A DNA stretch of 64,000 nucleotides from Rhodovulum robiginosum (GTDB lineage: Bacteria; Pseudomonadota; Alphaproteobacteria; Rhodobacterales; Rhodobacteraceae). Both the position numbers and the translations under genes were made by a program. How positions within the stretch are numbered: the first letter of the stretch is position 1; each line of letters begins with the position of its first letter. Of this stretch, positions 1 to 64,000 are shown in pieces. Under the pieces are notes generated by a model that was given only the letters and a program-made list of their open reading frames with translations, was not told the DNA's origin and did not search any database. Location of the stretch: contig NZ_RWGU01000049.1 in NCBI RefSeq assembly GCF_003944755.1, positions 186,001-250,000 on the forward strand, given 5' to 3'.

Positions 1-2043
1 GCCCAGCGCGGTGGCCAGTGCCGCATGGGCCGGACGAAACCGGTCGCGCGCCAAGGCGGGCAGGCGCAGCAGCGCCACGGCGACCAGCACCACCACCAGC
101 GTTTCGACCAGAAGCTGGGTGATCGCCACATCGGGCGCGCCGAACACGATAAAGACCAGCGCGGTGCCTATTCCCACCACCCCCAGCGCCGCGATCGCCG
201 CGATGCGCGAGGCGCTGCCCACCGTCAACCCGGCGCCGGCCAGCAGAAGGGCGGCCAGCGCCACATGCACCCAGGTTGCCCCGCTCACGTCGATGGCCAA
301 GGGCGGAAGCCCGCCCGCCATGATGCCCGCGGCGAGCCCCAGCAGGATCGTCGCGAAGGTGGCAAAGAGGTAATCGGTCAGCCGCCCGGTCTGGATCACG
401 CGGGTTTGCCATGCCGCCAGCGCCTTCAGCCCGTCAAGGAACCGGTCCCAGCCGGCATCGAGGCTGGGCAGGCGGCTGAACGCCGCCTCCAACGCCGAAC
501 GCAGCGGGCGGTGCCACGCATAAAACGCCAGGCCCAGCACGAAGGTCGTCGCGCTGAGCACCAGCGGCATATTGATCCCGGCCCAGAGCTTGAGTTCTTT
601 CACCTCGGCGGGTGTCCCGGTCAGTGACACGACCGTCGGGGCCACCAGCGCGCGCTGCAAGACATCTGGGTACAGCCCGAAGAGCGCCCCGAGAGCAGCC
701 AGGATCACGGGTCCCGACAGCATCGCCCAGGGCGCTTCGCCCGGGCTGCGGGGCAGGGGACCGCTGGCGGGTCGCCAGAAGGGGCGGAACGCCACCACGC
801 CCGCCACGGCCAGCATCAGCGCGTTGGACACCAGCACCGCGCCCGCCACCAAAACGGGTTCTGACGCGACGGCGAGCGCGCCCGCGTATTTCAACTCTTT
901 CCCGATGAAGCCCAGGAAGGGCGGGAAGCCGGCCATCGACATCGCGGCCACGGCGGCGGCAATCGCTGTGATCGGCATCGCGCGGCCCAGCCCGCCCAGC
1001 AGCTCGGCCTCGCGGGTGCCGGTCGCCTTGTCGATGCAGCCCACCACCAGAAAGAGCGCCGCCTTGTAAAGCGAATGCACGATCAGGAAGGTGGCGAACG
1101 CGGTCATCGCGTAGCCCGACTCCTGCCCCAGGAACAGCGTCAGCGTGCCCAGCGCCATCAGCGTGGTATAGGCCAGCGCCTGTTTCAGGTCGGTCTGGCG
1201 CAGCGCCAGCAGGCTTGCAAAGACCGCCGTCACCGCCCCCAGGATCGTGAGCGTCCACAGCCAGACACCGGTGCCCGACAGCGCCGGGTGCATCCGCGCC
1301 AGCAGGTAAATCCCGGCCTTGACCATGGTGGCCGAGTGCAAAAAGGCGCTGACCGGCGTGGGCGCGGCCATCGCGTTGGGCAGCCAGAAATGGAACGGCA
1401 CCTGCGCCGACTTGGTGAAGGCGCCCGCCAGCAGCAGCACCAGGATCGGCAGGTAGAGGGCATGCGCCTTCAGCGCGTCCCCCTGCGCCAGGATATCGGA
1501 TATCCGGGTGGTGCCGGCGGCAAAGCCCAGCAGGATCAGCCCGGCAAGGAAGGCCAGCCCCCCGGCGGCGGTCACGAACAGCGCCTGCAGCGCGTTGCGC
1601 CGGCTTGTCTCGGCCTCGTGCGAGAACCCGATCAGCAGGTAGGAGGTGAACGTGGTCAACTCCCAGAACACGAACAGCAGGATCAGGTCGTCGGCCAGCA
1701 CAAGCCCCAGCATCGAGACCATGAAGGCCGTCAGGTAAAGCGCGAAGCGTCCGTATTGCGGGTGCCCCGCGAGATAGGTGTTCGAGTAGAGCAGCACCAG
1801 CGCCCCGATCCCGCTGATCAACAGCGCAAAGGTCAGGCTGAGCCCGTCCACCAGCACCGCAAGCGAGAGGCCCAGCGAGGGCACCCAATCGGCCTGCCAG
1901 CGCAGCACCGATCCCGCGGCGACGGCCGGCAGCATCGAGGCGAAGCCCGCGAAAAGGGCCGCGGCCAGCACCACGGGCAGAACGCCCACCCAGCCGTTGC
2001 CGAGCGGCGCCGGCGCGGCGCTTTCGGAAGCGGGCGCGCTCAT
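1..2043 (-). CDS. mrpA: Mrp-type Na+/H+ antiporter subunit A, C-terminus cut by window edge
   Basis: Subunit A of the multi-subunit Mrp (Mnh/Pha) monovalent cation/proton antiporter, an inner-membrane relative of complex I subunit NuoL. The reading frame from the ATG at 2043 stays open for 681 codons to the left edge. It encodes an almost continuous series of hydrophobic helices and the family segment SATMVKAGIYLLAR near residue 235. The last ~80 visible residues (motif FGAPDVAITQLLVETLVVV) match the MrpA C-terminal/MbhD-type domain, which NuoL lacks. The start codon overlaps the stop of the upstream stress-protein gene by four bases (ATGA), so the two are probably translated together. Subunits B-G would be expected to the left, outside the window. 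Fusion to subunit B, as in rhizobial PhaAB, cannot be judged. Confidence 0.9.
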   Translation of the reverse strand, partial: MSAPASESAAPAPLGNGWVGVLPVVLAAALFAGFASMLPAVAAGSVLRWQADWVPSLGLSLAVLVDGLSLTFALLISGIGALVLLYSNTYLAGHPQYGRFALYLTAFMVSMLGLVLADDLILLFVFWELTTFTSYLLIGFSHEAETSRRNALQALFVTAAGGLAFLAGLILLGFAAGTTRISDILAQGDALKAHALYLPILVLLLAGAFTKSAQVPFHFWLPNAMAAPTPVSAFLHSATMVKAGIYLLARMHPALSGTGVWLWTLTILGAVTAVFASLLALRQTDLKQALAYTTLMALGTLTLFLGQESGYAMTAFATFLIVHSLYKAALFLVVGCIDKATGTREAELLGGLGRAMPITAIAAAVAAMSMAGFPPFLGFIGKELKYAGALAVASEPVLVAGAVLVSNALMLAVAGVVAFRPFWRPASGPLPRSPGEAPWAMLSGPVILAALGALFGLYPDVLQRALVAPTVVSLTGTPAEVKELKLWAGINMPLVLSATTFVLGLAFYAWHRPLRSALEAAFSRLPSLDAGWDRFLDGLKALAAWQTRVIQTGRLTDYLFATFATILLGLAAGIMAGGLPPLAIDVSGATWVHVALAALLLAGAGLTVGSASRIAAIAALGVVGIGTALVFIVFGAPDVAITQLLVETLVVVLVAVALLRLPALARDRFRPAHAALATALG

Positions 2044-3014
2044 GCCAGGGCCTCTTCGGTGATGCGGTCCAGCGTGACGGGCGAGACGAACCCTTTCGGT
2101 TTCACCGCCAGCACCGAGGCGGTGACGCGGTTCAGCACCGTCTCGGCGGTGTTGCCGATGAAAAACCCCTCGACGCTGGTGCGGGCAAGCGTGCCGATCA
2201 CGATGGTATCGATGCCCTCGGCGGCCACGTGTTCCAGGATCACGTCGGCCGCCATGCCCTTGATGTGCAGCACCCGCATCAGGTCGTTGTAGCGGGCGAA
2301 TTCGCCGGTCAGCTGCTGCAGGCGCGAGGCACTTTGCCGTTCTGCATTGGCGACAAGTTGGTCCACCTCTTCGGGCGGCACCTTGGCCAGGCTGTGGCGC
2401 AGGGTCGATTCCTCGGGCAGGTCCCAGACGTTCAGAACGTCGAGCCGCGCCTCGTCCTGCCGGGCCAGCGATGTGGCGAGCTCCATGATCGTGCGGTTCA
2501 GGCCGCCTTGCACCTTTTCGTCCGGGTCGGGGGCGACGGCGGCGAGGATGTGGCGCGCGCACGGTTCGGCGCTGGAATTCAGCACCCAGACCGGGCAGGG
2601 GCATTTTCGCATCAGGTGCATGTCGGGTCCGCGCAGAAACGGCTGCGCCGGGGCACGCTGGGCCCCCTTCACCACAAGGTCATGGCCGTCGCGCAGGACG
2701 CGGCGGATGATCTGGATAAACGGAATGCCCAACTGCACCGTGGTTCGGACGGGTACGTCCTGTTCGCGCAGGGGGGCTGCAAGCGCCTCCAGCCGCGCCC
2801 GATGTACGTCGATCACCTGGTCTTCGATCTCGTGCCCGCGCGCCCCGGGCAGCGCCGAGAAAAGCCGCGCCAGCTCGCCCTCGGCGGTTTCGACCACGTC
2901 GATCAGCGTAACTTCGGCGGTATTGGCCCTGGCCAGCCCGGCCACGCGGTCGAAGGCGCTCTCGAACGCGCTTTGCCCGTCGCAGACCACCAGTATGTTC
3001 TTGAAACGCTGCAT
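2040..3014 (-). CDS. Tandem universal stress protein (two Usp domains)
   Basis: A 324-residue cytoplasmic protein with two Usp folds, roughly residues 1-140 and 150-300. The first begins with the typical strand FKNILVVCDG. The second ends with a nucleotide-binding-type loop (VIGT...GFFIGNTAE), with Asn rather than Ser after the last glycine. Length and tandem layout resemble UspE-type proteins. I chose the ATG at 3014 because GAGGCAGGG lies just upstream and the Usp fold starts there; an in-frame start near 3068 would add about 18 unlikely residues. The gene overlaps mrpA by four bases, linking a stress sensor to cation/proton exchange, and is divergent from the OxyR-like regulator. Its partner or ligand is unknown. 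Confidence 0.88.
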   Translation of the reverse strand: MQRFKNILVVCDGQSAFESAFDRVAGLARANTAEVTLIDVVETAEGELARLFSALPGARGHEIEDQVIDVHRARLEALAAPLREQDVPVRTTVQLGIPFIQIIRRVLRDGHDLVVKGAQRAPAQPFLRGPDMHLMRKCPCPVWVLNSSAEPCARHILAAVAPDPDEKVQGGLNRTIMELATSLARQDEARLDVLNVWDLPEESTLRHSLAKVPPEEVDQLVANAERQSASRLQQLTGEFARYNDLMRVLHIKGMAADVILEHVAAEGIDTIVIGTLARTSVEGFFIGNTAETVLNRVTASVLAVKPKGFVSPVTLDRITEEALA

Positions 3015-3090
3015 CGACCCTGCCTCGTGATTTCCCAACCGAGGTAGACGCGGCGCCTGATTGATCAAATCGAAAATCGGGATACTATTG

Positions 3091-3105
3091 ATAGCTACAG
3101 TCTAT
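3091..3105. promoter_or_regulatory. OxyR/LysR-type operator, ATAG-N7-CTAT
   Basis: The sequence ATAGCTACAGTCTAT is an inverted repeat ATAG-N7-CTAT, the half-element of the known OxyR binding consensus and a good LysR T-N11-A box. It lies 12-26 bases before the start of the OxyR-like gene, next to its AAGAGG ribosome-binding site, in the intergenic region shared with the stress-protein/mrpA unit. Negative autoregulation is the natural reading. The second half-element expected one helical turn away is not evident. Confidence 0.5.
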
Positions 3106-3116
3106 AAGAGGTTCCG

Positions 3117-4037
3117 ATGCCCACCCTGCAACAGCTTCGCTATCTGGTCGCCGTGGCCGACACCCTGCATTTCCGCCGCGCGGCCGAGGCCTGCCACGTC
3201 ACCCAACCCACGCTCAGCACCCAGCTCAAGGCGCTGGAAGAGCGGCTGGGTGTCGAGCTGGTCGAGCGCAGCCGGGCCCGCGTCATCCTCACCCCGATCG
3301 GCCGCTCGATCGCCGAGCGCGGGCGCCGCGTGCTGCGCGATGTCGAGGAAATCCGGTCGATGGCGCGGGCCGACATGGCGGTGCTGGCCTCCACCATCCG
3401 GGCGGGCGTGGTGCAATCGCTGGGGTCGTACCTTTTGCCGCTGATCGTGCCCGACCTGCATGAAAGCCACCCCAAGCTGGGGCTCTACATGCGCGAGGGG
3501 TTGCCCGACATGCTGCTGCGCGGGCTCGACGAAGGCGCGCTCGACCTGCTGTTCTTCCCGATGCCGCTGAAGACCGTGGAGTTCGAAACCCTGTCGATCT
3601 TCCGCGAACCGATCCAGGTGGTGATGCCCTGCGATCACCGTCTTGCAGAGGCGCCGGATATCGAGCCGGGCCAGCTCAGGGGGGAACGGATCCTGTCGCT
3701 GGAGCCCGGGCACAAGCTCTACGAACAGGTACGGGCGCTTTGCGAGGAGTGCGGCGCAGAGCTGTCGCACGATTACGAGGGCACCAGCCTCGACACGCTG
3801 CGCCAGATGGTGGCCATGGGCATGGGGCTGTCGCTGATGCCGGCGCTTTACGTGAAATCCGAGGTTGCCCATCGGGATATCGTCGTGGCGCGCCCGTTCC
3901 GCGCCACGCCCCCCTCGCGTACCATCGGCATGGTCTGGCGCAAGGGAACGGCAAGAGAGGATGATTACCGCCTGCTGGCGCGGCTGATCTGCGGCATCCT
4001 GAAACGCCGCGCGCCGGAAATCACGGTGCTGGGCTAG
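3117..4037 (+). CDS. OxyR-like LysR regulator lacking the peroxidatic cysteine
   Basis: A 306-residue LysR-family transcription factor with an N-terminal winged HTH (residues 4-62) and a substrate-binding domain (about 90-295). The C-terminal half follows OxyR closely (LEPGH..., GTSLDTLRQMVA, MPALYV, SRTIGMVWR). In E. coli OxyR the sensor is Cys199 with resolving Cys208; aligned here, residue 200 is Lys and only Cys209 is kept, with another Cys at 212. The normal peroxide-driven disulfide therefore cannot form in the usual way. The gene has an AAGAGG ribosome-binding site and an ATAG-N7-CTAT box just upstream, and is divergent from the usp-mrpA unit, its most likely target. Either a rewired or a ligand-sensing OxyR paralogue; the true OxyR may lie elsewhere. 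Confidence 0.87.
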   Translation: MPTLQQLRYLVAVADTLHFRRAAEACHVTQPTLSTQLKALEERLGVELVERSRARVILTPIGRSIAERGRRVLRDVEEIRSMARADMAVLASTIRAGVVQSLGSYLLPLIVPDLHESHPKLGLYMREGLPDMLLRGLDEGALDLLFFPMPLKTVEFETLSIFREPIQVVMPCDHRLAEAPDIEPGQLRGERILSLEPGHKLYEQVRALCEECGAELSHDYEGTSLDTLRQMVAMGMGLSLMPALYVKSEVAHRDIVVARPFRATPPSRTIGMVWRKGTAREDDYRLLARLICGILKRRAPEITVLG

Positions 4038-4195
4038 GCGGCGGCCCGGTCAGGCCGCCGGTTGCGCGGTGGATGCCCTCTCGCAGCCCAGGCCCGGGCA
4101 ATACCCGCGAAAGACCGGGAAGCGAGCCTCGATCAGCTGACAATGCATTCCGACACCGACGGGCCGCATGTCGCACCCCGGGCGCGGCGGTCGCC

Positions 4196-4465
4196 TCATG
4201 GCGACTCATAGGAAAGCGGCAGGTTTCGGATCATCTTCTTGAGGTCCTCTCCGATCCGCAGGAGCCTCTCCCGCTCCTCCGGGCTTGTCGCGGTCTTTGC
4301 CATGGCCTGCCAGTGCTCGTGCCGGCGAAGCAGCTCATCGAGCGAATCGAGAAGCTCGGGGGTCGAGCTATCGGTGACGCTCTGCGCTTTCGCGCGGACC
4401 TGTTCGACCAGACGCGAAAGCTCTTTGCGTTTCGATGTGAGATCGTACCGGTCCGAACGGTCCAT
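4196..4465 (-). CDS. Small charged helical protein, 89 residues, unknown function
   Basis: Not recognised. The product is hydrophilic, rich in Arg, Lys, Glu and Leu, predicted almost fully helical, with no signal peptide or membrane segment. An amphipathic stretch (LLDSLDELLRRHEHWQAMAK) spans the middle. The start at 4465 is well supported: AAGGAGGGATC precedes it at ideal distance. The gene stands alone, convergent with the OxyR-like regulator and facing away from the next small gene at 4680. It belongs to a run of small orphan proteins up to 8.4 kb that look stress-related; that role is inferred from neighbours only. Confidence 0.6.
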   Translation of the reverse strand: MDRSDRYDLTSKRKELSRLVEQVRAKAQSVTDSSTPELLDSLDELLRRHEHWQAMAKTATSPEERERLLRIGEDLKKMIRNLPLSYESP

Positions 4466-4679
4466 TTTCGATCCCTCCTTGCCAGAGCGAACGGCGCCGG
4501 ACGATCCGGTGCCGCGACCGGGCCTTTGAATTAGGAACGTTCTGGCCGCTGAAGCGTTCCCTCAACGTAGGAATGAATTTCCGCCCTTCGTGGTGCGGCA
4601 TGACACCCCCCGACCGATGCTGCGCTCGGAACGTGCGGCGGCGGACCGCTCAATGACACTTGGATGAGAAAGTTTAGCA

Positions 4680-4850
4680 ATGACCCCTCCGGACACCGAC
4701 ATCAAAAAACAGAAACGCAGACACCGCCCTGTGATCGTTCTGGTCCTGGCAGCGTGTGCCGTGTTCGTGTTTGCCTCTCTGCTGTTCCTTTCGAGCCCGC
4801 TGGGGCCCGAGCCTGAAGAGGATGCAACACCCCAGACGGTGGAAGAATAG
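4680..4850 (+). CDS. 56-residue single-pass membrane protein
   Basis: A very small protein: a basic N-terminus (KKQKRRHR, residues 9-16), one hydrophobic segment (about 17-40: VIVLVLAACAVFVFASLLFL) and a short acidic tail (EPEEDATPQTVEE). The charge pattern predicts N-in topology with the acidic tail in the periplasm. No clear Shine-Dalgarno is visible; GATGAGAAAG lies about ten bases upstream. No family was recognised, although short single-pass proteins with a basic head are common in Rhodobacteraceae. It stands divergently from the 89-residue gene at 4196. Confidence 0.5.
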   Translation: MTPPDTDIKKQKRRHRPVIVLVLAACAVFVFASLLFLSSPLGPEPEEDATPQTVEE

Positions 4851-5020
4851 CGAAGGCTTGGTTCGCAGCAGCGCCGGCGGGCTGTCGATAGGGGCGGCCC
4901 GTCCCGTCCGCCAACCGCCAAGGCGCATGCGAGGCGCGCACGCGGGGTTCGCGCCGTTTCGGCGGGGTGGGGCCATTGCCGGCATCAATCCCTTCCGCTC
5001 CCTGGCCGGACTTCCAGAAA

Positions 5021-5176
5021 TCACGACCGCGCGGCCGTCTCCTCGCCGATGTCGACCTGGCTCTGGTCGGTGCCCGTCACCATGCCCGACAGACCGGTGA
5101 CCGGCTTTGGCACGCTGGCGTCGGACAACGTGGCGATCCAGGCGAAGTCGCCGTAGTGCCGAACGTCGAATTTCAT
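5021..5176 (-). CDS. Possible 51-residue protein of unknown function
   Basis: An open frame from ATG at 5176 to TGA at 5023-5021. It has a protein-like composition (MKFDVRHYGDFAWIATLSD, then a Thr/Gly/Val-rich middle and an acidic end), unlike the Arg/Ala/Pro-rich shadows seen elsewhere in this GC-rich DNA. The only upstream purine stretch, AGGGA, touches the start codon, which is poor spacing. It may be a real small gene or the degraded end of a larger one. The flanks (4851-5020 and 5177-5427) show no other supportable gene. Confidence 0.3.
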   Translation of the reverse strand: MKFDVRHYGDFAWIATLSDASVPKPVTGLSGMVTGTDQSQVDIGEETAARS

Positions 5177-5427
5177 TCCCTAACAGATCGTTATCGGCTT
5201 TATCTCATCCAAATCTTCCACTCACGTCAACGCAATCAGGGGCGCGCGAGCCGCCTAGATCGCCCGATCGATCTCCGAAACGGCCCGATTGAAATCGGCA
5301 CGTCAAGCCGGCCCGATGCACGGATCGCGGCAAGAATTCTGTCGACGACGTGATGGGTCTCAATCCTGCGGCTGTCTCCGTTGGTCTGGATTGCCGACGC
5401 GAACACCACTCACCCGGGCCTTGGGCG

Positions 5428-5772
5428 TTATCGCCGGAAGATCCGCGAGATACGCCGCGCAAGAGAGCTCATGCTGTAGCGGCGCAGGTCGGTGCGCTCG
5501 ACCACGCCATAATTGTGAACGTCAGGTGCGTCGGCGGGTTTATCGACATGCATTTCCGCCCTGGCCTGCAGGGCGACGATTGCCGCCTGCACCTCCTGGC
5601 CGGAGGGTCCCGCCGCGCGGCCGTCGGCCGTCCGTGCAAGCCAGCTCTGCAGCAGATCCAGCTTGACCTCGTAGCGGTAGCGCTGCGCGTCTACGATCTC
5701 CATCGGATCGTCGAAAAAGCGATCGGGCGCCTTCCGGAGTTCCTCTTGATTCATGCTGTCGCTGTCGGCCAT
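5428..5772 (-). CDS. Conserved hypothetical protein, 114 residues
   Basis: A soluble protein whose N-terminal half (EELRKAPDRFFDDPMEIV, then a basic YRYEVKLDLLQSWL segment) resembles a small alphaproteobacterial family I recall from rhizobia, in which a short helical protein directs 'D-P-x-x-V ... K-L-x-x-L-x-x-W'. Its function is unknown. The C-terminus is basic (RRYSMSSLARRISRIFRR), possibly membrane- or nucleic-acid-binding. The start at 5772 has GAAGGGAG at good distance. An internal Met at residue 7 (MNQEELRK) is an alternative start. It reads alone, leftward, in the small stress-type gene island. Confidence 0.6.
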   Translation of the reverse strand: MADSDSMNQEELRKAPDRFFDDPMEIVDAQRYRYEVKLDLLQSWLARTADGRAAGPSGQEVQAAIVALQARAEMHVDKPADAPDVHNYGVVERTDLRRYSMSSLARRISRIFRR

Positions 5773-6366
5773 GATCTCCCTTCCACGCCCAAGGCGCCAA
5801 GCGGTGTCGTCACCCGATCAACGCCTGACGCCGGGTTTGCGTTGCAAATGAACGCCGTCTTTTGAATGCCGGACGCTCTATCGAACGCCGGGCCTGGAAA
5901 ACGCCAGCGCGGCGAGCTTTTCGCCGGCGCGCGACCGACGGCTGCGCATTGATCCATCGGCAACTGCCGCAGGCCACGGGCGGGGTCGATGTCCGCCATC
6001 CAGGCGCCCTGCGACGCCCAGCGGCTCAGCTGCGGATCGACATCATTCAACTCGACATGTGGGTCCCGGCGCCAGCTCTTGTGGGATTTGTAGAAAGGTA
6101 TGATTTTCAGGATTTTAAAGAGCGATCTTGCCATAGGGAGCTGGTGTGAACCGTTGCCTGCTGCGCATGGTCCGCACCATGCAGTCCCGTACGAGATCCT
6201 CGGCCGCGACCGCGTGCCGGGCGAGCGATAGCGCGCAATCGTTGCGGGCGGACGTCTCGGTCGCCAGACCCGTTTCGAACGTCCCGGTACGGTCGCCCGG
6301 CGACCCGGTGCATGGACGGGTGGCGTATCCGGCACCGAACGCCGCGCCCGAAAACCACCTCAGGGC
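5773..6366. other. Intergenic region without a supportable gene
   Basis: About 600 bases between the 114-residue gene and the end of the ion channel gene. The only long leftward frame, from an ATG at 6134 to 5751, has no ribosome-binding site and overlaps the neighbouring gene. Several rightward frames are Arg/Ala-rich. A short AT-richer patch at about 6095-6125 interrupts the otherwise GC-rich DNA. I see no clear hairpin, repeat or RNA gene. Confidence 0.5.
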
Positions 6367-7146
6367 CTACGCCCCGTCGCTGCCCGTGGTCTCGATCTTC
6401 AGGGATTCGCCGCAATGCTTGCAGTGGATCGCATCGGGGTCATGGCGGTTCAACCCGCATTCTGGGCATTTGTACTTGATCTTGGAGGGCTGGAATATGG
6501 CGCGCGCCAGCTGCACGAACAGCGCAACGCCAACGACCATGATGAACACGCTCAAAAGCTTGCCGCCCGGCGAGGCCAGCGTGATGTCGCCGAACCCTGT
6601 CGTCGTCAGTGTCGCAACCGTGAAATACAACGCGTCGATATAGCCCGCCAGGCCGTCATGCGCATCGAACGCCAGCACGAAGACCAGCGAGGTGGTGACG
6701 AAGATGAAGACGATCAGATTGACAGCGGCAAGCACCGCATCCTCGTGTTGGCGGAAAAACAGGCTCTCGCGCCTGAGGTCACGCAAAAGGTGGTAGGAAT
6801 GGATCAGGCGCAGACCGCGCAGGATGCGCAGGAAGGCGAGGTTTTCCGAAAATAGCGGCGCAAGCAGCAGCGATGCGACGACGATTGCGTCGGCCAGGGT
6901 GTAGATGCGTCGCAACTCCCGGCCCCGGTTCTCCGAAATCCAGAGCCGCGCCGAGAAGTCCAGCAGGATCAGGATGCCGAGTACCGTGTTCAACCCGGTG
7001 GTGAGAGGCGATACCGGCAACGCCGCCGTGGCGATGAAATAGACGATACTCATCGCGTCGAAGGCGATGAGCCCATAGCGAAACCTGCGGGCCTGCTTGC
7101 TGCGCCCGGTGTAAAGCAGACGTACTGTGCGTTGAAATTCCTCCAT
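6367..7146 (-). CDS. Voltage-sensor-type ion channel with C-terminal zinc ribbon
   Basis: A 259-residue six-helix channel subunit of the Kv/Kch type. Helices S1-S4 span about residues 27-126; S4 carries spaced arginines (FLRILRGLRLIHSYHLLRDLRR has too many residues for chance, R107-R126). S5 is about 140-160. The pore loop has the filter TTGFGD (182-187), close to the K+ filter TVGYGD; S6 is about 196-215. After S6 comes a compact zinc ribbon: Cys227-x2-Cys230 and Cys242-x2-Cys245. Cytoplasmic RCK domains are usual in K+ channels, so a metal-binding ribbon as the only cytosolic domain is unusual. It could sense zinc or redox state (inference). The gene is divergent from the ferritin-like gene at 7412. 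Confidence 0.88.
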   Translation of the reverse strand: MEEFQRTVRLLYTGRSKQARRFRYGLIAFDAMSIVYFIATAALPVSPLTTGLNTVLGILILLDFSARLWISENRGRELRRIYTLADAIVVASLLLAPLFSENLAFLRILRGLRLIHSYHLLRDLRRESLFFRQHEDAVLAAVNLIVFIFVTTSLVFVLAFDAHDGLAGYIDALYFTVATLTTTGFGDITLASPGGKLLSVFIMVVGVALFVQLARAIFQPSKIKYKCPECGLNRHDPDAIHCKHCGESLKIETTGSDGA

Positions 7147-7411
7147 GGCGATACCCTAGCCGATCTGCGCCCGGTTGCGAATGAAACGAGCTGCGCTTGG
7201 CACGGGACCGAGGCCTCCACACGCCACCTCTCGACTCCGAAGGCCGAGGGCGTTGTCGACAGGTCTTTCCGTCCCATGGAACTGCCCGCGGTCGCTTACG
7301 TTGACTCCATTGAAGGTTGAGGCGGTCGCGGCATCGGCACGGGCGTTCGCCCGACGCGGATGTGCGCCCACCGCGCCGTCTCGGCAGGCTTGAACGGACG
7401 GAGGTTCCATC

Positions 7412-7900
7412 ATGGCGGTTGTCGGCCTTCGGGCATTGTATCTCAGCGAACTGCAAGAGGCCCGGTCCTTTGAGGAAAAGACGGCCAAGGCATTCGACCA
7501 ACTCGCCACGCTGGCGACCGATACGGACCTGAAAGAGTTTTTTCTGGGCGAGGCCGACAACAGCCGTCGCCATGCGGCGCGTATCGCCAGGCTGCTGGAC
7601 ACGCACGGGGCCGATCCGTCGCTGCACGAGGATCAGGCGATGATCGCCATTCTGGACGAGGCGATCGCCTGGGCCGGGCAAATCGACCCCGCCGCCGCGC
7701 GGGACGCGGCGCTTGTTGCCTCGGCACAGCGCGTTCTGCATTACGAAATGGCGGTCTATGGCGCGCTTTTCGCATGGGCCAAGCAGCAAGGCCTGGCCGA
7801 TGCCAAGACCCTCGAAAGCAATCTGGAAAAGGCAAGAAAGGCGGACGCCAAGCTGAATGTGCTGGCCGCCGCTTCGATCTATGCGCAGGCCGCAGCCTGA
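7412..7900 (+). CDS. YciE/YciF-type ferritin-like protein (DUF892)
   Basis: A 162-residue four-helix-bundle protein of the DUF892 (YciE/YciF) family. These proteins are often stress-induced and their enzymatic role is unsettled. The pattern LYLSELQEARSFEEK, LKEFFLGEADNSRRHAARI, then LDEAIAWAGQ and VLHYEMAVYGALFAWAKQQG gives spaced Glu and His residues suitable as a di-iron site. Family lengths are about 160-170, so it is complete. GGACGGAGG lies upstream of the ATG with good spacing. It is followed 48 bases later by the PsiE-type gene, probably in one transcript. Confidence 0.85.
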   Translation: MAVVGLRALYLSELQEARSFEEKTAKAFDQLATLATDTDLKEFFLGEADNSRRHAARIARLLDTHGADPSLHEDQAMIAILDEAIAWAGQIDPAAARDAALVASAQRVLHYEMAVYGALFAWAKQQGLADAKTLESNLEKARKADAKLNVLAAASIYAQAAA

Positions 7901-7948
7901 GCTTTAACGCAAAAAGGGCAGCCGGCGCCTGCCCCAAAGGAGTAAAAC

Positions 7949-8428
7949 GTGGATTTCGAGAAATGGTATGCGCGTTTCGAGCGGTCTGTGGCGGCCATCC
8001 TGATGGCCGGAATGGGCGTCGTCATCCTATTGGCGACGTTCAGTTTTCTGCGCACGACCGTTCAGGCCACGCTGGGCTTCGGGGGTGCACTGGACTACGC
8101 CACTTTCCAGACGCTCTTCGACCGGGTGCTGGCCGCGGTGATCGCGCTGGAGCTGGCCCATTCGGTCCAGCAGATGGCGGCAGGCCACCGTGGGCTGGTC
8201 CAGGTCAAGACCGTGATCATCATCGGCGTTCTCGCGGTCGTTCGAAAGCTCATCCTTCTGGAGGTCGAAAGCACATCCGGCCTCTTCCTGATCGGCGTCG
8301 CCGCCGCCATCCTGTCGCTCGGGCTCGTGCTGGCACTGACGCATTGGGTCGGGCGGACGCGTGGTGACGACGGCGGGCCGCTTCCCTCGCCGGGTGCTCC
8401 GGCCGGGGACCGGCCGCAAGCCAAGTGA
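7949..8428 (+). CDS. PsiE-family (phosphate-starvation-inducible E type) membrane protein
   Basis: A 159-residue inner-membrane protein with four hydrophobic helices (about 14-38, 58-76, 88-106, 112-132) and a polar Pro/Gly-rich tail. The arrangement and the segment FDRVLAAVIALELAHSVQ, followed by VQVKTVIIIGVLAVVRKLI, are typical of the PsiE family, whose function is unknown. The ATG at 7949 lies after CAAAGGAGTAAAACG, a strong ribosome-binding site. It is cotranscribed with the ferritin-like gene and followed by hairpins at 8495-8561. The family name comes from an E. coli phosphate-starvation gene; regulation here is not known. Confidence 0.8.
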   Translation: MDFEKWYARFERSVAAILMAGMGVVILLATFSFLRTTVQATLGFGGALDYATFQTLFDRVLAAVIALELAHSVQQMAAGHRGLVQVKTVIIIGVLAVVRKLILLEVESTSGLFLIGVAAAILSLGLVLALTHWVGRTRGDDGGPLPSPGAPAGDRPQAK

Positions 8429-8494
8429 ACGCCCCAAGGCGACGGCGTGACGGCACCCTTCCGCCGCGCCCCAGCCGGGGTGCACGAGATCATC

Positions 8495-8561
8495 CGCCCC
8501 TCGAACACAGGGGCGGGGCCTCGGGCGTTCCGATCGCTTCGCGGCTCTTTGTTTAAGAGCC
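8495..8561 (+). terminator. Two successive hairpins after the PsiE-type gene
   Basis: Hairpin one: CGCCCCT / AGGGGCG with a 7-base loop (8495-8515). Hairpin two: GGCTCTT / AAGAGCC with loop TGTTT (8543-8561). Neither has a long T-run. They probably end the 7412-8428 transcript and separate it from the AraC regulator. Confidence 0.45.
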
Positions 8562-8656
8562 CCCAATGCGGCCGATCACTATAGACGTGGCCGGTCAACG
8601 CGACCATATTGCCTGCGGCAAAGTGGCCCGAATTTGGCGAGCAGGGAACCTGTGAC

Positions 8657-9586
8657 GTGACGTATACCGGCATGACATCGGTCGAACTGCGGGCCAAGGA
8701 CGACCTGTCGCCCGGCAAGCTCTCGGAGACCATGCATCGGGTGGATTTCCACGATACCTGTGACGGAATTGCACGCGTTTCCAGGGTCAATCTCGGCGAG
8801 GTTTTCCTCGGCGAGGTCGTGACCGACGGCTTCGATTCCGTGACCGAAACATCGCGGGTGACCGTGCTGCTGCCGGTGACCGGGCGTGTTGGGCTCCAGC
8901 GAAATGGCGTTACGCAAAAGGCGACGGGCGCGGATACCCTTCTTGTCCAACCGGGGATACGGCAGAACTACATGCGGGCGGATCGCTCCGGGCGGGCGCG
9001 CACCCTCGCCGCGTTCGTGCCTCTGCCGCCCTGCGCGACAGCGCGCAAGACGCAGTTGCCTGCGATGATGTCCGTTGGCGCATCGGCCGAGGCACGCAGC
9101 CTGCGCGGCTTTCTCGACTATGCATTCGCGGAATTACGCAATGCCGACAGCCCGCTGCGCCGCCCGGCCGCGAGCGGCGCCATCGAAGCGGTGGTGACCG
9201 ACGCCGTGCAGGCGTTCTACGGGATCGCCGCGCCGCTGCCCTCGACCGACGCCACATGCCCCGCCCGCGTGCGCGCGGCCCGCGATTACATGCACGCACA
9301 TGCCGACGAGGCGCTGACGGTCGAGCAGATCGCCCGCGCCGTCGGCATCGGGCCGCGCGCCCTGCAGGCGGCCTTCCGCGACGGGCTTGGCATGACCCCG
9401 CGCGAGGTGCTGGCCGAGATCCGGCTGGAGCGCGCCCGCAGCCGTCTTCTGTCGCCCGAGCGCGGGACCACGGTCACCGATGCCGCGCTCGACAGCGGAT
9501 TTGCACATCTCGGCCGTTTCGCGGGCGCCTATCGCCAACGCTACGGCGAGAGCCCGTCCCAGACGCTGCGCCGCGCCATTCGCTGA
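8657..9586 (+). CDS. AraC-family transcriptional regulator
   Basis: About 309 residues. The C-terminal ~100 residues form the double AraC HTH (ALTVEQIARAVGIGPRALQ... then TTVTDAALDSGFAHLGRFAGAYRQRYGESP). The N-terminal half has the look of the AraC/TetR-activator ligand domain found in many 310-330-residue members (GFDSVTETSRVTVLLPVTG). The start is uncertain: GTG at 8657 with CAGGGA nine bases upstream, ATG at 8672 without a site, or TTG at 8609. The gene lies immediately before the large autotransporter, same strand, with a palindrome between them, so the autotransporter is the simplest target (inference). Confidence 0.82.
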   Translation: MTYTGMTSVELRAKDDLSPGKLSETMHRVDFHDTCDGIARVSRVNLGEVFLGEVVTDGFDSVTETSRVTVLLPVTGRVGLQRNGVTQKATGADTLLVQPGIRQNYMRADRSGRARTLAAFVPLPPCATARKTQLPAMMSVGASAEARSLRGFLDYAFAELRNADSPLRRPAASGAIEAVVTDAVQAFYGIAAPLPSTDATCPARVRAARDYMHAHADEALTVEQIARAVGIGPRALQAAFRDGLGMTPREVLAEIRLERARSRLLSPERGTTVTDAALDSGFAHLGRFAGAYRQRYGESPSQTLRRAIR

Positions 9587-9730
9587 GAGGATTTCCCTTC
9601 GACCGCGTGCCGTGGACAAGGGACTTCGCGTTTCGGATAGCGCGGCGGCCCGACACGTGTCACCTTCACCATCGTTCAATTCATTTCTTCGTGGGGGCAT
9701 CGGAAATGAACGCGAGAGTGAACCGGAACC

Positions 9731-9745
9731 GAACCTGACAGGTTC
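9731..9745. promoter_or_regulatory. Palindrome GAACCTG-A-CAGGTTC before the autotransporter
   Basis: A perfect 7-base inverted repeat around a single central base, about 49 bases upstream of the autotransporter start and 145 bases after the AraC gene. A direct-repeat-like GAACCGGAACC lies just before it. It could be an operator, or a short transcript hairpin; there is no T-run. Confidence 0.35.
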
Positions 9746-9793
9746 AATCGCACGCGCCGGAGATATGGGGCGAGCGTTCTCACGAGGCCCCAG

Positions 9794-12700
9794 ATGAGAT
9801 TTCCCCGACTCCACCACTTCATGACATCCACCAGCGCGGTCGCCCTTTACGGTGCCGGTGCGCTGACCCTCGCCGCCGTCTCGGTGGCCTCTGCGGACTG
9901 CACCGTCAACGGCGCACCTTCCAGCCCCCTGGTAACCGATGTCGTGCCTGACGGCGGGTCCGTGGTTTGCGATCCGGGAACCCGGTTGCAGAGCTTCGAC
10001 GGACGCGCGGATCTCGACACCGCGACACCGGCCGGCACGTTCGATGCCACGATCCGGACGGGCGCGGAACTGGTTGCCCCCGGATCGGGTCTCGGACAGG
10101 GGTCAGATCAGGCCGCGCTCTTTTTCGGCCCGCGAAGCACCGCCACCATCGAAAGCGGCGGAGAGGTCCGCGGCCCGGGCGCCGGGCCCGGTCTGATCGT
10201 TTTCACCGGCCCAGACAGCCGTCTCACGAACGACGGAAGACTCGCGGTGGTCGGGCGGAGGCCGGTCATACAGGGCAACCTCAACGGCGCGCTTCCGGCC
10301 ACGGGGCTCGAAATCGTCAACCGTGGCGAGATCAGCAACGTCGATGACAGCCCGACATTCAACGCCACGACGAGCGATCTGAGGGGCAGCGCCGCGATCT
10401 CCACCGCACCCGGAACCGTCATCCGGAACGAGGGGAGCATTCGACGAGCCTCTTCCGCGGGGTCGGCCGTGCTGCTCCAGGACGATGGAGCGCTGACGAA
10501 CGACGGCACGATCACCTTCGAATTCTCCGGCTTTCCCAGCTACGCGCCTTCCCCGAGCAACAGTCAGCAGGACACGATACTCGTGAATGGCGCCCCCGAC
10601 GCGACCATCGTCAACCGGGGGACGATCAGCATCGAGGGCGGCCGCGGCGACGCGATCAGTCTTTCGCAGTCGGATGGCGCCACAATCCTGAACGACGTTT
10701 CCGGGGCGATCCTGGCGACAGACGGTATGCTCGCGATCAACGTGTCTTCCGGCGACGATCTCCGCATCACCAACAGCGGTCGGATCGCGGGCGGTTCGGG
10801 CGGGCCGGCCATCGACGTCAACGGCGAGAACTTCCTGCTGATCCACAACGATGGCTCGGACCTGTCGGGCGACGTGAATGTAGAGGTCAGCACCAAAGCG
10901 TTGAAAACGCTGGACGAGTTTGCGGCCGCAGTCGGCCGGCCACCGCAACAAGCAGAACCCGTGTACAATCGGCGATGCACGGCTGGAACGCCCCCCCTGC
11001 CTTGTCTCAAGTCTGTGATTGCGCGCCCCCTTCAGGCGACCGCCGAATGGCGCACCGATGGTCCGATCGCGGTTGACCAGAGCCAAACCCGCTATTCGGG
11101 GATCAATACCTTTGTTCTGCGTGGCGACGGCGCTTTGACGCTGAGACAGGATTTCGAGGCTGCCAACGATCCGAGCACCTCGAACGGGACGATCGGAGAT
11201 TTCGCTGGCCGCCTGACCTTCTCGGCCCTGAACGCATCGGGCGAGATCAGGGCGTCCGGCGTGATCTCGGACGCCGCCGACGGGACGCAGGGCAGCCTGC
11301 GCAAGACCGGGGACGGCACCCTGATCCTGACAGGAAGAAACACCTATACGGGAGCTACGGCAATTGATGCTGGCACGCTGCAGCTTGGCAATGGGCGCGC
11401 GTCCGGTTCGATTGTCGGCGACGTGGCGAATGAGGGGACGCTACGCTTCAAGCGCGGTGACGTTCTTACCTACGGTGGCAAGATCACCGGATCGGGAAAG
11501 GTCGTTCAGGCCGGTTCGGGCGTCACCGTGCTGACGGGTAGAAACACCTATACCGGCGGCACTGAGATCCGTTCGGGCAAGCTGCAGCTTGGCGGCCCCG
11601 GATCCATTGAAGGCGATGTTCTCAACGAGGGCGTGCTGGTCTTCAACACGTTCCCCGGATATACGTTCAGCGGTGCGATCAGCGGCTCGGGTGCCGTTGA
11701 CAAGCAGAACCCAGGCACGGTCACGCTGACCGGTGCGAACACCTATACCGGTGCCACGACGATCAGGGGGGGCGAGCTTCGGCTCGACGGCAGCCTGACA
11801 TCGTCCCGTGTATTCGTTGCGCCGGGCGCGAGAATGAGCGGCACCGGCGCGACGACGGGAGAGGTCGTGGTCAGGCCGGGGGGCACGCTCGCCCCGGGCG
11901 GCAGCACACCCGGCGAGCAGCTGACGGTGGGCGATTTCAATCTTCTCGCCGGTGGTATCCTGGCGATCGATGCCGCGGAAAACCCGGTCGGCGGGCTCGT
12001 GTCGGACAGCCTGAACGTCAGCGGAACCGCGACCTTCGGCGAAAGCGCTGTCGGCGCGGGCCGGCCCTACGGGCCGACGGTGATCGACGTGACCTTCGAC
12101 GCCAACGCAACGGTCCCGGCGCTGGAGGGGATTAACGTGATATCCGCGGATGGCGGCGTAAAGGGCACCGCGCCCGGCATCGTCCTCGACCCGGCATCGC
12201 TGCCTAACGGCCAGAATTTTCACTTGAACCTTGAGGCCACGAACCTCGGCGGCACCTCCGCCGCGCCCGGCGAGGCGATCCCGGACGGGGCGGGCGGCGC
12301 AGGCTTCGTCATCCTCCAGGTCGAGAATACCGACCCGGTTTACATCGCGCCTCCGCAGGTCACCGTGATCAACGCGCCGCATCTCGTGCCGAGTGGCCGG
12401 CCGGTTCTTGCGCCGACGCATGTGCCGTCTTTGGTGCCGACGGCAACGCCCACCGCCACGCCGGTTCTGGTGCCGGCGCTGATCGCCGGCCCGACATCGA
12501 ACGTGACGACGCCCGTCGTCGTCGCACCCTCGACCGGCACGCCGCCCACGACCGGCACACCCCCGGCGACCGGGATCGCCGTAAGGCACCACGGCGTGCA
12601 ACTCGCCGGTGGTACGTTGACACCGCAGCCGCAGACGCCGACCGGCGTGCAAACGACACCGACCTCGATTCCGGTCGGAACGGTCAGTTCGGTCGTCGTC

Positions 12701-13996
12701 GTCGAACCGCCGAGCGATCTGGGCACCGTTGAATACGTCTCGATCAGCGGAAGCTACGGCGAAGTGAACCAGACGCACGCCAAGGACGGCACGAAATACG
12801 CACTGATCTACGCCCCGCACCAGGTTCAGGTTTCGAGTATCCCGACGGACTATGGAAACCTGACCACGCTCGGCGTTGCCCAGACCAGCACCCAGCAATC
12901 CGTCGGCCAGGCCGCGTCCGCGATATTGCCGGAACCGCACCAACGGCCCACCACGACGGATCAGGCAAACCTGGTCGCGGGGCTTTACCCCCTGGCGCTG
13001 GGCACCATCAACGACGCGCTGGATTCGCTGGCCGGCCTGGACGAGGACCCGACCTTCGTCACTGTCCTCAACACAAGAGCGTTCCAGAACACGATGGCAA
13101 GCCGTTTGCGCGACCGCCGCGACGGAACCGCGGACATGTCCCGCGGCCTGACGCGGGACGCGGCCGTGCCGGCAAGCGACCGCCAGGCCTGGGGCGAGAT
13201 CCTGGGGGGATATGCCGAAGGCGACTACCTGAACGGCTCGGATACCTGGACCCGGGGCTTTGTGCTCGGCGCCGACCAGAGTGTCTCGGAGAACCTGTTG
13301 GCCGGTGTCGCGCTCAGCTACTCTGGCGCGGGCATCTCTACTGACACCGGCTCGCAAGACGAGGTCAACACGCTGGAGGCCGCGGCTTACGGCACGTGGA
13401 CTTCGGGCGACTGGTTCCTGAACGGTAACGTCGGGATCAGCTACAACTGGCTGGATATGGACCGTGCCATTCGCGTGGGAAGCTATGGCGACGCGGTCTC
13501 GGGCAGCACCAACGCGACCAGCATCTTCACCGGGATCGAGGCCGGCAAGATCATCCGCACCTCATGGGGCGCATTGGAGCCGACGGTCGGCCTTCGCTAT
13601 CAGTATGTCGACCGCGACGGCTACACCGAAGGCGGCCCCGACACGCTCTCCCGCAAGGTGTCCGGAGAGGTTTTACACAGCAGCCAGGGTGTTCTCGGCC
13701 TGCGTGCCCACGGTACCTACAGGGGGGCCGGCGGCATCAAGTGGCGCCCCGAAATTCGCGCAGCCTATTCCCGCGAACTCGGAGACAGCGACATCAACGG
13801 CAGCGCGTCCCTGGTCAACGCGCCGGCAAGCACCTTCGACGTCTTCACGGCCGGTCCAGGCGAGGATGTCGGGATTCTTGGGCTGCGGCTGGACGGCAAG
13901 GGAGAGCGGGTCAACTACTTCGTCGACTATCAGGTCGAGGCCCGCGACGGCCTCGTGGCCAATCAGCTTCGCGTCGGTTTCAACATGAGGTTCTGA
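9794..13996 (+). CDS. Large autotransporter (type Va) with PATR repeats
   Basis: A 1400-residue outer-membrane autotransporter. The signal region (residues 1-34) ends VASA|DC. The passenger is rich in Gly/Asn/Thr strand repeats typical of a beta-helix; three clear PATR repeats (LTGRNTYTG or LTGANTYTG) lie near residues 512, 580 and 646. A long Pro/Thr/Val-rich linker (about 855-975, with TPTATPV and TGTPPTTGTPP) is an uncommon insertion between passenger and translocator. The C-terminal beta-barrel begins near residue 1130 (WGEILGGYAEGD) and ends in FNMRF, with the terminal Phe recognised by the Bam complex. No protease or lipase motif is visible, so adhesion or biofilm roles are most likely. 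No good ribosome-binding site; ACGAGG is the nearest. Confidence 0.92.
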   Translation: MRFPRLHHFMTSTSAVALYGAGALTLAAVSVASADCTVNGAPSSPLVTDVVPDGGSVVCDPGTRLQSFDGRADLDTATPAGTFDATIRTGAELVAPGSGLGQGSDQAALFFGPRSTATIESGGEVRGPGAGPGLIVFTGPDSRLTNDGRLAVVGRRPVIQGNLNGALPATGLEIVNRGEISNVDDSPTFNATTSDLRGSAAISTAPGTVIRNEGSIRRASSAGSAVLLQDDGALTNDGTITFEFSGFPSYAPSPSNSQQDTILVNGAPDATIVNRGTISIEGGRGDAISLSQSDGATILNDVSGAILATDGMLAINVSSGDDLRITNSGRIAGGSGGPAIDVNGENFLLIHNDGSDLSGDVNVEVSTKALKTLDEFAAAVGRPPQQAEPVYNRRCTAGTPPLPCLKSVIARPLQATAEWRTDGPIAVDQSQTRYSGINTFVLRGDGALTLRQDFEAANDPSTSNGTIGDFAGRLTFSALNASGEIRASGVISDAADGTQGSLRKTGDGTLILTGRNTYTGATAIDAGTLQLGNGRASGSIVGDVANEGTLRFKRGDVLTYGGKITGSGKVVQAGSGVTVLTGRNTYTGGTEIRSGKLQLGGPGSIEGDVLNEGVLVFNTFPGYTFSGAISGSGAVDKQNPGTVTLTGANTYTGATTIRGGELRLDGSLTSSRVFVAPGARMSGTGATTGEVVVRPGGTLAPGGSTPGEQLTVGDFNLLAGGILAIDAAENPVGGLVSDSLNVSGTATFGESAVGAGRPYGPTVIDVTFDANATVPALEGINVISADGGVKGTAPGIVLDPASLPNGQNFHLNLEATNLGGTSAAPGEAIPDGAGGAGFVILQVENTDPVYIAPPQVTVINAPHLVPSGRPVLAPTHVPSLVPTATPTATPVLVPALIAGPTSNVTTPVVVAPSTGTPPTTGTPPATGIAVRHHGVQLAGGTLTPQPQTPTGVQTTPTSIPVGTVSSVVVVEPPSDLGTVEYVSISGSYGEVNQTHAKDGTKYALIYAPHQVQVSSIPTDYGNLTTLGVAQTSTQQSVGQAASAILPEPHQRPTTTDQANLVAGLYPLALGTINDALDSLAGLDEDPTFVTVLNTRAFQNTMASRLRDRRDGTADMSRGLTRDAAVPASDRQAWGEILGGYAEGDYLNGSDTWTRGFVLGADQSVSENLLAGVALSYSGAGISTDTGSQDEVNTLEAAAYGTWTSGDWFLNGNVGISYNWLDMDRAIRVGSYGDAVSGSTNATSIFTGIEAGKIIRTSWGALEPTVGLRYQYVDRDGYTEGGPDTLSRKVSGEVLHSSQGVLGLRAHGTYRGAGGIKWRPEIRAAYSRELGDSDINGSASLVNAPASTFDVFTAGPGEDVGILGLRLDGKGERVNYFVDYQVEARDGLVANQLRVGFNMRF

Positions 13997-14001
13997 TGCT
14001 T

Positions 14002-14040
14002 CCCGGCTCTTTCGAAAAGCCCAAGTGAAAGCCGGGCTTT
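14002..14040 (+). terminator. Probable terminator of the autotransporter gene
   Basis: Six bases after the stop codon two overlapping stems are possible: CCCGGCT/AGCCGGG (14002-14036) and AAAGCCC/GGGCTTT (14016-14040), the second ending in TTT. The exclusive pairings could also switch, but a simple terminator is the likeliest reading. Confidence 0.5.
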
Positions 14041-14236
14041 GACGGATCGAAATGCCGTACGGCATTTGTGGCGCTGAGTTCGCTTAACCAATTGCCGCCC
14101 GCTCGGTTTTACATTGAATCGTGCGGGGCCAAGCCGTTTCGCCTGCACGTGCAAAGCCCTCTTCGCGTCCAAACCTCCATATGATCGCCCCGCATCCAGC
14201 AAATGGCCTGCTGAAATTTTTTTGGGTCAACTTCGG

Positions 14237-14268
14237 AATCCGGATTACCATTTCGCAATTCGGATTGC
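14237..14268. promoter_or_regulatory. Two tandem near-palindromes spaced two helical turns apart
   Basis: AATCCGGATT (14237-14246, perfect palindrome) and GCAATTCGGATTGC (14255-14268, palindrome with one mismatched pair) share the core ATTCGGATT/ATCCGGATT. Their centres are exactly 20 bases apart, so a dimeric regulator could bind both on one DNA face. They lie in the ~460-base gap between the autotransporter and the secreted-protein gene at 14455, after an AT-rich patch (AAATTTTTTTGGG). No regulator is assigned. Confidence 0.3.
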
Positions 14269-14454
14269 CCCGGACTCATCCGTACGCGAAGAGTCCACCC
14301 AAATCGGTGCCTCTCATGAAACGTCAGGATCGGTGAGGGGGCCTCGGCACCGGGCGCGAATGGATGTTTCTTGCGCCCGTGGGCTTTGGATAGAGCCATT
14401 GGTCTCAACGTTGCACCTGAACGAAAAATCAAAATGTTCCAGAAGGAAATTCAG

Positions 14455-15009
14455 ATGAAACGACCTGCCCTCGCCGCGATGACCGCGCTGGTTCTGACGT
14501 CGACGGCTTCGGCCCCCGCTCGCGCCAGCGAGGAAAGCGACAAGGCGGCCCTCGCCGCGCTGGCGATCCTCGGGATTGCCGCGTTGGCGCATCACGAAGA
14601 TCATTACCGCCAAGGTAACGCCCCCGCGAATGGTCAGCAGACGGCGGATTTCGAGCGTGGCTACCGCGACGGGCTGCACAACGAACCCTACAACTCCGCC
14701 AGATCGAGCGTGGCCTATGGCTCGGGCTACGACGCCGGGCACAAGGAACGCGCGAACCGCCTTGCCTACAAGCGGCACGGCGCGGCACAGGGCGCGCCCA
14801 ACCTGGCGATGCGCGGCTGCGTCGGTGAAGCCTCGGCCATGTGGAACCGCAACCCGCGTGACATTCATGTGGTCGCTTCGGCCCGGGGCAGCTTCTCGCA
14901 AGCGGGCGGTCAGGAGTACAGGGTGGAGGTCGCGGCCGGGCATCGGCATGCCGTGTGCAACGTCAATGCGGAGGGGACGGTCTTCAACGTCCGGAACGGA
15001 CGTCTCTGA
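14455..15009 (+). CDS. Secreted protein of unknown function, 184 residues
   Basis: Exported protein: a signal peptide (residues 1-24, cleavage near ARA|SEES), a short hydrophobic helix (AALAALAILGIAALAHH), then two similar Gly/Tyr repeats (FERGYRDGLHNEPYN and YGSGYDAGHKERANR). The C-terminal domain has two cysteines (MRGCVGE and AVCNVNAEG) that could form a disulfide. The Met at 14455 is chosen because AGAAGGAAATTC precedes it and it opens the signal peptide; the frame extends further upstream without a site. No family recognised. It heads a run of four small envelope genes. Confidence 0.7.
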   Translation: MKRPALAAMTALVLTSTASAPARASEESDKAALAALAILGIAALAHHEDHYRQGNAPANGQQTADFERGYRDGLHNEPYNSARSSVAYGSGYDAGHKERANRLAYKRHGAAQGAPNLAMRGCVGEASAMWNRNPRDIHVVASARGSFSQAGGQEYRVEVAAGHRHAVCNVNAEGTVFNVRNGRL

Positions 15010-15174
15010 CCAGCAAGGTCAGTCCCTGGTGGCGGCGATGGCCGCCCTCTGCCGCGCCGCCTGTGCTATCCCTCGTCGGGATATTGGCCATCGGCGCGGC
15101 GGAACCGGACGACGTATGAAAATGCGCCTCGCCCGAAACACCTAAGATCAGTTCGTTCATGGAGAACCAGAAAT

Positions 15175-15810
15175 ATGAAGTCCTTTTCATTCGCCCTGGC
15201 AACAGCCTCGACAGCCGTCACCCTCGGGGTCGCGTCGCCGGCAATCGCCGACGAGCAGGCCGCGATAGACGGCTGCATTGACCGACTGCGCGCCGAGGGC
15301 GGTCCCGACGCCCAGGCCGGCGGCGAAATCCTCAGCAGCGAGTTTTCCGAGGCCGGCACGCTGGTGATGCTGCGCGACGCGGGGGGCACCGTCTGGCGCT
15401 GCATCGGCTACAACGACGGCACGGTCGGCGAGCTGACCGTCGCGCAAGCCGCCGATGACGGGGGCGGTGCCATGGCCGGCGCATCGTCGGAGCCCGCGAC
15501 CACGACCGTACAAGTCCGTTTCGACGCCGGCACGTCGGGGGCGGAACTTACGGGCACGCTGTCGCCGGGCAGCAGCACGCGCTACGTGCTTGGCGCCAAC
15601 AACGGGCAAAACCTGTACGTCCGCGTTGCGACAGATACTGACGGCGTATTCTACCAGATCTTCAACCCCGACGGCTCTTTCCTGCTCGAGCAGATGACGC
15701 CGGACCGGGAGTACCGCGGCGAGCTTTGGCAATCGGGCGATCATGTCGTCGAGGTGATCAACCGCGGCAACGGCACGGCCGGCTACAACGTCATCTTCGG
15801 GATCGACTGA
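15175..15810 (+). CDS. Secreted two-domain protein, PliG/PPC-like C-terminal domain
   Basis: A 211-residue exported protein with a signal peptide to about residue 25 (SPAIA|DEQ). The N-terminal domain (26-95) has two cysteines (DGCIDRL, WRCIGYND). The C-terminal domain (about 115-210) follows a pattern of strand motifs (YVLGANNGQNLYVRV, then FNPDGSFLLEQ, GELWQSGDHVVEV, GTAGYNVIFGI) that I recall from bacterial pre-peptidase-like or g-type-lysozyme-inhibitor-like domains; this is recollection, not a search. It may bind carbohydrate or protein in the periplasm. AGAACCAGAAAT lies before the ATG, without a strong site. It is two bases upstream of the next gene, so the pair is cotranscribed. Confidence 0.72.
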   Translation: MKSFSFALATASTAVTLGVASPAIADEQAAIDGCIDRLRAEGGPDAQAGGEILSSEFSEAGTLVMLRDAGGTVWRCIGYNDGTVGELTVAQAADDGGGAMAGASSEPATTTVQVRFDAGTSGAELTGTLSPGSSTRYVLGANNGQNLYVRVATDTDGVFYQIFNPDGSFLLEQMTPDREYRGELWQSGDHVVEVINRGNGTAGYNVIFGID

Positions 15811-15812
15811 GC

Positions 15813-16166
15813 ATGAAAGAGCTTCGCCATTCGCTTGCGCTGTCTCTCGGCGCAGGGCCGGCCCTCGCTCAGGATGAAACCGCGCAGGCGGTCGGGGCCG
15901 GTGTCGGCTTGCTGATCGGGTTGCTGATCATGATCGTCGTGGGCGCCATCGTGGGCTGGCTTGCGAGCCTGATCGTCAAGGGTGGCGGCTCGGGCTTCTG
16001 GGGCGACGTCCTGATTGGGATCGGTGGGTCGATCCTCGCCGGCTATCTCCTACCTGCGCTCGGCCTTACCCTTGGGGGCGGGGTGGTCGGGGCCATCGTG
16101 CCTGCGCTTATCGGCGCGGTCCTTCTGCTGATGATCATACGTGTGATCCGCCGCCTCGCGGGATGA
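15813..16166 (+). CDS. GlsB/YeaQ/YmgE-type (transglycosylase-associated) membrane protein
   Basis: About 117 residues. The N-terminal 20 residues look like a short signal peptide (LSLGAGPALA|QDE), then three hydrophobic Gly-rich helices with the family motif IVGWLASLIVKGGG and ILAGYLLPALG. The YeaQ/GlsB family are small stress-induced inner-membrane proteins; family members usually have only the three-helix core (about 80-85 residues), so the signal-like extension is a variant. The start is two bases after the previous stop. A following short hydrophobic-basic tail ends RVIRRLAG. Confidence 0.78.
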   Translation: MKELRHSLALSLGAGPALAQDETAQAVGAGVGLLIGLLIMIVVGAIVGWLASLIVKGGGSGFWGDVLIGIGGSILAGYLLPALGLTLGGGVVGAIVPALIGAVLLLMIIRVIRRLAG

Positions 16167-16258
16167 GCGGGGCATTTCGTCGACAACGCCCTTATCCGGG
16201 CAACGCCTGGCCCGGAAACCGGGCCGCTACAAGTTCTATAAGTGAAAGGAAGACCAAT

Positions 16259-16564
16259 ATGACCCTGAAACTCAAACTCGCCGTCACCGCCGCCGCGCTT
16301 GCCGCGCTTTCGGGCTGCGTCGAGGAAACCGCGTCGACCGAGCCCGGCCGCCCGATGGTCGGCAGCGAATACGACCTGTCCTCGTTTGAGGGCGCGCGCG
16401 CCGGTCAGGCCGAAATGGGTCTTCAGAACCTCGGCTACGAGGCCATTCGCACCCAGGGCCTGACCACGTGGTGGTTCAACCGCTCGACGGGGGCTTGTGC
16501 CCGGATCACCACTTCCGACGGCCGCTATTCGGACCTGACCATGCTGCCCGCTCAAGACTGCTGA
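16259..16564 (+). CDS. Small lipoprotein, 101 residues
   Basis: A lipoprotein signal peptide with lipobox ALSGC, lipidated Cys at residue 19, and a mature domain of about 80 residues. The mature part ends in a compact pattern (TTWWFNRSTGACARITTSDGR... and LPAQDC) with two cysteines, seen in small alphaproteobacterial lipoproteins of unknown role. GAAAGGAAGACC lies just before the ATG at 16259. The frame is open upstream but without a signal. It ends the envelope gene run and is followed by a hairpin. Confidence 0.75.
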   Translation: MTLKLKLAVTAAALAALSGCVEETASTEPGRPMVGSEYDLSSFEGARAGQAEMGLQNLGYEAIRTQGLTTWWFNRSTGACARITTSDGRYSDLTMLPAQDC

Positions 16565-16573
16565 AGAGAGTCC

Positions 16574-16597
16574 GGCCCTCTCTCACGGGAGAGGGCC
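16574..16597 (+). terminator. Strong hairpin after the lipoprotein gene
   Basis: GGCCCTCTC / GAGAGGGCC, nine perfect pairs around loop TCACGG, ten bases after the stop codon. It is followed by AAAACCC rather than T, so it would be an imperfect rho-independent terminator on the + strand or simply protects the 3' end. Confidence 0.5.
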
Positions 16598-16681
16598 AAA
16601 ACCCACAACCGGCCGGCCATCCCCATCGGTTTTCTGAGAAAGCGGACTCAATTGGGATATTTCAATGATTGCCTTCTTGCG

Positions 16682-18241
16682 ATGAGCGGGTTCCGCCTGA
16701 TCTCAACGGTCGGGGCTTTCTGTCTTGCAGCGACCTGCACGGCATCGGCCGTCTCTGCGCAGGCGAGTGTCGAACCGCTCGAAGACTGCTTTTTCGCCGC
16801 CCCCGAGACCACGCCGCCGGTCGCTCAGGAATGCGGCTACGTGGTCTTGCCGGAAAACCCGGATCGGCCGGACGGACCCGAGATCAAGCTGGGTTTCCTG
16901 CGGCTGCCCGCCAAGGCGGAAAATCCGAAAGCCCCGCTGTTCATGCTGGCCGGCGGTCCGGGCGACAGCTTCATCAAGCCACCGACGCATCTGCTTTTCG
17001 GGGATGCCTTCCTGGGTCCGATCCTCGACGAGCGAGACGTCGTACTCCTCGACCAGCGGGGCACGCGCAACGCGATCCCCACGCTCGATTGCCCGTCTGC
17101 CTACAGCTTGCCCTGGGAGGCCAAGGAACGCGGGCTCGACGAGGCTGAAATGCTCGAGCTAAGCTGGCAAGTGCTCGCCGACTGCGTCGCGGATACGCGC
17201 GCGGCCGGCGTCGATCTTGCGCAATACAACAGCGTCCGCATCGCCGCCGACTTGGACGCGGCGCGTCAGGCCCTGGGCTATGGCCGGATCGTCTATTACG
17301 GCGCGTCCTACGGCGCCCAGCTCGGCCAGCATTACATGCGCGATTTCCCCGACAGCCTTGAGGCGGTGATACTCGACGGGGCGAACTCGCTGTCGCGGAA
17401 AAGCTGGGTGCAGGAGCGCGTGCGCGACGTCGACGTCGCCACCCGAAAGCTCGCCGCCCTTTGTGCCGCCGATGCCAAGTGCGGCGCGGCCTATAACGTC
17501 ACGGAAATGGTCGACCGGGCGATGGCGCTTTTCGACGAGGGGCCGATCGAGACCACCTATCAGGATCCCGCCGACCCCGAGACGCAGCTCGCTATTACCT
17601 TGACCGAGGCCGACCTCGCCGAGACCATCTTCGGCTTCCAGACCGGCCAGATCGGCATCCACGCTCTGCCGGCCGTTCTCGACACGATGCTGGCCGATGG
17701 CCGGGCCTCGGCGGCCGCATTGCTGGGCGACCAGAAAGGCGCGGCCATCGTCGCCTCCCGCGGGGCGACCGAGGGCGGCTCGGCCATCCTGATGCATATG
17801 GCCGTGGTGTGCTCGGACGATCCGGTGACATCGGCCGACGACATGATCATCGAACCCGACGCCAGCGCCTATGCGCGCGCCTACGGTGCGGCCGTGCTGG
17901 AGGAATACGTCGAATTCTGCCGGGCGGTCGATGTGCCCTCGCTGCCCGACGACACGGACGTGGACGTGACCACGGACGTGCCGACGCTGATCCTTGCCGG
18001 GGATCTGGACGCGCGCACCCCCGTGATCCGGAGCGAACTCGTCGCCGAGACGTTGCCGCGCGCGACCATCGTCGAGTTCCCGCAAGGCACGCATGTCCAG
18101 CTCGGCGAGATCAACCAGTGCGCCGGGAAGATCCTGAGGGCCTTCCTAGACGACCCGGACGCCACGCCCGACACGGGCTGCATCGCCGACATGCCCCGCC
18201 GCGGTTTCGTCCTGCCAGATGGCACGATCAGCGTGCAATAG
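16682..18241 (+). CDS. Secreted alpha/beta hydrolase, TAP (tripeptidyl aminopeptidase)-like
   Basis: A 519-residue exported hydrolase of the S33/TAP type. The signal peptide ends near SAQA|SVE. The oxyanion region reads LAGGPGDS, and DQRGTRN follows. The nucleophile elbow is GASYG (Ser near residue 209). The TAP-like C-terminal domain carries LILAGDLDARTPV (acid residue) and FPQGTHVQ (catalytic His). Five or more cysteines suggest periplasmic disulfides. Family members cleave N-terminal peptides or esters; the substrate is unknown. ATG at 16682 is preferred over an in-frame TTG at 16652 because the signal peptide begins there. The gene stands alone after a terminator-like hairpin. Confidence 0.85.
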   Translation: MSGFRLISTVGAFCLAATCTASAVSAQASVEPLEDCFFAAPETTPPVAQECGYVVLPENPDRPDGPEIKLGFLRLPAKAENPKAPLFMLAGGPGDSFIKPPTHLLFGDAFLGPILDERDVVLLDQRGTRNAIPTLDCPSAYSLPWEAKERGLDEAEMLELSWQVLADCVADTRAAGVDLAQYNSVRIAADLDAARQALGYGRIVYYGASYGAQLGQHYMRDFPDSLEAVILDGANSLSRKSWVQERVRDVDVATRKLAALCAADAKCGAAYNVTEMVDRAMALFDEGPIETTYQDPADPETQLAITLTEADLAETIFGFQTGQIGIHALPAVLDTMLADGRASAAALLGDQKGAAIVASRGATEGGSAILMHMAVVCSDDPVTSADDMIIEPDASAYARAYGAAVLEEYVEFCRAVDVPSLPDDTDVDVTTDVPTLILAGDLDARTPVIRSELVAETLPRATIVEFPQGTHVQLGEINQCAGKILRAFLDDPDATPDTGCIADMPRRGFVLPDGTISVQ

Positions 18242-18400
18242 CGTTGGCAACACTCATTTCGGCACCGCCGAATACAAACGTCGGCGACCGGCCCGAAGGG
18301 CATGGAGATGCGGTTGCGGGCGGGCATAGTGGCTTGGGCGCATCTTTTACGGCCCCGTGGCATGCCGGGGCCGGCGTCGGAAACGGACAGGAGGTGAAGG

Positions 18401-18771
18401 TTGGGTTTCCTGTTCCAGGCCGTCTTTCTCGCCGCAATCGCCCTTTGCTTTACCGCCGGAGCCTTGGTGACGGCCAGCCTGTTCATCGCGGACCGGGCCC
18501 CGCAAGGCGGCACGTTTCTCGGCATCAGCCTGGTCGCCACCGGTGTCTTTCTGGTCCTTGGTTGCTGCTCTTCGGGATGCAGCGCCATGTCGCCGCGATC
18601 GCCGCAGTGGCGCAGCGCCGTGATGACGAGACCGCCGATGCCCTCAGGCCGGACGTGACGCGGCTTGTGGCCTATCTGCTGCTCGGCGGGGGCATGCTGG
18701 CCGCGATCCTGGCTGTCCTGAGCTATGCGATCCTGGCGCGGATCGACCAAGGGTTCGCGGTATTCGGCTGA
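18401..18771 (+). pseudogene. Small four-helix membrane protein gene split by a frameshift
   Basis: Two frames together make one plausible protein of about 123 residues. Frame one starts at TTG 18401 behind a perfect AGGAGGTGA site and gives two hydrophobic helices (FLFQAVFLAAIALCFTAGAL, then FLGISLVATGVFLVLG). It then turns into Cys/Ser/Arg-rich sequence near 18563. The -1 frame takes over there with LLLFGMQRHVAAIAAVAQRR, a polar stretch and a last helix (LVAYLLLGGGMLAAILAVLSYAIL), ending at 18771. No slippery heptamer is visible at the junction (CTTGGTTGC), so this is either a real inactivating indel or a sequence error. No family recognised. Confidence 0.6.
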
Positions 18772-19191
18772 AGGGCTTGGGCCCGCCATTTCTGATGGAG
18801 CGAGGAAACCCACCATGACAAGACCTTGCCATTCTGTGCCTGCAGCATCGGCTCATGCTGCCCCAAAGGCGACATGCGCCCGTTGTCGCCGGGGCGGCGA
18901 CCGGGCATTCGGCGCTTTCGCAGCTTTCAGACAACTCGCCAACCATGCGCGCGCCGTCTGCGGCGGGCCTGCCCGCAGGATGCTGAAGACGGAAACGTGG
19001 AATCGCCTCCGATCGAGGCGCCGAAAAAGCGGATCGGAAGATCATTTCGGCCTTGGCCGGGATCCGTATTGTTTGCTCGGGGCTCATGTGCACACACTGG
19101 CCCTGTATCTTGCCGGAGCATTGGGTCGTGATGCCAATTGTCTTGGCTGATGATGATCCGAGTGCAGTTATTTCAAAGGGGACCTCATCTC
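18772..19191. other. Intergenic region, nothing recognised
   Basis: About 420 bases between the split membrane-protein gene and the phosphatase-like gene. Open frames on both strands are Arg/Ser/Ala-rich and have no ribosome-binding sites. No hairpin with a T-run, repeat or RNA gene was found. The promoter of the five-gene unit starting at 19192 should lie in its right part. Confidence 0.4.
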
Positions 19192-19839
19192 ATGAAAATT
19201 GCCTTGTCGCTCGCTGCAGCGGTACTCTTGGCGATACCTTGCCACGCCGCCGACATTACCGCGCGAACCGGTGGCCCGTCGCGGGACGCGATGCTTGTCC
19301 GAACGGGGCCGGGCACTCCTGACGGCATGACCTTCTTCCGCCCGGTGTTGAGCGGCGTTCTTTACCGCGCCGGGTTTTCCGGCGGCGACAAGGCGCGGAC
19401 GGGGATGAGCACGGCCCAGCGGCAGGCGCTTTGCGGGGAAGGGTTTTCGCGCGCCTTCTACGCGGATTTCGGCAAGAATACCGAGTACGGCACCACGTCG
19501 TGCAGCACGGGCGCGCTCGACTACCAGTCCGCGCGTTCCTCACGGCCGGCCAACGTGATGAAGGCGGTCTACGATACCATCAAGTCGCCCTCGTCAGGGC
19601 CGGTTCTGGTTCATTGCATGTGGGGAGTTCACGCCTCTGGCGCGCTGTCCGCGATGGCGTTGGTACAGTTCTGCGGCTGGAGCGAGGACCGCGCGAAAGC
19701 CTATTGGAACGAAGCACGCAACGGGGCGCCGTGCGGCGGCGGGTGCGATGCCTGGATCGACAAGAAATTCGACAGGTTCAGCGTCGACCCGGCGCTGTCG
19801 ATCAGCGCCGCGGAGCGCGCGGCCATCTGCCCGAAATGA
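19192..19839 (+). CDS. Exported cysteine-phosphatase-like protein with altered P-loop
   Basis: A 215-residue protein with a signal peptide (to about A19-A20, CHA|ADI). The core resembles dual-specificity/tyrosine phosphatases: VLVHCMWGVHASG (138-150) corresponds to the HCx5R(S/T) P-loop. The nucleophile Cys142 is present, but the phosphate-binding Arg position (148) is Ala, with His147 beside it. I recall related bacterial proteins with the same HC..G.HASG pattern, so this may be a family trait, not decay. Five further cysteines may form disulfides. Start by AAAGGGGACC upstream of the ATG at 19192. It leads a five-gene unit; the next gene starts 18 bases after its stop. Function may be catalytic by another mechanism or substrate-binding only. 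Confidence 0.68.
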   Translation: MKIALSLAAAVLLAIPCHAADITARTGGPSRDAMLVRTGPGTPDGMTFFRPVLSGVLYRAGFSGGDKARTGMSTAQRQALCGEGFSRAFYADFGKNTEYGTTSCSTGALDYQSARSSRPANVMKAVYDTIKSPSSGPVLVHCMWGVHASGALSAMALVQFCGWSEDRAKAYWNEARNGAPCGGGCDAWIDKKFDRFSVDPALSISAAERAAICPK

Positions 19840-19857
19840 CCGGTCCGGAGGTCTGAG

Positions 19858-21291
19858 ATGAAGACAATCGCTTTTCTTGGCGGGGCGTTCCTTTTCGGCT
19901 CGGCCGTCGGGGCGCTGGCCTCTGACGCGGTTCGCGGCACGGCACAGACGTTCACAAGTCCCAACGGCATCACCGAGCGCTGCGTGCAGATCGCCCAGAT
20001 CCCCGGCGGCGACTATTCCAAAGGCGATCTCGAGGACGAGGCCGCGTATTGCGCGATCGACCTCTACGGCCCTGACGTCGCGCTCTGCCCCAAGACCTGG
20101 AGCACCAGCCCCGGCATGATGATCTACGACATCAGCGAGGGACCCTATGCAGGGGACCGGGCGCGGTTCCAGCGCAACGCCTGCGCGGAGGGCAAGGCCG
20201 CCAAGGACCTGGCCAAGGATGATCTGGCCAAGTTCAAGGTCACGATGAACGCCGAGGGCACCAGCGGCACCTTCTCGACCTCGTCGCTGCTTTACTACCA
20301 TTTCTCGCGCTACTTCGACATGGCGGTGAAGGTGCCCGTCGCGGTGTGGCGCGCGATGGACGCGGCCGAGCATGGGGCCGAGGTCGCCCGCCCAGGCCTG
20401 TCGCTGTCGGGCAAAACCGGCCGCATGAACCACGAGGGCTGGCGCCACCTCGTCGAGGCCGAGAAAAACCCTGCCTCCTATTCCCCCACCGATCACATGT
20501 TCACCGCCGACCGCGAACAGATCTACGGCGTGCTGCTGTCCAGTCCGGGGCATCGCTACGGGTCCGAGGTCAACGGCACCCGCGAATCGGGCTGGGGCAA
20601 GGGGCAAAATTACGACTTCCAGGAAACGCCGGGGTTTTTGGCGCTGCGCTCTTCCCTGCCGCTGGACCAGGCGATCGCCCACGGGCTGAAAGAGGCGCGC
20701 AAGGACGGGCAGATCAACCGCGATCTCGGGCCCGACGTGCCCGCCCAGCAGATGGCCTGGTGGATGCGCGAGATTTCCGAAATCGTGCTGCTCGACTACA
20801 TCTTCAGCCAGCAGGACCGGATCGGCAATATCGACTTCACGCCCTATTACTACTGGATCGAGGACGGCAAGCTGAAGCACAAGAAGGCCAAGCATCACGA
20901 GCCGGGCGACGGCGACGTGCCCGAGGGCGCGCTGCTGCTCAAACGCACGAACCTCAACGACAACGATGCCGGTGGCCTCGTGCGCTACGCCAATTTCGCC
21001 AAGTCGACCGAAATGCTTGAAAAGCTGAGGCATTTCGACGGGGGCGTCTATCGCCGCCTGGTTGCGCTCGATACCGACCTGCAGGCGCAGGGGCCGATCT
21101 ATGGCTGGCTGGAAAGCAGCCTTGGCCTGACCGACCGGGAGGTGTCGCAGGTGGTCAAGAATACGCGCCTCGCCACCGGCATCCTGCAGGAGAGCTGCCA
21201 GAGGGGCGAGCTGATCTTCGACCTCGATCCCGCGCAATTCCTGCTGACCGGGGCGGTGACGCCAGAGAAAGTGGCGTGCGACGGTGGCTAG
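19858..21291 (+). CDS. Exported protein with atypical-kinase-like (Fam20/HipA-like) motifs
   Basis: A 477-residue exported protein (signal to about A21). No database family is certain. Three features resemble secretory Fam20-type or HipA-type kinases: a possible nucleotide lysine (FKV, K127) followed by LLYYHFSRYF...KVPVAVW, like the 'helix plus VPxVV' segment after the kinase Lys; a catalytic-loop-like LLDYIFSQQDRIGNID (D320, N324); and a metal-site-like LNDNDAGG (D368/D370), resembling DxG. The Glu expected in the helix after Lys is not obvious. Eight or more cysteines suit the periplasm. It lies between a phosphatase-like and a phosphoesterase gene, with an 8-base overlap with the latter, which supports a phospho-transfer role (inference). 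CotH-like or structural proteins remain possible. Confidence 0.55.
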   Translation: MKTIAFLGGAFLFGSAVGALASDAVRGTAQTFTSPNGITERCVQIAQIPGGDYSKGDLEDEAAYCAIDLYGPDVALCPKTWSTSPGMMIYDISEGPYAGDRARFQRNACAEGKAAKDLAKDDLAKFKVTMNAEGTSGTFSTSSLLYYHFSRYFDMAVKVPVAVWRAMDAAEHGAEVARPGLSLSGKTGRMNHEGWRHLVEAEKNPASYSPTDHMFTADREQIYGVLLSSPGHRYGSEVNGTRESGWGKGQNYDFQETPGFLALRSSLPLDQAIAHGLKEARKDGQINRDLGPDVPAQQMAWWMREISEIVLLDYIFSQQDRIGNIDFTPYYYWIEDGKLKHKKAKHHEPGDGDVPEGALLLKRTNLNDNDAGGLVRYANFAKSTEMLEKLRHFDGGVYRRLVALDTDLQAQGPIYGWLESSLGLTDREVSQVVKNTRLATGILQESCQRGELIFDLDPAQFLLTGAVTPEKVACDGG

Positions 21292-22246
21292 GCTGGGCGC
21301 GCTGCTGGTCGTTCTGGTTCTCGCCCTGCCGGTCTCGGCGTGGTCGGCGCCGCTGCGCGTCGTCGTGATCTCGGATCTCAACGGCAGCTACGGCTCGGTC
21401 CGCTACGATCCGCGCGTTTCGGCGGCGGTGAAGAGGATCATCGGCCTGCGACCCGACCTCGTGATCTCGACCGGCGACATGGTGGCGGGCCAGCGCCGCC
21501 CGCACCTGTCGGGCAAAGAGGTGCGGGGGATGTGGGCCGGCTTTCATGCCGCCGTCAGCGACCCGCTGGCCCGCGCCGGCATCCCCCTCGCCGTCACGCC
21601 GGGCAACCACGACGCCTCGGCCTATCACGGTTTTGAGCGCGAGCGGCGCATCTACGCAGAGCAATGGCGCGGGCGGCGGCCCGATGTCGAATTCATCGAT
21701 GGGGCCGATTACCCGTTCTTCTACGCCTTCGACCTCGGCGGGGTGCGGTTCGTCTCGCTCGACGTGACCACGGTCGGGCCGCTTCGGCCGGCACAGATGC
21801 AGCGGCTGGAAACGGCGCTGGCGGATGCAGGCCCGGCGCGCATCGTGTTCAGCCATCTGCCGCTCTGGCCGTTCGCGCAGGGGCGCGAGACCGAGGTGAT
21901 CGGCGACCCGGCCCTCGAACGGCTGTTCGGACGGCTTGGCATCGACATGCATCTTTCCGGGCATCACCACGCGTTTTACCCCGGCTCGGCCGGCGGGATC
22001 GCCCTGATATCGCAAGCCTGCCTCGGGTCCGGGCCAAGGCGCCTGATCGGCGACAACGATCGAAGCGATCAGGCGATCACCGTGCTCGACATTACGCAAC
22101 AGGGTGATATCGGGGTCTGGGCGCTGAGCGGGCCGGCTTTCGACAAGCGAGTCGAGATCGGGGACCTGCCCGCCGCGCTGCGCAGCAAGTCGCGGGTGAT
22201 TGACCGCTTGGACAAGGCGCCTTTACCAGATGTGCGCTGGCAATAG
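21284..22246 (+). CDS. Exported calcineurin-like metallophosphoesterase
   Basis: A 320-residue binuclear-metal phosphoesterase with a signal peptide to about A22. Metal motifs in order: SDLNGSYG (D31-x-N33, where most members have DxH), TGDMV (D65), GNHD (107-110), FSHLP (H191) and GHHHAF (226-231). The fold is complete; the Asn for His in the first motif occurs in some subfamilies. The GTG start at 21284 lies inside the end of the preceding gene (8-base overlap), so expression is translationally coupled. The substrate may be the phospho-product of the upstream putative kinase, or a nucleotide or phosphodiester in the periplasm. Confidence 0.86.
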   Translation: MARLGALLVVLVLALPVSAWSAPLRVVVISDLNGSYGSVRYDPRVSAAVKRIIGLRPDLVISTGDMVAGQRRPHLSGKEVRGMWAGFHAAVSDPLARAGIPLAVTPGNHDASAYHGFERERRIYAEQWRGRRPDVEFIDGADYPFFYAFDLGGVRFVSLDVTTVGPLRPAQMQRLETALADAGPARIVFSHLPLWPFAQGRETEVIGDPALERLFGRLGIDMHLSGHHHAFYPGSAGGIALISQACLGSGPRRLIGDNDRSDQAITVLDITQQGDIGVWALSGPAFDKRVEIGDLPAALRSKSRVIDRLDKAPLPDVRWQ

Positions 22247-22283
22247 AGACGGGCCCACGACGCCCGGGGAACAGACAGGACAC

Positions 22284-23069
22284 ATGATGCGCCGAAATTT
22301 CGACCTCCACAGGATTGCCCTGTCCGCCTTCGTGATGGGGCTGGCCATCCTCTTGGCCCCGGCGGTGTTTGCACAGGCGTCCGAAGGCTCGCTCATGATT
22401 CCGGCCGAGATCGAGGTGCGCGGCCGGGGCTGGGCGCAGATCGTCAACTTCCGCGAGATGCTCGATTTCGCCCTGTCACTGACGGAGGTCACGCTTCTCA
22501 CGGCGCTGCTGGCCTTTCACCCGGTCAATATTGCGTACCGGTCCCGGACGGTGACCGACGACCTGCGCAAGGGCATGTTTTTGTTCGCGCTGATCGGCAT
22601 GCTGACCGGGTTCCTCGTGGTCCACCACGGCTACCTGATCGGCTTCGTCATCTTCGGGATCGGCGGGCTGTTCCGGTTCCGAATGGAATCCAGCACCATT
22701 GCGGACACCGGCCAGATGGTCATCGTGTCGTTGATCGGGCTCGCCGTCGGGCTGGACCTGCCGGTGATGGCACTGATCGGCGCGGTGGCGGCCTGGGTGG
22801 TTCTCTTTCTCTTCGGCAGGGGCCAGGCCCTTGGCCTGGAGGTCAAGTTCGACGAGAAGGGCAGCGATCCGGGCGCCGTGCGCCGCCTGCAGGAGCACCT
22901 AGAGGGCAAGGGATTCAAGGTCGTTTCCGTTGCCAAGACCAAGTTCAAGCCGGTGGCCCATTACGCCCTGTCCAGCCGGATGCCGCAGGCGCAATCGGCC
23001 CTCGTGCAGGAGATGTCGGAGATTCAGGCCCGCAAGGACAGTGGCGTTTCCGACTGGCATATCGATTAG
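22284..23069 (+). CDS. DUF4956-type inner-membrane protein
   Basis: 261 residues. The N-terminus has a signal-anchor-like helix (11-30, ending FAQA), then a periplasmic segment, four membrane helices (about 62-80, 96-113, 118-130, 145-180) and a soluble ~75-residue C-terminal domain (RRLQEHLEGKGFKVVSV...). The motif GIGGLFRFRMESSTIADTG matches the DUF4956 pattern (GlFRFR...D). In other bacteria DUF4956 genes often sit with CotH-type kinases and VTC polyphosphate-polymerase-like proteins (general knowledge), consistent with the kinase-like protein upstream. Two Met codons open the gene; ACAGGACAC precedes them. It starts 37 bases after the phosphoesterase and ends four bases before the next gene. 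Confidence 0.75.
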   Translation: MMRRNFDLHRIALSAFVMGLAILLAPAVFAQASEGSLMIPAEIEVRGRGWAQIVNFREMLDFALSLTEVTLLTALLAFHPVNIAYRSRTVTDDLRKGMFLFALIGMLTGFLVVHHGYLIGFVIFGIGGLFRFRMESSTIADTGQMVIVSLIGLAVGLDLPVMALIGAVAAWVVLFLFGRGQALGLEVKFDEKGSDPGAVRRLQEHLEGKGFKVVSVAKTKFKPVAHYALSSRMPQAQSALVQEMSEIQARKDSGVSDWHID

Positions 23070-23073
23070 GCCG

Positions 23074-23973
23074 ATGCGAGCCGCGCTCCGCTCCGGCGCC
23101 GCGATCGCCACCGCGCTCTGGGCCGCGGTCCTGCCGGCGGCCGAGGCGCAATCGACCGATCCGGGGAAACTGCGCCCGCCCGCCAGCCTGAGTTTTCTCC
23201 GCAGCTATCCGCTCCATGACAAGAAGGCCGGGCTGACCGAGCCCTCCGGCCTGATGATCGGGCCGGGGTCTGACGGCTTGTGGACCGTCAGCGACGACAC
23301 GCGGCGCCTGTTTCGCCTGGATGCACAGGGCCAGGTCATCGAGGTCGGGCCGAAGATCGACGCCCTGGTCGACCTCGAGGGTATCGCGCTGGGCGCAACG
23401 GGGCGCCGGATACTCGTGCTGTCCGAAGAGCATGCCGAGATCGTCGCCATCGACCGGCACTCCCCGCAACGCGCCGAACGCTTTGCGCTGCGCGAGATGA
23501 CAGGGTCGGACAAGCTGGCCGCCGCGATGGACGGAGACCTCGACAAGCTCTCGCCCGAAGGCATCGCCGTCGATACCGAAACGGGCGCCGTACTTGTGGT
23601 GAACGAACGCGCACCGCGCCTGCTGATCCGGATTTCACCCGATCTGGACGAGATTGTCTCGGTCCTTCCCCTCGGCGGAGACCGCGGGTTCGTGGCCCAT
23701 GGCATGAACGACCACAGGCTGGATGCCTCGGGCCTTGCCCATGATGCGGCACGGGGCGGGATATGGATCGCCAGCGATACCGGAAGATGCGTGTTCTATC
23801 TGGCCGAAGAGGCCGGACCCGCCCTTCGGTTCGACTTTCTCTGGCGCGACGGCGACAAGGTCCGGCCCATCGAAAATGCCGAAGGCATCGCCCTCGATGC
23901 GTCGGGGAAAACGCTGTTCGTGGTTTCCGATGACGGGACCCACTCAAGGCTATTCATCTACGGCGTCGACTAG
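23074..23973 (+). CDS. Exported SdiA-regulated / phytase-esterase-like beta-propeller
   Basis: 299 residues with a signal peptide (cleavage about AEA|QST) and a six-bladed-propeller-type repeat pattern: SGLMIGPGSDGLWTVSDDT, LEGIALGATGRRILVLSEE, SPEGIAVDTETGAVLVVNE, ASGLAHDAARGGIWIASDT and AEGIALDASGKTLFVVSDD. This fits the SdiA-regulated (PF06977) and 'esterase-like activity of phytase' (PF13449) families. Acidic residues in each blade could bind Ca2+. If it is phytase-like, its substrate would be a phosphorylated sugar or inositol, matching the neighbours. Last gene of the five-gene unit, four bases after the previous stop. Confidence 0.78.
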   Translation: MRAALRSGAAIATALWAAVLPAAEAQSTDPGKLRPPASLSFLRSYPLHDKKAGLTEPSGLMIGPGSDGLWTVSDDTRRLFRLDAQGQVIEVGPKIDALVDLEGIALGATGRRILVLSEEHAEIVAIDRHSPQRAERFALREMTGSDKLAAAMDGDLDKLSPEGIAVDTETGAVLVVNERAPRLLIRISPDLDEIVSVLPLGGDRGFVAHGMNDHRLDASGLAHDAARGGIWIASDTGRCVFYLAEEAGPALRFDFLWRDGDKVRPIENAEGIALDASGKTLFVVSDDGTHSRLFIYGVD

Positions 23974-24151
23974 GGAATGGGGCCGGGCGCAGTCGTGGTA
24001 TGTGTCCTCCGCCTTGAGACACGCAATCAAAGCGGCGGCTTGCGTTTCGACGCCTTTTCCCGGGGTCCGGCCCGGTGACCTGCCACGCCCTTCGGCGGTT
24101 GGTGCACCGTGCGCGCCAAGAAACGGCGTGACGGCAGCAGGCCTGCACTGG

Positions 24152-24757
24152 TCAGGTGGCCGCGCTGTCGTAGGCCGAAACGATCTTGCGCGCCCGGGCA
24201 GCCACTGTCCGGGCGCTGTCGCCGGGGGAATAGAGCGCGGTGCCGATGCCAAAGCCGTTGGCCCCGGCGGCGAACCACGCGGCAAAGCTGTCCGGCCCGG
24301 CGCCCCCGACGGCCAGCACCTGGGTGTGCCGTGGCAGCACGGCGCGGATCGCCGTCAGCCCGGCCGGCCCGATCAAGGCCGCCGGAAACAGCTTCAGCGC
24401 GTCGGCGCCGGCGCGCAGCGCGGCCAGGCATTCGGTGGGGGTCATCGCGCCGGGGCACGAGACGAGGCCCGCGGCCTTGGTGGCGCGGATCACCTCGGGG
24501 TTGGTGTCGGGCGATACAATCAGCCGGCCGCCGGCGGCGGCGACCGCGGCAACCTCGGCCGCGCTCAGCACGGTGCCCGCCCCGATCTCGGCGTGCGCCC
24601 CGTAATGCTCGGCCAGGCGCCCGACCGAGTCGAGCGCGTCGGGCGAATTGAGCGGCACCTCGATGCGGGTGAGTCCCGCCTCGATCAGCGCCCCGGCGAC
24701 GCCAAGCGCGTCGTCGGGAGTGATACCCCGCAAGATAGCAATGATGTTCCGGGTCAT
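24152..24757 (-). CDS. dgoA: 2-dehydro-3-deoxy-6-phosphogalactonate aldolase
   Basis: A 201-residue class I aldolase of the KDPG/KDPGal family: it splits 2-dehydro-3-deoxy-6-phosphogalactonate to pyruvate and glyceraldehyde-3-phosphate. Family signs: AILRGITPDDAL at the N-terminus, RIEVPLNSPDALDS, GAGTVLS, the Schiff-base region with DALKLFPAALIGP (Lys of LKLFP), and AVGGAGPDSF with GFGIGTALYSPG at the end. The length is normal (about 200-210). The start overlaps the stop of the kinase gene by four bases. Together they form the lower DeLey-Doudoroff (galactonate) path; galactose dehydrogenase and galactonate dehydratase are not in the window. Confidence 0.93.
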   Translation of the reverse strand: MTRNIIAILRGITPDDALGVAGALIEAGLTRIEVPLNSPDALDSVGRLAEHYGAHAEIGAGTVLSAAEVAAVAAAGGRLIVSPDTNPEVIRATKAAGLVSCPGAMTPTECLAALRAGADALKLFPAALIGPAGLTAIRAVLPRHTQVLAVGGAGPDSFAAWFAAGANGFGIGTALYSPGDSARTVAARARKIVSAYDSAAT

Positions 24758-25656
24758 CCCGCCGCCCTCAATCCATCGCGGGCCGCGCACAGCCCTGTCA
24801 GCGTCAGGCGCGTGCCGTCGACCGGGCGCGCCGCGGCGCCTTGGGTATCCAACGCAGAGACGTAACGCGCCGTCAAATCCGCGCTGCCGAGCACGGTAAC
24901 GCTCTGGCCGACCCACATGCCCCGCGTCGCGGCCAGTTCCAGCCCCAGAAATAGGCCCGACAGCCGGGCCCGCGCCGCGCCGGGCGGGGCCGGGTCCAGC
25001 AGCGCCCGCGCGCGGATCGTGAAGAGATCGGTCGCCACCCGTTCGGGGCGGTTCGCGGCCTGGGCGACCGCCGCGCGAAAATGCGACTCGTCCCACCCTT
25101 CGTCCATCGCGTGGCGCAGCACCGAGCGCTCTGCGAACAGCGCGAAAGCCTCGCCCGTCATCGCGGTGCGAAAGGCGGTGACCGCGCCGGCCGCGACGCG
25201 CACCCATTTGGTATGGGTGCCGGGCAGGCAGATCAGCCCCTCGAAATCGGGGGTTTCAGCGAGAAACCCCGCGATCTGCGTTTCCTCGCCGCGCAGCACG
25301 TCGGGCGGGTCATCCTGACAAAGCCCGGGCAGGATTCGCACCGAAAGCCGCGGGTCGGTGCTGGGCGCGGTCGTGGCGCCGGCCGCGGCGGGGCGCCAGG
25401 GCAGGGGGGCATAGGGCGCCTCGATCCAGCCCTGCCGCGCCCCGGCCATGCCGCAGATCACCACCTCGGTCGCCCGGCCGGGGGCAAGCAGGTCGTCGGC
25501 GAGCGCCAGCAGCGCGGGCTCGAACGCCTCGGGCGACAGCCCCCCCATGCCGCTGGCCGCGCTGCGCGCCGCCAGAACAGAGCCGTCGCCGGCCATCGCC
25601 CAAAGACGCAGCTTCGACGTGCCCCAATCGGCGGCGATCCAGTCGGCCGCCGTCAT
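24754..25656 (-). CDS. dgoK: 2-dehydro-3-deoxygalactonokinase
   Basis: A 300-residue DgoK-family sugar-acid kinase phosphorylating 2-dehydro-3-deoxygalactonate at C6 with ATP. N-terminal ATP motif IAADWGTSKLRLWA, then SGMGGL, CGMAGARQGWIEAPY, and the core signature GEETQIAGFL followed by LPGTHTKWV. Length is normal. GGAGCCAGGCG provides a moderate ribosome-binding site, but a tiny upstream frame with a stronger site ends in the same ATGA, so translation may be coupled to it. Upstream of and overlapping the aldolase gene, divergent from the sugar ABC genes. Confidence 0.93.
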   Translation of the reverse strand: MTAADWIAADWGTSKLRLWAMAGDGSVLAARSAASGMGGLSPEAFEPALLALADDLLAPGRATEVVICGMAGARQGWIEAPYAPLPWRPAAAGATTAPSTDPRLSVRILPGLCQDDPPDVLRGEETQIAGFLAETPDFEGLICLPGTHTKWVRVAAGAVTAFRTAMTGEAFALFAERSVLRHAMDEGWDESHFRAAVAQAANRPERVATDLFTIRARALLDPAPPGAARARLSGLFLGLELAATRGMWVGQSVTVLGSADLTARYVSALDTQGAAARPVDGTRLTLTGLCAARDGLRAAG

Positions 25657-25691
25657 CGCCTGGCTCCCCGCGCATCAGCGATATGGGTCAT
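25653..25691 (-). CDS. Possible 12-residue leader peptide coupled to dgoK
   Basis: A frame MTHIADARGARR followed by TGA, read from ATG at 25691. It has a strong GGGAGGACGTGC site in front and its stop overlaps the dgoK start (CGATGACG). It may be a leader peptide that sets dgoK translation, or the decayed start of a lost gene. The Arg-rich end is not rich enough to claim amino-acid attenuation. Confidence 0.4.
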   Translation of the reverse strand: MTHIADARGARR

Positions 25692-25906
25692 GCACGTCCT
25701 CCCGTCCCGCGTCTCTCTGGCCTACGCCATTGCGCGGCGCCGCGCCAGCGCCGGGCCGCCATTCGGCGCCAATGCGTTTTTATTGCGAAACCCCCTTCCG
25801 AAACGCGCGGCCGGATTTTACCCTCGGGGCGTCGCAGGGAGGAAACAGAGGCCGGCACTTGGGACAACGGCCCGCGTCCTGCGGCAGACATAGTGGGAGG
25901 AATACC

Positions 25907-26920
25907 ATGAAAACCATGACAACCGTGGCCTGCGCCGCGCTTCTTTCGCTTGGCACGGCAGCTATGGCGCCGGCCGACACCTCGGACAAACGCATCGCGC
26001 TTTCCAACAACTACGCGGGCAATTCCTGGCGGCAGGCCATGCTGCGAAGCTGGGAAAAGGTAACGGGCGAGGCCGTGGAGGAGGGCGTCGTCGCCGAGGC
26101 GGATGCGTTTACCACCGCCGAGAACCAGGTGACCGAGCAGGCCGCGCAGATCCAGAACCTTATCCTGCAGGGCTATGACGCCATCGTGCTGAACGCCGCC
26201 TCGCCCGAGGGGCTGAACGGCGCGGTCCGCGAGGCCTGCGACGCAGGCGTCGTGGTCGTCAGCTTCGACGGCATCGTGACCGAGCCCTGCGCCTGGCGCA
26301 TCGCCGTCGATTTCAAGCAGATGGGCAAGGACGAGGTGCTCTATCTGGCCGACCGGCTGGACGGTGGCGACCTGCTGGAGATTCGCGGCCTTGCCGGCGT
26401 CTTCGTCGATGACGCGATCAGCGCCGGCATTCACGAGGGCGTGGAAGAGACCGGCAAGTTCGAGATCGCCGGCTCGGTCCACGGCAACTGGGCGCAGGAC
26501 GTGGCGCAAAAGGCCGTGGCGGGCATCCTGCCCTCGCTGCCCGAGATCGCCGCGGTCGTGACCCAGGGCGGCGACGGCTACGGCGCGGCACAGGCGTTCA
26601 AGGCCGCGGGCCGGCCGATGCCGATCATCGTGATGGGCAACCGCCACGACGAGCTGACCTGGTGGAAGGAGCAAAAGGACGCCAACGGCTACGAGACGAT
26701 GTCGGTCTCGATCGCGCCGGGCGTCTCGACCCTGGCCTTCTGGGTCGCGCAGCAGGTCCTCGACGGGGCCGACGTGCCGAAGGATCTGACGGTGCCCTTC
26801 CTGCGCATCGACCAGGAGAACCTGGAGGAGGCGTTGGAACGGACAGAGCCCGGCGGCGTGGCCAACGTGAACTACACGCTGGAAGACGCCAAGGAGGTCA
26901 TCGGCGGGGGCGCGATGTAG
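25907..26920 (+). CDS. Sugar ABC transporter periplasmic binding protein (ribose/galactose type)
   Basis: A 337-residue periplasmic-binding protein of the ribose/galactose class (Peripla_BP_4), with a signal peptide ending near AMA|PADTS. Family signs: RIALSNNYAGNSWRQAML, VTEQAAQIQNLILQGYDAIVLN, DAGVVVVSFD, and the hinge region GDGYGAAQAFKAAGRP. GTGGGAGGAATACC precedes the chosen ATG at 25907; an in-frame ATG about 130 bases upstream would destroy the signal peptide. It opens the rightward sugar unit divergent from dgoK, so the ligand is probably galactose, galactonate or a related sugar (inference). The ATPase gene starts 9 bases after its stop. Confidence 0.9.
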   Translation: MKTMTTVACAALLSLGTAAMAPADTSDKRIALSNNYAGNSWRQAMLRSWEKVTGEAVEEGVVAEADAFTTAENQVTEQAAQIQNLILQGYDAIVLNAASPEGLNGAVREACDAGVVVVSFDGIVTEPCAWRIAVDFKQMGKDEVLYLADRLDGGDLLEIRGLAGVFVDDAISAGIHEGVEETGKFEIAGSVHGNWAQDVAQKAVAGILPSLPEIAAVVTQGGDGYGAAQAFKAAGRPMPIIVMGNRHDELTWWKEQKDANGYETMSVSIAPGVSTLAFWVAQQVLDGADVPKDLTVPFLRIDQENLEEALERTEPGGVANVNYTLEDAKEVIGGGAM

Positions 26921-26929
26921 GCGGCCCCG

Positions 26930-28387
26930 ATGGCTGACGATGCGACACCGGTCGTCCGGCTGGACGGCGTCGAGAAAAGTTTCGGCGCCGTCCACGCGCT
27001 GACCGGGGTGACGCTGGCGCTGGCCCCCGGCCAGTGCCTGGGCCTTGTCGGCCATAACGGGGCCGGCAAGTCCACGCTGATGAACGTGCTGTCGGGCAAC
27101 CTTGCCCCCGATGCCGGCCGGATCGAGGTCGGCGGCACCGACCTGACACGCGGCTACGCCCCGCATGTGGCGCTGGCCCACGGGGTGCGCTGTGTCTATC
27201 AGGAGGGCTCGCTCTGCCCCAACCTGACCGTGGCAGAGAACGCGCGCATCTCGCACAAGGCGATCTCGGGGCCCGGCTGGCGGCGCCGGGCGCGGGCACT
27301 GATCGGCGGCCGGCTGGACGAAATCTTTCCCGGCCACGGCATCTCGTCCGACGACATCGTGGGCGACCTGTCGATCGCGCGGCGCCAGATGGTCGAGATC
27401 GCCCGCGCCTTCGCCGAAACCGATACCCCCGCGCGGGTGGTGATCCTCGACGAGCCGACCTCGTCGCTCGATTCGGTGGCGGCCGGCAAGCTGCTGGCCC
27501 ATGTGCGCCGCCATGTCGAGGGCGGGGGCGCCTGCGTGCTGATCTCGCACCTGCTGGGCGAGATACTGGACACCGCCGACCGCATCGCGGTGATGCGCGA
27601 TGGCGGCGTGGTCGCGCTCGACGCGGCGACGGCCTTCGACCGCGGCAAGCTGGTGGCGGCGATGGGCAGCGTCGCCGAGGCCGCCCCGCGCGAGACCGCG
27701 CAGACCGCCGCGATCCGCGACCACGCGCCGGTGGTGGTCGAGGCCAGCCCGCCGGGGCCGGACAGCCTGGCCCTTACCGCCCATCGCGGCGAGGTGGTGG
27801 GGCTGGCCGGGCTCAGCGGGCAGGGCCAGACCGAGCTGCTGGTCCAGATCTTCGACCACCGTCCGGGCACCGTCGTTGACGGCGAGGTGGCGATGGTGGC
27901 CGGCGACCGGCAAAGCGACGGCGTGTTCCCGCTCTGGTCCATCGCCGAGAACATCGCCATCGGCTCGCTGCGGCAATTCCTGTCGGGCCCCTTGCTCGAC
28001 CACGGCCGGGCGCGCGCCTTCGCCGAGGAGTGGCGCGGGCGCATCGGCATCCGCACCCCCGATATCGGCAACCCGATCCTGTCGCTTTCGGGCGGCAACC
28101 AGCAAAAGGCGCTGTTCGCCCGCGCGCTGGGATCGACCGCCGCGATCATTGCCATGGACGACCCGATGCGCGGCGTCGATGTTGGCACCAAGCAAGAAGT
28201 CTACGCGATGATCCGGGCCGAGACCGCCAAGGGCCGCACCTTCCTTTGGTACACCACCGAGATGGACGAGCTTGTCCATTGCGACCATGTCTACGTGTTC
28301 CGCGAGGGCGCGATCGTGGCTGACCTGGCGCGCGCCGAGATGACCGAGGAACGGGTGCTGCACGCCTCGTTCCGGGAGGACGCATGA
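26930..28387 (+). CDS. Sugar ABC transporter ATP-binding protein (RbsA/MglA type)
   Basis: A 485-residue double-NBD ATPase. Domain one has an intact Walker A (GHNGAGKST), signature-like [15 protein letters not shown] (degenerate LSGGQ) and Walker B ([12 protein letters not shown]). Domain two has a degenerate Walker A (GLSGQGQTE), a full signature [15 protein letters not shown] and Walker-B-like [12 protein letters not shown]. One weak and one strong half is the family pattern. It is slightly shorter than the usual 490-510, mainly in the second domain after Walker A. The start follows the binding-protein gene by nine bases, and the end overlaps the first permease gene by four. Confidence 0.93.
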
Positions 28388-29322
28388 GCGCGCCGGTCTC
28401 TCCCCGCGTGCTGCGCGCGCTGTTGCCGCCGCTTTCGCTGGCCGCGCTGCTGATCGCGATCTTCTGGCTGCAGCCCCGGACCATGAGCTATTTCGGGCTC
28501 AACCTGCTGCTCAACCTCGCGGTGCCCATCGCGCTGGCGACCATCGCGCAGATGTTCATCCTCTGCGTCAACGAGCTGGACCTGTCCATCGGGGCCTTTG
28601 TCAGCCTCGTGGCCTGCATCACCGCGACATGGCTGCACGACGCGCCGCTGCTGGGCGTGCTCGCGCTTGCGGGGCTGGTGGCGGCCTATGCCGGGCTGGG
28701 CGCGCTGATCCATCTGCGCAACCTGCCCTCCATCGTGGTCACGCTGGGCATGTCCTTCGTCTGGCTTGGGCTGGCGGTACTGGTGCTGCCGACACCGGGC
28801 GGCGCGGCGCCCGACTACATCCGCAGCCTGATGACGCTGAAACCGCCCATCGTGCCGTTCCCGATCATCGCCTCGGTGGTGCTGGCGCTGGCCGTGCATG
28901 TGCTGCTGATGCGCTCGGCCTGGGGCACGGTGCTGCGCGGGGCAGGGGGCAACCCGCAGGCGCTGGCGCGCGCCGGCTGGTCGATCCTGAGGATCAAGAT
29001 GACGATGTTCGCGCTGGCCGGGTTTTTCGGCGTGCTGTCGGGAATGGCGCTGGTCGGGCTGACCACCTCGGCCGACGCCAATATCGCGCTGCGCTATACG
29101 CTTTTGTCCATCGCCGGGGTGATCCTGGGCGGGGGCGAATTCGTGGGCGGGCGCGTCTCGCCGATCGGCGCGGTGATCGGCGCGGTGACGCTGGCGCTGG
29201 CCGGGTCGTTCCTGTCCTTCCTGCGGCTCAACCCCGACTGGCAGATCGGGGCGCAGGGGGCGATCCTGATCCTGGTTCTGGCGCTGCGCGTTCTCATCAG
29301 CCGCGGGGAGGTTCGCCGATGA
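28384..29322 (+). CDS. Sugar ABC transporter permease 1 (ribose type)
   Basis: A 312-residue BPD_transp_2-type permease with eight to ten hydrophobic helices. Characteristic segments are [22 protein letters not shown] near residue 55, [17 protein letters not shown] near 110 and ASIVAG-like [23 protein letters not shown] near 245. It overlaps the ATPase gene by four bases (ATGA) and the second permease gene by four bases. The system therefore uses two different permeases as a heterodimer, unlike the homodimeric RbsC. Confidence 0.9.
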
Positions 29323-30266
29323 CCGCGACGCTGAACCTTTTGAAACAGCCCTGGGTCTGGGCCTGGGTCGGCGCGCTGGGGGTCTGGGGCGCCACCGCCG
29401 CCTTTACCGGCGGGCAGGGCGCGGGCGAGGTGCTGCGCGCGGCGCTGACCTTCGGGGCGTTCTACGTCATCGTGGCTTTGGGCCAGATGTTCGTGGTCAC
29501 CCTCGGGCCCGGCAATGTCGATCTGTCGATCCCGGCCTGCATGACGCTGGCGGGCACCGTCGCAATGAAGACGATGGCGGGGGCGGCGGCGATGATCCCG
29601 GTCGGGCTGCTGATAGCATTGGGCATCGGGCTGGTGGTCGGCACGGTGAATTACGCGCTGATCCGCCTGCTGCGCATCCCGCCGATCATCGCAACGCTCT
29701 CGTCGAGCTTCATCTACCAGTCCGCCGCGATCTGGTGGAACCGTGGCCTGCGGGTCAAGCCGCCCGCGGCGCTGGCCGATTTCACCACCGCCAAGATCGC
29801 CGGCGTCCCGGTCATCGCGCTTTGCGTGGCCGTGCTGGCCGTGGCCGGGCACGTTCTGTTGACCCGCACGCTCTACGGCCGCGGCGTCGTCGCCATCGGT
29901 CAGAACCCGCGCGCCGCCCATCTGGCCGGTGTCGGGGTCGAGCGGATCCGCGCGGCCACCTACATCCTGTCGGCCACGCTGGCGGGGCTCTGCGGCTATC
30001 TGCTGGCCGGCTTTTCAGGCGGCGCGGCGCTGAACATGGGCGAGGAATACCTGCTGAGTTCTATCGCCGTGGTGGTGATCGGCGGCACCTCGGTCGCGGG
30101 CGGTTTTGCCAACGTGCCGGGCCTCTGGGGCGCGGCGCTGTTTCTGTTTCTGCTGGTCACCATGCTCAACACCTTCGGCGCGGGGGCGGGGGTGCGCATG
30201 GTGCTGACCGGCCTCATCATCATCGGCGTGATCGTTGCGGCCAGCGGCACGCGCCGCCGAACCTGA
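29319..30266 (+). CDS. Sugar ABC transporter permease 2 (ribose type)
   Basis: A 315-residue partner permease of the same family. Segments include GQMFVVTLGPGNVDLSIPACMTLAG near residue 55, LIRLLRIPPIIATLSSSFIYQS near 110, and AIGQNPRAAHLAGV followed by LLSSIAVVVIGGTSVAGGFA in the C-terminal half. Start at 29319, overlapping permease 1 by four bases. It is followed after 11 bases by the lactonase gene, whose AAGGAGGA site begins at this gene's stop. All four transport genes and the lactonase should form one transcript. Confidence 0.9.
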   Translation: MTATLNLLKQPWVWAWVGALGVWGATAAFTGGQGAGEVLRAALTFGAFYVIVALGQMFVVTLGPGNVDLSIPACMTLAGTVAMKTMAGAAAMIPVGLLIALGIGLVVGTVNYALIRLLRIPPIIATLSSSFIYQSAAIWWNRGLRVKPPAALADFTTAKIAGVPVIALCVAVLAVAGHVLLTRTLYGRGVVAIGQNPRAAHLAGVGVERIRAATYILSATLAGLCGYLLAGFSGGAALNMGEEYLLSSIAVVVIGGTSVAGGFANVPGLWGAALFLFLLVTMLNTFGAGAGVRMVLTGLIIIGVIVAASGTRRRT

Positions 30267-30277
30267 AGGAGGACACC

Positions 30278-31195
30278 ATGGCCCTTGTCGGCGACGCCTA
30301 CGAGTATTTCGACCCGCGCTTCCGCGACCTCACCGTGCCGATCGCCGAGGTCGAGGTGCTGTTCGACGGCTGCCGCTGGGCCGAGGGCCCGGTCTGGTTC
30401 GACGATGGGGGCTATCTGGTCTGGTCGGACATCCCCAACAACCGCATGCTGCGCTGGGTGCCGGACATGGGCGTCGGCGTGTTCCGCGCCGACAGCAACT
30501 TCGCCAACGGCAACACCCGCGACCGGGAGGGACGGCTGGTCAGCTGTGAACATGGCGCCCGCCGCGTTACCCGGACCGAACCCGACGGCACCATCACGGT
30601 GATCGCCGACCGCTACAAGGGCGGGCGGCTGAACTCGCCCAACGATGTGGTGGTCAAATCCGACGGCACGATCTGGTTTACCGATCCGACCTACGGCATC
30701 CTGTCGGATTACGAGGGCCACCGGGCCGAGCCCGAGCAGGCAGGCTGCTTCGTCTTTCGCGTTGACCCGGCCACGGGCGAGATCGCCGTGGTGGCCGACG
30801 ATTTCGTCAAGCCGAACGGGCTGGCCTTTTCGCCCGACGAGAGCAAGCTCTACATCTCCGATACCGGGCTCAGCCACGATCCCGACGGGCCCCACCATAT
30901 CCGCGTCTTCGACGTGGGCGACGACAACGCCCTCAGCGGCGGCGAGGTTTTCGTCGAGGTCGCGCCCGGCGTGCCCGACGGGTTCCGGGTGGACGTGCAG
31001 GGCAACCTCTGGTCCAGCGCGCAGGACGGGGTGCGGGTGTTCGATGCCGAGGGCCGCCCGCTGGGCCGCATCAAGATGCCCCAGATGGTGGCGAACCTCA
31101 CCTTCGGCGGCCCCAAGCGCAATCGGCTCTTCATCGCCTCCACCCACACGCTGTGCGCGGTCTATGTCGGGGTGAGCGGCGCGCAGAGGCCATGA
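30278..31195 (+). CDS. SMP-30/gluconolactonase-like lactonase
   Basis: A 305-residue cytoplasmic sugar lactonase of the SMP-30/gluconolactonase/LRE family, a six-bladed propeller. Metal and catalytic signs: RWAEGPVWFDDGGYLVWSD (Glu ligand), NGNTRDREGRLVSCEHG, GGRLNSPNDVVVKSDGTIWFTDP (Asn ligand), VKPNGLAFSPDESKLYISDT (Asn and Asp ligands). No signal peptide. With the galactonate enzymes upstream it would open galactono-1,4- or 1,5-lactone formed by a sugar dehydrogenase encoded elsewhere. Ribosome-binding site AAGGAGGACACC is very strong. Confidence 0.9.
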   Translation: MALVGDAYEYFDPRFRDLTVPIAEVEVLFDGCRWAEGPVWFDDGGYLVWSDIPNNRMLRWVPDMGVGVFRADSNFANGNTRDREGRLVSCEHGARRVTRTEPDGTITVIADRYKGGRLNSPNDVVVKSDGTIWFTDPTYGILSDYEGHRAEPEQAGCFVFRVDPATGEIAVVADDFVKPNGLAFSPDESKLYISDTGLSHDPDGPHHIRVFDVGDDNALSGGEVFVEVAPGVPDGFRVDVQGNLWSSAQDGVRVFDAEGRPLGRIKMPQMVANLTFGGPKRNRLFIASTHTLCAVYVGVSGAQRP

Positions 31196-31389
31196 CGAAA
31201 GGCGAAGGCGCGAGGAGCGCGGCGTCAATCCGGCGTCTGCACCGTGTGCGAACGCCTGGCCCTTCTGCGCGGTGGCGTCGTCAGCGCTTTTCCAGTTCAC
31301 CTTCCGGCCCACTTCGGTGTCCGGGATTCAGGTCATCGTTTCTGTGCCGGGTGGGATTGGTGCGACGTTCCGGTTGACCTGCGGTCGCT

Positions 31390-32442
31390 GTGCGACGCAC
31401 GCTCGCCGGGTCCGAGGTTAAGCGAAAGAAGACCGAGATCGAAACCGGGGAAAAAGAGACAAGCGAGCAAGGCCCGAAAGCGAGCAGCCAGCCGACCCGC
31501 ATCCGGCCGACCTTGCGGCAGATGCAGGGCTTCATGGCGGTGGCCCGCCTTGGCTCGTTCAGCCGCGCGGCCAGCGAGCTTGGCCTGTCCCAGTCGGCCT
31601 TGAGCCAGTCGGTTCAGCAGTTGGAGTTCCTGCTCGATGCCGAGCTTCTGGACCGCCGCAACAGGACGATCGTGGCAACGCCCGCGGGCGCGGTGCTGAT
31701 GCGGCGGCTGCGCGGGATTCTCGACGATCTCGACGGCGCCCTGAACGAGGTACAGCGCGAGATCAACACCAACGAAGGCGCGATATCGGTCGCGTGCCTG
31801 TCGACCGTCGCAACGCTGCTGATGCCGCCGACGGTGGGGGTGTTCAAACAGCAATTCCCCAAGGTCTCGGTGTCGATCCGCGACGAGAACGTGGACGGCA
31901 TCCTCGATCAGGTGAAATCGGGCGCTGTCGATTTCGCGGTGACCTGCCTGTTCTCGGACGACCGTGAGATCGCGTTCGAGCCGGTGCTGCGGGACCGGTT
32001 CCGCTTTGTCTGCACCCAGGACCACCCTTTTGCCACGCGCAAGTTCATCCGCTGGCGCGACCTGGACCAGGCCAACCTCGTCGTGATGACCCGCGGCACC
32101 GGGATCCGGCGGCTGATCGACCGTCACCTGTCGGATGCAAGCGTGCTGGACAAGGCGAAATACGAGGTATCGCGGGTGCCGTCGATCCTGAAGATCGTCG
32201 AGGAAGGCGGGGTCAGTTCGGTGCTGCCGGCCCTGACATTGGCCGCACTGCCGACCGAAACGCAGCTTGTCCACCTGCCGATGACCGAGCCCGAGATCCA
32301 GCGCGAGGTCGGGATAGCGACCCGGACAGGCGTGCCGCTTCAGACCATCGCCGAACGGTTTCGCCGCGATTTCCTGCATGTGTTGGTGAACGGGCATCAC
32401 CTTGCGCATATGCCGGATATCCACATCCTGGCAGACCCTTAG
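31390..32442 (+). CDS. LysR-family regulator of the organic-acid cluster
   Basis: A 350-residue LysR activator. The HTH begins at about residue 38 (IRPTLRQMQGFMAVARLGSFSRAASELGLSQS...); the 37 residues before it are charged (KRKKTEIETGEKETSEQ), an unusual extension. The GTG at 31390 is the only start upstream of the HTH in this frame, without a clear ribosome-binding site; translation from farther upstream is not excluded. The effector domain ends normally. Convergent with the amidohydrolase gene, six bases apart. By position it is the candidate regulator of the Tct genes (inference). Confidence 0.83.
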   Translation: MRRTLAGSEVKRKKTEIETGEKETSEQGPKASSQPTRIRPTLRQMQGFMAVARLGSFSRAASELGLSQSALSQSVQQLEFLLDAELLDRRNRTIVATPAGAVLMRRLRGILDDLDGALNEVQREINTNEGAISVACLSTVATLLMPPTVGVFKQQFPKVSVSIRDENVDGILDQVKSGAVDFAVTCLFSDDREIAFEPVLRDRFRFVCTQDHPFATRKFIRWRDLDQANLVVMTRGTGIRRLIDRHLSDASVLDKAKYEVSRVPSILKIVEEGGVSSVLPALTLAALPTETQLVHLPMTEPEIQREVGIATRTGVPLQTIAERFRRDFLHVLVNGHHLAHMPDIHILADP

Positions 32443-32448
32443 ACCGGG

Positions 32449-33309
32449 TCAATCGCCCGGAAAATAGAGCCGGGCGGGATTATCGACCAGAACCTGCCGC
32501 GCGTGCGGGCCGAACCAGTCGATCGCCTGGTCCAGCAGCGCCGCATCGTCGGGTACCGGCCCGTCGAACAGCATCACGTGAGGCCAGTTCGAGCCCCAGA
32601 CCACGCGGTCCGGCGCGGTGTCCAGAACCGCCTGCGCAAGCGGGGCCATGTCGGTCCAGTCGGGGCGCGAGGACAGGCGGTACCAGCTGCAGATCTTGGT
32701 CCAGACGTGGTCGCAATCCTCCAAAAGGCGCAACAGGCACCCGAAGGCCGCGCTGCCCGGCCCCATGTCGCCGGTTGTGCGCGCCATGTGATCCAGCATG
32801 ATCGGCACGGGCGACGCCCGGATTGCCTTTTCCAGTTCCAGAATCTCGTCGGCGTCGTGCAGGTGGAACAGGATGTGCCAGCCACGGGGCGCGATCTTGT
32901 GGGCAAGCTGCTGCATGCCCTCGGTCCCCGAGGCGCCGCGCAGCATCGAGGACAGGCGGACGCCGCGGATGCCGCCGGCGTCGTAATCGGCCAGCACGCC
33001 CTCCGACACGTCGAGCGGGACGACCGCAATGCCGCGCGCGCTCTCGCCCATGCGGGCTATGGCATCGAGCGTCACGGCATTGTCGAAGCCGTGCGCCCCC
33101 GGCTGCACCACCACGCTGCGCGAAATGCCGAGCGCCTCGCGCAGCGCAAGGTATTGCTCGAGCGGCGCGTCGGGTGCGGTGTAGGCACGGCCTTGCGCCA
33201 GCGCGAAACGGTCGGCCGGCCCGACGATGTGGCAATGGGCGTCGATCAGCCCGGTCGGCACGGTCCGGCCGGGACGGCGGGGCGGTCTTGGCGGCAGGCA
33301 GGTCCGCAT
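32449..33309 (-). CDS. Amidohydrolase 2 family, 2-pyrone-4,6-dicarboxylate-lactonase-like
   Basis: A 286-residue TIM-barrel hydrolase. Metal-site signs: GLIDAHCHIVGP at residue 19-30, ILFHLHD near 145, PIMLDHMAR near 165, VWGSNWPH near 235. The early segment RFALAQGRAYTAPDAPLEQYLALR resembles LigI-type lactonases (2-pyrone-4,6-dicarboxylate hydrolase) and galactarolactone isomerase. The chemistry is likely lactone hydrolysis or isomerisation of a dicarboxylic compound. The start at 33309 overlaps the TctA stop by one base (TGATG), so it is the last gene of the leftward Tct operon. LigI versus galactarolactone isomerase cannot be decided from sequence alone. Confidence 0.82.
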   Translation of the reverse strand: MRTCLPPRPPRRPGRTVPTGLIDAHCHIVGPADRFALAQGRAYTAPDAPLEQYLALREALGISRSVVVQPGAHGFDNAVTLDAIARMGESARGIAVVPLDVSEGVLADYDAGGIRGVRLSSMLRGASGTEGMQQLAHKIAPRGWHILFHLHDADEILELEKAIRASPVPIMLDHMARTTGDMGPGSAAFGCLLRLLEDCDHVWTKICSWYRLSSRPDWTDMAPLAQAVLDTAPDRVVWGSNWPHVMLFDGPVPDDAALLDQAIDWFGPHARQVLVDNPARLYFPGD

Positions 33310-34802
33310 CAGTCGGTTCCTTTCGTTGACCTTTTCCGCCACAGCCGCCGGGCCGGAGGCCAAAGCAAAAAGCCCAGCGTCAGCGCCAGGAAACCCGCGG
33401 CGATCGGGCTGGCGGCAAAGCGGGTCCAGTCGCCCTGGAACACGATCAGACCCATGCGCAGGTTCTGCTCCAGCAGCTTGCCCAGCACGAACCCGATGAT
33501 GATCGGCGCCAGCGGATAGCCCGCGCGCCGAAGGGCGTACCCCACCAGACCGGCGACAAGTGCGGTCACGAGGTCGAGCACGGAATTGTTGAGCGTGAAA
33601 ATGCCCACCCCGATCAGGATGACGACACCCGCCATCAGCAGCGCATCCGGCAGCGACAGCAGCCGCCGCCAGAGAAAGGCGAAATACTTGGCGATGGGCA
33701 GCATCAGCAGGTTGATGATCAAGAGCCCGAGCAGCAGCGCCGCGACCAGGTCGGCGTGCTGGGTGAATAGCCGCGGCCCCGGCACGATGTCCTGGATGAC
33801 GAGCGCGCCCAGCATGATCGCCGTGATCGGATCGCCCGGCACGCCAAGCGCCAGCGTCGGCACCAACGCCCCGCCCGTGACGGCATTGTTCGCCGCCTCG
33901 CTGGCGGCCAGTCCTTCCGGCGCCCCCTTGCCGAAGTCCTCGGGCGTTTTCGATGCGCGCCGCGCTTCGGCATAGCTTACGAAAGAGGCCGCGGTCGGCC
34001 CGACACCGGGCAGGACACCGATCAGGGTTCCGATCACCCCGCTCTTGAGGATCGTGGGGGCAAGACGGCGAACCATGCCGAGACGCGGGAAGGCGAAGCC
34101 GCTCGGCAGGGCACCGGTCCCGGCCGAGCGCGCCGGATCGCCCATGCGCCAGAACACCTCGGAAAGCGCGAAGAGCCCGACCAGCAGCGGCACCAGCGAC
34201 AGGCCGGCGGCCAGTTCGAAGACGCCGAAATCAAACCGAACCTCGCCCGAGAAAACGTCCTGCCCGACCACGGCCAGGAACAGCCCGAACAGCGCGGCGA
34301 GGAGGCCCTTGAGCTGGTTTCCCGCCGAGACCGAGGCGATGCAGGTCAGCGAGAACAGGACCAGCGCCAGCATCTCCGCCGGACCGAAATTGAGCGCCCA
34401 TTGCGCGATGGTCGGGGCGGCGAAGGCCAGGATCAGCAGGGACAGGATGCCGCCCGCGACCGACGCCAGCGCGGCGATGCCAAGCGCCTCGCCCACGCGC
34501 CCCTTGCGGGCCATCGGATATCCGTCGAGGCAACTGGCCGCCGAGGACGGCGTGCCGGGCGTGTTGATCAGGATCGCCGTGACCGACCCGCCGTAGATCG
34601 ACCCGGCGTAAATGCCCAGAAGCAGCGTGATCGCCGGGACCTGATCCATCCCGATGGTCAGGGGCAGCGCGAGCGAGACGCCGACCGCGGGCCCGAGCCC
34701 GGGCAGCACCCCGATCACGACGCCCAGCAGAACGCCGCCGACCAGCGCCGCGATCGCCATGGGATCGGCCAACAGCGCGGCACCGGCGAGCAGGGCTTCC
34801 AT
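33309..34802 (-). CDS. tctA: Tripartite tricarboxylate transporter large permease (TctA), system 1
   Basis: 497 residues with about 12 membrane helices. Both family glycine-rich motifs are present: GVLPGLGPAVG near residue 30 and GVLPGVGPTAASFVSY near 265, plus SIYGGSVTAILINTPGTPSSA, the characteristic PGTP motif. Length is normal. It takes a carboxylate from the binding protein TctC and moves it across the inner membrane with TctB. It follows tctB by 12 bases and overlaps the amidohydrolase gene by one base. Confidence 0.94.
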   Translation of the reverse strand: MEALLAGAALLADPMAIAALVGGVLLGVVIGVLPGLGPAVGVSLALPLTIGMDQVPAITLLLGIYAGSIYGGSVTAILINTPGTPSSAASCLDGYPMARKGRVGEALGIAALASVAGGILSLLILAFAAPTIAQWALNFGPAEMLALVLFSLTCIASVSAGNQLKGLLAALFGLFLAVVGQDVFSGEVRFDFGVFELAAGLSLVPLLVGLFALSEVFWRMGDPARSAGTGALPSGFAFPRLGMVRRLAPTILKSGVIGTLIGVLPGVGPTAASFVSYAEARRASKTPEDFGKGAPEGLAASEAANNAVTGGALVPTLALGVPGDPITAIMLGALVIQDIVPGPRLFTQHADLVAALLLGLLIINLLMLPIAKYFAFLWRRLLSLPDALLMAGVVILIGVGIFTLNNSVLDLVTALVAGLVGYALRRAGYPLAPIIIGFVLGKLLEQNLRMGLIVFQGDWTRFAASPIAAGFLALTLGFLLWPPARRLWRKRSTKGTD

Positions 34803-34814
34803 AGCGCGGGCCCC

Positions 34815-35276
34815 TCAGTCCAGGAACGCGGGCCAGCCGGGCAGCGGCGCCCGCAGACCTTCGGTGAAGGCGAGCCAGACGAAGCCCGCGGTGGCAACCC
34901 AAGTGGCAGCCAGGATCAGGGGCCGGCGGTAGCCGAACGTCAACGCGAATGCCGCCATGAAGATCGCCGAGGACAGGAAGAAACCGAGCGGCTTCAGCGT
35001 CAGCAAGAAGCCGGCCGAAAGCCCCATCGCCATCAGGGCACTCCGTGTGTCCTGGCCCGATCGGTCGGACGCCCCCGTCCACAGACCGTAGATCAGCACC
35101 GCGGCTGCCAGGACCAGCCCCAGGAAGATGAGCGCGCGCGGATAGAACAGCGGATCATAGGCCAGCTGACCGCCTTGCCCGCCAAGCGACGAGGTTGCCG
35201 CCCAAAGCCACATCGCCCCCCAAAAGATCAGGAAGGCGGCGGCGGACAAACTGGTTGCTGTCAGAAGGCGGGGCAT
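34815..35276 (-). CDS. tctB: Tripartite tricarboxylate transporter small permease (TctB), system 1
   Basis: 153 residues with four hydrophobic helices, the size and layout of TctB. Family signs are YDPLFYPRALIFLGLVLAAAVLIYG and the late LKPLGFFLSSAIFMAAFALTFGYR. The ATG at 35276 starts the first helix; the frame stays open upstream into a hairpin region, which I consider untranslated. The gene is separated from tctC by a strong 11-pair stem-loop, suggesting lower expression than the binding protein. Confidence 0.87.
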   Translation of the reverse strand: MPRLLTATSLSAAAFLIFWGAMWLWAATSSLGGQGGQLAYDPLFYPRALIFLGLVLAAAVLIYGLWTGASDRSGQDTRSALMAMGLSAGFLLTLKPLGFFLSSAIFMAAFALTFGYRRPLILAATWVATAGFVWLAFTEGLRAPLPGWPAFLD

Positions 35277-35307
35277 TTTGCGGCAACGCTCACTGGTCTT
35301 GATCTGT

Positions 35308-35337
35308 GGCCCGGCCGGCATCGGCGCCGGCCGGGCC
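35308..35337 (-). terminator. Intercistronic stem-loop between tctC and tctB
   Basis: GGCCCGGCCGG / CCGGCCGGGCC, eleven perfect pairs around an 8-base loop, 15 bases after the tctC stop on the minus strand. No T-run follows, so it is more likely an mRNA-stabilising or partly terminating element than a full terminator. Confidence 0.55.
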
Positions 35338-35352
35338 CGCGGGCGTGCGATG

Positions 35353-36297
35353 TTACATATCGGACAGGAAGGCGCCGATGGCGTCATACTCGCCGGTCAG
35401 CGCCTCGGCGAACCCGGCGCCGGTCTCGCTGACAGGGGGCATCGAGTACTGGCCCAGCACCTCGTTGAAGCTGTCCGAGCCCTGCGCCGTGGCGCAGGCT
35501 TCGACCAGCCGGCCGTAGCGGTCGGCCGGGATGCCCTTGGGCGCCACGATCGCACCGGTCAGGCTGTAGATCACGGGGCTGCCCAGCACCTCGCCCACCG
35601 TCGGCACGTCCGGATTGGGGACGCGTTCGCGCGACATGATGGCGATGGGGGTCAGCAAGTCGGGATTGCCGAGCGCGGTGCCCGCAGTGATCGGCGCCAC
35701 GTTGATGACACCCGACAACAGGTTCTGCACCGCCGTCTGTTCGCCGGTCATCGGCACGCCAAGCGCCTCGAAGCCGCCGGCCTCTTGCAGCGCGTTCATG
35801 GCGATGTCCTGCAACGTACCCGGCCCTTCGCTGTAAAAGCGCACGGCCGCAGGATCGTTCTCGGCCAGGGCCATCAACTCTTCCAGCGTGGTGATGCCCG
35901 AGGACGTGGCCACCGTCAGGATAAGCGGGTTGTCGAAGCCGCGGCAGATCAGTTCGAAACTGGACAGCTCGTAGGGCAGGTCGGCCGTGTGGGGCCGCAT
36001 CAGCAACGGGGTCGAGGTCAGGATCCCGATGGTGTATCCGTCCGCCTCGGCGCGGGACAATTCCGTCGCGCCCACCGTCCCGGCGGCGCCGGCCCGGTTC
36101 AGCACCGTGATCTCGACGCCCAGATCCTCGGACATGGCCGAGGCGATGGCCCGGCCGATCAGGTTGCTGGCCCCACCCGGCGGAAACGGCACGATGAATT
36201 CCAGCGGCCCGTCGGGGTAGTCCTGCGCGCTGGCAGGGGTGGCCGAGACCGCGGCCAGGGATACCGCGCAGGCGGCCAGAAGCGGTTGAAGTCGCAT
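35353..36297 (-). CDS. tctC: Tripartite tricarboxylate transporter binding protein (TctC), system 1
   Basis: 314 residues, periplasmic, signal peptide ending ASA|QDYPDGP. The TctC fold signs are LEFIVPFPPGGASNLIGRAIA, RAGAAGTVGATELSRAEADGYTIG and YSEGPGTLQDIAMNAL. The Asp-rich carboxylate loops are typical of Bug-type proteins. The ATG at 36297 has GGGAGGATTATCC in front. First Tct gene of the leftward unit; the CMD gene precedes it by 25 bases. Ligand unknown; Bug proteins bind dicarboxylates or aromatic acids. Confidence 0.93.
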   Translation of the reverse strand: MRLQPLLAACAVSLAAVSATPASAQDYPDGPLEFIVPFPPGGASNLIGRAIASAMSEDLGVEITVLNRAGAAGTVGATELSRAEADGYTIGILTSTPLLMRPHTADLPYELSSFELICRGFDNPLILTVATSSGITTLEELMALAENDPAAVRFYSEGPGTLQDIAMNALQEAGGFEALGVPMTGEQTAVQNLLSGVINVAPITAGTALGNPDLLTPIAIMSRERVPNPDVPTVGEVLGSPVIYSLTGAIVAPKGIPADRYGRLVEACATAQGSDSFNEVLGQYSMPPVSETGAGFAEALTGEYDAIGAFLSDM

Positions 36298-36322
36298 GGA
36301 TAATCCTCCCAAGTGATGAATG

Positions 36323-36700
36323 TCAGGGGTCGGCCTGCTCTGTCGCGGCAAAGACGTCGGCCAGTATCTCTCCGGCATGGTTGGCCGCCGCGAGCCCGCG
36401 GAACAGGAAGGCAATGTGGACGGTGTCGATCAGCTCTTTCGGCGTGGCCCCGGCCCTGAGCGCGGCACGGGCATGGTTGCCCGCCGCGTTCGAGGTCTGG
36501 ACCAGTAGGATCGCGAAGGCGATGAGCTGCACGGTCTTCTGGTCGAGAGTGTCGGGATCGAGGAACTGCGCGCGGAGCGTTTCCAGCCGGTCCAGCGCCA
36601 CAGGGTCCCGTTCGCGCATCAGATCGATCCGCGCCGCGACCTTCGGCGGCACACGGCCGATCATTCGCTCGTAGCCCTCAAGAATCTCCTCGACGTCCAC
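36323..36700 (-). CDS. Carboxymuconolactone-decarboxylase-family protein
   Basis: A 125-residue small helical protein of the CMD/AhpD superfamily: LDQKTVQLIAFAILLVQTSNAAGNHARAALRAGATPKELIDTVHIA is the core, with the NH at residues 75-76 as possible active-site residues. It lacks the CxxC of AhpD peroxidase, so it is a CMD-type lyase or a non-redox member. GTG at 36700 with AGGGGAGGTCC in front. It heads the leftward Tct operon, and its presence beside a PDC-lactonase-like and HpaH/HpaI-like enzymes suggests metabolism of an aromatic-derived dicarboxylic acid (inference). Confidence 0.8.
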   Translation of the reverse strand: MDVEEILEGYERMIGRVPPKVAARIDLMRERDPVALDRLETLRAQFLDPDTLDQKTVQLIAFAILLVQTSNAAGNHARAALRAGATPKELIDTVHIAFLFRGLAAANHAGEILADVFAATEQADP

Positions 36701-37001
36701 CCGGACCTCCCCTGCTGGATGCCCCCATAAACGATGGATTTCCGAGGATAGGTCAAATTGGAAAATCGGGGCGTTGTATTAGCAAAACCGAACCCGCCCT
36801 GCCAAAAAGCCAATCTGCGAAACCAATCTCAGGAAATCGACACAGATGTATCGAAAAAATGGATGAACCCTTCCGAAGATCCCATTTGACCGGACCGCAG
36901 AAATGGCGGTGTTGTAGGCGCTGGAGGGGTGTGCCCGTGCCGGGCGCGCATTCGTCAATTCGGACGAACCGGGGCCTGGCCCCGAACAGGGAGGATCAAT
37001 C
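36701..37001. other. Divergent promoter region between the two Tct operons
   Basis: A 301-base region that is AT-richer than its surroundings (about 36730-36890). It holds an imperfect inverted repeat, GATTTCC (36737-36743) and GGAAAATC (36760-36767), and must contain the promoters of both operons and their operators. A LysR T-N11-A assignment is not unique. No gene seen. Confidence 0.5.
36737..36767. promoter_or_regulatory. Imperfect inverted repeat in the divergent Tct promoter region
   Basis: Arms GATTTCC and GGAAAATC with a 16-base spacer. The right arm belongs to a longer string TCAAATTGGAAAATCGGG (36753-36770) that nearly repeats at 3065-3081 before the OxyR-like gene. A LysR-type site is possible. 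Confidence 0.25.
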
Positions 37002-37994
37002 ATGCAGCTTCGCTCCATCACTCGTCGTTGTTCGCTCATCGGGCTTGCTTGCGCGTTCGGGATTTCGGCCTTTCACGCGCCGGCCCTGGCGCAAGAGGAT
37101 TACCCGAGCGGGCCGGTTACCATCCTTGTCGGGTTTTCGGCGGGCAGTTCCACCGACGTTGCCAGCCGGCTGCTGGCCGCCCAGCTTTCGGAAATCCTGG
37201 GGGAGCGCGTTCTGGTCGAGAACCGCCCCGGTGCCGCCAGCAGCATTGCGACACAGGCCGTCGCCTCTGCCAATGCCGATGGACAGACGCTGCTGATGGC
37301 GACGGTGGCCAACACCATCGGCACCGCGCTCGGGCGCGACGTGGCCTACGACTTTCCCGGCGATTTCGCGCCCGTGGCACTGGTCGGCGCGGTCCCGATG
37401 ATCGTGACCGTCCACCCGGATGTCAAAGCGACCTCGATGGAAGAGCTGATCGCCCTGGCCCGGGCCGGCGAGCCGATGCTGCTTTATGGCTCGGCGGGGG
37501 TCGGCACGGCACCGCATTTGTCGGCAGAGCTTTTCGCCTCGTCCGTCGGTGCCGAGATGACCCATGTTCCCTACCAGGGTTCGGGCGACGCGGTACGCGA
37601 CCTGGCCGCCGGACGCATCGACCTGGTATTCGCGCCGCAATCATCGGCCGCCTCGGGCATCGAAGATGGCAGCCTGCGGGGCCTCGCCTCGACGCTGTCG
37701 CAGCGCTCGGCCATGTTCCCCGACCTGCCGACAGTGTCCGAAACCGCCGTCGAGGGGTTCGACACGTCGGTCTGGTTCGGCCTGGTGGCCCCAGCCGGCA
37801 CGCCCGATGCCATCGTCGACGCGCTGGCCGACGCGGTGAACACGGCGCTGGAGACCGACGCGGTGCGGGACGGTATGGCAAGTGCCGGCATCCAGCCCTT
37901 GGGCGGTTCGCCCGCGGACATGGCCAGTTACATCGACGTCGAGGTCGGCAATTGGTCGGACGTGGTCGAAGCGGCGGGCATCTCGCTCAACTGA
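37002..37994 (+). CDS. tctC: Tripartite tricarboxylate transporter binding protein (TctC), system 2
   Basis: 330 residues with a signal peptide to about residue 30 (ALAQ|EDYPSGP). TctC/Bug signs: VTILVGFSAGSSTDVASRLLA, ENRPGAASSIATQAVASANADG, and VPYQGSGDAVRDLAAGRIDLVFA. It resembles system 1 only as a family member, so it is not a recent duplicate. AGGGAGGATCAATC precedes the ATG. First gene of the rightward operon; the GlcG-like gene follows after 32 bases. Confidence 0.93.
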   Translation: MQLRSITRRCSLIGLACAFGISAFHAPALAQEDYPSGPVTILVGFSAGSSTDVASRLLAAQLSEILGERVLVENRPGAASSIATQAVASANADGQTLLMATVANTIGTALGRDVAYDFPGDFAPVALVGAVPMIVTVHPDVKATSMEELIALARAGEPMLLYGSAGVGTAPHLSAELFASSVGAEMTHVPYQGSGDAVRDLAAGRIDLVFAPQSSAASGIEDGSLRGLASTLSQRSAMFPDLPTVSETAVEGFDTSVWFGLVAPAGTPDAIVDALADAVNTALETDAVRDGMASAGIQPLGGSPADMASYIDVEVGNWSDVVEAAGISLN

Positions 37995-38026
37995 GCGGGG
38001 CGCGGAACAGATCGGAGGTCTTGCAG

Positions 38027-38554
38027 ATGATGCGACTGCTTTCAGCAAAGGAATGCCGCCCGTTCTTCGATGCGGTCGAAGAGAAGGCAACCCAGATGGG
38101 CGCCCCCGTCGCCACCGCGATCGTCGGCCCTGAAGGGCACGTGATCGCGGTCGAGCGGATGGTGGGGGCGGGGTTCATCACCGCCGACACCGCCATCGCC
38201 AAGGCCTACACGATCGCGGCCTTCCGCACGATGAGCCCGCGTTTTCCCGACGGGCTGGTGATCCAGAAATGGTTCCAGCAGCGCAATCCGCAATTCCTGA
38301 TCAACGCGGCCGCCCTGACCGGCGGCCGCGTCGCGGCCTCGGGCGGGATGGCGCCGATCTTCGACGGCGACGACATCATCGGCGCCTACGGAATCAGTGG
38401 CGCGACCTCGGATCAGGACGAGATCATGGGGCGCCATGCGCGGGAAAAAGTGGGCTGGCGACACGAGCCGGAAAGCGACATCATCCCGCAGGAGACACTC
38501 GATCATATCCGCGAGGTCTATGAAACGATCGGCCTGAGTGACCGGCTTGGGTAG
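38027..38554 (+). CDS. GlcG/HbpS-family (DUF336) protein
   Basis: A 175-residue protein of the GlcG/HbpS family, whose members bind haem or small carboxylate-type ligands; function is poorly known. Signs: ATAIVGPEGHVIAVERMVGAGFITADTAIAKAYTIAAFR, then GGMAPIFDGDDIIGAYGISGATSDQDE. Two adjacent Met codons open it, with GGAGGTC in front. No signal peptide. It is often found beside glycolate or carboxylate catabolic genes. It lies between tctC and tctB of system 2 in one transcript. Confidence 0.8.
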   Translation: MMRLLSAKECRPFFDAVEEKATQMGAPVATAIVGPEGHVIAVERMVGAGFITADTAIAKAYTIAAFRTMSPRFPDGLVIQKWFQQRNPQFLINAAALTGGRVAASGGMAPIFDGDDIIGAYGISGATSDQDEIMGRHAREKVGWRHEPESDIIPQETLDHIREVYETIGLSDRLG

Positions 38555-38581
38555 ACGGGCACTCGGAAAGGATCGGGGCGA

Positions 38582-39040
38582 ATGGCACATGCGTTCCCAC
38601 AGCGGCTGAGACGGCGCGAAACGCTGTGCGGGATCGTCGTCGCGGCGGTGGCGGCCGCGGCCGGCCTGGAGGCGTCGGGCTACGCGTTCGGGTCGGTCGA
38701 CCGGATCGGCCCGGGATTCCTGCCGGTCGTCTACGCGGCGATCCTCGGCGGGCTGGGCTTGGCCATCGCCGCGGTCGGCTGGCACGACCAGTCGACGGTC
38801 GAGCGCCCCGCGCTGAGACCGATCCTGGTGGTGATCGGTGCGCTCCTGTCCTGGGCATGGCTGGCGCCGCGCGTCGGCTTTTTCGCGGCGACGGCGCTTC
38901 TGGTCTTCATCGGGGCTTTCGGGCAGGGGCGGCTGCGGCCTCTGGAAACCGCGCTTCTGGCGATTGCCACGGCCGCCGCAACGAGCGTGGTCTTCGTCGG
39001 CATCTTCGCGCTGCCTCTGCCCGTCTGGCCATGGCCATGA
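38582..39040 (+). CDS. tctB: Tripartite tricarboxylate transporter small permease (TctB), system 2
   Basis: 152 residues with four hydrophobic helices. FGSVDRIGPGFLPVVYAAILGGLGLAIA is the family segment (the 'GPGFxP' motif). GAAAGGATCGGGGCGA precedes the ATG with moderate spacing. It pairs with the TctA gene eight bases downstream. Gene order in this operon (C, GlcG-like, B, A, hydratase, aldolase) places transport directly before catabolism. Confidence 0.88.
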   Translation: MAHAFPQRLRRRETLCGIVVAAVAAAAGLEASGYAFGSVDRIGPGFLPVVYAAILGGLGLAIAAVGWHDQSTVERPALRPILVVIGALLSWAWLAPRVGFFAATALLVFIGAFGQGRLRPLETALLAIATAAATSVVFVGIFALPLPVWPWP

Positions 39041-39047
39041 GCAGACC

Positions 39048-40559
39048 GTGAGCGCTATTTTGGCCGATCTCGCGGGCGGCTTCGCCGTTGCGCTCGCCCC
39101 CGAGGCACTGGCTTTCTGCCTGCTTGGCGCCACCATCGGAATGGCCATCGGGGTGCTTCCGGGGATCGGTGCGCTGGCCACGATCTCGATCCTGCTGCCG
39201 TTCACCTTCTCGCTCGACCCGACCCACGGCATGATCATGCTGGCCGGCATCTTCTACGGCGCGCAATACGGCGGGTCGGTCGCGTCGATCCTGCTGAACC
39301 TGCCGGGCACGGCGTCCACTGCGGTGACCGCGCTCGACGGTTACCCGATGACCAAGGCGGGCCGCGCGGGGGTGGCGCTGTTTGTGACAACCATCGTCTC
39401 TTTCCTGGGCGGGTCGTTCGCGATCCTGCTGATGACGCTGGTCGCGCCGGGGGTGGCGAGCCTTGCCCGCGAATTCGGCTCGACCGAGTATTTTTCGATC
39501 ATGTTGCTGGCGCTCGTCGCCGCCGCCACCCTGGCGCCGGGGTCGATGCTGAAAGGGCTGGCAATGGTCGCATTCGGCCTTCTGCTCGGGACCGTGGGCA
39601 CCGACATGACGACCGGCAGCTACCGATTTACCTTCGGGATGCTCAGCCTTGCCGACGGCCTCAGCCTGGTGATCGTGGTGATGGGGCTTTTCGGCGTGGC
39701 TGAGATCCTGTCGAACCTGGCCGGCGGCGCGCCGCCGCGGCCCACGCAGGAAACCATAACCCTGCGTTCGATGCTGCCCACGCGAGAAGACCTGCGCCGC
39801 AGCATCGGGCCGACCTGGCGCGGGTCCTTGGTGGGGGTCGTCACGGGCATCCTGCCGGGGCTGGGCCCGCAGGTCGCGTCCTTCGTGGCCTATGCGACGG
39901 AAAAACGTCTCTCGGACACGCCCGAGCAATTCGGAACCGGCATGATCGAGGGCGTGACGGCCCCCGAGGCGGCAAACAACGCCGCGGTGCAGGCGGCCTT
40001 CATCCCGACCCTGACACTGGGCATTCCCGGCGACGCGGTCATGGCTGTCATGATGGGCGCGCTCATGTTGCACGGCATCCTGCCGGGCCCCTCGCTGATC
40101 ACCAACGAGCCCGACCTGTTCTGGGGCCTGGTCGCCAGTTTCTGGATCGGCAACGTCATCCTTCTGCTTCTGAACATCCCGCTGATCGGCCTTTGGCTGA
40201 ACGTGTTGCGCGTGCCTTACCGGCTGCTCTACCCCGCGATCCTCGCGCTGATCTGCATCGGGGTCTTTTCGCTGCGCAACAACCCGTTCGATATCGTCCT
40301 GGTGGTCGTCTTCGGCGTGATCGGCTACGGCATGGGCCTGCTGCGCCTGCCGCCCGCACCGCTTCTGCTCGGGCTCGTCCTCGGCCCGCTGGTCGAGGAA
40401 CACCTGCGCCGGGCGCTGATCATCGGGCGCGGCGATCCGATGGTCTTTCTGCAAAGCCCGATCAGTCTTGCGGCCCTTGTGGCGACGGTGGTCCTGATCG
40501 CCGCGACCGCACGCCGTAAACCGCCCGTTTCAAACACAAAGACACAAGCCGGAGATTGA
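39048..40559 (+). CDS. tctA: Tripartite tricarboxylate transporter large permease (TctA), system 2
   Basis: 503 residues with about 12 membrane helices. Motifs: GVLPGIGALATISILLP near residue 37, AQYGGSVASILLNLPGTASTAVTALDGYP, and GILPGLGPQVASFVAY near 275. GTG at 39048 starts seven bases after the tctB stop; an ATG-less start is supported by the first helix beginning there (residues about 2-20). The TGA stop is one base before the hydratase ATG. Confidence 0.93.
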   Translation: MSAILADLAGGFAVALAPEALAFCLLGATIGMAIGVLPGIGALATISILLPFTFSLDPTHGMIMLAGIFYGAQYGGSVASILLNLPGTASTAVTALDGYPMTKAGRAGVALFVTTIVSFLGGSFAILLMTLVAPGVASLAREFGSTEYFSIMLLALVAAATLAPGSMLKGLAMVAFGLLLGTVGTDMTTGSYRFTFGMLSLADGLSLVIVVMGLFGVAEILSNLAGGAPPRPTQETITLRSMLPTREDLRRSIGPTWRGSLVGVVTGILPGLGPQVASFVAYATEKRLSDTPEQFGTGMIEGVTAPEAANNAAVQAAFIPTLTLGIPGDAVMAVMMGALMLHGILPGPSLITNEPDLFWGLVASFWIGNVILLLLNIPLIGLWLNVLRVPYRLLYPAILALICIGVFSLRNNPFDIVLVVVFGVIGYGMGLLRLPPAPLLLGLVLGPLVEEHLRRALIIGRGDPMVFLQSPISLAALVATVVLIAATARRKPPVSNTKTQAGD

Positions 40560-40560
40560 G

Positions 40561-41343
40561 ATGCTGACAGAAGAACAACGCCGACAGGTCGTCGACTCCT
40601 TGCTGGATTCGCACCGGACGAAGGTCCAGGGGACACGCCCGTCCGAGATGTTTCCGCAGATCGAGATCGAGGACAGCTATGCCATTTCGTCGATGGTCGC
40701 CAAGCAGAAAGAGGCCCAAGGCGTCCGTATCGTCGGCCACAAGGTCGGCCTGACCTCCAAGGCGATGCAGGCCGCCTCAAAGATCGACGAGCCGGATTAC
40801 GGCTACATGTTCGACGATCTCGTGCTGCAGGACGGCGCGAAGGTGCCCTTCGAGTCGTTCTGCGTGCCGCGGGTGGAGCCGGAACTCACCTTCATCCTGA
40901 AAGAGCCGCTGCAGGGCCCCGGCATCGGGCTGGTCGACGTCCTGCGCGCGACCGAATGGGTGGTGCCCTCGATCGAGATCATCGATGCGCGGGTGGGCGA
41001 ACCGCGCCGGATCTTCGACACCGTGGCCGACAACGGTGCGGCGGCGGGTACGGTTCTGGGGGGGCGGCCGGTCCGGCCCGACGAGATCGACCTCAGGTGG
41101 GTCGGCGCCATATTCCATCGCAATTCCGAGATCGAGGAGACCGGGCTTGCCGCCGGCGTTCTCGGGCACCCCGCGATGGCCATTGCCTGGCTGGCCAACA
41201 AGCTTGGGCCCATGGGAACGGTGCTGGAGCCCGGGCACATGGTTCTGTCGGGCAGCTTCACGCGTCCGGTCTGGGCCGCCAAGGGCGATACGTTGCATGC
41301 CGATTTCGGCCCGCTGGGCTCTGTCGCGGTGCAGTTCACATGA
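40561..41343 (+). CDS. hpaH: 2-oxo-hepta-4-ene-1,7-dioate hydratase-like (HpaH)
   Basis: A 260-residue enzyme of the HpaH / 2-keto-4-pentenoate hydratase family, metal-dependent (Mg2+). Signs: GVRIVGHKVGLTSKAMQAAS and PRVEPELTFILKEPL (acidic metal ligands), then IEIIDARVG and LEPGHMVLSGSFTRPV. It hydrates the 2-oxo-enoate before the aldol cleavage by the next gene, as in homoprotocatechuate degradation. The natural substrate here is not shown by sequence. ATG is one base after the tctA stop, and its own stop overlaps the aldolase start (ATGA). Confidence 0.87.
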   Translation: MLTEEQRRQVVDSLLDSHRTKVQGTRPSEMFPQIEIEDSYAISSMVAKQKEAQGVRIVGHKVGLTSKAMQAASKIDEPDYGYMFDDLVLQDGAKVPFESFCVPRVEPELTFILKEPLQGPGIGLVDVLRATEWVVPSIEIIDARVGEPRRIFDTVADNGAAAGTVLGGRPVRPDEIDLRWVGAIFHRNSEIEETGLAAGVLGHPAMAIAWLANKLGPMGTVLEPGHMVLSGSFTRPVWAAKGDTLHADFGPLGSVAVQFT

Positions 41344-42134
41344 CCGTTCAGGCACCGAAGAACAGTTTCAAGTCGCGGCTCCTGGCAGGCGAGGTGCAAC
41401 TTGGCCTGTGGATGAGCCTGGGCAGCGCTGCCGCCGCCGAGGCTCTGTCGCTTGTCGGCTACGACTGGCTCCTGTTCGACATGGAACATGCACCGGTCGA
41501 CCCGCCGCAGATGCAGCCGCTTCTTCAGGCCGCGGCCGCGGGCGTGTCACAGGCGGTCGCCCGGCCCCCGTGGAACGATCCGGTATTGATCAAGCGAACC
41601 CTGGATGTCGGAGCACAGACCCTTCTGGTGCCGTTCGTGCAATCCGCCGAAGAGGCCGCGGCTGCCGTGCGCGCGGCGAAATACCCGCCGCAGGGCATAC
41701 GCGGCGTCGCGGGGCTGACCCGCGCCAGCCGCTACGGCCTCGCGCCCGACTATTTCGCCACGGCGAACGCGCAAACCTGCGTGCTGGTCCAGATCGAAAC
41801 GCCCGCTGCCTTGTCACGCATCGAGGAGATCGCCCTGACGCCCGGCGTCGATGGCGTCTTCATCGGGCCCTCCGACCTCGGCGCCTCGATGGGGCATCTG
41901 GGCCGGCCCGGCACTGCCGAGGTTCAGGACGCCATACGCGGCGCCGCCGACACGCTGCGCGACCTTCAAAAGCCTGCCGGTATACTCGCGGTCTCTGCGG
42001 AAGATGCGGAACGCTATCTCGACTGGGGATATTCCTTTGTCGCCATCGGCATAGACATGTCGCTGCTGCTGCGCGCGGCCAAGGCGCGGCTTGACCACTT
42101 CACGGACGCGATGCCCGGAAACACCCCGGGCTGA
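41340..42134 (+). CDS. hpaI: 4-hydroxy-2-oxo-heptanedioate aldolase-like (HpaI)
   Basis: A 264-residue class II pyruvate aldolase (HpcH/HpaI). Active-site signs: LLFDMEHAPVDPPQM (Asp and His), VARPPWNDPVLIKRTLDVGAQTLLVPF (Arg), VQIETPAAL (Glu metal ligand) and FIGPSDLGASMG (Asp metal ligand). It cleaves 4-hydroxy-2-oxo-heptanedioate to pyruvate and succinate semialdehyde; related substrates are possible. Last gene of the rightward Tct-catabolic operon; a hairpin at 42161-42184 follows. Confidence 0.9.
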   Translation: MTVQAPKNSFKSRLLAGEVQLGLWMSLGSAAAAEALSLVGYDWLLFDMEHAPVDPPQMQPLLQAAAAGVSQAVARPPWNDPVLIKRTLDVGAQTLLVPFVQSAEEAAAAVRAAKYPPQGIRGVAGLTRASRYGLAPDYFATANAQTCVLVQIETPAALSRIEEIALTPGVDGVFIGPSDLGASMGHLGRPGTAEVQDAIRGAADTLRDLQKPAGILAVSAEDAERYLDWGYSFVAIGIDMSLLLRAAKARLDHFTDAMPGNTPG

Positions 42135-42160
42135 CGGGGCTCTGGGTGCGGGCGCAGGGT

Positions 42161-42184
42161 GCGCCGGCGCGGGTTGGCCGGCGC
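42161..42184 (+). terminator. Hairpin after the aldolase gene
   Basis: GCGCCGGC / GCCGGCGC, eight perfect pairs around an 8-base loop, 26 bases after the stop of the aldolase gene. No T-run, so termination is uncertain. Confidence 0.35.
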
Positions 42185-42269
42185 TCTGGGCCTGTCAATG
42201 GCACCCGCCTTCGGGATGGGCAAGGGGCGGGATAGTTGCCCTCGGGCGGGGAAACGGGGCCGGGTCCGG

Positions 42270-42338
42270 CACTTCAGAACCGGCCCGGCGATCATCCGCC
42301 TGGCCGCAATGGCGTGCATGCGTTTCCCGTATAGGCTC
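42270..42338 (+). mobile_element. Possible remnant of an IS6-family transposase N-terminus
   Basis: Translated in one frame, this intergenic segment reads HFRTGPAIIRLAAMACMRF, then PYRL. IS6-family transposases of alphaproteobacteria begin with a segment like YFKTSPEIIRLAVMLYVRF (from memory). Eleven or so positions agree in order, but no catalytic part, terminal repeat or complete frame is present. It would be a short decayed scar. A second similar fragment lies at 51717-51824. The rest of the 42135-42428 gap shows nothing. Confidence 0.4.
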
Positions 42339-42428
42339 GCCGCCGCTGTCCTTGGCGAGTGGGGCGCGGGGTCTCTGCCAGCATCTTTTCCGGCCGCGCC
42401 GGGCGCGCCTGCCATCGCGAAAGGTCGC

Positions 42429-43634
42429 TCACCCGTCGGGCATCAGCCGGATCAGCGCGCCATTTTCGCTGTCCGTCAGGATCACCACCGCGCCGTCCTG
42501 CGCAACGTCAACGTCGCGGACGCGGGCCGTGCCTTGCAGGTATCTCGCCTCGCCGGAGACGCGACCGTCCTGAAATGTCAGGCGAACGAGGGCTTGTCCG
42601 GCAAGACCGCCGATCAGCGCATCGCCCTGCCAATCGGCGAACATCTCGCCCTCGTAGAAGGCCATGCCGCTAGGCGCGATGACCGGGTCCCAGTAGTAGA
42701 CCGGCTGCTCCATGCCCGCTTTTTCGGTTAGGCCGTCGCCAACGGGCCGTCCGCTATACTCGGTCCCGTAGGTGATGACCGGCCAGCCGTAGTTCTTGCC
42801 CGCGTCCGGGCGGTTCAGCTCATCCCCGCCGCGCGGGCCGTGCTCGACCGTCCAGAGCGCCCCGTCGGGGCCAAGCGCGGCCGCCTGAAGGTTGCGATGG
42901 CCGTAGGACCAGATTTCGGGGCGTCCGCCGTCGATTTGCGGGTTGCCTGCGGCCGGGCCGCCCATCGGGTCGATCCGAAGCACCTTGCCCAGGTGGGTCG
43001 AGACATCCTGCGCCAGTTTCCGCGGCTCACGGCGCGAGCGCTCGCCGGTCGTCACGAAAAGCGCGCCCGCGTCGTCGAAGACCAGGCGCGAGCCGAAATG
43101 CAGCGTCGAGGCCCAGGCGGGGTCCTGGCGGAAGATCACCTCGACATCGGTCATGGTTCGCTCGTCGTCGGACAGGCGCCCGGTGGCCACGGCGGTGGCG
43201 TTCCGGCCCCGCCCGCGCGGCTCGGCATAGCTCCACCAGACGCGGCGGGTCTCGGCGAAATCGTCCCGCACGGAGACATCCAGCAGGCCACCCTGTCCAC
43301 GGGCATCGACCTCGGGCAGCCCGGCAATGGCCGGCGACAGCCCGTCACCGGAGACGACGCGCATCCGGCCCGGCCTTTCGGTGACCAGCCAGCGGCCGTC
43401 CGGCAACTGGTCCATGCCCCAGGGATTTTCCAGACCATCCGCCACGACCTCGCGGGTCAGGGTCATCCGCTCGTCGATGACGGGTGCGCGGGTCTGCCCG
43501 TCGAAGGCGGGTGTCTGACCGGGGGCATTCGGCGGGGCCGCGTTGAAGTCCTGCCCCTGGGCCGTGCCGGCAAGGGCTGCCGTCACGACCGCGATGGCCA
43601 GTGGGCGGAAGGGGGTCCTGGACGTATTGATCAT
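42429..43634 (-). CDS. Secreted PQQ-dependent sugar dehydrogenase-like protein (Asd/YliI type)
   Basis: A 401-residue exported six-bladed-propeller protein with a signal peptide near TAQG|QDF. Signs of PQQ/sorbosone dehydrogenases: GLENPWGMDQLPDGRWLVTER, GQGGLLDV, TLHFGSRLVFDDAGALFVTTG, WSYGHRNLQAAALGPDGALW and VEHGPRGGDELN, including the GHRN(P/L)Q and EHGP..GDE motifs that bind PQQ and Ca2+. The substrate is probably an aldose. The ATG at 43634 with AAAAGGTGC is chosen over one nine codons upstream. Transcribed alone, leftward. It could supply aldonolactones used by the galactonate path elsewhere in the window (speculative). Confidence 0.9.
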   Translation of the reverse strand: MINTSRTPFRPLAIAVVTAALAGTAQGQDFNAAPPNAPGQTPAFDGQTRAPVIDERMTLTREVVADGLENPWGMDQLPDGRWLVTERPGRMRVVSGDGLSPAIAGLPEVDARGQGGLLDVSVRDDFAETRRVWWSYAEPRGRGRNATAVATGRLSDDERTMTDVEVIFRQDPAWASTLHFGSRLVFDDAGALFVTTGERSRREPRKLAQDVSTHLGKVLRIDPMGGPAAGNPQIDGGRPEIWSYGHRNLQAAALGPDGALWTVEHGPRGGDELNRPDAGKNYGWPVITYGTEYSGRPVGDGLTEKAGMEQPVYYWDPVIAPSGMAFYEGEMFADWQGDALIGGLAGQALVRLTFQDGRVSGEARYLQGTARVRDVDVAQDGAVVILTDSENGALIRLMPDG

Positions 43635-43825
43635 GCAGCACCTTTTCGAATTGTCTGTCATTGCATTGAATGTGGTTTCACTCCTGCAAAGACCAAGTCA
43701 CGTCTTCGCGGGGCCTGGGGTCGGGCCCGTCAAGGTATCGGGCCGCGCTGGAAGGGCGGTCTTGGGTGCTGCGGGTGGGGTCGACCCAAAAGGCGCCATC
43801 TGGCGACGACGCGGTAACGGTGGCC

Positions 43826-44281
43826 TCAAGGGGTCGCGTCGAGCGGAAACGACTCGCCGACATGACCGCGATAGCGCACGAGTGATATTTCCAGCTGGCC
43901 GGTCGCGGCCAGCAGTCTGGCTTCCGCGGCGGCGAGCCGCGCCTCGACGAGCGCCACGTCGGTTTCGGTCACCTCGCCCCGTGCAGCGCGCGCCCGTGTC
44001 TGCGTGAGATAGCCATTGAGAAAATCGACGCTGTCTTGCGCGATCGACACCCGGCCGGCCGCGCCGCTCGCCGACGGGTAAAGCCCGGTGGCGACAAATC
44101 CGGGCAAATCCTCGGGCCGGGTGTACGCGGTGGCGCCGGGCTGGGCGTTTGTCGCGGCCCCGGGCGGCACGCCCGGCTCGGAGATTGCCGAACGCGTCTC
44201 GCCGCACCCGGCCGCCGCGATCAGGGCGGCGAACGCGATGACAGACGAAACGGGGGGCAGGCGTTTTTTCAGCACATGCAT
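43826..44281 (-). CDS. Lipoprotein with a TolC-like helical segment, 151 residues
   Basis: A lipoprotein signal (lipobox AAGC, Cys26) is followed by a ~50-residue flexible Pro/Ala/Thr stretch and then a helical segment ALVEARLAAAEARLLAATGQ, preceded by RGEVTETDVA. That order (GEVTxTDVAxxEARLAxA..., then YRGHVGESFP) matches one helix-turn of TolC-family outer-membrane efflux proteins (GEVTRTDVAQAEARL..., from memory), which are normally about 450 residues. So this is either a free-standing TolC-like hairpin or a heavily deleted TolC gene that still has an intact lipoprotein leader. No good ribosome-binding site. Faces away from the FkbM gene. Confidence 0.55.
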   Translation of the reverse strand: MHVLKKRLPPVSSVIAFAALIAAAGCGETRSAISEPGVPPGAATNAQPGATAYTRPEDLPGFVATGLYPSASGAAGRVSIAQDSVDFLNGYLTQTRARAARGEVTETDVALVEARLAAAEARLLAATGQLEISLVRYRGHVGESFPLDATP

Positions 44282-44484
44282 TCACGCGATGTGTTGGTCA
44301 CACAAAGCACGTTCAAGTGCAGGTTCGCACCGCTCGGGCCAAACGCTGCGTGCCTCGCGCAATGGCCGTCAGTGGGTTCGCTGAACCTGCCCGTGCTGGG
44401 TTGCCGCAGCCGCGCCCTGCAGGCAGTCTTTGAACTGCGCGCAAAGGCCTCGCCTTTTCGGGCGATGCGTGAGAGGCCGATGGA

Positions 44485-45255
44485 ATGCATCAGGCGACCC
44501 GACCGACGACGCGACACCCGACGCCGATGGCCGCAGCGATTGGCCGGTCGCTGGACATCTACTATCGAGACACCGCCCGGACCGCGCGCATGGACCTGCT
44601 GCATCGCGCCTTCATCCCACCCGGTGCACGGGTCTTCGATATCGGGGCGCATGTGGGCGACCGGACCGGGAGTTTCCTGCGGCTAGGCGCATCCGTCGTC
44701 GCGCTGGAGCCGCAGCCGCACGTCTTCCGGGCCCTTCGCCTGATCCACGGACGCCACCCCGACGCGGTGCTTTTGCCCATCGCTGCGGGCGCTGCGCAGG
44801 GCGCGATTGCGCTTCATCTCAACACGCGCAACCCCACCGTCGCCACCGTGGCGTCGGATTTCATCGCCGCGGCCGCCGGTGCTGCGGGCTGGAGCGACGA
44901 GGTCTGGGACCGCAGCATCACCGTTCCGGTCACCACGCTCGATACGCTGATCGCGCGCTACGGCATCCCCGATTTCGTCAAGATCGACGTCGAGGGGCAT
45001 GAACCCGCCGTTCTGCAAGGCCTCGGCACCGCGTTGCCCGCGCTGTCGTTCGAGTTCACCACGATCCAGCGCAGCGCCGCCCATGCCTGCATCGAGCGGC
45101 TGAGCGTCCTTGGACAGTATGAATACAATCTCAGCCTCGGCGAAGAGCACAGGCTGCGCCATGACGCATGGCTGGGGCCGCGGGAAATCTGCGCCGTGAT
45201 GGAAGCGCTGCCCGACGCGGCGAATTCGGGCGATGTCTACGCACGGCGGGTCTGA
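44485..45255 (+). CDS. FkbM-family SAM-dependent methyltransferase
   Basis: A 256-residue methyltransferase. SAM motifs: VFDIGAHVGDRTGSFLRLG, then VALEPQPHVFRAL; the FkbM catalytic stretch PDFVKIDVEGHEPAVLQGL follows near residue 165. FkbM enzymes methylate sugar or polyketide hydroxyls, or modify exopolysaccharides; the target is unknown. The start at 44485 has GAGAGGCCGATGGA in front; an in-frame ATG at 44527 is an alternative that still keeps the fold. No co-directional partner, so no pathway hint. Confidence 0.87.
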   Translation: MHQATRPTTRHPTPMAAAIGRSLDIYYRDTARTARMDLLHRAFIPPGARVFDIGAHVGDRTGSFLRLGASVVALEPQPHVFRALRLIHGRHPDAVLLPIAAGAAQGAIALHLNTRNPTVATVASDFIAAAAGAAGWSDEVWDRSITVPVTTLDTLIARYGIPDFVKIDVEGHEPAVLQGLGTALPALSFEFTTIQRSAAHACIERLSVLGQYEYNLSLGEEHRLRHDAWLGPREICAVMEALPDAANSGDVYARRV

Positions 45256-45503
45256 GATTGCGACAGCCTGATCGTTTTGGGCGTCAACCGGTGATCCCTG
45301 CGCCGGGGATCGGCCGTCGCCAGCCGCCCCTTGCGCGCATTCCGGCCCGGCCCATTCCTTTCCGCTCGGCTTGCCGCAACCCCCGGAGGGACGCATGGCG
45401 GCCGGCCAGTCGTGCGCCGCGCAACCAAACCCGGCGCACAACTCGCATCGCTGGCCGGCGCCCCTTCGCCAGCGGCGCGGGCTGCAAGCGGCCTGTGCCG
45501 CGC

Positions 45504-46793
45504 TCAGGACGGATCGTCCGTCTGCTGGCCGGCCTCGGCCTGTTCGGCGGCCCAGTTGCCCGCCGCCTCGACCGCAACGGTCGAGGTGGTGGGGAGCACG
45601 CCGAGGTAGCTTTCGGTGTCCTCCGTCGGGACGGCGGCGCGCTGGGTCATGCGGTAAAGCGCATAGAGCGCAAGCAAGGCGAAGGTCACACCCAAAACCG
45701 GCCAGAACGCGAAGGGACCGAGCCCCTGCATCGCCCAACCGGTTGCCAGCGGCCCCAGGATGGCACCGAGCCCGAAGGTGAAGACCAGCCCGCCGGACGC
45801 GGCCGGCATGTCCTCGGCCGACAGGAAATCGTTCGTATGGGCCAGGAGCAGCGCATAGAGCGGCGTCGTCACCCCACCGGCGAAAAAGGCGGCCGCCATC
45901 AAGGGCCACAGCCCGACGCCCCCGGTCCACCCCATGCCGATGCCCGCGAACCAGCCCAGGCCGCACGATGTCATGCCCAGCAAGGCCGCGCCGAAGACCA
46001 GCTTGCGCCGGTCCACCCGGTCCGACAGCCAGCCGATCGGGTATTGCAGCACCAGCGCACCCGCGAACAGCATCGCCACGAACAGCGCGATCTGCGATGC
46101 CGTCATGTCGATCTGTGCGCCGAAGACCGCGCCCATGCCCGCCTGCGTGGCGTAGATGCTGCCCAGAAGAAAGATCCCCACCGTGCCGAGCGGCGAGCCC
46201 ACGAAAAGGCCACGCAGCGACATCGGGCGCGCGACCTCGACCGCCGGGACCGGGGTCGCCGAGAGCAGGATCGGCGCAAACGAGATAGAGACCAGGATCG
46301 AGGCGCCAATGAACAGCCCCGCGGTCGCCGCATCGCCCAGCGTCAGCAGCCCCTGCGCCCCGATGATGCCCAGCGTCTGCGCCATCATGTAGGCCGACAG
46401 CACCTTGCCGCGGGTCTCGTTGGTGGCCGCGTTGTTGAGCCAGCTTTCGGCGGCGACGTAGATGCCGGACATGCAAAAGCCCACCAGCACCCGAAGCAAT
46501 GTCCAGGCCCAGGGCTCGGCCAGCAGCGTGAAGGCGATCAACCCCGCCGACATGAAGCTGCCCAGCGCCGCGAAGACCCGCACATGCCCCACGCGCCTTA
46601 TCATCAGCGGGGTGAGGCGCGCACCGGACAGGAAGCCCAGGAAATAGCCCGAGGTGACCACGGCCAGTTCCGCGGCGGAAAACCCCTCGATACCGCCGCG
46701 CAGGCCGATCAGGGTGAAATGCATGCCGTTGCCCAGCATGATCAAAACGATGCCGACCAGAAGGGCCCATACCCCGGACAAGACTTTCAACAT
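45504..46793 (-). CDS. MFS transporter (YcaD-like)
   Basis: A 429-residue major-facilitator protein with 12 hydrophobic helices. Signs: VTSGYFLGFLSGARLTPLMIRRVGHVRVF after helix 2 (motif A-like), ESWLNNAATNETRGKVLSAYM at the mid-loop, and QYPIGWLSDRVDRRKLVFG (second motif A). It resembles YcaD-type efflux proteins; substrate unknown. The soluble C-terminal tail of ~25 residues is acidic (AAEQAEAGQQTDDPS). ATG at 46793; AGAGGACCG lies about ten bases upstream. Divergent from a second MFS gene, with a palindrome between them. Confidence 0.85.
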   Translation of the reverse strand: MLKVLSGVWALLVGIVLIMLGNGMHFTLIGLRGGIEGFSAAELAVVTSGYFLGFLSGARLTPLMIRRVGHVRVFAALGSFMSAGLIAFTLLAEPWAWTLLRVLVGFCMSGIYVAAESWLNNAATNETRGKVLSAYMMAQTLGIIGAQGLLTLGDAATAGLFIGASILVSISFAPILLSATPVPAVEVARPMSLRGLFVGSPLGTVGIFLLGSIYATQAGMGAVFGAQIDMTASQIALFVAMLFAGALVLQYPIGWLSDRVDRRKLVFGAALLGMTSCGLGWFAGIGMGWTGGVGLWPLMAAAFFAGGVTTPLYALLLAHTNDFLSAEDMPAASGGLVFTFGLGAILGPLATGWAMQGLGPFAFWPVLGVTFALLALYALYRMTQRAAVPTEDTESYLGVLPTTSTVAVEAAGNWAAEQAEAGQQTDDPS

Positions 46794-47266
46794 CAGAACG
46801 GTCCTCTGACTCGTAGCGTATTGCGGCGGTCGCCTTTCCTTCACTAGGCGGGCCTCGTGACCGCGGGGCCGCAGCGTCGCAGACGCCATGCCGCCGATGG
46901 CTGCGCGATGCTTGGCCATTTGGATCGAGAAACAGTACCACCCAAGGCCGCCCGAGTTCAGCCGTTATTGGCGGGTTTGGAAACCCGCGCTGCACACCGC
47001 GCGGCCCATGAGACGCGAAAAACGCCGGTTGCGACGGCAACCCGGCCCCCTTGGCGCGCGGTGCAGTGTCCGCGTTCGGCCGGTTGCGCGGGCTGCGGCG
47101 TGCTGCGGGCATTGCCGCGGTTGCTAAGTTGCGATGCGAGACCGAATCGAGGGGGGCGGGCAGCGCCGGCGGCACAGCCCGGTCACGAGGCCGCGTCCCG
47201 GACGCGCCGTCTTGGAACCAACGCCCCTGCAAATTCATTTCCGGTACGACGAAGGAGGGCCGCGCC
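46794..47266. other. Divergent region between two MFS genes
   Basis: About 470 bases with no supportable gene; frames in both directions are Arg/Ala/Pro-rich. It contains one perfect palindrome at 46971-46988 and must hold the promoters of both MFS genes. Confidence 0.4.
46971..46988. promoter_or_regulatory. Perfect 18-base palindrome between divergent MFS genes
   Basis: GCGGGTTTGG then AAACCCGC: an 8-base inverted repeat around GG, perfect over 16 bases. Symmetric operators of dimeric repressors (TetR/MarR type) look like this, but there is no regulator gene beside it. It could also be a short hairpin. Confidence 0.35.
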
Positions 47267-48460
47267 ATGACCTACTTCAAGACCCTCTCCGCCGCCGGTT
47301 TCCTGGCGACCGCGATCGGGTACGGGCCCGGCCGCGTGGGGTTCGGGCTGTTCGTTTCCGAGTTCAGGCCGGCCTTCTCGATGTCGAGTTCGACCATCGG
47401 GTTCATCTCCGGCCTCGGCTTTCTCGGTTTCTTCATCGGCCTGCTGATCGCGCAGGTCCTGCTCAACCGGCGCGGGCCGGGCGTTCCCATCATGGCCGGC
47501 CTGGGCGTCGCCACGGCGGGCATGGCGACCGTGGCCATGGCGCCGAGCCTGGCCGTGCTGGCGACCGGCGTCTTCCTCACCGCATCGAGCGCCGGTTTCG
47601 CGTGGACACCGTTCAACGACGCGGTGCACCGGAAAGTCCCGGACCGCGACCGCCCGACGGCGCTCTCGACGATCAGCACGGGCACCGGCGTGGGTGTCGT
47701 GACCGCTGGCCTCGCAGCGCTCGGGGCGGCGCTCACGGGACTGTCCTGGCGCGCCTGCTGGGCGTTCTTCGCGGTTGCGAGTGCGCTTGCGCTCCTGGCC
47801 AATTGGGCGGCGCTGCGCCCCGTCGAACGGGCGCCGGCGGATCGATTGGCGCGGCAATCGCGCCATCTGCTGGATCGCGCGGCGCGTCCGCTTTTCGTCA
47901 TTGCCTTCGTCTATGGGGCGACCTCGGCGATCTACATCTCCTTTGCCGCCGACTATATGGCGGCACGCGGCGGCGTTCCCGGCGTCCCTGCCGCGGCGAC
48001 ACCGGCCCTCGTGTTCATCTGCTATGGCCTCTTCGGCCTGGCCGGGCTCCTCACCGGACGGGTGAAGGATGCGATCGGCCTGCCGTGGCTCTTGCGCTTT
48101 CTCACGGTATCCGGGGCGCTGTCTGTTGCGCTTCTCGTGGTCTTGCCGGGCCGCTGGGCCGGGCTGGTGCCCTCGGCCGGCCTTCAGGGCTTGCATGTGA
48201 TGATGACGAGCGCCGTCCTGGCATTCTGGTCGGAGAGGCTTTTCCCGTCCATCCCTTCGCTGGGTTTCACCGCGGCGCTTCTGGCCACAGCGGCCGGAAG
48301 CACTGTCGGGCCGGCCGTGGCCGGCGTCATGTCCGATACCTACGGGGCGGCCGCGATGTTTCTGGCGACGGCCGCATTGCCGGCCGGCACGGCGGTCATT
48401 CTCAGGGACCGCCACGCGCAAGAGCGCCCCGTGAGAGGTGCCTGGCGGGAACCGGCGTGA
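47267..48460 (+). CDS. MFS transporter (YbfB/YjiJ-like)
   Basis: A 397-residue MFS protein with about 11-12 helices. The N-terminus GFLATAIGYGPGRVGFGLFVSEFRP and the phrase TAGLAALGAALTGLSWRACWAFFA are typical of the YbfB/YjiJ family. No strict motif A is visible after helix 2 (QVLLNRRGPGVPIM). The tail is polar and basic. A very good site, GAAGGAGGG, lies before the ATG. Substrate unknown; divergence from another MFS gene could mean two exporters under one control. Confidence 0.83.
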   Translation: MTYFKTLSAAGFLATAIGYGPGRVGFGLFVSEFRPAFSMSSSTIGFISGLGFLGFFIGLLIAQVLLNRRGPGVPIMAGLGVATAGMATVAMAPSLAVLATGVFLTASSAGFAWTPFNDAVHRKVPDRDRPTALSTISTGTGVGVVTAGLAALGAALTGLSWRACWAFFAVASALALLANWAALRPVERAPADRLARQSRHLLDRAARPLFVIAFVYGATSAIYISFAADYMAARGGVPGVPAAATPALVFICYGLFGLAGLLTGRVKDAIGLPWLLRFLTVSGALSVALLVVLPGRWAGLVPSAGLQGLHVMMTSAVLAFWSERLFPSIPSLGFTAALLATAAGSTVGPAVAGVMSDTYGAAAMFLATAALPAGTAVILRDRHAQERPVRGAWREPA

Positions 48461-48780
48461 CCCGTCGCTGCGATAGATCGGCAATCGGTCGCACCCGCAG
48501 GCATAGCACGCGCTGCCCGATGGAAAGGCGGGCCGGCTCTTGCCGCCGCCCCGGTCCGGTGACCGCCGCGGCGCCTCGGTATCGCTCTCGATCAGAGTGA
48601 AGTGGCGCCGGTGGCCATTATGGTGTTACGATGTCCGAAGGAGAGATCGTGCGAGGCGCCCGTTGCCCTATGGCCGCGGCGCCCACGGCGAGACCCGGCG
48701 CGGGATTTGGCCTTCGGGTTCACCCGGCGCTTCGCGCCAGGCCCAGTCGTGCGCCCTTACAATCAAAGCGAGGTTCCAAC
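48461..48780. other. Intergenic region, nothing recognised
   Basis: 320 bases before the coiled-coil gene. One rightward frame stays open into that gene from 48631, but its sequence is Pro/Arg/Ala-rich and starts without a good site. No hairpin or repeat noted. The promoter of the coiled-coil gene should lie here. Confidence 0.4.
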
Positions 48781-49068
48781 ATGTCCGATAAAGACCAGTA
48801 TATCGAGAAGACCAAGGCGAAGCTGGATCAGTGGAACGCCGAGATCGACAAGATGAAGGCCAAGGCGGACGAGGCCGAGGCCGACGCCAAGATCGAGTAT
48901 CAGAAGCAGGTTGAGGAAATGCGTGGCAAGCGCGACGAGGCCGAGGCAAAGCTGAAAGAGCTGCGCGAGGCCGGTGACGACGCTTGGGGCGACATGAAGG
49001 CCGGGTTCGACAGGGCCTGGGACAGTATCTCCGGCGCCTTCGAGAGTGCCAGGTCCCGGTTCAAGTGA
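48781..49068 (+). CDS. Small coiled-coil protein, 95 residues
   Basis: A highly charged alpha-helical protein with a clear heptad-like pattern: KTKAKLDQWNAEIDKMKAKADEAEADAKIEYQKQVEEMRGKRDEAEAKL in pieces, then a more amphipathic end (AWGDMKAGFDRAWDSISGAFESA). Coiled coil about residues 8-68. Proteins like this, with a 'WxDMKxGxDxAWxxI' end, occur widely in proteobacteria as stress- or chemical-response helical proteins; the function is unknown. Start at 48781 (MSDKDQ); the weak GCGAGGTTCC site sits about ten bases upstream. Confidence 0.78.
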   Translation: MSDKDQYIEKTKAKLDQWNAEIDKMKAKADEAEADAKIEYQKQVEEMRGKRDEAEAKLKELREAGDDAWGDMKAGFDRAWDSISGAFESARSRFK

Positions 49069-49587
49069 CCAGACGCCCTTGGCTGCGCAGGCGAGTCTAA
49101 GCGCATAGGTATCACGTTGCGGTGTTTGGGCGGGGCAGGGCCGCCGTTTAGCGTCCTGACATAGCCAGATCGCACCTGTTGGTGGGGTCCCGGCCGGTCC
49201 CGAATGCATCCGGCGCAACGTGATGCCTTACGCTCGGCGTCCGCTATCGCTAGGCGGCGCCGAGGGCTTGGTGCATGGGCGCGGCATAGGGAAGGCCGTA
49301 CCGTCCCGGCGAAGACCGGTTCTCAAAGAGCCAGCCGCACTGACATCCTCGATCGCCCCGTCCCCCAAGACCGCATCGACCAAAGCGCCGTAACATGACC
49401 CGGCAGAGGGTCGTTTCACCGCCCGGTGCCGCCTTGGCCCGTGGCCGGCGACACAGATCGGCCCCACCGAATGTGAAAACCAAATTGTTTACCGAAATGG
49501 AACTTCCGTGGCACCTTTCCCTGAGGGCACTTCAAGACTTCTGGATTTCAATCAAGAAGCGTGCCGCAGGCCTGGGAGGAGCCGACA
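49069..49587. other. Intergenic region with one structured hairpin
   Basis: About 520 bases before the methanethiol-oxidase-like gene. A bulged hairpin with 11 pairs lies at 49233-49264: CTCGGCG-T-CCGC pairs with GCGG-CGCCGAG around a 9-base loop. The right end (49470-49500) is AT-richer and probably holds the promoter. No gene supported. Confidence 0.4.
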
Positions 49588-50988
49588 ATGAATCTGAGAC
49601 CCGATCCGACATTTCATGCAACCCCGAAACTCGCCATGGAGGCCCCGGCGGAGACGCTGGCTTTCACGCTCATGCTTAGTGCCGACGGCTCGCAGCCCGA
49701 TGGCCTTGCGGTCATCGACGTTGACCCCAAGTCCGGCACATACGGCCAGATCGTGCATCAACTCATCATGCCCAACAAGGGCGACGAGTTTCACCATTTC
49801 GGTTGGAATGCCTGTTCCTCGGCGCTTTCGCCGCTGACAGGGCACGCTTTCCTCGAACGGCGCTACCTGATCGTTCCGGGTATCCGATCGTCGCGTATCT
49901 ACGTGATTGACGTGAAAGAGCCGCTCAAGGCCAAGATCCACAAGATCATCGAACCCGAAGAAGTTTTCGCCAAAACCGGCTACTCGCGCCCGCACACGAT
50001 CCATTGCGGGCCCGAGGGGATCTATGTCTCGACGCTCGGCGGCGGCGGCGCGGATGGCACCGACGGCCCGCCGGGGATCTTCATCATGGATTGCGAATCC
50101 TTCGACATTCTCGGCCGCTACGAGATGGACCGGGGTCAGCAGGACAAACATTACGATTTCTGGTGGAACCTGCCGCGGGACTACATGGTCAGTTCCGAAT
50201 GGGGACTGCCGCCGCAGTTCGAAAACGGCCTCGTCGCAGAGGATCTGCTCTCGAACAAGTACGGTCACAAGATCCATTTCTGGAACCTGCGCGAGCGTCG
50301 CAACGTCCAGACCATAGATCTGGGCGAAAATCACCAGATGGCGCTGGAAATCCGACCTGCGCATGATCCGGCCAAGGATTACGGCTTCTGCGGCGTCGTG
50401 GTGGACACCACAAACCTGCAGGGCGCAATCTTCACCTGGTGGCGCAAGGCCGACGGCACGTTCGAGGCCAGAAAGACCATCACCATCGATCCGCGACCGG
50501 AAAAGGCCGAGAACCTGCCGCCGCTTCTGCAAGGGTTCGAGGCGGTGCCGCCGCTCGTGACCGACATCGATCTCAGCCTCGATGACAAATACCTCTACGT
50601 GGCCTGTTGGGGGCTGGGCGAGATGCATCAATACGATGTCTCGGACCCGATGAAACCCAAACTCGCCGGCAAGGTCGAGATCGGCGGAATTGCCCGGGGC
50701 GCCAAACACCCCAACGGAAAGCCGTTCGCCTTCGGCCCGCAGATGGTGGAAATCAGCCGGGACGGCAAGCGCGTCTACTGGACCAACTCGCTCTACTCGA
50801 CCTGGGACAATCAGTTTTACCCCGATGATGACGGCGGTCAGATGGTCATGGCCAATGTCGGGGCGAACGGCGGGCTGGAACTGGACAAGGACTTCTACAT
50901 AGAGTTCCCCAAGGGGTATCGAAGCCACCAGATCCGCCTCGAAGGCGGCGACTGCTCGACCGACAGTTTCTGCTATCCCTCCGTCTGA
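49588..50988 (+). CDS. mtoX: Methanethiol oxidase / selenium-binding protein (SBP56) family
   Basis: 466 residues, a full-length SELENBP1/MtoX-type beta-propeller. MtoX oxidises methanethiol to formaldehyde, H2S and H2O2. Conserved stretches: DEFHHFGWNACSSALSP (the Cys equivalent to human Cys57), SSRIYVIDVKEPLKAKIHKIIEPEE, DFWWNLPRDYMVSSEWGLPP, TDIDLSLDDKYLYVACWGLGEMHQYDVSDP, SLYSTWDNQFYPD and EGGDCSTDSFCYPS. No signal peptide is visible, although characterised bacterial MtoX is periplasmic. GGGAGGAGCC precedes the ATG. A six-helix membrane gene follows after three bases, so the pair forms a unit. Usual partners SCO1/SenC and MauG-like proteins are absent. Confidence 0.88.
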   Translation: MNLRPDPTFHATPKLAMEAPAETLAFTLMLSADGSQPDGLAVIDVDPKSGTYGQIVHQLIMPNKGDEFHHFGWNACSSALSPLTGHAFLERRYLIVPGIRSSRIYVIDVKEPLKAKIHKIIEPEEVFAKTGYSRPHTIHCGPEGIYVSTLGGGGADGTDGPPGIFIMDCESFDILGRYEMDRGQQDKHYDFWWNLPRDYMVSSEWGLPPQFENGLVAEDLLSNKYGHKIHFWNLRERRNVQTIDLGENHQMALEIRPAHDPAKDYGFCGVVVDTTNLQGAIFTWWRKADGTFEARKTITIDPRPEKAENLPPLLQGFEAVPPLVTDIDLSLDDKYLYVACWGLGEMHQYDVSDPMKPKLAGKVEIGGIARGAKHPNGKPFAFGPQMVEISRDGKRVYWTNSLYSTWDNQFYPDDDGGQMVMANVGANGGLELDKDFYIEFPKGYRSHQIRLEGGDCSTDSFCYPSV

Positions 50989-50991
50989 CGC

Positions 50992-51651
50992 GTGGATGGA
51001 CTGAATACAGCAACGGCCCTTTGGTGGGCCGTTGTCGCGTCGGGAATTTACCATGGGGTCAATCCCGGCATGGGCTGGCCGCTTGCGGTGTCGGCCGCCC
51101 TCATGGATCGGACGCGCGGCAGCCTTTACCGGGCTTTGCTGGCGCTGGCGGTCGGGCATCTGCTCGCCATGGTGGCGGTCCTTTTTCCGTTCTCGGTGCT
51201 TCTGTTTCTCGCCGAATGGCAACGCGCGATACAGACCGGCGCGGCGGTCCTGCTGATCGGACTCGGGACTTACCTGATCTTCAATCGCCGGCATCCGCGG
51301 TTTCTCGCGCGCGTGCCGCCGTCGCGGCTTGCGCTTTGGTCGTTCCTCGCGGCCATGGCCCACGGCGCAGGTTTGATGCTGGTGCCGATCTACCTGGGTA
51401 TATGCCGCACGGTAGAGACCGATGCCGGGCACGCAGCCGCTTCGGACCTGATGGCGGGCAATGTCGGCATCGCCTCGTTGGTTGCCGTGGTGCATACACT
51501 CGCCATGACCCTTTCGGGCGGGCTGTTCGCCGTTGGGGTCTATCACTGGCTCGGATTGCGGTTTCTGACGAAAAGCTGGTTCAACCTCGACCTGGTATGG
51601 GCCTCGAGTCTCGTTCTCGTCGGGGTGATCTCACTTCTGGTCATCCACTGA
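50992..51651 (+). CDS. Six-helix membrane protein paired with the methanethiol-oxidase-like gene
   Basis: 219 residues, six predicted membrane helices, no family assigned. Short conserved-looking signatures lie at the ends of helices: IYHGVNPGMGWPLAVSAA (His20) and FLAAMAHGAGLMLVPIYLGIC (His124). Such buried His-Gly pairs recall metal-transport or NicO/UreH-type proteins, but the HxxxxD hallmark is absent. GTG start at 50992, three bases after the previous stop, so it is translationally linked to the propeller protein and may supply a metal or export a product (inference). Confidence 0.65.
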   Translation: MDGLNTATALWWAVVASGIYHGVNPGMGWPLAVSAALMDRTRGSLYRALLALAVGHLLAMVAVLFPFSVLLFLAEWQRAIQTGAAVLLIGLGTYLIFNRRHPRFLARVPPSRLALWSFLAAMAHGAGLMLVPIYLGICRTVETDAGHAAASDLMAGNVGIASLVAVVHTLAMTLSGGLFAVGVYHWLGLRFLTKSWFNLDLVWASSLVLVGVISLLVIH

Positions 51652-52101
51652 CAACCGAACGGGTATGTCGCGTCGCGGGGCCTGAAGGGGGCCGGGTTGC
51701 GTTCCGGCGTTGGACGATGGCCAAATCTGCCCACTTTCCCGGCCTGCGAACCGGCCCCCGAATCATTCGCCTGCTGGCGGTGTTCCAAATCCGGTTTCGG
51801 CTCGCGCGAAGCAGGGACGTCTCGATGCGGGTCCGCCCGCTCCGCAACCGGCTCTCGCCCTCCTCACCATACCCGGCGGGGCGAACTTGCCCCCGGTGTC
51901 CGTTCGCTCCACTGCGGCCCCGCATCACGCGGCCACTCCTGGCCCGGCGAGAGGTTGCCCCAAGACAGCCAAGCCCGTACCTGTCAGCCATGTGACTGCG
52001 ATGCGCGGAAATGCTGGGCAAGGATGCCCACGAGACTCCTTGACAGCGCGCGCGCCGTATCGCTCAACTTCTTGCCTCAAGGAACGCAGCGGGAGAGACG
52101 G
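51652..52101. other. Intergenic region with a transposase-like scar
   Basis: A 450-base gap between the membrane-protein gene and the TAXI binding protein. It holds the IS6-like fragment at 51717-51824 and otherwise only Arg/Pro-rich frames. No terminator hairpin after the membrane gene was seen. Confidence 0.45.
51717..51824 (+). mobile_element. Possible remnant of an IS6-family transposase N-terminus
   Basis: From ATG 51717 the frame reads MAKSAHFPGLRTGP, then RIIRLLAVFQIRFRLARSRD. IS6 transposases start 'M..S.F.YFKTSPEIIRLAVMLYVRFPLSLR' (from memory). The match covers about 30 residues, then stops. No catalytic domain, terminal repeats or target duplication are visible. Its resemblance to the fragment at 42270-42338 (shared R-T-G-P-x-I-I-R-L) makes chance less likely. 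Confidence 0.4.
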
Positions 52102-53052
52102 ATGTTCAAGAGAGTTTCGGTGGCCATCGCGGCCTTTGCGATCGCCTCGATGCCAGCCATGGCCGAGACGCGGGTCACCTACAAATCGGCCAAGTCGACC
52201 TCGTCCTATTACCAGATGGGTGTGCAGATCGCCGAGGCGATGAAGGCGGGCTCGGGGGGCGAGATCATCGTCACCGTCGAGGAAAGCCAGGGCTCCGTCC
52301 AGAACGTTATGGAGGTGCGCGCCCGCGGGGGCGACTACGTCTTCACCACGCCGCCCGCGCTGGTGGGGCTGGCCCAGGGCGGCAAGGCGATGTTCGAAGG
52401 CAAGGGCGATCCGAAGTTCGACGAGATCCGCGCGCTGTTCCCGATCCCGTCGCTGACCATGCATTTCGTGATGTCGGATGCCTCGGGCGTGAACGAGTTC
52501 GCCGGCATGGAGGGCAAGACCATCCTGCTGGGCAAGGGGTCGTTCGGTGCGCGCGAGGGCGAAAAATACCTCGGCCTCTTCGGCCTGGAGGGCAAGGTGA
52601 ACATCGCCGATGTCGAGCTTTCCAACGCGGTGCCGGCGCTGAAGAACGGCCAGATCGACGGGTTCGTCACCGCAGGCTCCTGGCCGGCGCCGAACGTGAT
52701 CGAGGCCGCGGCCTCCACCGGCGTTACGGTGCTCTCGCTCACCGACGAGCAGATCGAGGAGACCAAGCGCGCGCGGCTGGTCATCCCGGCAGGCACCTAT
52801 GCCGGGCAGGAGGCGGATATCGTGACCACCTCGCTGCCGGTGGTGGCCTACACCACCACCGCGATGGACGACGAAACCGCCTATCAGTTGACGCGGTCCT
52901 TCTGGGAAGAGAAGGCGAAGATGGCCCAGGCCGCGCGCTGGTGGGCCGGTGTCGACGAGGGGCTGATGGCCAACATCGCCGGCAAGATCCACCCCGGCGC
53001 CCTGCGTTACTACAAGGAGGCAGGGTTCCCGCTGACCGACGCGCAGATGTGA
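52102..53052 (+). CDS. TAXI-family TRAP solute-binding protein
   Basis: 316 residues with a signal peptide (AMA|ETR). TAXI family: YKSAKSTSSYYQMGVQIAEAMKAG, VTVEESQGSVQNVMEVRARGGDYVFTTPPALVGLAQGG and GKTILLGKGSFGAREGEKYL. The ligand of TAXI proteins is often glutamate or an organic acid, but not predictable here. Start at 52102 with GGGAGAGACGG. A strong hairpin with T4 at 53074-53101 separates it from the fused permease gene, so the binding protein may be made in excess. Confidence 0.92.
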   Translation: MFKRVSVAIAAFAIASMPAMAETRVTYKSAKSTSSYYQMGVQIAEAMKAGSGGEIIVTVEESQGSVQNVMEVRARGGDYVFTTPPALVGLAQGGKAMFEGKGDPKFDEIRALFPIPSLTMHFVMSDASGVNEFAGMEGKTILLGKGSFGAREGEKYLGLFGLEGKVNIADVELSNAVPALKNGQIDGFVTAGSWPAPNVIEAAASTGVTVLSLTDEQIEETKRARLVIPAGTYAGQEADIVTTSLPVVAYTTTAMDDETAYQLTRSFWEEKAKMAQAARWWAGVDEGLMANIAGKIHPGALRYYKEAGFPLTDAQM

Positions 53053-53073
53053 TCCGCGCGAGCGGCGATTGAT

Positions 53074-53101
53074 CGGCCGGGCCCGCGTGCCCGGCCGTTT
53101 T
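53074..53101 (+). terminator. Strong intercistronic terminator-like stem-loop with T4
   Basis: CGGCCGGGC / GCCCGGCCG, nine perfect pairs, 6-base loop, directly followed by TTTT, 21 bases after the binding-protein stop. Read-through would allow partial expression of the permease gene, a known way of reaching a high ratio of binding protein to permease. Confidence 0.7.
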
Positions 53102-53115
53102 CCGTGTGAGGTACG

Positions 53116-54915
53116 ATGCTCTCCCCCCAGACAGACGCCTATTCCAAGGGCCCGTTGCGGTTTGCCTGGCTCGCCCTCGCGGTCGTGCTGGTCGGTTTTC
53201 ACCTTGGCCTGATCTTTTCCGGACTGGTGCCCAACCTCGTCGCGCGCCCGCTGCACATGGCGCTGGCGCTACCGTGGATCTTCATCTTTTCCGCGCGCAC
53301 GCCGCTGGGACGGGCGACCGGGGCGGTCTGGACCGCCCTGGGCGTTGCCGCGGCGGGGTGGGTTGCGTGGAACCACGGGGCCCTCTCGGATCAATACGGG
53401 TTTCTCGAAGGGCCGTTTCAGACCGGCATCGCCGCGATCCTGCTGCTGACCGTGCTGGAGGCCGCGCGCCGCGCCATCGGCTGGCCGCTGCCCACCGTCG
53501 CGGCGCTGGCGCTGGCCTACGGCCTTTTCGGACAGCATGTCCCCGGCCAGTTCGGCCATTCCGGGACGCCGCTGGCCAGTTTCCTCGGCACCCTGACGAT
53601 TGCCGAAGGCGGTATCTGGGGCAGCCTGACGGCGGTCTCGGTCGGGGTGGTGGCGATTTTCGTCATCTTCGGGGCGGTGCTGAACGCGGGCGAGGCGGGG
53701 CAGGGTTTCATGAACGTGGCCGCCGCCGCGGCGGGGCGGCTGACTGGGGGCGCGGCCAAGGTATCGCTGATCTCCTCGGCGCTGTTCGGCTCGATCTCGG
53801 GCTCGGCCTCGGCCAACGTCGCCTCGACCGGCGCGATCACGCTGCCGGCCATGGCCCGGCTGGGCTATCCAAGGCGGCTGGCCGGCGCGGTCGAGGCGGT
53901 GGCCTCGTCGGGCGGGCAGATCATGCCGCCGCTGATGGGGGCGGGGGCCTTCGTCATGGTCGAACTGACCGGCGTGCCCTACACCGGCATCATGGCCGCC
54001 GCGCTGATCCCGGCGTTTTTGTATTTCTTCACCGTCTGGGTCGGCATCAACGGGTATGCCCGGCATTACGAGCTGAAGGGGCTGGCCGCAGAGGACCAGC
54101 CCGCCGCCCGCGACGTGGTGCTGACCTCGCTCTTTTTCCTCGTGCCGTTCTCGGTGCTGTTGTGGGGCATGTTCGTGGCGGGCGTGACGGCGCAATACGC
54201 GGCGTGCCAGGCGATTTTGGCCGGTGCGGTGCTGCTGTTGTTCAACCGCCGGCTGCGCATCGTCCCCGCCGAGGCCGCCGAGCGGATGGAGCGCGCCTGC
54301 CTGACCGCCGCGCGGCAGGTGTCGATGATCGCCTCGATCATCCTCTGCGCCTCGATCGTGATCGGGGTGCTGTCGATCACCGGGCTGGGGGTCAAGCTGA
54401 CCTCGCTGATCCTGTCGGGCTCGGGCGGGATGCTGTGGCCCTCGCTGCTGCTGACGGCGCTGGCCTGCCTGGTGCTGGGCATGGAGGTGCCGACGACCGC
54501 GGCTTACGTGATCTGTGTGTCCGTCGCCGGGCCGGCGCTGATCCAGCTTGGGCTGGAGCCGCTGCAGGCACATCTCTTCGTTTTCTGGTTCGCGCTTTTG
54601 TCGACGATCACGCCGCCGGTCTGCGGCGCGGTCTTCATCGCCGCCGGCATGATCGAGGAGAATTGGCTGAAGGTCGCCGTCACCGCCATGGCGCTGGGCG
54701 TGGGGCTTTACGTGATCCCGCTCGGCATGGTGGCCAACCCCGATGTGCTGGCCCTCGCGTCGGCGCCCGGTGCCGCCGTGCTGGCGGGGCTGCGCATGGC
54801 GCTGGGGCTGGGCCTGCTGTCCTACGGGCTGATCGCCGCGCACCGGCTGGCGCTGCGCATCGTTCTGGTGCTGTCCGGGGCGGCGGTGGTGTTCTCGGGG
54901 GTGGTGTTGAGCTGA
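53116..54915 (+). CDS. Fused TRAP permease (4TM/12TM type)
   Basis: 599 residues with about 16-18 hydrophobic helices: a DctQ-like part (helices within about 1-140) joined to a DctM-like part. DctM signs are SSALFGSISGSASANVASTGAITLPAM near residue 215, VASSGGQIMPPLMGAGAFVMVE near 260, and LGMEVPTTAAYVICVSVAGPALIQLGL near 455. Fused permeases are usual partners of TAXI binding proteins. It follows that gene by 63 bases, across a strong hairpin. No further catabolic gene follows; convergent with the anti-sigma gene. Confidence 0.92.
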   Translation: MLSPQTDAYSKGPLRFAWLALAVVLVGFHLGLIFSGLVPNLVARPLHMALALPWIFIFSARTPLGRATGAVWTALGVAAAGWVAWNHGALSDQYGFLEGPFQTGIAAILLLTVLEAARRAIGWPLPTVAALALAYGLFGQHVPGQFGHSGTPLASFLGTLTIAEGGIWGSLTAVSVGVVAIFVIFGAVLNAGEAGQGFMNVAAAAAGRLTGGAAKVSLISSALFGSISGSASANVASTGAITLPAMARLGYPRRLAGAVEAVASSGGQIMPPLMGAGAFVMVELTGVPYTGIMAAALIPAFLYFFTVWVGINGYARHYELKGLAAEDQPAARDVVLTSLFFLVPFSVLLWGMFVAGVTAQYAACQAILAGAVLLLFNRRLRIVPAEAAERMERACLTAARQVSMIASIILCASIVIGVLSITGLGVKLTSLILSGSGGMLWPSLLLTALACLVLGMEVPTTAAYVICVSVAGPALIQLGLEPLQAHLFVFWFALLSTITPPVCGAVFIAAGMIEENWLKVAVTAMALGVGLYVIPLGMVANPDVLALASAPGAAVLAGLRMALGLGLLSYGLIAAHRLALRIVLVLSGAAVVFSGVVLS

Positions 54916-54944
54916 TCGTGCCGCGGAGAGGGACAGCCCGAAGG

Positions 54945-54972
54945 CGGGCCTTGTTCCGCCGCGCAAGGCCCG
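54945..54972. terminator. Bidirectional hairpin between permease and anti-sigma genes
   Basis: CGGGCCTTG / CAAGGCCCG, nine perfect pairs around a 10-base loop, in the 69-base gap between two convergent genes. It lacks a T-run on either side. Confidence 0.5.
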
Positions 54973-54984
54973 ACCCTGCGCGGC

Positions 54985-55674
54985 TCAGAGGTCCTCGAAC
55001 GTCGCGGTCGCCAGAACCGACCCGGTCGGGACGCCCGTCGGCGAGCCGCCGGGCGGCTCGTCCGAGACCGCAACGGTGCCGGTGCGGACGCCGGGCGCGA
55101 TCTCGTCGGGAACGCGGATGCGCGTCGGTCCGTCGCTTTCGAGAACCCCCAGCGACACCGGCGCGGTGGCGCCTTCGGCGATGAGCCAAAGCTCGAACAC
55201 CCGTCCCGCCGGGGGTGTTCCGGCCACTGGCTCGACGATGATTTCATGCGTTGCGGGAATGACGCTCGCCACAAGGACGACGGATTGGTCCTCGCTGCTC
55301 AATTCGGCGCGAAATGCCGGCTCGAGATCCCGCCCGACGCCGAGTACATTCGTCAACAGAACGATCGCGGCAAGGCCCGCCACGGCGAGGCCGCCCAAGA
55401 GGGCGGGCCAGCCGGGCAGGAACCGACGCCCTGTTTTCCGGGGCGGTCCCACCGCATCGAGAACCGCGGTCTTGACACGCTGCGGCGGCGCGATGTCGGG
55501 AACGTCCTCGCCGAGCTGGGCAAGCAGCGCTTCCCATCGGTGAACCAGCGCCCGCAGATCCTGATCGCGCGACAGCCGCGCCTCGAACGACCGGCGTTCG
55601 TCGGCATCCAGCAGATGCAGAACGTACTCGGCCGCGAGGGCCTCGTCGCCGAATGTGTCGTCCGGGTCGGTCAT
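54985..55674 (-). CDS. RskA-type anti-sigma factor
   Basis: A 229-residue single-pass membrane anti-sigma factor. The N-terminal cytoplasmic part (1-75: AAEYVLHLLDADERRSFEARLSRD, then HRWEALLAQLGEDV) resembles the RskA sigma-binding domain. One helix (about 84-108) crosses the membrane. The periplasmic RskA domain (about 125-229) contains HEIIVEPVAGTPPAGRVFELWLIAEG. Signal-induced proteolysis of the periplasmic side would release the sigma factor. Its start overlaps the sigma stop by four bases (ATGA), typical of sigma/anti-sigma pairs. Confidence 0.88.
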   Translation of the reverse strand: MTDPDDTFGDEALAAEYVLHLLDADERRSFEARLSRDQDLRALVHRWEALLAQLGEDVPDIAPPQRVKTAVLDAVGPPRKTGRRFLPGWPALLGGLAVAGLAAIVLLTNVLGVGRDLEPAFRAELSSEDQSVVLVASVIPATHEIIVEPVAGTPPAGRVFELWLIAEGATAPVSLGVLESDGPTRIRVPDEIAPGVRTGTVAVSDEPPGGSPTGVPTGSVLATATFEDL

Positions 55675-56213
55675 CGGGTCAGACAGTCCCTGAGCTTTAT
55701 CAGGCTGCGGCGCAGCCAGGTTCGCATCGTGTTGACCGGCACATCGTAGCGATGCGCCAGGTCCTTGTAGGTGTCACCGTCAAGATAGGCCCGCTTCACG
55801 GCATCCGCGCGGGCGGTGTCGAGCTCGTCCAGGCAGTCGTCGATCGCGGCGCGTGCGGATCTCGCGACGGCGACCTCTTCCGGACCGGGCCGGTCGTCAA
55901 CGATGTCGAGGGCCCTGTCGATGCCGCCGGTCCGGGTCTCGCGGGCGCGCAGCCTGTCGATGGAGAGGTTGCGCGCGACTGTGATCAGCCAGGTCATCGG
56001 GCTGTGTCCGGTGACCGAATAGGTGCCGGCCTTGTTCCAGACCCGGACGTAAACGTCCTGCAAGACCTCTTCGGCTTCGCTGCGATTGTTCAGCACTCGC
56101 AGGCAGACGCCGAAAAGTTTCGCGCTGGTTGCATCGTAAAGCGACGAGAACGCGGAATGATCCCGCAGCGCCACGCGGGCGATCATGGCCTCGATGTCGT
56201 CCCTCGTGGTCAT
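55671..56213 (-). CDS. ECF RNA polymerase sigma factor (SigK-like)
   Basis: A 180-residue ECF sigma factor. Region 2: LYDATSAKLFGVCLRVLNNRSEAEEVLQDVYVRVWNKAGTYSVTGHSPMTWLITVARNLSIDRLRARE, in pieces, with the typical 'DVYVRVWN' core. Region 4: VKRAYLDGDTYKDLAHRYDVPVNTMRTWLRRSLIKLRDCL, the sigma HTH. The ATG at 56213 has no strong ribosome-binding site. A TTGACA (minus strand, 56248-56243) with a weak TCTGGT 17 bases later would put transcription at the start codon itself, so the message may be leaderless (low confidence). Overlaps the anti-sigma gene. Confidence 0.9.
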   Translation of the reverse strand: MTTRDDIEAMIARVALRDHSAFSSLYDATSAKLFGVCLRVLNNRSEAEEVLQDVYVRVWNKAGTYSVTGHSPMTWLITVARNLSIDRLRARETRTGGIDRALDIVDDRPGPEEVAVARSARAAIDDCLDELDTARADAVKRAYLDGDTYKDLAHRYDVPVNTMRTWLRRSLIKLRDCLTR

Positions 56214-56270
56214 GGCTTTACCAGATGCATCGCCCGTGTCGCTGTCAATCGCGTTGTCCCGCCCGGGGCG

Positions 56271-56312
56271 CAAAGAAGAACCCGCGCCCCCGGTGTTACC
56301 CGGGGACGCGGG
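56271..56312 (-). terminator. Rho-independent terminator of the DUF7282-like gene
   Basis: On the minus strand a long stem (CCCGCG-C-CCCCGG against CCCGGGGACGCGGG, one mismatch, loop TGTTA) at 56281-56312 is followed by the T-rich TTCTTCTTTG. It lies just after the stop of the DUF7282-like gene and before the sigma gene. Confidence 0.7.
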
Positions 56313-56335
56313 ACCTCGGGCGAAGACGGCGCAGG

Positions 56336-56749
56336 TTACTGCGCGCTGATCACACTCATAACCAGCTTGTCATCGATACGGATCGGCCCGTCTTCCTTGG
56401 CCCCGAGTGTGTATTCGAAGATCCCGGTTTTCATGCCGCCGGCCTCGCCGTGGACCATCAGCATCAGCCTGTCGCCCGGCGCGACATCCTCGGTCAGGAT
56501 CGCCGCCACGTCGAAATTTTCGCCCTCGCGCAGCGGGGCGTGGCCAACGACCGGGCCGGGGGTCATGTCGGCATCGGTGCGATGCACGACCAGCCATCCG
56601 TTTTCGCCCGCGACGATCTTTTCCGCGCTCACCACGCCATTGGCGACCGACTGGTCGCGCGCGTCGACCATGGGCGCCATGCCATGGCCCGCGGCAAAGG
56701 CGCCCGAGGCTGCGGCGGTGAGGAGGGCTGCGAGAATTGCATGTTTCAT
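56336..56749 (-). CDS. Exported DUF7282-like protein, 137 residues
   Basis: A small periplasmic protein: signal peptide (AAASGAFA|AGHG), then a beta-sandwich-like domain. Repeated structural phrases: VDARDQSVANGVVSAEKIVAGENGWLVVH, GPVVGHAPLREGENFDVAAILTED, GDRLMLMVHGEAG, with two or three conserved His and Asp that could bind metal. This pattern fits DUF7282 (recollection), whose function is unknown. GAAGGAGTACGAC precedes the ATG at 56749. It lies just upstream of, and in the same direction as, the ECF sigma/anti-sigma pair, with a terminator between, so it is a plausible target of that sigma factor. Confidence 0.72.
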   Translation of the reverse strand: MKHAILAALLTAAASGAFAAGHGMAPMVDARDQSVANGVVSAEKIVAGENGWLVVHRTDADMTPGPVVGHAPLREGENFDVAAILTEDVAPGDRLMLMVHGEAGGMKTGIFEYTLGAKEDGPIRIDDKLVMSVISAQ

Positions 56750-56949
56750 GTCGTACTCCTTCGAGTTGCTGTGTGCCCTAGTCACGAAGCGAAGAAGCAG
56801 GAAGTTTCAGCGGGTCGGATAAAAAGTTCCGAGGCCGCGCCGGCGGCCCCATCGGCGGATGACGAAACGCAAAGCGTCGACCTCTTGCAAAGACAGTGCC
56901 CCGACCATCCGCCCGGCGGCGAGAGGCATGCTCGCCGACGCGCGGCGGA

Positions 56950-57753
56950 TCACGGGCGCGGGCTGCGGCGCGCCTCTTCGCGGTCGAGGTCCAGCGCCAC
57001 CTTGCCCCATCCGTCCAGCGCGCCGCGAATTTCGCAGCCGGGGGCGATGTAGGACAACCCGCTCAGCGACCCGGTGATTACGACCTGCCCGGGCACAAGG
57101 CCGCCGAAACGGGTGCCCAGCATGGCCTCGAGCGCCTTGAAGTTTGCGAAGGCATCGCCGCCCGGCACCTCGCCGCGGCCCTCCAGCAGCACCGTGTCGC
57201 CCGCCCGCAGGTGCCCGCTGGCGCCCGACAGGTCGCGCCCGTACCAGTCGCGTGTCTCGGGCCCGACGACCAGCGCGCCGTTGACCTGGTTATCGGCAAG
57301 CTTGGCCAGGGGGCTGGGCGTGCCCGACAGCCTTGTGCGCACGATCTCGATCGCCGGGACGAGCGCGAGGCACCCGGCCAACCGCGCGTCGCGGTCCGGG
57401 GCGTCGGGCGGCGGCAGCTCGGACAGCACGCGAAAGCCGATTTCCAGCTCGATCCCGATCTGCTCTTCGGCGGGGCAGGCCAGCCGGGCAGGGGAATTAT
57501 GGGTATCGCGGGCCAGGATCGGCGCCATGATCTGCGGCTGGCCGGGCTTGCAGGCCACCTTGAACCCGCCGACCGGGCCAAGCGCCTCGGCCACGCGGGC
57601 CTGCACCGCGTAGGCATCCGCTTCGGTCATCCCGCGCGTGGCGGGGTGGTCGGCCGGCACGGCCACGCCCGTGCACCGCGCGTCGATCAGGGCGCGGGCG
57701 AAATCCGCCAGCGCCGTGCCCAGCGCCATCGACACGCCCCCTGTGCCGCTCAT
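56950..57753 (-). CDS. 2-keto-4-pentenoate hydratase-like (MhpD-type) protein
   Basis: A 267-residue member of the MhpD/HpaH hydratase or related decarboxylase family. Signs: VGGFKVACKPGQPQ near residue 62, EEQIGIELEIGFRVL (acidic metal ligands), and AIEIVRTRL. More distant from the HpaH-like protein at 40561 than ordinary paralogues, so a different substrate is likely. Start at 57753 overlaps the stop of the CoA-transferase gene by four bases; an internal Met at residue 9 is an alternative. Last gene of the leftward TRAP operon. Confidence 0.75.
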   Translation of the reverse strand: MSGTGGVSMALGTALADFARALIDARCTGVAVPADHPATRGMTEADAYAVQARVAEALGPVGGFKVACKPGQPQIMAPILARDTHNSPARLACPAEEQIGIELEIGFRVLSELPPPDAPDRDARLAGCLALVPAIEIVRTRLSGTPSPLAKLADNQVNGALVVGPETRDWYGRDLSGASGHLRAGDTVLLEGRGEVPGGDAFANFKALEAMLGTRFGGLVPGQVVITGSLSGLSYIAPGCEIRGALDGWGKVALDLDREEARRSPRP

Positions 57754-59003
57754 GTGGCCCCGCGGGCTTCGCGCCGGGGGCGGGGGTCGGCGGTCTCCAG
57801 GCCCTCTTCGATGACCAGCGCGCCGCCGGCAAGCATCTGGTCGATCTCGGCCCCGCCATAGCCGATCTCGGCCAGGATCTCGCGTCCGTGCTCGCCCAGG
57901 CGCGGGGCGGGGCGGTCGATCACGCCGGGCGTGGCCGAGAACTTTACCGGCAGCCCGATGGATTTGACCGCGCCGGCGGCGGGATGATCGGTCGTCACGA
58001 TCATGTCGCGGGCCTGCGCCTGAGGGTCGGCGTGCATCTCGGTGATCGTCAGGACCGGCCCCGCGGGCAACCCCGCCGCCTCCATCCGCGTCAGCCAGTC
58101 GGCGGTTTCGCGCGTCTCAAGGTGCTCGCTCAGCACCGTGACCAGCGCGTCGAGGTTGACCATCCGGTCGTGGTTGGAGCCGAAGCGCGGGTCGTCGTCC
58201 AGCTCTGGCGCGCCGATCACGTCCAGCAGGCGCAGCCAGTTGGCCTGGTTCGCCGCGCCCACGTTGATCCAGCCGTCGCGGGTGCGGAACGCCTGGTAGG
58301 GGGCGTTGAGCGGATGGGCCGAGCCCAGCGGACCGGGCGCCTGGCCGGTGGCGAAGGCGATGGCGCTTTGCCAGTAGGTCAGCGTGATGCCCGCCTCGAA
58401 CAGAGAGGTATCGACGCGCTGTCCCTCGCCGGTGGCCTGCGCGTGCGCATAGGCCGCCGCGCACCCCATGGCCCCCAGGATGCCGGCGGTGATGTCGGTG
58501 ATCGGCGCGCCGGGCTTGACCGGCGGGCGGCCCGGCCCCTCGCCGGTGATCGACATCAGCCCCGACATGCCTTGCGCGATCAGGTCGAACCCGCCGCGGC
58601 TGGCGTAGGGCCCGGTCCGCCCGAAACCGGAAATCTCGCAATAGACGAGGCGTGGGTTGATCTTGCGCAGCGCCTCATAGCCAAGACCCAGTTTTTCCAT
58701 CGTGCCCATGCGGTAATTCTCGATCACCACGTCGGCCTCGGCCAGCAGCCGGCGCAGCGCCTCGACGCCGTCGCGGTCCTTGAGGTTCAGCGCGATGCCC
58801 CGCTTGTTGCGGTTCATCATCAGGTAGGCCGCGCTTTCGCCCTCGACCCGGGGCGGCACGAAGCGGCGGCTGTCGTCGCCGGCGGGCTTTTCCACCTTCA
58901 CCACGTCGGCGCCCATGTCGGCCAGCATCATCCCGCAGGCGGGGCCGGCCATGATATGGGCGAGTTCCACCACCTTCATGCCGTCAAGCGGTCCCCGGCT
59001 CAT
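57750..59003 (-). CDS. CaiB/BaiF-family (class III) CoA transferase
   Basis: A 417-residue class III CoA transferase. Signs: DGMKVVELAHIMAGPACGMMLADMGADVVKVEKPAGDD, LVYCEISGFGRTGPYASRGGFDLIAQGMSGLMSITG, and the catalytic-Asp region KPGAPITDITAGILGAMG. It activates a carboxylic acid by moving CoA from a donor. GGAGGGGACG precedes the ATG at 59003. The ORF is open further upstream into the crotonase gene's reading; the TRAP-linked ATGA overlap with that gene (59000-59003) fixes this start. It should act on the substrate brought in by the TRAP system. Confidence 0.9.
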   Translation of the reverse strand: MSRGPLDGMKVVELAHIMAGPACGMMLADMGADVVKVEKPAGDDSRRFVPPRVEGESAAYLMMNRNKRGIALNLKDRDGVEALRRLLAEADVVIENYRMGTMEKLGLGYEALRKINPRLVYCEISGFGRTGPYASRGGFDLIAQGMSGLMSITGEGPGRPPVKPGAPITDITAGILGAMGCAAAYAHAQATGEGQRVDTSLFEAGITLTYWQSAIAFATGQAPGPLGSAHPLNAPYQAFRTRDGWINVGAANQANWLRLLDVIGAPELDDDPRFGSNHDRMVNLDALVTVLSEHLETRETADWLTRMEAAGLPAGPVLTITEMHADPQAQARDMIVTTDHPAAGAVKSIGLPVKFSATPGVIDRPAPRLGEHGREILAEIGYGGAEIDQMLAGGALVIEEGLETADPRPRREARGAT

Positions 59004-59776
59004 CGTCCCCTCCATGTCGGGCGCTCCTTGGCGAGGAAGGCCTCCATGCCGTGGCGAAAATCCTCGCTCATGTAGCACATCGTGATCAGGTCGGCGTCGT
59101 CGACCGACACCGCCGCGCGGTTGCGGCGCATCGCCTCCTTGGTGGCGCGCAGCGTCAGCGGCGCCATATGCCCCAGCGTCGCGGCCAGCGCCTCGGCACG
59201 GGCCATGAGCGCGGCCTCGTCGGGCAAGACCTCTCCGATCAGCCCGGTGGCCTGCGCCTCTTCCGCACCCATCAGGCGGGCGGTAAAGATCAGCTCGCGC
59301 ACCCGGCCCGCGCCCAGCAACTCGCTCAGCCGCGCGAGGTTTTCCGCGGCCAGGCAATTGCCCAGCGTGCGCGCGATTGGGAAGCCGAACTTGAGGCTGG
59401 CGCTGGCGATCCTGAGGTCGCAGGCGACCGCAATCGAGGCGCCGCCGCCGGTGCAGGCGCCGTGGATCGCGGCGATCGTCGGCAGCGGGCAGGTTTCCAC
59501 CGCACTCAGCACCCGCGCGATTTCGGCCTCGTAAGCCAGCGCATCCTCTGCTGTCGCAAAGCCGCGGAACTGGGACATGTCGGTGCCCGCCGCGAAGGCC
59601 TTGCCGCCCGCACCCGACATCACCACCGCCTTGACCGAGCCATCGGTCGGCACCCCGGAGCAGAGCGCCGCCACCTGTTCGTACATCGCGAATGTGAAGG
59701 CGTTGCGCGCCGCGGGGCGGTTGAAGGTGATCCAGAGCGTCTCGCCCCGGATCTCGTGCAGAAGGTCCTCGGTCAT
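59000..59776 (-). CDS. Crotonase-fold (enoyl-CoA hydratase/isomerase) protein with altered active site
   Basis: A 258-residue crotonase-superfamily protein. The oxyanion-hole region is present (GGKAFAAGTDMSQFRGF, AIHGACTGGGASIAVACDLRIAS). In true enoyl-CoA hydratases the second motif reads GGGxELAMxCD with catalytic Glu144 and later FGQPE with Glu164; here the aligned residues are in GGGASIAVACD (Ser) and FGFPIA (no Glu). It therefore should not hydrate enoyl-CoA by the usual mechanism; isomerase, lyase or hydrolase activity is more likely. It overlaps the CoA-transferase gene and the TRAP large permease gene by four bases each. Confidence 0.85.
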   Translation of the reverse strand: MTEDLLHEIRGETLWITFNRPAARNAFTFAMYEQVAALCSGVPTDGSVKAVVMSGAGGKAFAAGTDMSQFRGFATAEDALAYEAEIARVLSAVETCPLPTIAAIHGACTGGGASIAVACDLRIASASLKFGFPIARTLGNCLAAENLARLSELLGAGRVRELIFTARLMGAEEAQATGLIGEVLPDEAALMARAEALAATLGHMAPLTLRATKEAMRRNRAAVSVDDADLITMCYMSEDFRHGMEAFLAKERPTWRGR

Positions 59777-61053
59777 CTGTAGAAATACTCCACCAGGAAG
59801 AGCGGCACCGAGGGCACGTAGGTGCACAGCATCAGCACCGCCAGCAGCACCGCCACGAACCAGATGTTGACCTTGGAGACCTCCCAGATGTTGGCCCGGG
59901 CCACCGCGCAGCTTGTGATCAGCACCGAGGCCACCGGCGGGGTCTGCTGCCCGATGGCGAGGTTCAGCGTGACCACCAGGCCGAAATGAACCGGGTCGAT
60001 GCCGGCGGCATTGATCAGCGGGATGACGATGGGCACCACCAGGATGATCGCCGCCGCCGAATGCAGGAAGAACCCGATCACCAGGAAGAAGAAGTTCAGG
60101 ATCAGCAGGATCGCCCATTGCTCGTTGGTGATCGCGAGAATGCCCTGGGCCAGTTCCTGCGGGATCTGCGCGCGGGTCAGGAACCCGCCCATCAGCACCG
60201 AGGCGGCGACCAGCAGCATCACCACGGCGGTCTGGATGCCGCCGTCGAGCATCGCCCGCCGCAGGTGCCCCAGGTCGAGGTTGCGGTACCAGGCCGACAC
60301 CGCCAGCGCCGCGATCACCGCCAGCCCGGCGGCCTCGGTCGCGGTGACGAACCCGCCGAAGATGCCGCCCAGGATGATCACCGGCAGGGTGAAGGCCGGC
60401 AGCGCATCGACAAATGTCTCGCGCAGCCGGGGCATGTTGAACGCCTCTTCGGTCGGCAGGTTGTAGCGTCTGGCAAAGATGTAGGCGACGCCCATCAGCC
60501 CGGCTGCGCCCAGCAGGCCGGGCACCACCCCGGCGACGAAGAGCTGCTCGACCGAGGTGTTGGCCGAGGCGGCGTAGAGGATCATCGGGATCGACGGCGG
60601 AATGATGATCGCCAGCGAGGCCGAGGACGAGGTCACGGCCGCCGACAGTTCCTTGGAATAGCCGCGCTTCTTCATCTGCGGGATAAGGATCGAGCCCATC
60701 GCCGCCACGTCGGCCACGGCGCTGCCCGAGATCTCGGCGAAGAACAGCGATACGCCGATATTGACCATCGCCAGGCCGCCGCGCACGAATCCGATCAGCG
60801 CCGAGACGAAATTGATCAGCCGGTCGGTGATGCCGCCCGCGTTCATGATCGCGCCCGCAAGCACGAACATCGGGATGGCGATCAGCGAGAACTTGGTCGC
60901 GCCGTTGTACATGTCCAGCGCGATCGTCACCAGCGAGCTCACGCCCTCGGTCAGCACCAGCCCGATGACACCGGCCATGGCCAGGGCGATGGCGATCGGC
61001 ACGTTGATGCAGATCATCGCCACCAGCAGCACGAAGATGAGCAGCATCATCAT
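59773..61053 (-). CDS. dctM: TRAP transporter large permease (DctM)
   Basis: 426 residues with 12 or more helices: LVEGVSSLVTIALDMYNGATKFSLIAIPMFVLAGAIM region at residue 35-70, SLFFAEISGSAVADVAAMGSILIPQM near 105, AVTSSSASLAIIIPPSIPMILYA near 140, and GFFLHSAAAIILVVPIVIPL near 340. Standard DctM length. It pairs with DctQ (one-base overlap) and DctP. The stop overlaps the start of the crotonase-fold gene, tying import and metabolism in one transcript. Confidence 0.94.
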   Translation of the reverse strand: MMMLLIFVLLVAMICINVPIAIALAMAGVIGLVLTEGVSSLVTIALDMYNGATKFSLIAIPMFVLAGAIMNAGGITDRLINFVSALIGFVRGGLAMVNIGVSLFFAEISGSAVADVAAMGSILIPQMKKRGYSKELSAAVTSSSASLAIIIPPSIPMILYAASANTSVEQLFVAGVVPGLLGAAGLMGVAYIFARRYNLPTEEAFNMPRLRETFVDALPAFTLPVIILGGIFGGFVTATEAAGLAVIAALAVSAWYRNLDLGHLRRAMLDGGIQTAVVMLLVAASVLMGGFLTRAQIPQELAQGILAITNEQWAILLILNFFFLVIGFFLHSAAAIILVVPIVIPLINAAGIDPVHFGLVVTLNLAIGQQTPPVASVLITSCAVARANIWEVSKVNIWFVAVLLAVLMLCTYVPSVPLFLVEYFYR

Positions 61054-61637
61054 CAGCGGCTATCCTTGAAATCGTGGGTCATTGCCGCCTTCTGCATTTC
61101 CTGCTCGACCTCGACCTCGATCTCGGCATGTTCCAGCGAGATGCCTTTCCGGGTCGCTGTCCAGTAGTCTGGCAGGGACAGCAGTTGGCAGATGATGAAA
61201 AGGCAGGCCCCGATCGGGATCACCGACTGGGTGAGTTGCACCGGCACCCAGGTCAGCGACACGAGGTAAGAGCCCTGAAGCACCGCCAGCACCTCGAATC
61301 CGGCCTTGGCCATCAGAACGAAGAAGGTCAGCACGATCAGCTCGGCCAGCACCAGTGCCGCGCCGCGCATGCGCGGCGGCATCGCCAGCAGCACCGTGTC
61401 AAAGCCGATATGCCGCCGCTTCAGCGCGGCCAGCGCAGAGCCGTAATAGGTGATCCAGGCCAGCATGATGGCGGCCACCTCGTCATACCACGAGAAGCTC
61501 TCGCCGATCAGACGCGCAAGCACCGCGACGATCACCACCGCGGTGAGCAGGACCATCAGCAAGACGGTGAACCATTCGAGGACGACCCCGAGCAGGTTTG
61601 CAGTCGCTCTCAGCGCGGGCATGGGCGCAAGGTCCAT
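61053..61637 (-). CDS. dctQ: TRAP transporter small permease (DctQ)
   Basis: 194 residues with four hydrophobic helices and the DctQ segment YDEVAAIMLAWITYYGSALAALKRRHIGFD near residue 50. A ~30-residue acidic C-terminal cytoplasmic tail (LEHAEIEVEVEQEMQKA) is longer than usual. Start at 61637. It is preceded by the binding-protein gene across a 197-base gap holding a strong stem-loop. Confidence 0.88.
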   Translation of the reverse strand: MDLAPMPALRATANLLGVVLEWFTVLLMVLLTAVVIVAVLARLIGESFSWYDEVAAIMLAWITYYGSALAALKRRHIGFDTVLLAMPPRMRGAALVLAELIVLTFFVLMAKAGFEVLAVLQGSYLVSLTWVPVQLTQSVIPIGACLFIICQLLSLPDYWTATRKGISLEHAEIEVEVEQEMQKAAMTHDFKDSR

Positions 61638-61792
61638 TTCTGACGGGGCATGGGGGCGTCGACCCTTGGGGCCACTGAAGTGAAAACGGTCATCGCTGTC
61701 TCGCCGGATCGCGCAAGGAAACTGTCAAAAGGCCCCGAATGGGCCGCCTGCCGCCCGAAAGCGGCCCGCGGCCCGGGGCACCCGATAGAGAG

Positions 61793-61819
61793 CGGGGGCG
61801 CCCGGTTCGGGCACCCCCG
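61793..61819 (-). terminator. Intercistronic stem-loop after dctP
   Basis: CGGGGG-c-GCCC / GGGC-a-CCCCCG, eleven pairs with one mismatch and a 5-base loop, about 15 bases after the dctP stop on the minus strand. No T-run. The third such element found directly after a solute-binding-protein gene in this window. Confidence 0.55.
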
Positions 61820-61834
61820 ACAGGGCTGTTGGCG

Positions 61835-62818
61835 TCAGCTCGACGTGTCGCCGAGGCCGAGGACGGCCTCGATCATCTCGCCGCCGCCTTCGACCTCTGC
61901 GGCGAAGGCGTCGTAGATCGGCTTGGACGCTTCGATGAAGGCGTCCTTGTCTGCCTCGTTCACCTCGACGCCGGCGGCCTTGATGACCTGCAAGAGCTCG
62001 ACTTCAAGCTCGGCGGCCTTCTCGTAGGTGAAATCCTGGGTCTCGGCGGCGCATTCGCTCAGCCCCGCCCGCACGTTGTCGGGCAGTTTGTCGAAATGGG
62101 ACTTCGAGGCCAGGATATAGGCCGGCGTGTAGACGTGGCCGGTGATCGACAGGTATTTCTGCACTTCCTGGAACTTGGCCGAGGCGATCTGGGCGTAGGG
62201 GTTTTCCTGCCCGTCGATCACGCCGGTCTGCAGCGCGGTGAACACGTCCGAAAACGCCATCGGAGTCGGGTTCGCGCCGTATTCCTGGAACATCTTCACC
62301 CGCCAGGCCCCGTTCGGCGTGCGCAGTTTCACGCCTTCGAGGTCTGCGGGCACGTTGATCGGCCGGACGTTGTTGGTGATATGGCGAAAGCCGTTCTCGG
62401 CGAGGCCGACGATGGTATAGCCGTTCGCGTTGGCGGCGGCCTCGAAGGTGTCCATCATCTCGGCCTGCACGCGGCGCATGTGGTCGCGGTCCTTGATGAT
62501 ATAGGGCATCTCGAAGATGCCGAACACGTCATCGACCGAGGACATCACCGAAGAGGGCAGGGCGAACTGCACCTGGCCCAGCTTCAGCTTCTGCAACAGC
62601 TCCTGGTCCTTGCCCAGCTGCGAGGCGCCGAAGGTCTGCACCTCGGCCGCGTCGCCGAGCTTGCCGTTCGCGCATTCGGCGAAGTGGTTCACGCTCGCTT
62701 CAAACAGCGAGCCCGGATTGCCGACATGGCCGAAGCGCAGCGTCATGTCGGCGGCGAAAGCCTGACCGGCCATCAGCGCCGTGGCGGCGATGGTGGTAAG
62801 AAGTCCCGATTTCGTCAT
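61835..62818 (-). CDS. dctP: TRAP transporter solute-binding protein (DctP)
   Basis: 327 residues with a signal peptide (AFA|ADMT). Family signs: LRFGHVGNPGSLFEASVNHFAE, FGASQLGKDQELLQKLKLGQVQFA, LEGVKLRTPNGAWRVKMFQEYGANPTPMAFSDVFTALQTGVIDGQENP (the conserved Arg that grips the ligand carboxylate is in the KLRTP segment), and KYLSITGHVYTPAYILASK. The ATG at 62818 is chosen because GGGAGG sits six bases upstream; an ATG at 62824 touches that site. Ligand: a monocarboxylate of unknown identity. Confidence 0.93.
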   Translation of the reverse strand: MTKSGLLTTIAATALMAGQAFAADMTLRFGHVGNPGSLFEASVNHFAECANGKLGDAAEVQTFGASQLGKDQELLQKLKLGQVQFALPSSVMSSVDDVFGIFEMPYIIKDRDHMRRVQAEMMDTFEAAANANGYTIVGLAENGFRHITNNVRPINVPADLEGVKLRTPNGAWRVKMFQEYGANPTPMAFSDVFTALQTGVIDGQENPYAQIASAKFQEVQKYLSITGHVYTPAYILASKSHFDKLPDNVRAGLSECAAETQDFTYEKAAELEVELLQVIKAAGVEVNEADKDAFIEASKPIYDAFAAEVEGGGEMIEAVLGLGDTSS

Positions 62819-62919
62819 ATCCATCCTCCCTTTGGACTTGGCGTCATGTTCTATGGTGTCGTCTCGGTTCTGCGCCCTTGTCCCGTCTGGCGCGGGTTTG
62901 GGCCGCAAAGCTCTTCACC

Positions 62920-64000
62920 TCATTCCGCTGCGGCGCGGTCTTCCGCGCCCCTCGGGCCCAGCACCGCCATGGCGGCCTGCACGCCGCCCGCCTGGTGCGG
63001 CACCCCCGCGTCCCGCAGCCCCATCTCGACGCCGGACAGCGTCGCACAGAGCATGAGATCGTTGAAATCGCCCAGATGGCCGATACGGAATACCCGGTCC
63101 GCCACCTTCGACAGGCCGTTGCCCAGTGACATATCGTAATTCTCCAGAGTTACCGCCCGGAACGCGTCGGCCGAATGGCCCTCGGGCGTCATCACGGCGG
63201 TCAGCACGTTGGAATACTGCTCGGGCGCCTGGCAGAGCAGCTCCAGCCCCCAGGCGCGCACCGCGGCCCGTGTGGCCGCGCCGTGGCGGGCGTGGCGGGC
63301 GAAGACGTTATCGAGGCCTTCCTCGCGCAGCATCGCCAGCGCCTCTTTCAACCCGTAAAGCAGGTTGGTCGCCGGCGTGTAGGGGAAATAGCCCTTGCCG
63401 TTGGGGCTCTGCATCGCGTCCCAGGCCCAGTACGACTTCGGCAGTTCGGCGGTTTTCGATGCGGCCAGCGCCTTGTCGCTGATGGCGTTGAACGACAGGC
63501 CCGGCGGCAGCATCAGGCCCTTTTGCGAGCCCGACACGGTCACGTCCACGCCCCAGGCGTCGTGCCGGTAGTCGAGCGAGCCGAGGCTGGAAATCGTGTC
63601 GACCATCAAGAGTGCCGGGTGCCCCGCGGCGTCGATCGCCTTGCGGATAGCTGCGATGGGCGAGACCGAGCCGGTCGAGGTTTCGTTGTGGACGACGCAC
63701 ACGGCCTTGATCTCGTGGCCCGTGTCCTCGTGCAGCTTCGCCTCGATGGCGTCGGGGTCGGCGCCGCCGCGCCAGTTGCCCTCGATGAAAACGGGGGTCA
63801 GGCCCAGCCGCTGGGCCAGCTCTTTCCAGAGGGTGGCGAAATGGCCGGTTTCGTACATCAGCACTGTGTCGCCGGGCGACAGCGTGTTGACCAGCGCCGC
63901 CTCCCACGCCCCGGTGCCCGAGGCGGGATAGATCACCACGTGTCCCTCGGTGCGGAAAACCCATCTCATGCCGTCCAGCACGGTGCGGCCAAGCTCGGCG
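62920..64000 (-). CDS. sgaA: Serine-glyoxylate / alanine-glyoxylate aminotransferase, N-terminus cut by window edge
   Basis: A class V PLP aminotransferase running off the right edge; 360 residues are visible. Signs: IYPASGTGAWEAALVNTLSPGDTVLMYETGHFATLW, VHNETSTGSVSPI, LLMVDTISSLGSLDYRHDAWGVDVTVSGSQKGLMLPPGLSF (with the PLP Lys in SGSQKGL), and PATNLLYGLKEAL. This matches serine-glyoxylate aminotransferases of the serine cycle. About 25-40 N-terminal residues are missing. It heads the TRAP operon, so glyoxylate or serine may be the product or donor of the imported compound. The gap to dctP is about 100 bases. Confidence 0.9.
   Translation of the reverse strand, partial: AELGRTVLDGMRWVFRTEGHVVIYPASGTGAWEAALVNTLSPGDTVLMYETGHFATLWKELAQRLGLTPVFIEGNWRGGADPDAIEAKLHEDTGHEIKAVCVVHNETSTGSVSPIAAIRKAIDAAGHPALLMVDTISSLGSLDYRHDAWGVDVTVSGSQKGLMLPPGLSFNAISDKALAASKTAELPKSYWAWDAMQSPNGKGYFPYTPATNLLYGLKEALAMLREEGLDNVFARHARHGAATRAAVRAWGLELLCQAPEQYSNVLTAVMTPEGHSADAFRAVTLENYDMSLGNGLSKVADRVFRIGHLGDFNDLMLCATLSGVEMGLRDAGVPHQAGGVQAAMAVLGPRGAEDRAAAE

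Follow-up and report, generated by a model that had tools for sequence, protein, structure and literature searches.

A conserved gene block of Rhodobacteraceae encodes an exported protein with a predicted Fam20-like kinase fold and may form an extracytoplasmic phosphorylation system

Phosphorylation outside the cytoplasm

Among the kinases of the animal secretory pathway, Fam20B acts as a glycan kinase and Fam20C as a protein kinase. Fam20 kinases carry motifs of the DR-loop and D-N metal-site types, which are like those of the bacterial protein described here. To our knowledge the addition of phosphate outside the cell membrane is seldom described in bacteria. A periplasmic kinase requires a phosphate donor, and ATP is thought to be scarce outside the cytoplasm.

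In part of a study of a Legionella, human and amoeba protein network, the FAM20 cluster is called eukaryote- or Metazoa-specific and four Legionella families are placed with the FAM20/CotH group (PMC9758233). The same paper describes the Lani_1194/NoeA kinase-methyltransferase neighbourhoods, where a kinase-like protein is encoded in an operon whose products are believed to modify exported factors; the block reported here is alike in this respect, whereas its architecture differs and it lacks a methyltransferase. Sets of CotH kinase, polyphosphate polymerase and DUF4956 genes adjoin pel operons, according to a portion of a further paper (PMC7112168), and the first-pass annotation, which had placed DUF4956 beside CotH and polyphosphate polymerase, holds for these pel-linked loci.

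The block and its products

The window analysed is a stretch of 64,000 nucleotides of Rhodovulum robiginosum DNA, which between 19192 and 23973 contains five plus-strand open reading frames with intergenic gaps of 18, -8, 37 and 4 bases, coordinates that agree with the one-direction run originally annotated.

19192..19839, + strand: gene 1, ptp, 215 aa, exported protein with a predicted DSP fold
19858..21291, + strand: gene 2, kin, 477 aa, exported kinase-like protein with a predicted Fam20-like fold
21284..22246, + strand: gene 3, mpe, 320 aa, GTG start, exported calcineurin-like metallophosphoesterase
22284..23069, + strand: gene 4, DUF4956-like, 261 aa, polytopic membrane protein
23074..23973, + strand: gene 5, propeller, 299 aa, exported SdiA-regulated / phytase-like protein

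Hydropathy bears out the suggestion that the products are exported or membrane-bound, with a hydrophobic signal-like N-terminus in 5/5 and several TM-like segments in gene 4. A keyword search of open-licence PMC papers returned no description of an operon of this kind among the matches listed.

The CotH-polyphosphate polymerase-DUF4956 set resembles the block in pairing a kinase with a DUF4956 membrane protein and in being polysaccharide-linked, as far as the extract of its description goes (PMC7112168). It differs in that the kinase of the block is of another family: a whole-genome search found CotH in 0/19 kin-bearing genomes (the control was positive in 3/14) and VTC in one of the 19 (G305). 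The block also adds ptp, mpe and the propeller gene, and its DUF4956 similarity is weak. A DUF4956-like protein linked to a second kind of kinase, where CotH was not found, offers a testable role for the DUF4956 family.

The kinase-like protein

What kind of protein does kin encode? By sequence it has no Pfam, NCBIfam or PDB match below E 1, where a single PDB kinase lies, and sequence profiles of its members gave no link to any kinase family. For 23 kin members the Pfam matches include no HipA family, CotH (PF08757) is matched by 0/23, and Fam20C (PF06702) is absent at E up to 10, a test in which the HMMER filters remove most matches above about 0.1. A PF06702 search of 150 genomes of the phylum likewise gave 0 matches, a result that says nothing on absence because the controls gave none either.

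A kinase-like fold of the 477-residue protein had been set as a test beforehand, and the AlphaFold2 model (pLDDT 90.7, pTM 0.89) is kinase-like and closest to Fam20. At E <= 0.001 Foldseek returned 16 PDB matches, every one a Fam20 chain; the best, 5yh0_B, is a Fam20C and has modest values (6.5e-5, TM 0.42/0.50, 11-13% identity). The best VIA match is hydra Fam20 (Z 17.9, 282 residues at 4.0 A), with Z values of 16.5 for Fam20C, 14.8 for the Golgi casein kinase 4kqb (a Fam20 chain) and 13.5 for Fam20A. PI4K II alpha (PI4KII) forms a second structural family at Z 14.8, level with 4kqb; HipA shows fold similarity alone (Z 9.9), and PI3K reaches a Foldseek E of about 1.

The candidate catalytic residues come from an alignment of 24 proteins, one of them from another family (G882).

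20092..20094, + strand: Lys79, candidate nucleotide-binding lysine, invariant in 24/24
20236..20238, + strand: Lys127, candidate nucleotide-binding lysine, invariant in 24/24
20815..20829, + strand: DRxxN catalytic-loop-like motif, D320-R321-x-x-N324, with D320, R321, N324 and I325 invariant in 24/24
20953..20967, + strand: LxDND, DFG-like metal-site motif, D368-N369-D370, with L366, D368, N369 and D370 invariant in 24/24

The D-R-x-x-N motif noted at first pass thus recurs in 24/24, as does LxDND at residues 366-370. In the model DRxxN sits between helix 296-315 and strand 326-335, and LxDND comes after strand 359-365; on motif order and these elements D320, D368 and K79/K127 are candidates for the kinase catalytic Asp, metal Asp and ion-pair Lys, and we infer a nucleotide-binding role for K79 and K127. 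Overall, it is well supported that kin has a predicted fold of the protein-kinase type, with animal Fam20 as the closest, and intact candidate catalytic residues. With the animal Fam20 kinases kin shares its predicted fold and export; its several conserved cysteines (C65, C77, C109, C447 and C474 invariant in 24/24, C42 kept in at least 90% of 23 members) may correspond to some of those in the four conserved disulfides of the Fam20 family. It is unlike them in its low identity, its lack of a PF06702 match, its bacterial source and its gene-block context. If bacteria have an exported family with such a predicted fold, this is relevant to where the Fam20 kinases came from and to bacterial phosphorylation outside the cytoplasm.

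Kinase-like folds with other activities exist, as part of one source sets out (PMC10870513), and the acidic ion-pair partner of the kin lysine was not found. Together with a neighbouring DSP-fold protein that is probably dead itself, this would suit a pseudokinase, or an enzyme of other chemistry such as AMPylation or glutamylation, within a binding or sensing complex. We regard that as quite improbable, given that DRxxN, DND and the two lysines are invariant in 24/24, which is unexpected for a decayed active site.

A probable pseudophosphatase

In Pfam, ptp has weak DSP/PTP matches alone (best 0.041, under the cut-off); a weak match to a phycobilisome protein was taken as chance. Its model (pLDDT 87.0) has a DSP fold, with TpbA as best Foldseek match (3.9e-5) and DUSP23/VHZ 2img as best VIA match (Z 13.1, 3.0 A over 138), and with SIW14 and the plant protein PFA-DSP1 also near the top of the structural ranking (VIA Z 12.4-12.6).

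19612..19641, + strand: P-loop HCMWGVHASG, with the Cys kept, Ala/Ser at the Arg position and a His just before it

This loop aligns with HCQGGADRTG of a DSP from the family (55 columns, hhalign probability 69%), and its consensus HC-x-x-G-x-H-[AS]-S-G is present in 23/23 rows, equal to 22 distinct loci. The C-x5-R signature is not kept: Arg is replaced by Ala/Ser in 22/22 distinct loci and the Cys is retained, because of which ptp is probably a pseudophosphatase. The altered P-loop described at first pass thus recurs throughout, a working phosphatase is unlikely, and the statement that four of the five genes carry phosphate-chemistry motifs needs trimming at ptp, where the catalytic Arg is absent. 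The conserved loss of this residue beside a kinase gene makes ptp a predicted bacterial pseudophosphatase to study. TpbA of Pseudomonas aeruginosa, a periplasmic protein, is reportedly a dual-specificity phosphatase tied to biofilm control; it shares the bacterial DSP fold with ptp, which differs in lacking the catalytic Arg and in adjoining a kinase gene.

The remaining products

The mpe product is well supported as an exported metallophosphoesterase with the main metal motifs. It scores 60.5 bits against Metallophos PF00149 (3.8e-16; cut-off 21.5), matches the purple acid phosphatase 6gja at 1.5e-5, and has D31, D65, G107-N-H-D110, H191 and G226-H-H-H229 invariant in 21/21; Asn33 stands where the D-x-H motif has His. 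Gene 4, annotated at first as DUF4956, is better called DUF4956-like, since its PF16316 match (6.8e-4, 19.8 bits) lies below the 30.6-bit gathering cut-off; 5 of 13 members scanned match the family at E <= 0.01, 6.8e-4 being the best. Gene 5 passes the cut-offs of both SdiA-regulated PF06977 (2.5e-14, 53.5 bits vs 21) and Phytase-like PF13449 (1.1e-9, 39 bits vs 27.6), and its propeller fold we take to be that of these two families. Plasmid searches gave no match for kin, the G882 kin, ptp or the DUF4956-like protein; for mpe (E <= 1e-20) they gave one Acaryochloris phosphoesterase at 32%, set aside with annotated neighbours unlike the block. A search of the viral structure library gave no match at E <= 0.001.

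The phytase-like score of gene 5, PI4K II alpha as second structural family of kin (level with 4kqb) and SIW14 and PFA-DSP1 among the best ptp matches raise the idea of a block that acts on inositol phosphates or on the head group of a phospholipid, in which a kinase of the lipid or inositol type would work with phytase-like, phosphoesterase and DSP partners. This appears improbable, as ptp lacks the P-loop Arg, gene 5 scores higher for SdiA-regulated and PI3K does not rise above a Foldseek E of about 1.

Conservation and co-occurrence

A conserved neighbourhood had also been set as a test beforehand. Genes 1-5 recur in 21, 23, 21, 18 and 13 of 23 other loci, counted with the duplicates L007 and L010 (of L028 and L030) and the fragments L005/L046 and L004/L045 left out, whereas each of the remaining genes compared across the window from 8609 to 36414 has homologs in 0-4/23, save three at 14371-16564. 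The block is conserved and its surroundings are not. Beside kin in the 23 Rhodobacteraceae loci stand ptp in 21, mpe in 21 (and in a 22nd, G079, by tblastn), the DUF4956-like gene in 19 and the propeller gene in 14; ptp is missing from two.

Across 394 genomes of the family kin occurs in 18 (E < 1e-100), with one more genome outside it, and ptp in 16 (E < 1e-80), all within those 18 (hypergeometric 1.3e-26, relatedness uncorrected). The DUF4956-like gene is present in 14/18 kin-bearing versus 0/104 kin-free family genomes (Fisher 3.6e-15, relatedness uncorrected); four of the 18 have no match, nor has G882. Among the genomes tested, the DUF4956-like protein is tied to kinase-bearing genomes alone.

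Divergence correlates between kin and mpe (0.81), ptp and kin (0.65) and the DUF4956-like and propeller genes (0.69), and at 0.10-0.40 between the latter pair and the other three, L069 being left out throughout. We read the block as a core triad of ptp, kin and mpe with a mobile pair of DUF4956-like and propeller genes, so that of the fixed five-gene module first proposed the conserved block stands and the fixed composition does not. The complete set is found in 14/23 loci, in 13 of them in one direction, in two orders. That incompleteness, in part among contigs that end early, and the pair's failure to follow the triad are what one would expect of neighbours without a common function; conservation of the block but not its flanks, and the restriction of the DUF4956-like gene to genomes with kin, make this highly improbable.

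G882 (7.5 Mb, another family) has ptp and kin at its locus, without mpe, DUF4956-like or propeller genes there; in its own family 2/119 genomes match its kin, G882 itself and a short fragment with stops (E 8.6e-4). A second exported G882 protein (L069:5176-6339) looks kinase-like by eye, with DRxxxxN and DNG; hhalign does not connect its profile with that of kin (probability 0.3%), and it matches nothing in Pfam, in NCBIfam or in the plasmid search.

A possible function

The reading we favour, tentatively and at somewhat under an even chance, is that the block forms a periplasmic or extracytoplasmic phosphorylation system whose target may be a glycan of the cell surface. In this scheme kin would phosphorylate a periplasmic or cell-surface target; as with Fam20B, a sugar is the likeliest, here one within a polysaccharide that is exported or lies at the surface. 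The mpe product might remove the phosphate or recycle the product, ptp as a pseudophosphatase might bind or position the target or regulate the kinase, the DUF4956-like protein could be a membrane partner that anchors kin and perhaps helps deliver the phosphate donor, and the propeller-type protein may bind substrate or product.

A glycan target is favoured because the best VIA match of kin, hydra Fam20, is a glycan kinase according to part of its published description (PMC5865150). Further hints come from the two most diverged family loci, where kin lies near polysaccharide genes (a DUF3131 gene and a deacetylase/GT2 synthase, by Pfam for L043), from an HGSNAT-type acetyltransferase cluster in 5 loci (by Pfam for the L006 copy) and from the pel-adjoining CotH sets, in the portion of the source that describes them (PMC7112168). 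The glycan hints are confined to few loci. A bolder extension, rather unlikely as it stands, holds that DUF4956-type proteins are dedicated partners of extracytoplasmic kinases, separately acquired by CotH and by Fam20-like kin, which supply or couple the donor across the inner membrane, and that the block would correspond, in bacteria, to the glycan kinase of the animal secretory pathway and phosphorylate a polysaccharide of the cell surface.

Neighbouring genes and regulation

Two features lie upstream of the block.

14371..16564, + strand: associated non-core cluster for small exported proteins, of which one has a Transgly_assoc domain (Pfam, recurrence near the block)
16652..18241, + strand: TAP-like alpha/beta hydrolase (PF00561, PF08386), an occasional neighbour with homologs in 3/23 other loci

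Could kin instead phosphorylate exported or surface proteins, as a protein kinase resembling Fam20C or CotH, with mpe and the propeller protein as accessories? The top Foldseek chain is a Fam20C, whose VIA Z of 16.5 compares with 17.9 for hydra Fam20; CotH is itself a protein kinase, as stated in part of its description (PMC7112168); and small exported proteins near the block in up to 11/23 loci are possible substrates. By eye no substrate is evident among the five products, and polysaccharide genes lie near kin in the two family loci that have diverged most. The autotransporter at 9794-13996 was dropped as a substrate because it is found in 0/23 other loci. We consider a protein target unlikely, albeit a serious alternative to the glycan target preferred above.

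The case for a PhoB-like box ahead of the block is not convincing because the mismatches lie near the shuffled level: the best window site has 4 against a shuffled mean of 4.75, and the mean over 24 loci is about 4.4 against about 4.7, with 2 mismatches in L006 and 3 in L037 and L039. Within the small exported cluster, homologs of 14371-15009, 15175-15810 and 16163-16564 occur in 6, 11 and 8 of 23 other loci, and 15726-16166 is found in 0/23 by tblastn, yet its blastp cluster covers 7 loci.

The gene block and its products

As the first-pass annotation had it, five genes lie in one direction at 19192-23973, with intergenic gaps of 18, -8, 37 and 4 bases in an open-reading-frame reading of the window:

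19192-19839, + strand, ptp, phosphatase-like (P0001)
19858-21291, + strand, kin, kinase-like, 477 residues (P0002)
21284-22246, + strand, mpe, metallophosphoesterase (P0003)
22284-23069, + strand, DUF4956-like (P0004)
23074-23973, + strand, propeller, SdiA-regulated/phytase-like (P0005)

The accompanying claim that all five products are exported or in the membrane agrees with hydropathy, which predicts a hydrophobic signal-like N-terminus in each and several transmembrane-like segments in the fourth. Among relatives, a hydropathy threshold is passed by 22 of 22 ptp, 22 of 24 kin, 20 of 21 mpe and 13 of 14 propeller proteins, the four exceptions (two kin, one mpe and one propeller) scoring near it.

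The model of P0001 (pLDDT 87.0) has a dual-specificity phosphatase fold, for which Foldseek ranks TpbA best (3.9e-5) and VIA ranks DUSP23/VHZ (Z 13.1), plant PFA-DSP1 (12.6) and SIW14 (12.4). The altered P-loop reported earlier, HC-x-x-G-x-H-[AS]-S-G, is found in 23 of 23 alignment rows, representing 22 distinct loci. When aligned over 55 columns (probability 69%) with a dual-specificity phosphatase from the same bacterial family, whose P-loop is HCQGGADRTG, ptp retains the Cys and has Ala or Ser at the Arg position with His just before it. Judged from these residues classical catalysis is unlikely, and ptp more probably binds a partner or ligand or acts in regulation. P0003, a calcineurin-like phosphoesterase, has the metal motifs, bar Asn33, which stands where the D-x-H motif of such enzymes has its His. 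The naming of gene 4 as DUF4956 stands as similarity, five of 13 scanned members matching the family at E <= 0.01, and not as membership, P0004 itself falling under the Pfam cut-off; P0005 exceeds the cut-offs for both SdiA-regulated and Phytase-like.

Conservation of the block

The neighbourhood is conserved in related genomes. Over 23 distinct Rhodobacteraceae loci, some on short contigs (4936 bases in L028) where absence of a gene is no proof, kin has ptp and mpe beside it in 21 loci each, a DUF4956-like gene in 19 (same strand in 15) and the propeller gene in 14; tblastn added a 22nd mpe, in genome G079. All five genes are co-directional in 13 loci, seven with the order ptp-kin-mpe-DUF-propeller and six with DUF-propeller-ptp-kin-mpe. 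Other window genes tested, from 8609 to 36414, each turn up in between 0 and 4 of the 23 other loci, with the exception of a small exported-protein cluster of which three genes recur in 6, 11 and 8 loci and the fourth in none. Since flanking genes are so rarely shared, the conserved unit is the block and not the surrounding region, in which the following were noted:

8609-9586, AraC-type regulator, with a homolog at four of the 23 other loci
9794-13996, autotransporter (PATR repeats; beta-domain match at 1e-44), with no homolog at the 23 other kin loci
14371-16564, small exported proteins, most of them unassigned to any family, found close to the block in as many as 11 of 23 loci
18401-18771, small membrane-protein-like reading, by eye seemingly split over two frames, either decayed or a sequencing artefact

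A four-locus cluster (c15), AraC-type by eye, follows mpe in L038.

With L069, the locus outside the host family, excluded, pairwise divergence correlates within two groups (kin-mpe 0.81, ptp-kin 0.65, ptp-mpe 0.45; DUF-propeller 0.69) and little between them (0.10-0.40), and we therefore read the module as a core triad of ptp, kin and mpe plus a pair often exchanged or moved.

Association with DUF4956

A P0004 search of 100 family genomes gave a match in nine, each about 3.5 kb or less from kin, which is present in 10 of the 100. When a profile was run against 30 selected genomes, 10 with kin (one belonging to the 100, another being G882, from outside the family) and 20 lacking it (six belonging to the 100), five further matches appeared, every one in a kin-bearing genome at the kin locus; G882 and the 20 kin-lacking genomes gave none. 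Among family genomes the totals are 14 of 18 with kin vs 0 of 104 lacking it (Fisher 3.6e-15, kinship ignored), the 104 comprising 84 covered by the single-protein search only, 14 by the profile only and six by both, with G028, which holds a kin remnant, scored as kin-lacking.

The earlier statement that DUF4956 genes often lie beside CotH kinases and polyphosphate polymerases elsewhere holds for pel-linked sets of streptococci, clostridia and bifidobacteria, as portrayed in the relevant passages of PMC7112168. Unlike these sets, the block has another kinase family in the place of CotH, and its genes were not seen to include a polymerase. Among 19 kin-bearing genomes CotH was found in none and VTC in one, G305 (locus L074), whose VTC-type polyphosphate polymerase (1.6e-31) lies on a contig other than the block's. 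We regard the block as akin to the CotH/DUF4956 sets but built on a new kinase family, with a putative function.

The kinase-like protein and its possible substrate

P0002 has no match up to E 1 in Pfam, NCBIfam or PDB sequences, and a 23-protein kin profile retrieves a single PDB chain, phosphorylase kinase, at E 1. The 23 members match no Pfam kinase family at E up to 10; PF06702, the Fam20C profile, is likewise unmatched, and by sequence kin is a family separate from Fam20. The AlphaFold2 model from the same alignment is confident (pLDDT 90.7, pTM 0.89), and its predicted fold is kinase-like and closest to Fam20. All 16 Foldseek matches in the PDB at E <= 0.001 are Fam20 chains, headed by Fam20C (6.5e-5, TM 0.42/0.50). 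The top-ranked structure in VIA-align 2 is hydra Fam20 (Z 17.9, 282 residues at 4.0 A), followed by DrFam20C1 (16.5), PI4K II alpha (14.8, tied with Fam20 chain 4kqb) and Fam20A (13.5), with CtkA (11.5), actin-fragmin kinase (10.9), HipA (9.9) and CotH (9.3) lower. The kinase-like character proposed in the first-pass annotation agrees with the predicted fold, Fam20 being nearer than HipA or CotH.

Eight residues (K79, K127, D320, R321, N324, D368, N369 and D370) are the same in all 24 aligned proteins, among them a 479-residue relative from another family. In the model the D320 loop connects a helix to a strand, and a strand further on leads into D368-D370. Kinases place catalytic and metal-binding residues in such positions, and the order of elements suggests that these residues occupy the corresponding sites; an acidic partner for the kin lysine was sought and not found. 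Neither the operon nor a bacterial Fam20-like exported kinase is described among the keyword matches listed from open-licence PMC text, in agreement with the earlier view of the operon as undescribed. PMC9758233, which compares proteins from Legionella, human and amoeba in one network, calls its FAM20 cluster eukaryote- or Metazoa-specific, and places four families from Legionella in the FAM20/CotH group.

What, then, would kin phosphorylate? The best Foldseek match, Fam20C, is a protein kinase, and the chief competing reading, held with lower probability, is that kin acts on a protein. The hydra enzyme ranked first by VIA is active on a Gal-Xyl disaccharide but on none of the proteins tried (PMC5865150), which by analogy hints at a glycan. 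The level standing of PI4K II alpha with some Fam20 chains speaks for inositol phosphates or a phospholipid head group, which we regard as improbable. The Foldseek ranking and this tie lower our estimate for a surface-glycan phosphorylation system and slightly raise those for both rivals. A glycan is nevertheless favoured, from few loci, by the hydra match, the pel-linked DUF4956 sets and neighbouring genes. For instance, a DUF3131 gene directly precedes kin in L043, and farther out lies a divergent polysaccharide deacetylase/GT2 synthase (Pfam); in L044, which has homologs of both, a single gene on the opposite strand separates the DUF3131-type gene from kin; and an HGSNAT-type acetyltransferase cluster (Pfam on one copy) occurs in five loci, in four directly upstream of the block. 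Phosphorylation of a surface glycan is accordingly our leading reading, held tentatively at somewhat under an even chance.

Distribution among genomes

Named relatives are Cognatishimia, Tateyamaria (Roseobacteraceae, Rhodobacterales in NCBI taxonomy), Celeribacter, Shimia and Silicimonas, together with two unplaced bins; the family name Rhodobacteraceae used here is deduced from them. Within the family kin occurs in 19 of 394 genomes, 18 at E < 1e-100; the 19th, G028, has a weak fragmentary match adjoining an mpe-like match, a probable decayed copy of the block (L004/L045). Transposase-like genes were seen by eye near these matches. Co-occurrence in other genomes is evident for ptp as well as for the DUF4956-like gene: ptp is found in 22 of 394 genomes, 16 strongly and six at E 8.1e-9 or weaker, and all 16 fall within the 18 kin genomes (hypergeometric 1.3e-26, kinship ignored).

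Beyond the family kin is rare: the host is the one positive among 385 class genomes, and in 249 phylum genomes there are two, G882 besides the host. In G882 ptp and kin lie side by side, no mpe, DUF or propeller gene being found near them, and as G882 alone is positive among 79 genomes of its genus, transfer into it is suggested. A second exported protein adjoins the pair (L069:5176-6339); it has no Pfam/NCBIfam match, and its DRxxxxN and DNG motifs look kinase-like by eye. Locus L070 (6547-8404) of G409, a genome without kin, holds part of a ptp gene (residues 23-88 matched at 46%, with an internal stop) adjoined, by eye, by proteins like the 14371-16564 set, and also by an integrase piece (Arm-DNA-bind_3), hinting at island-borne gain and loss.
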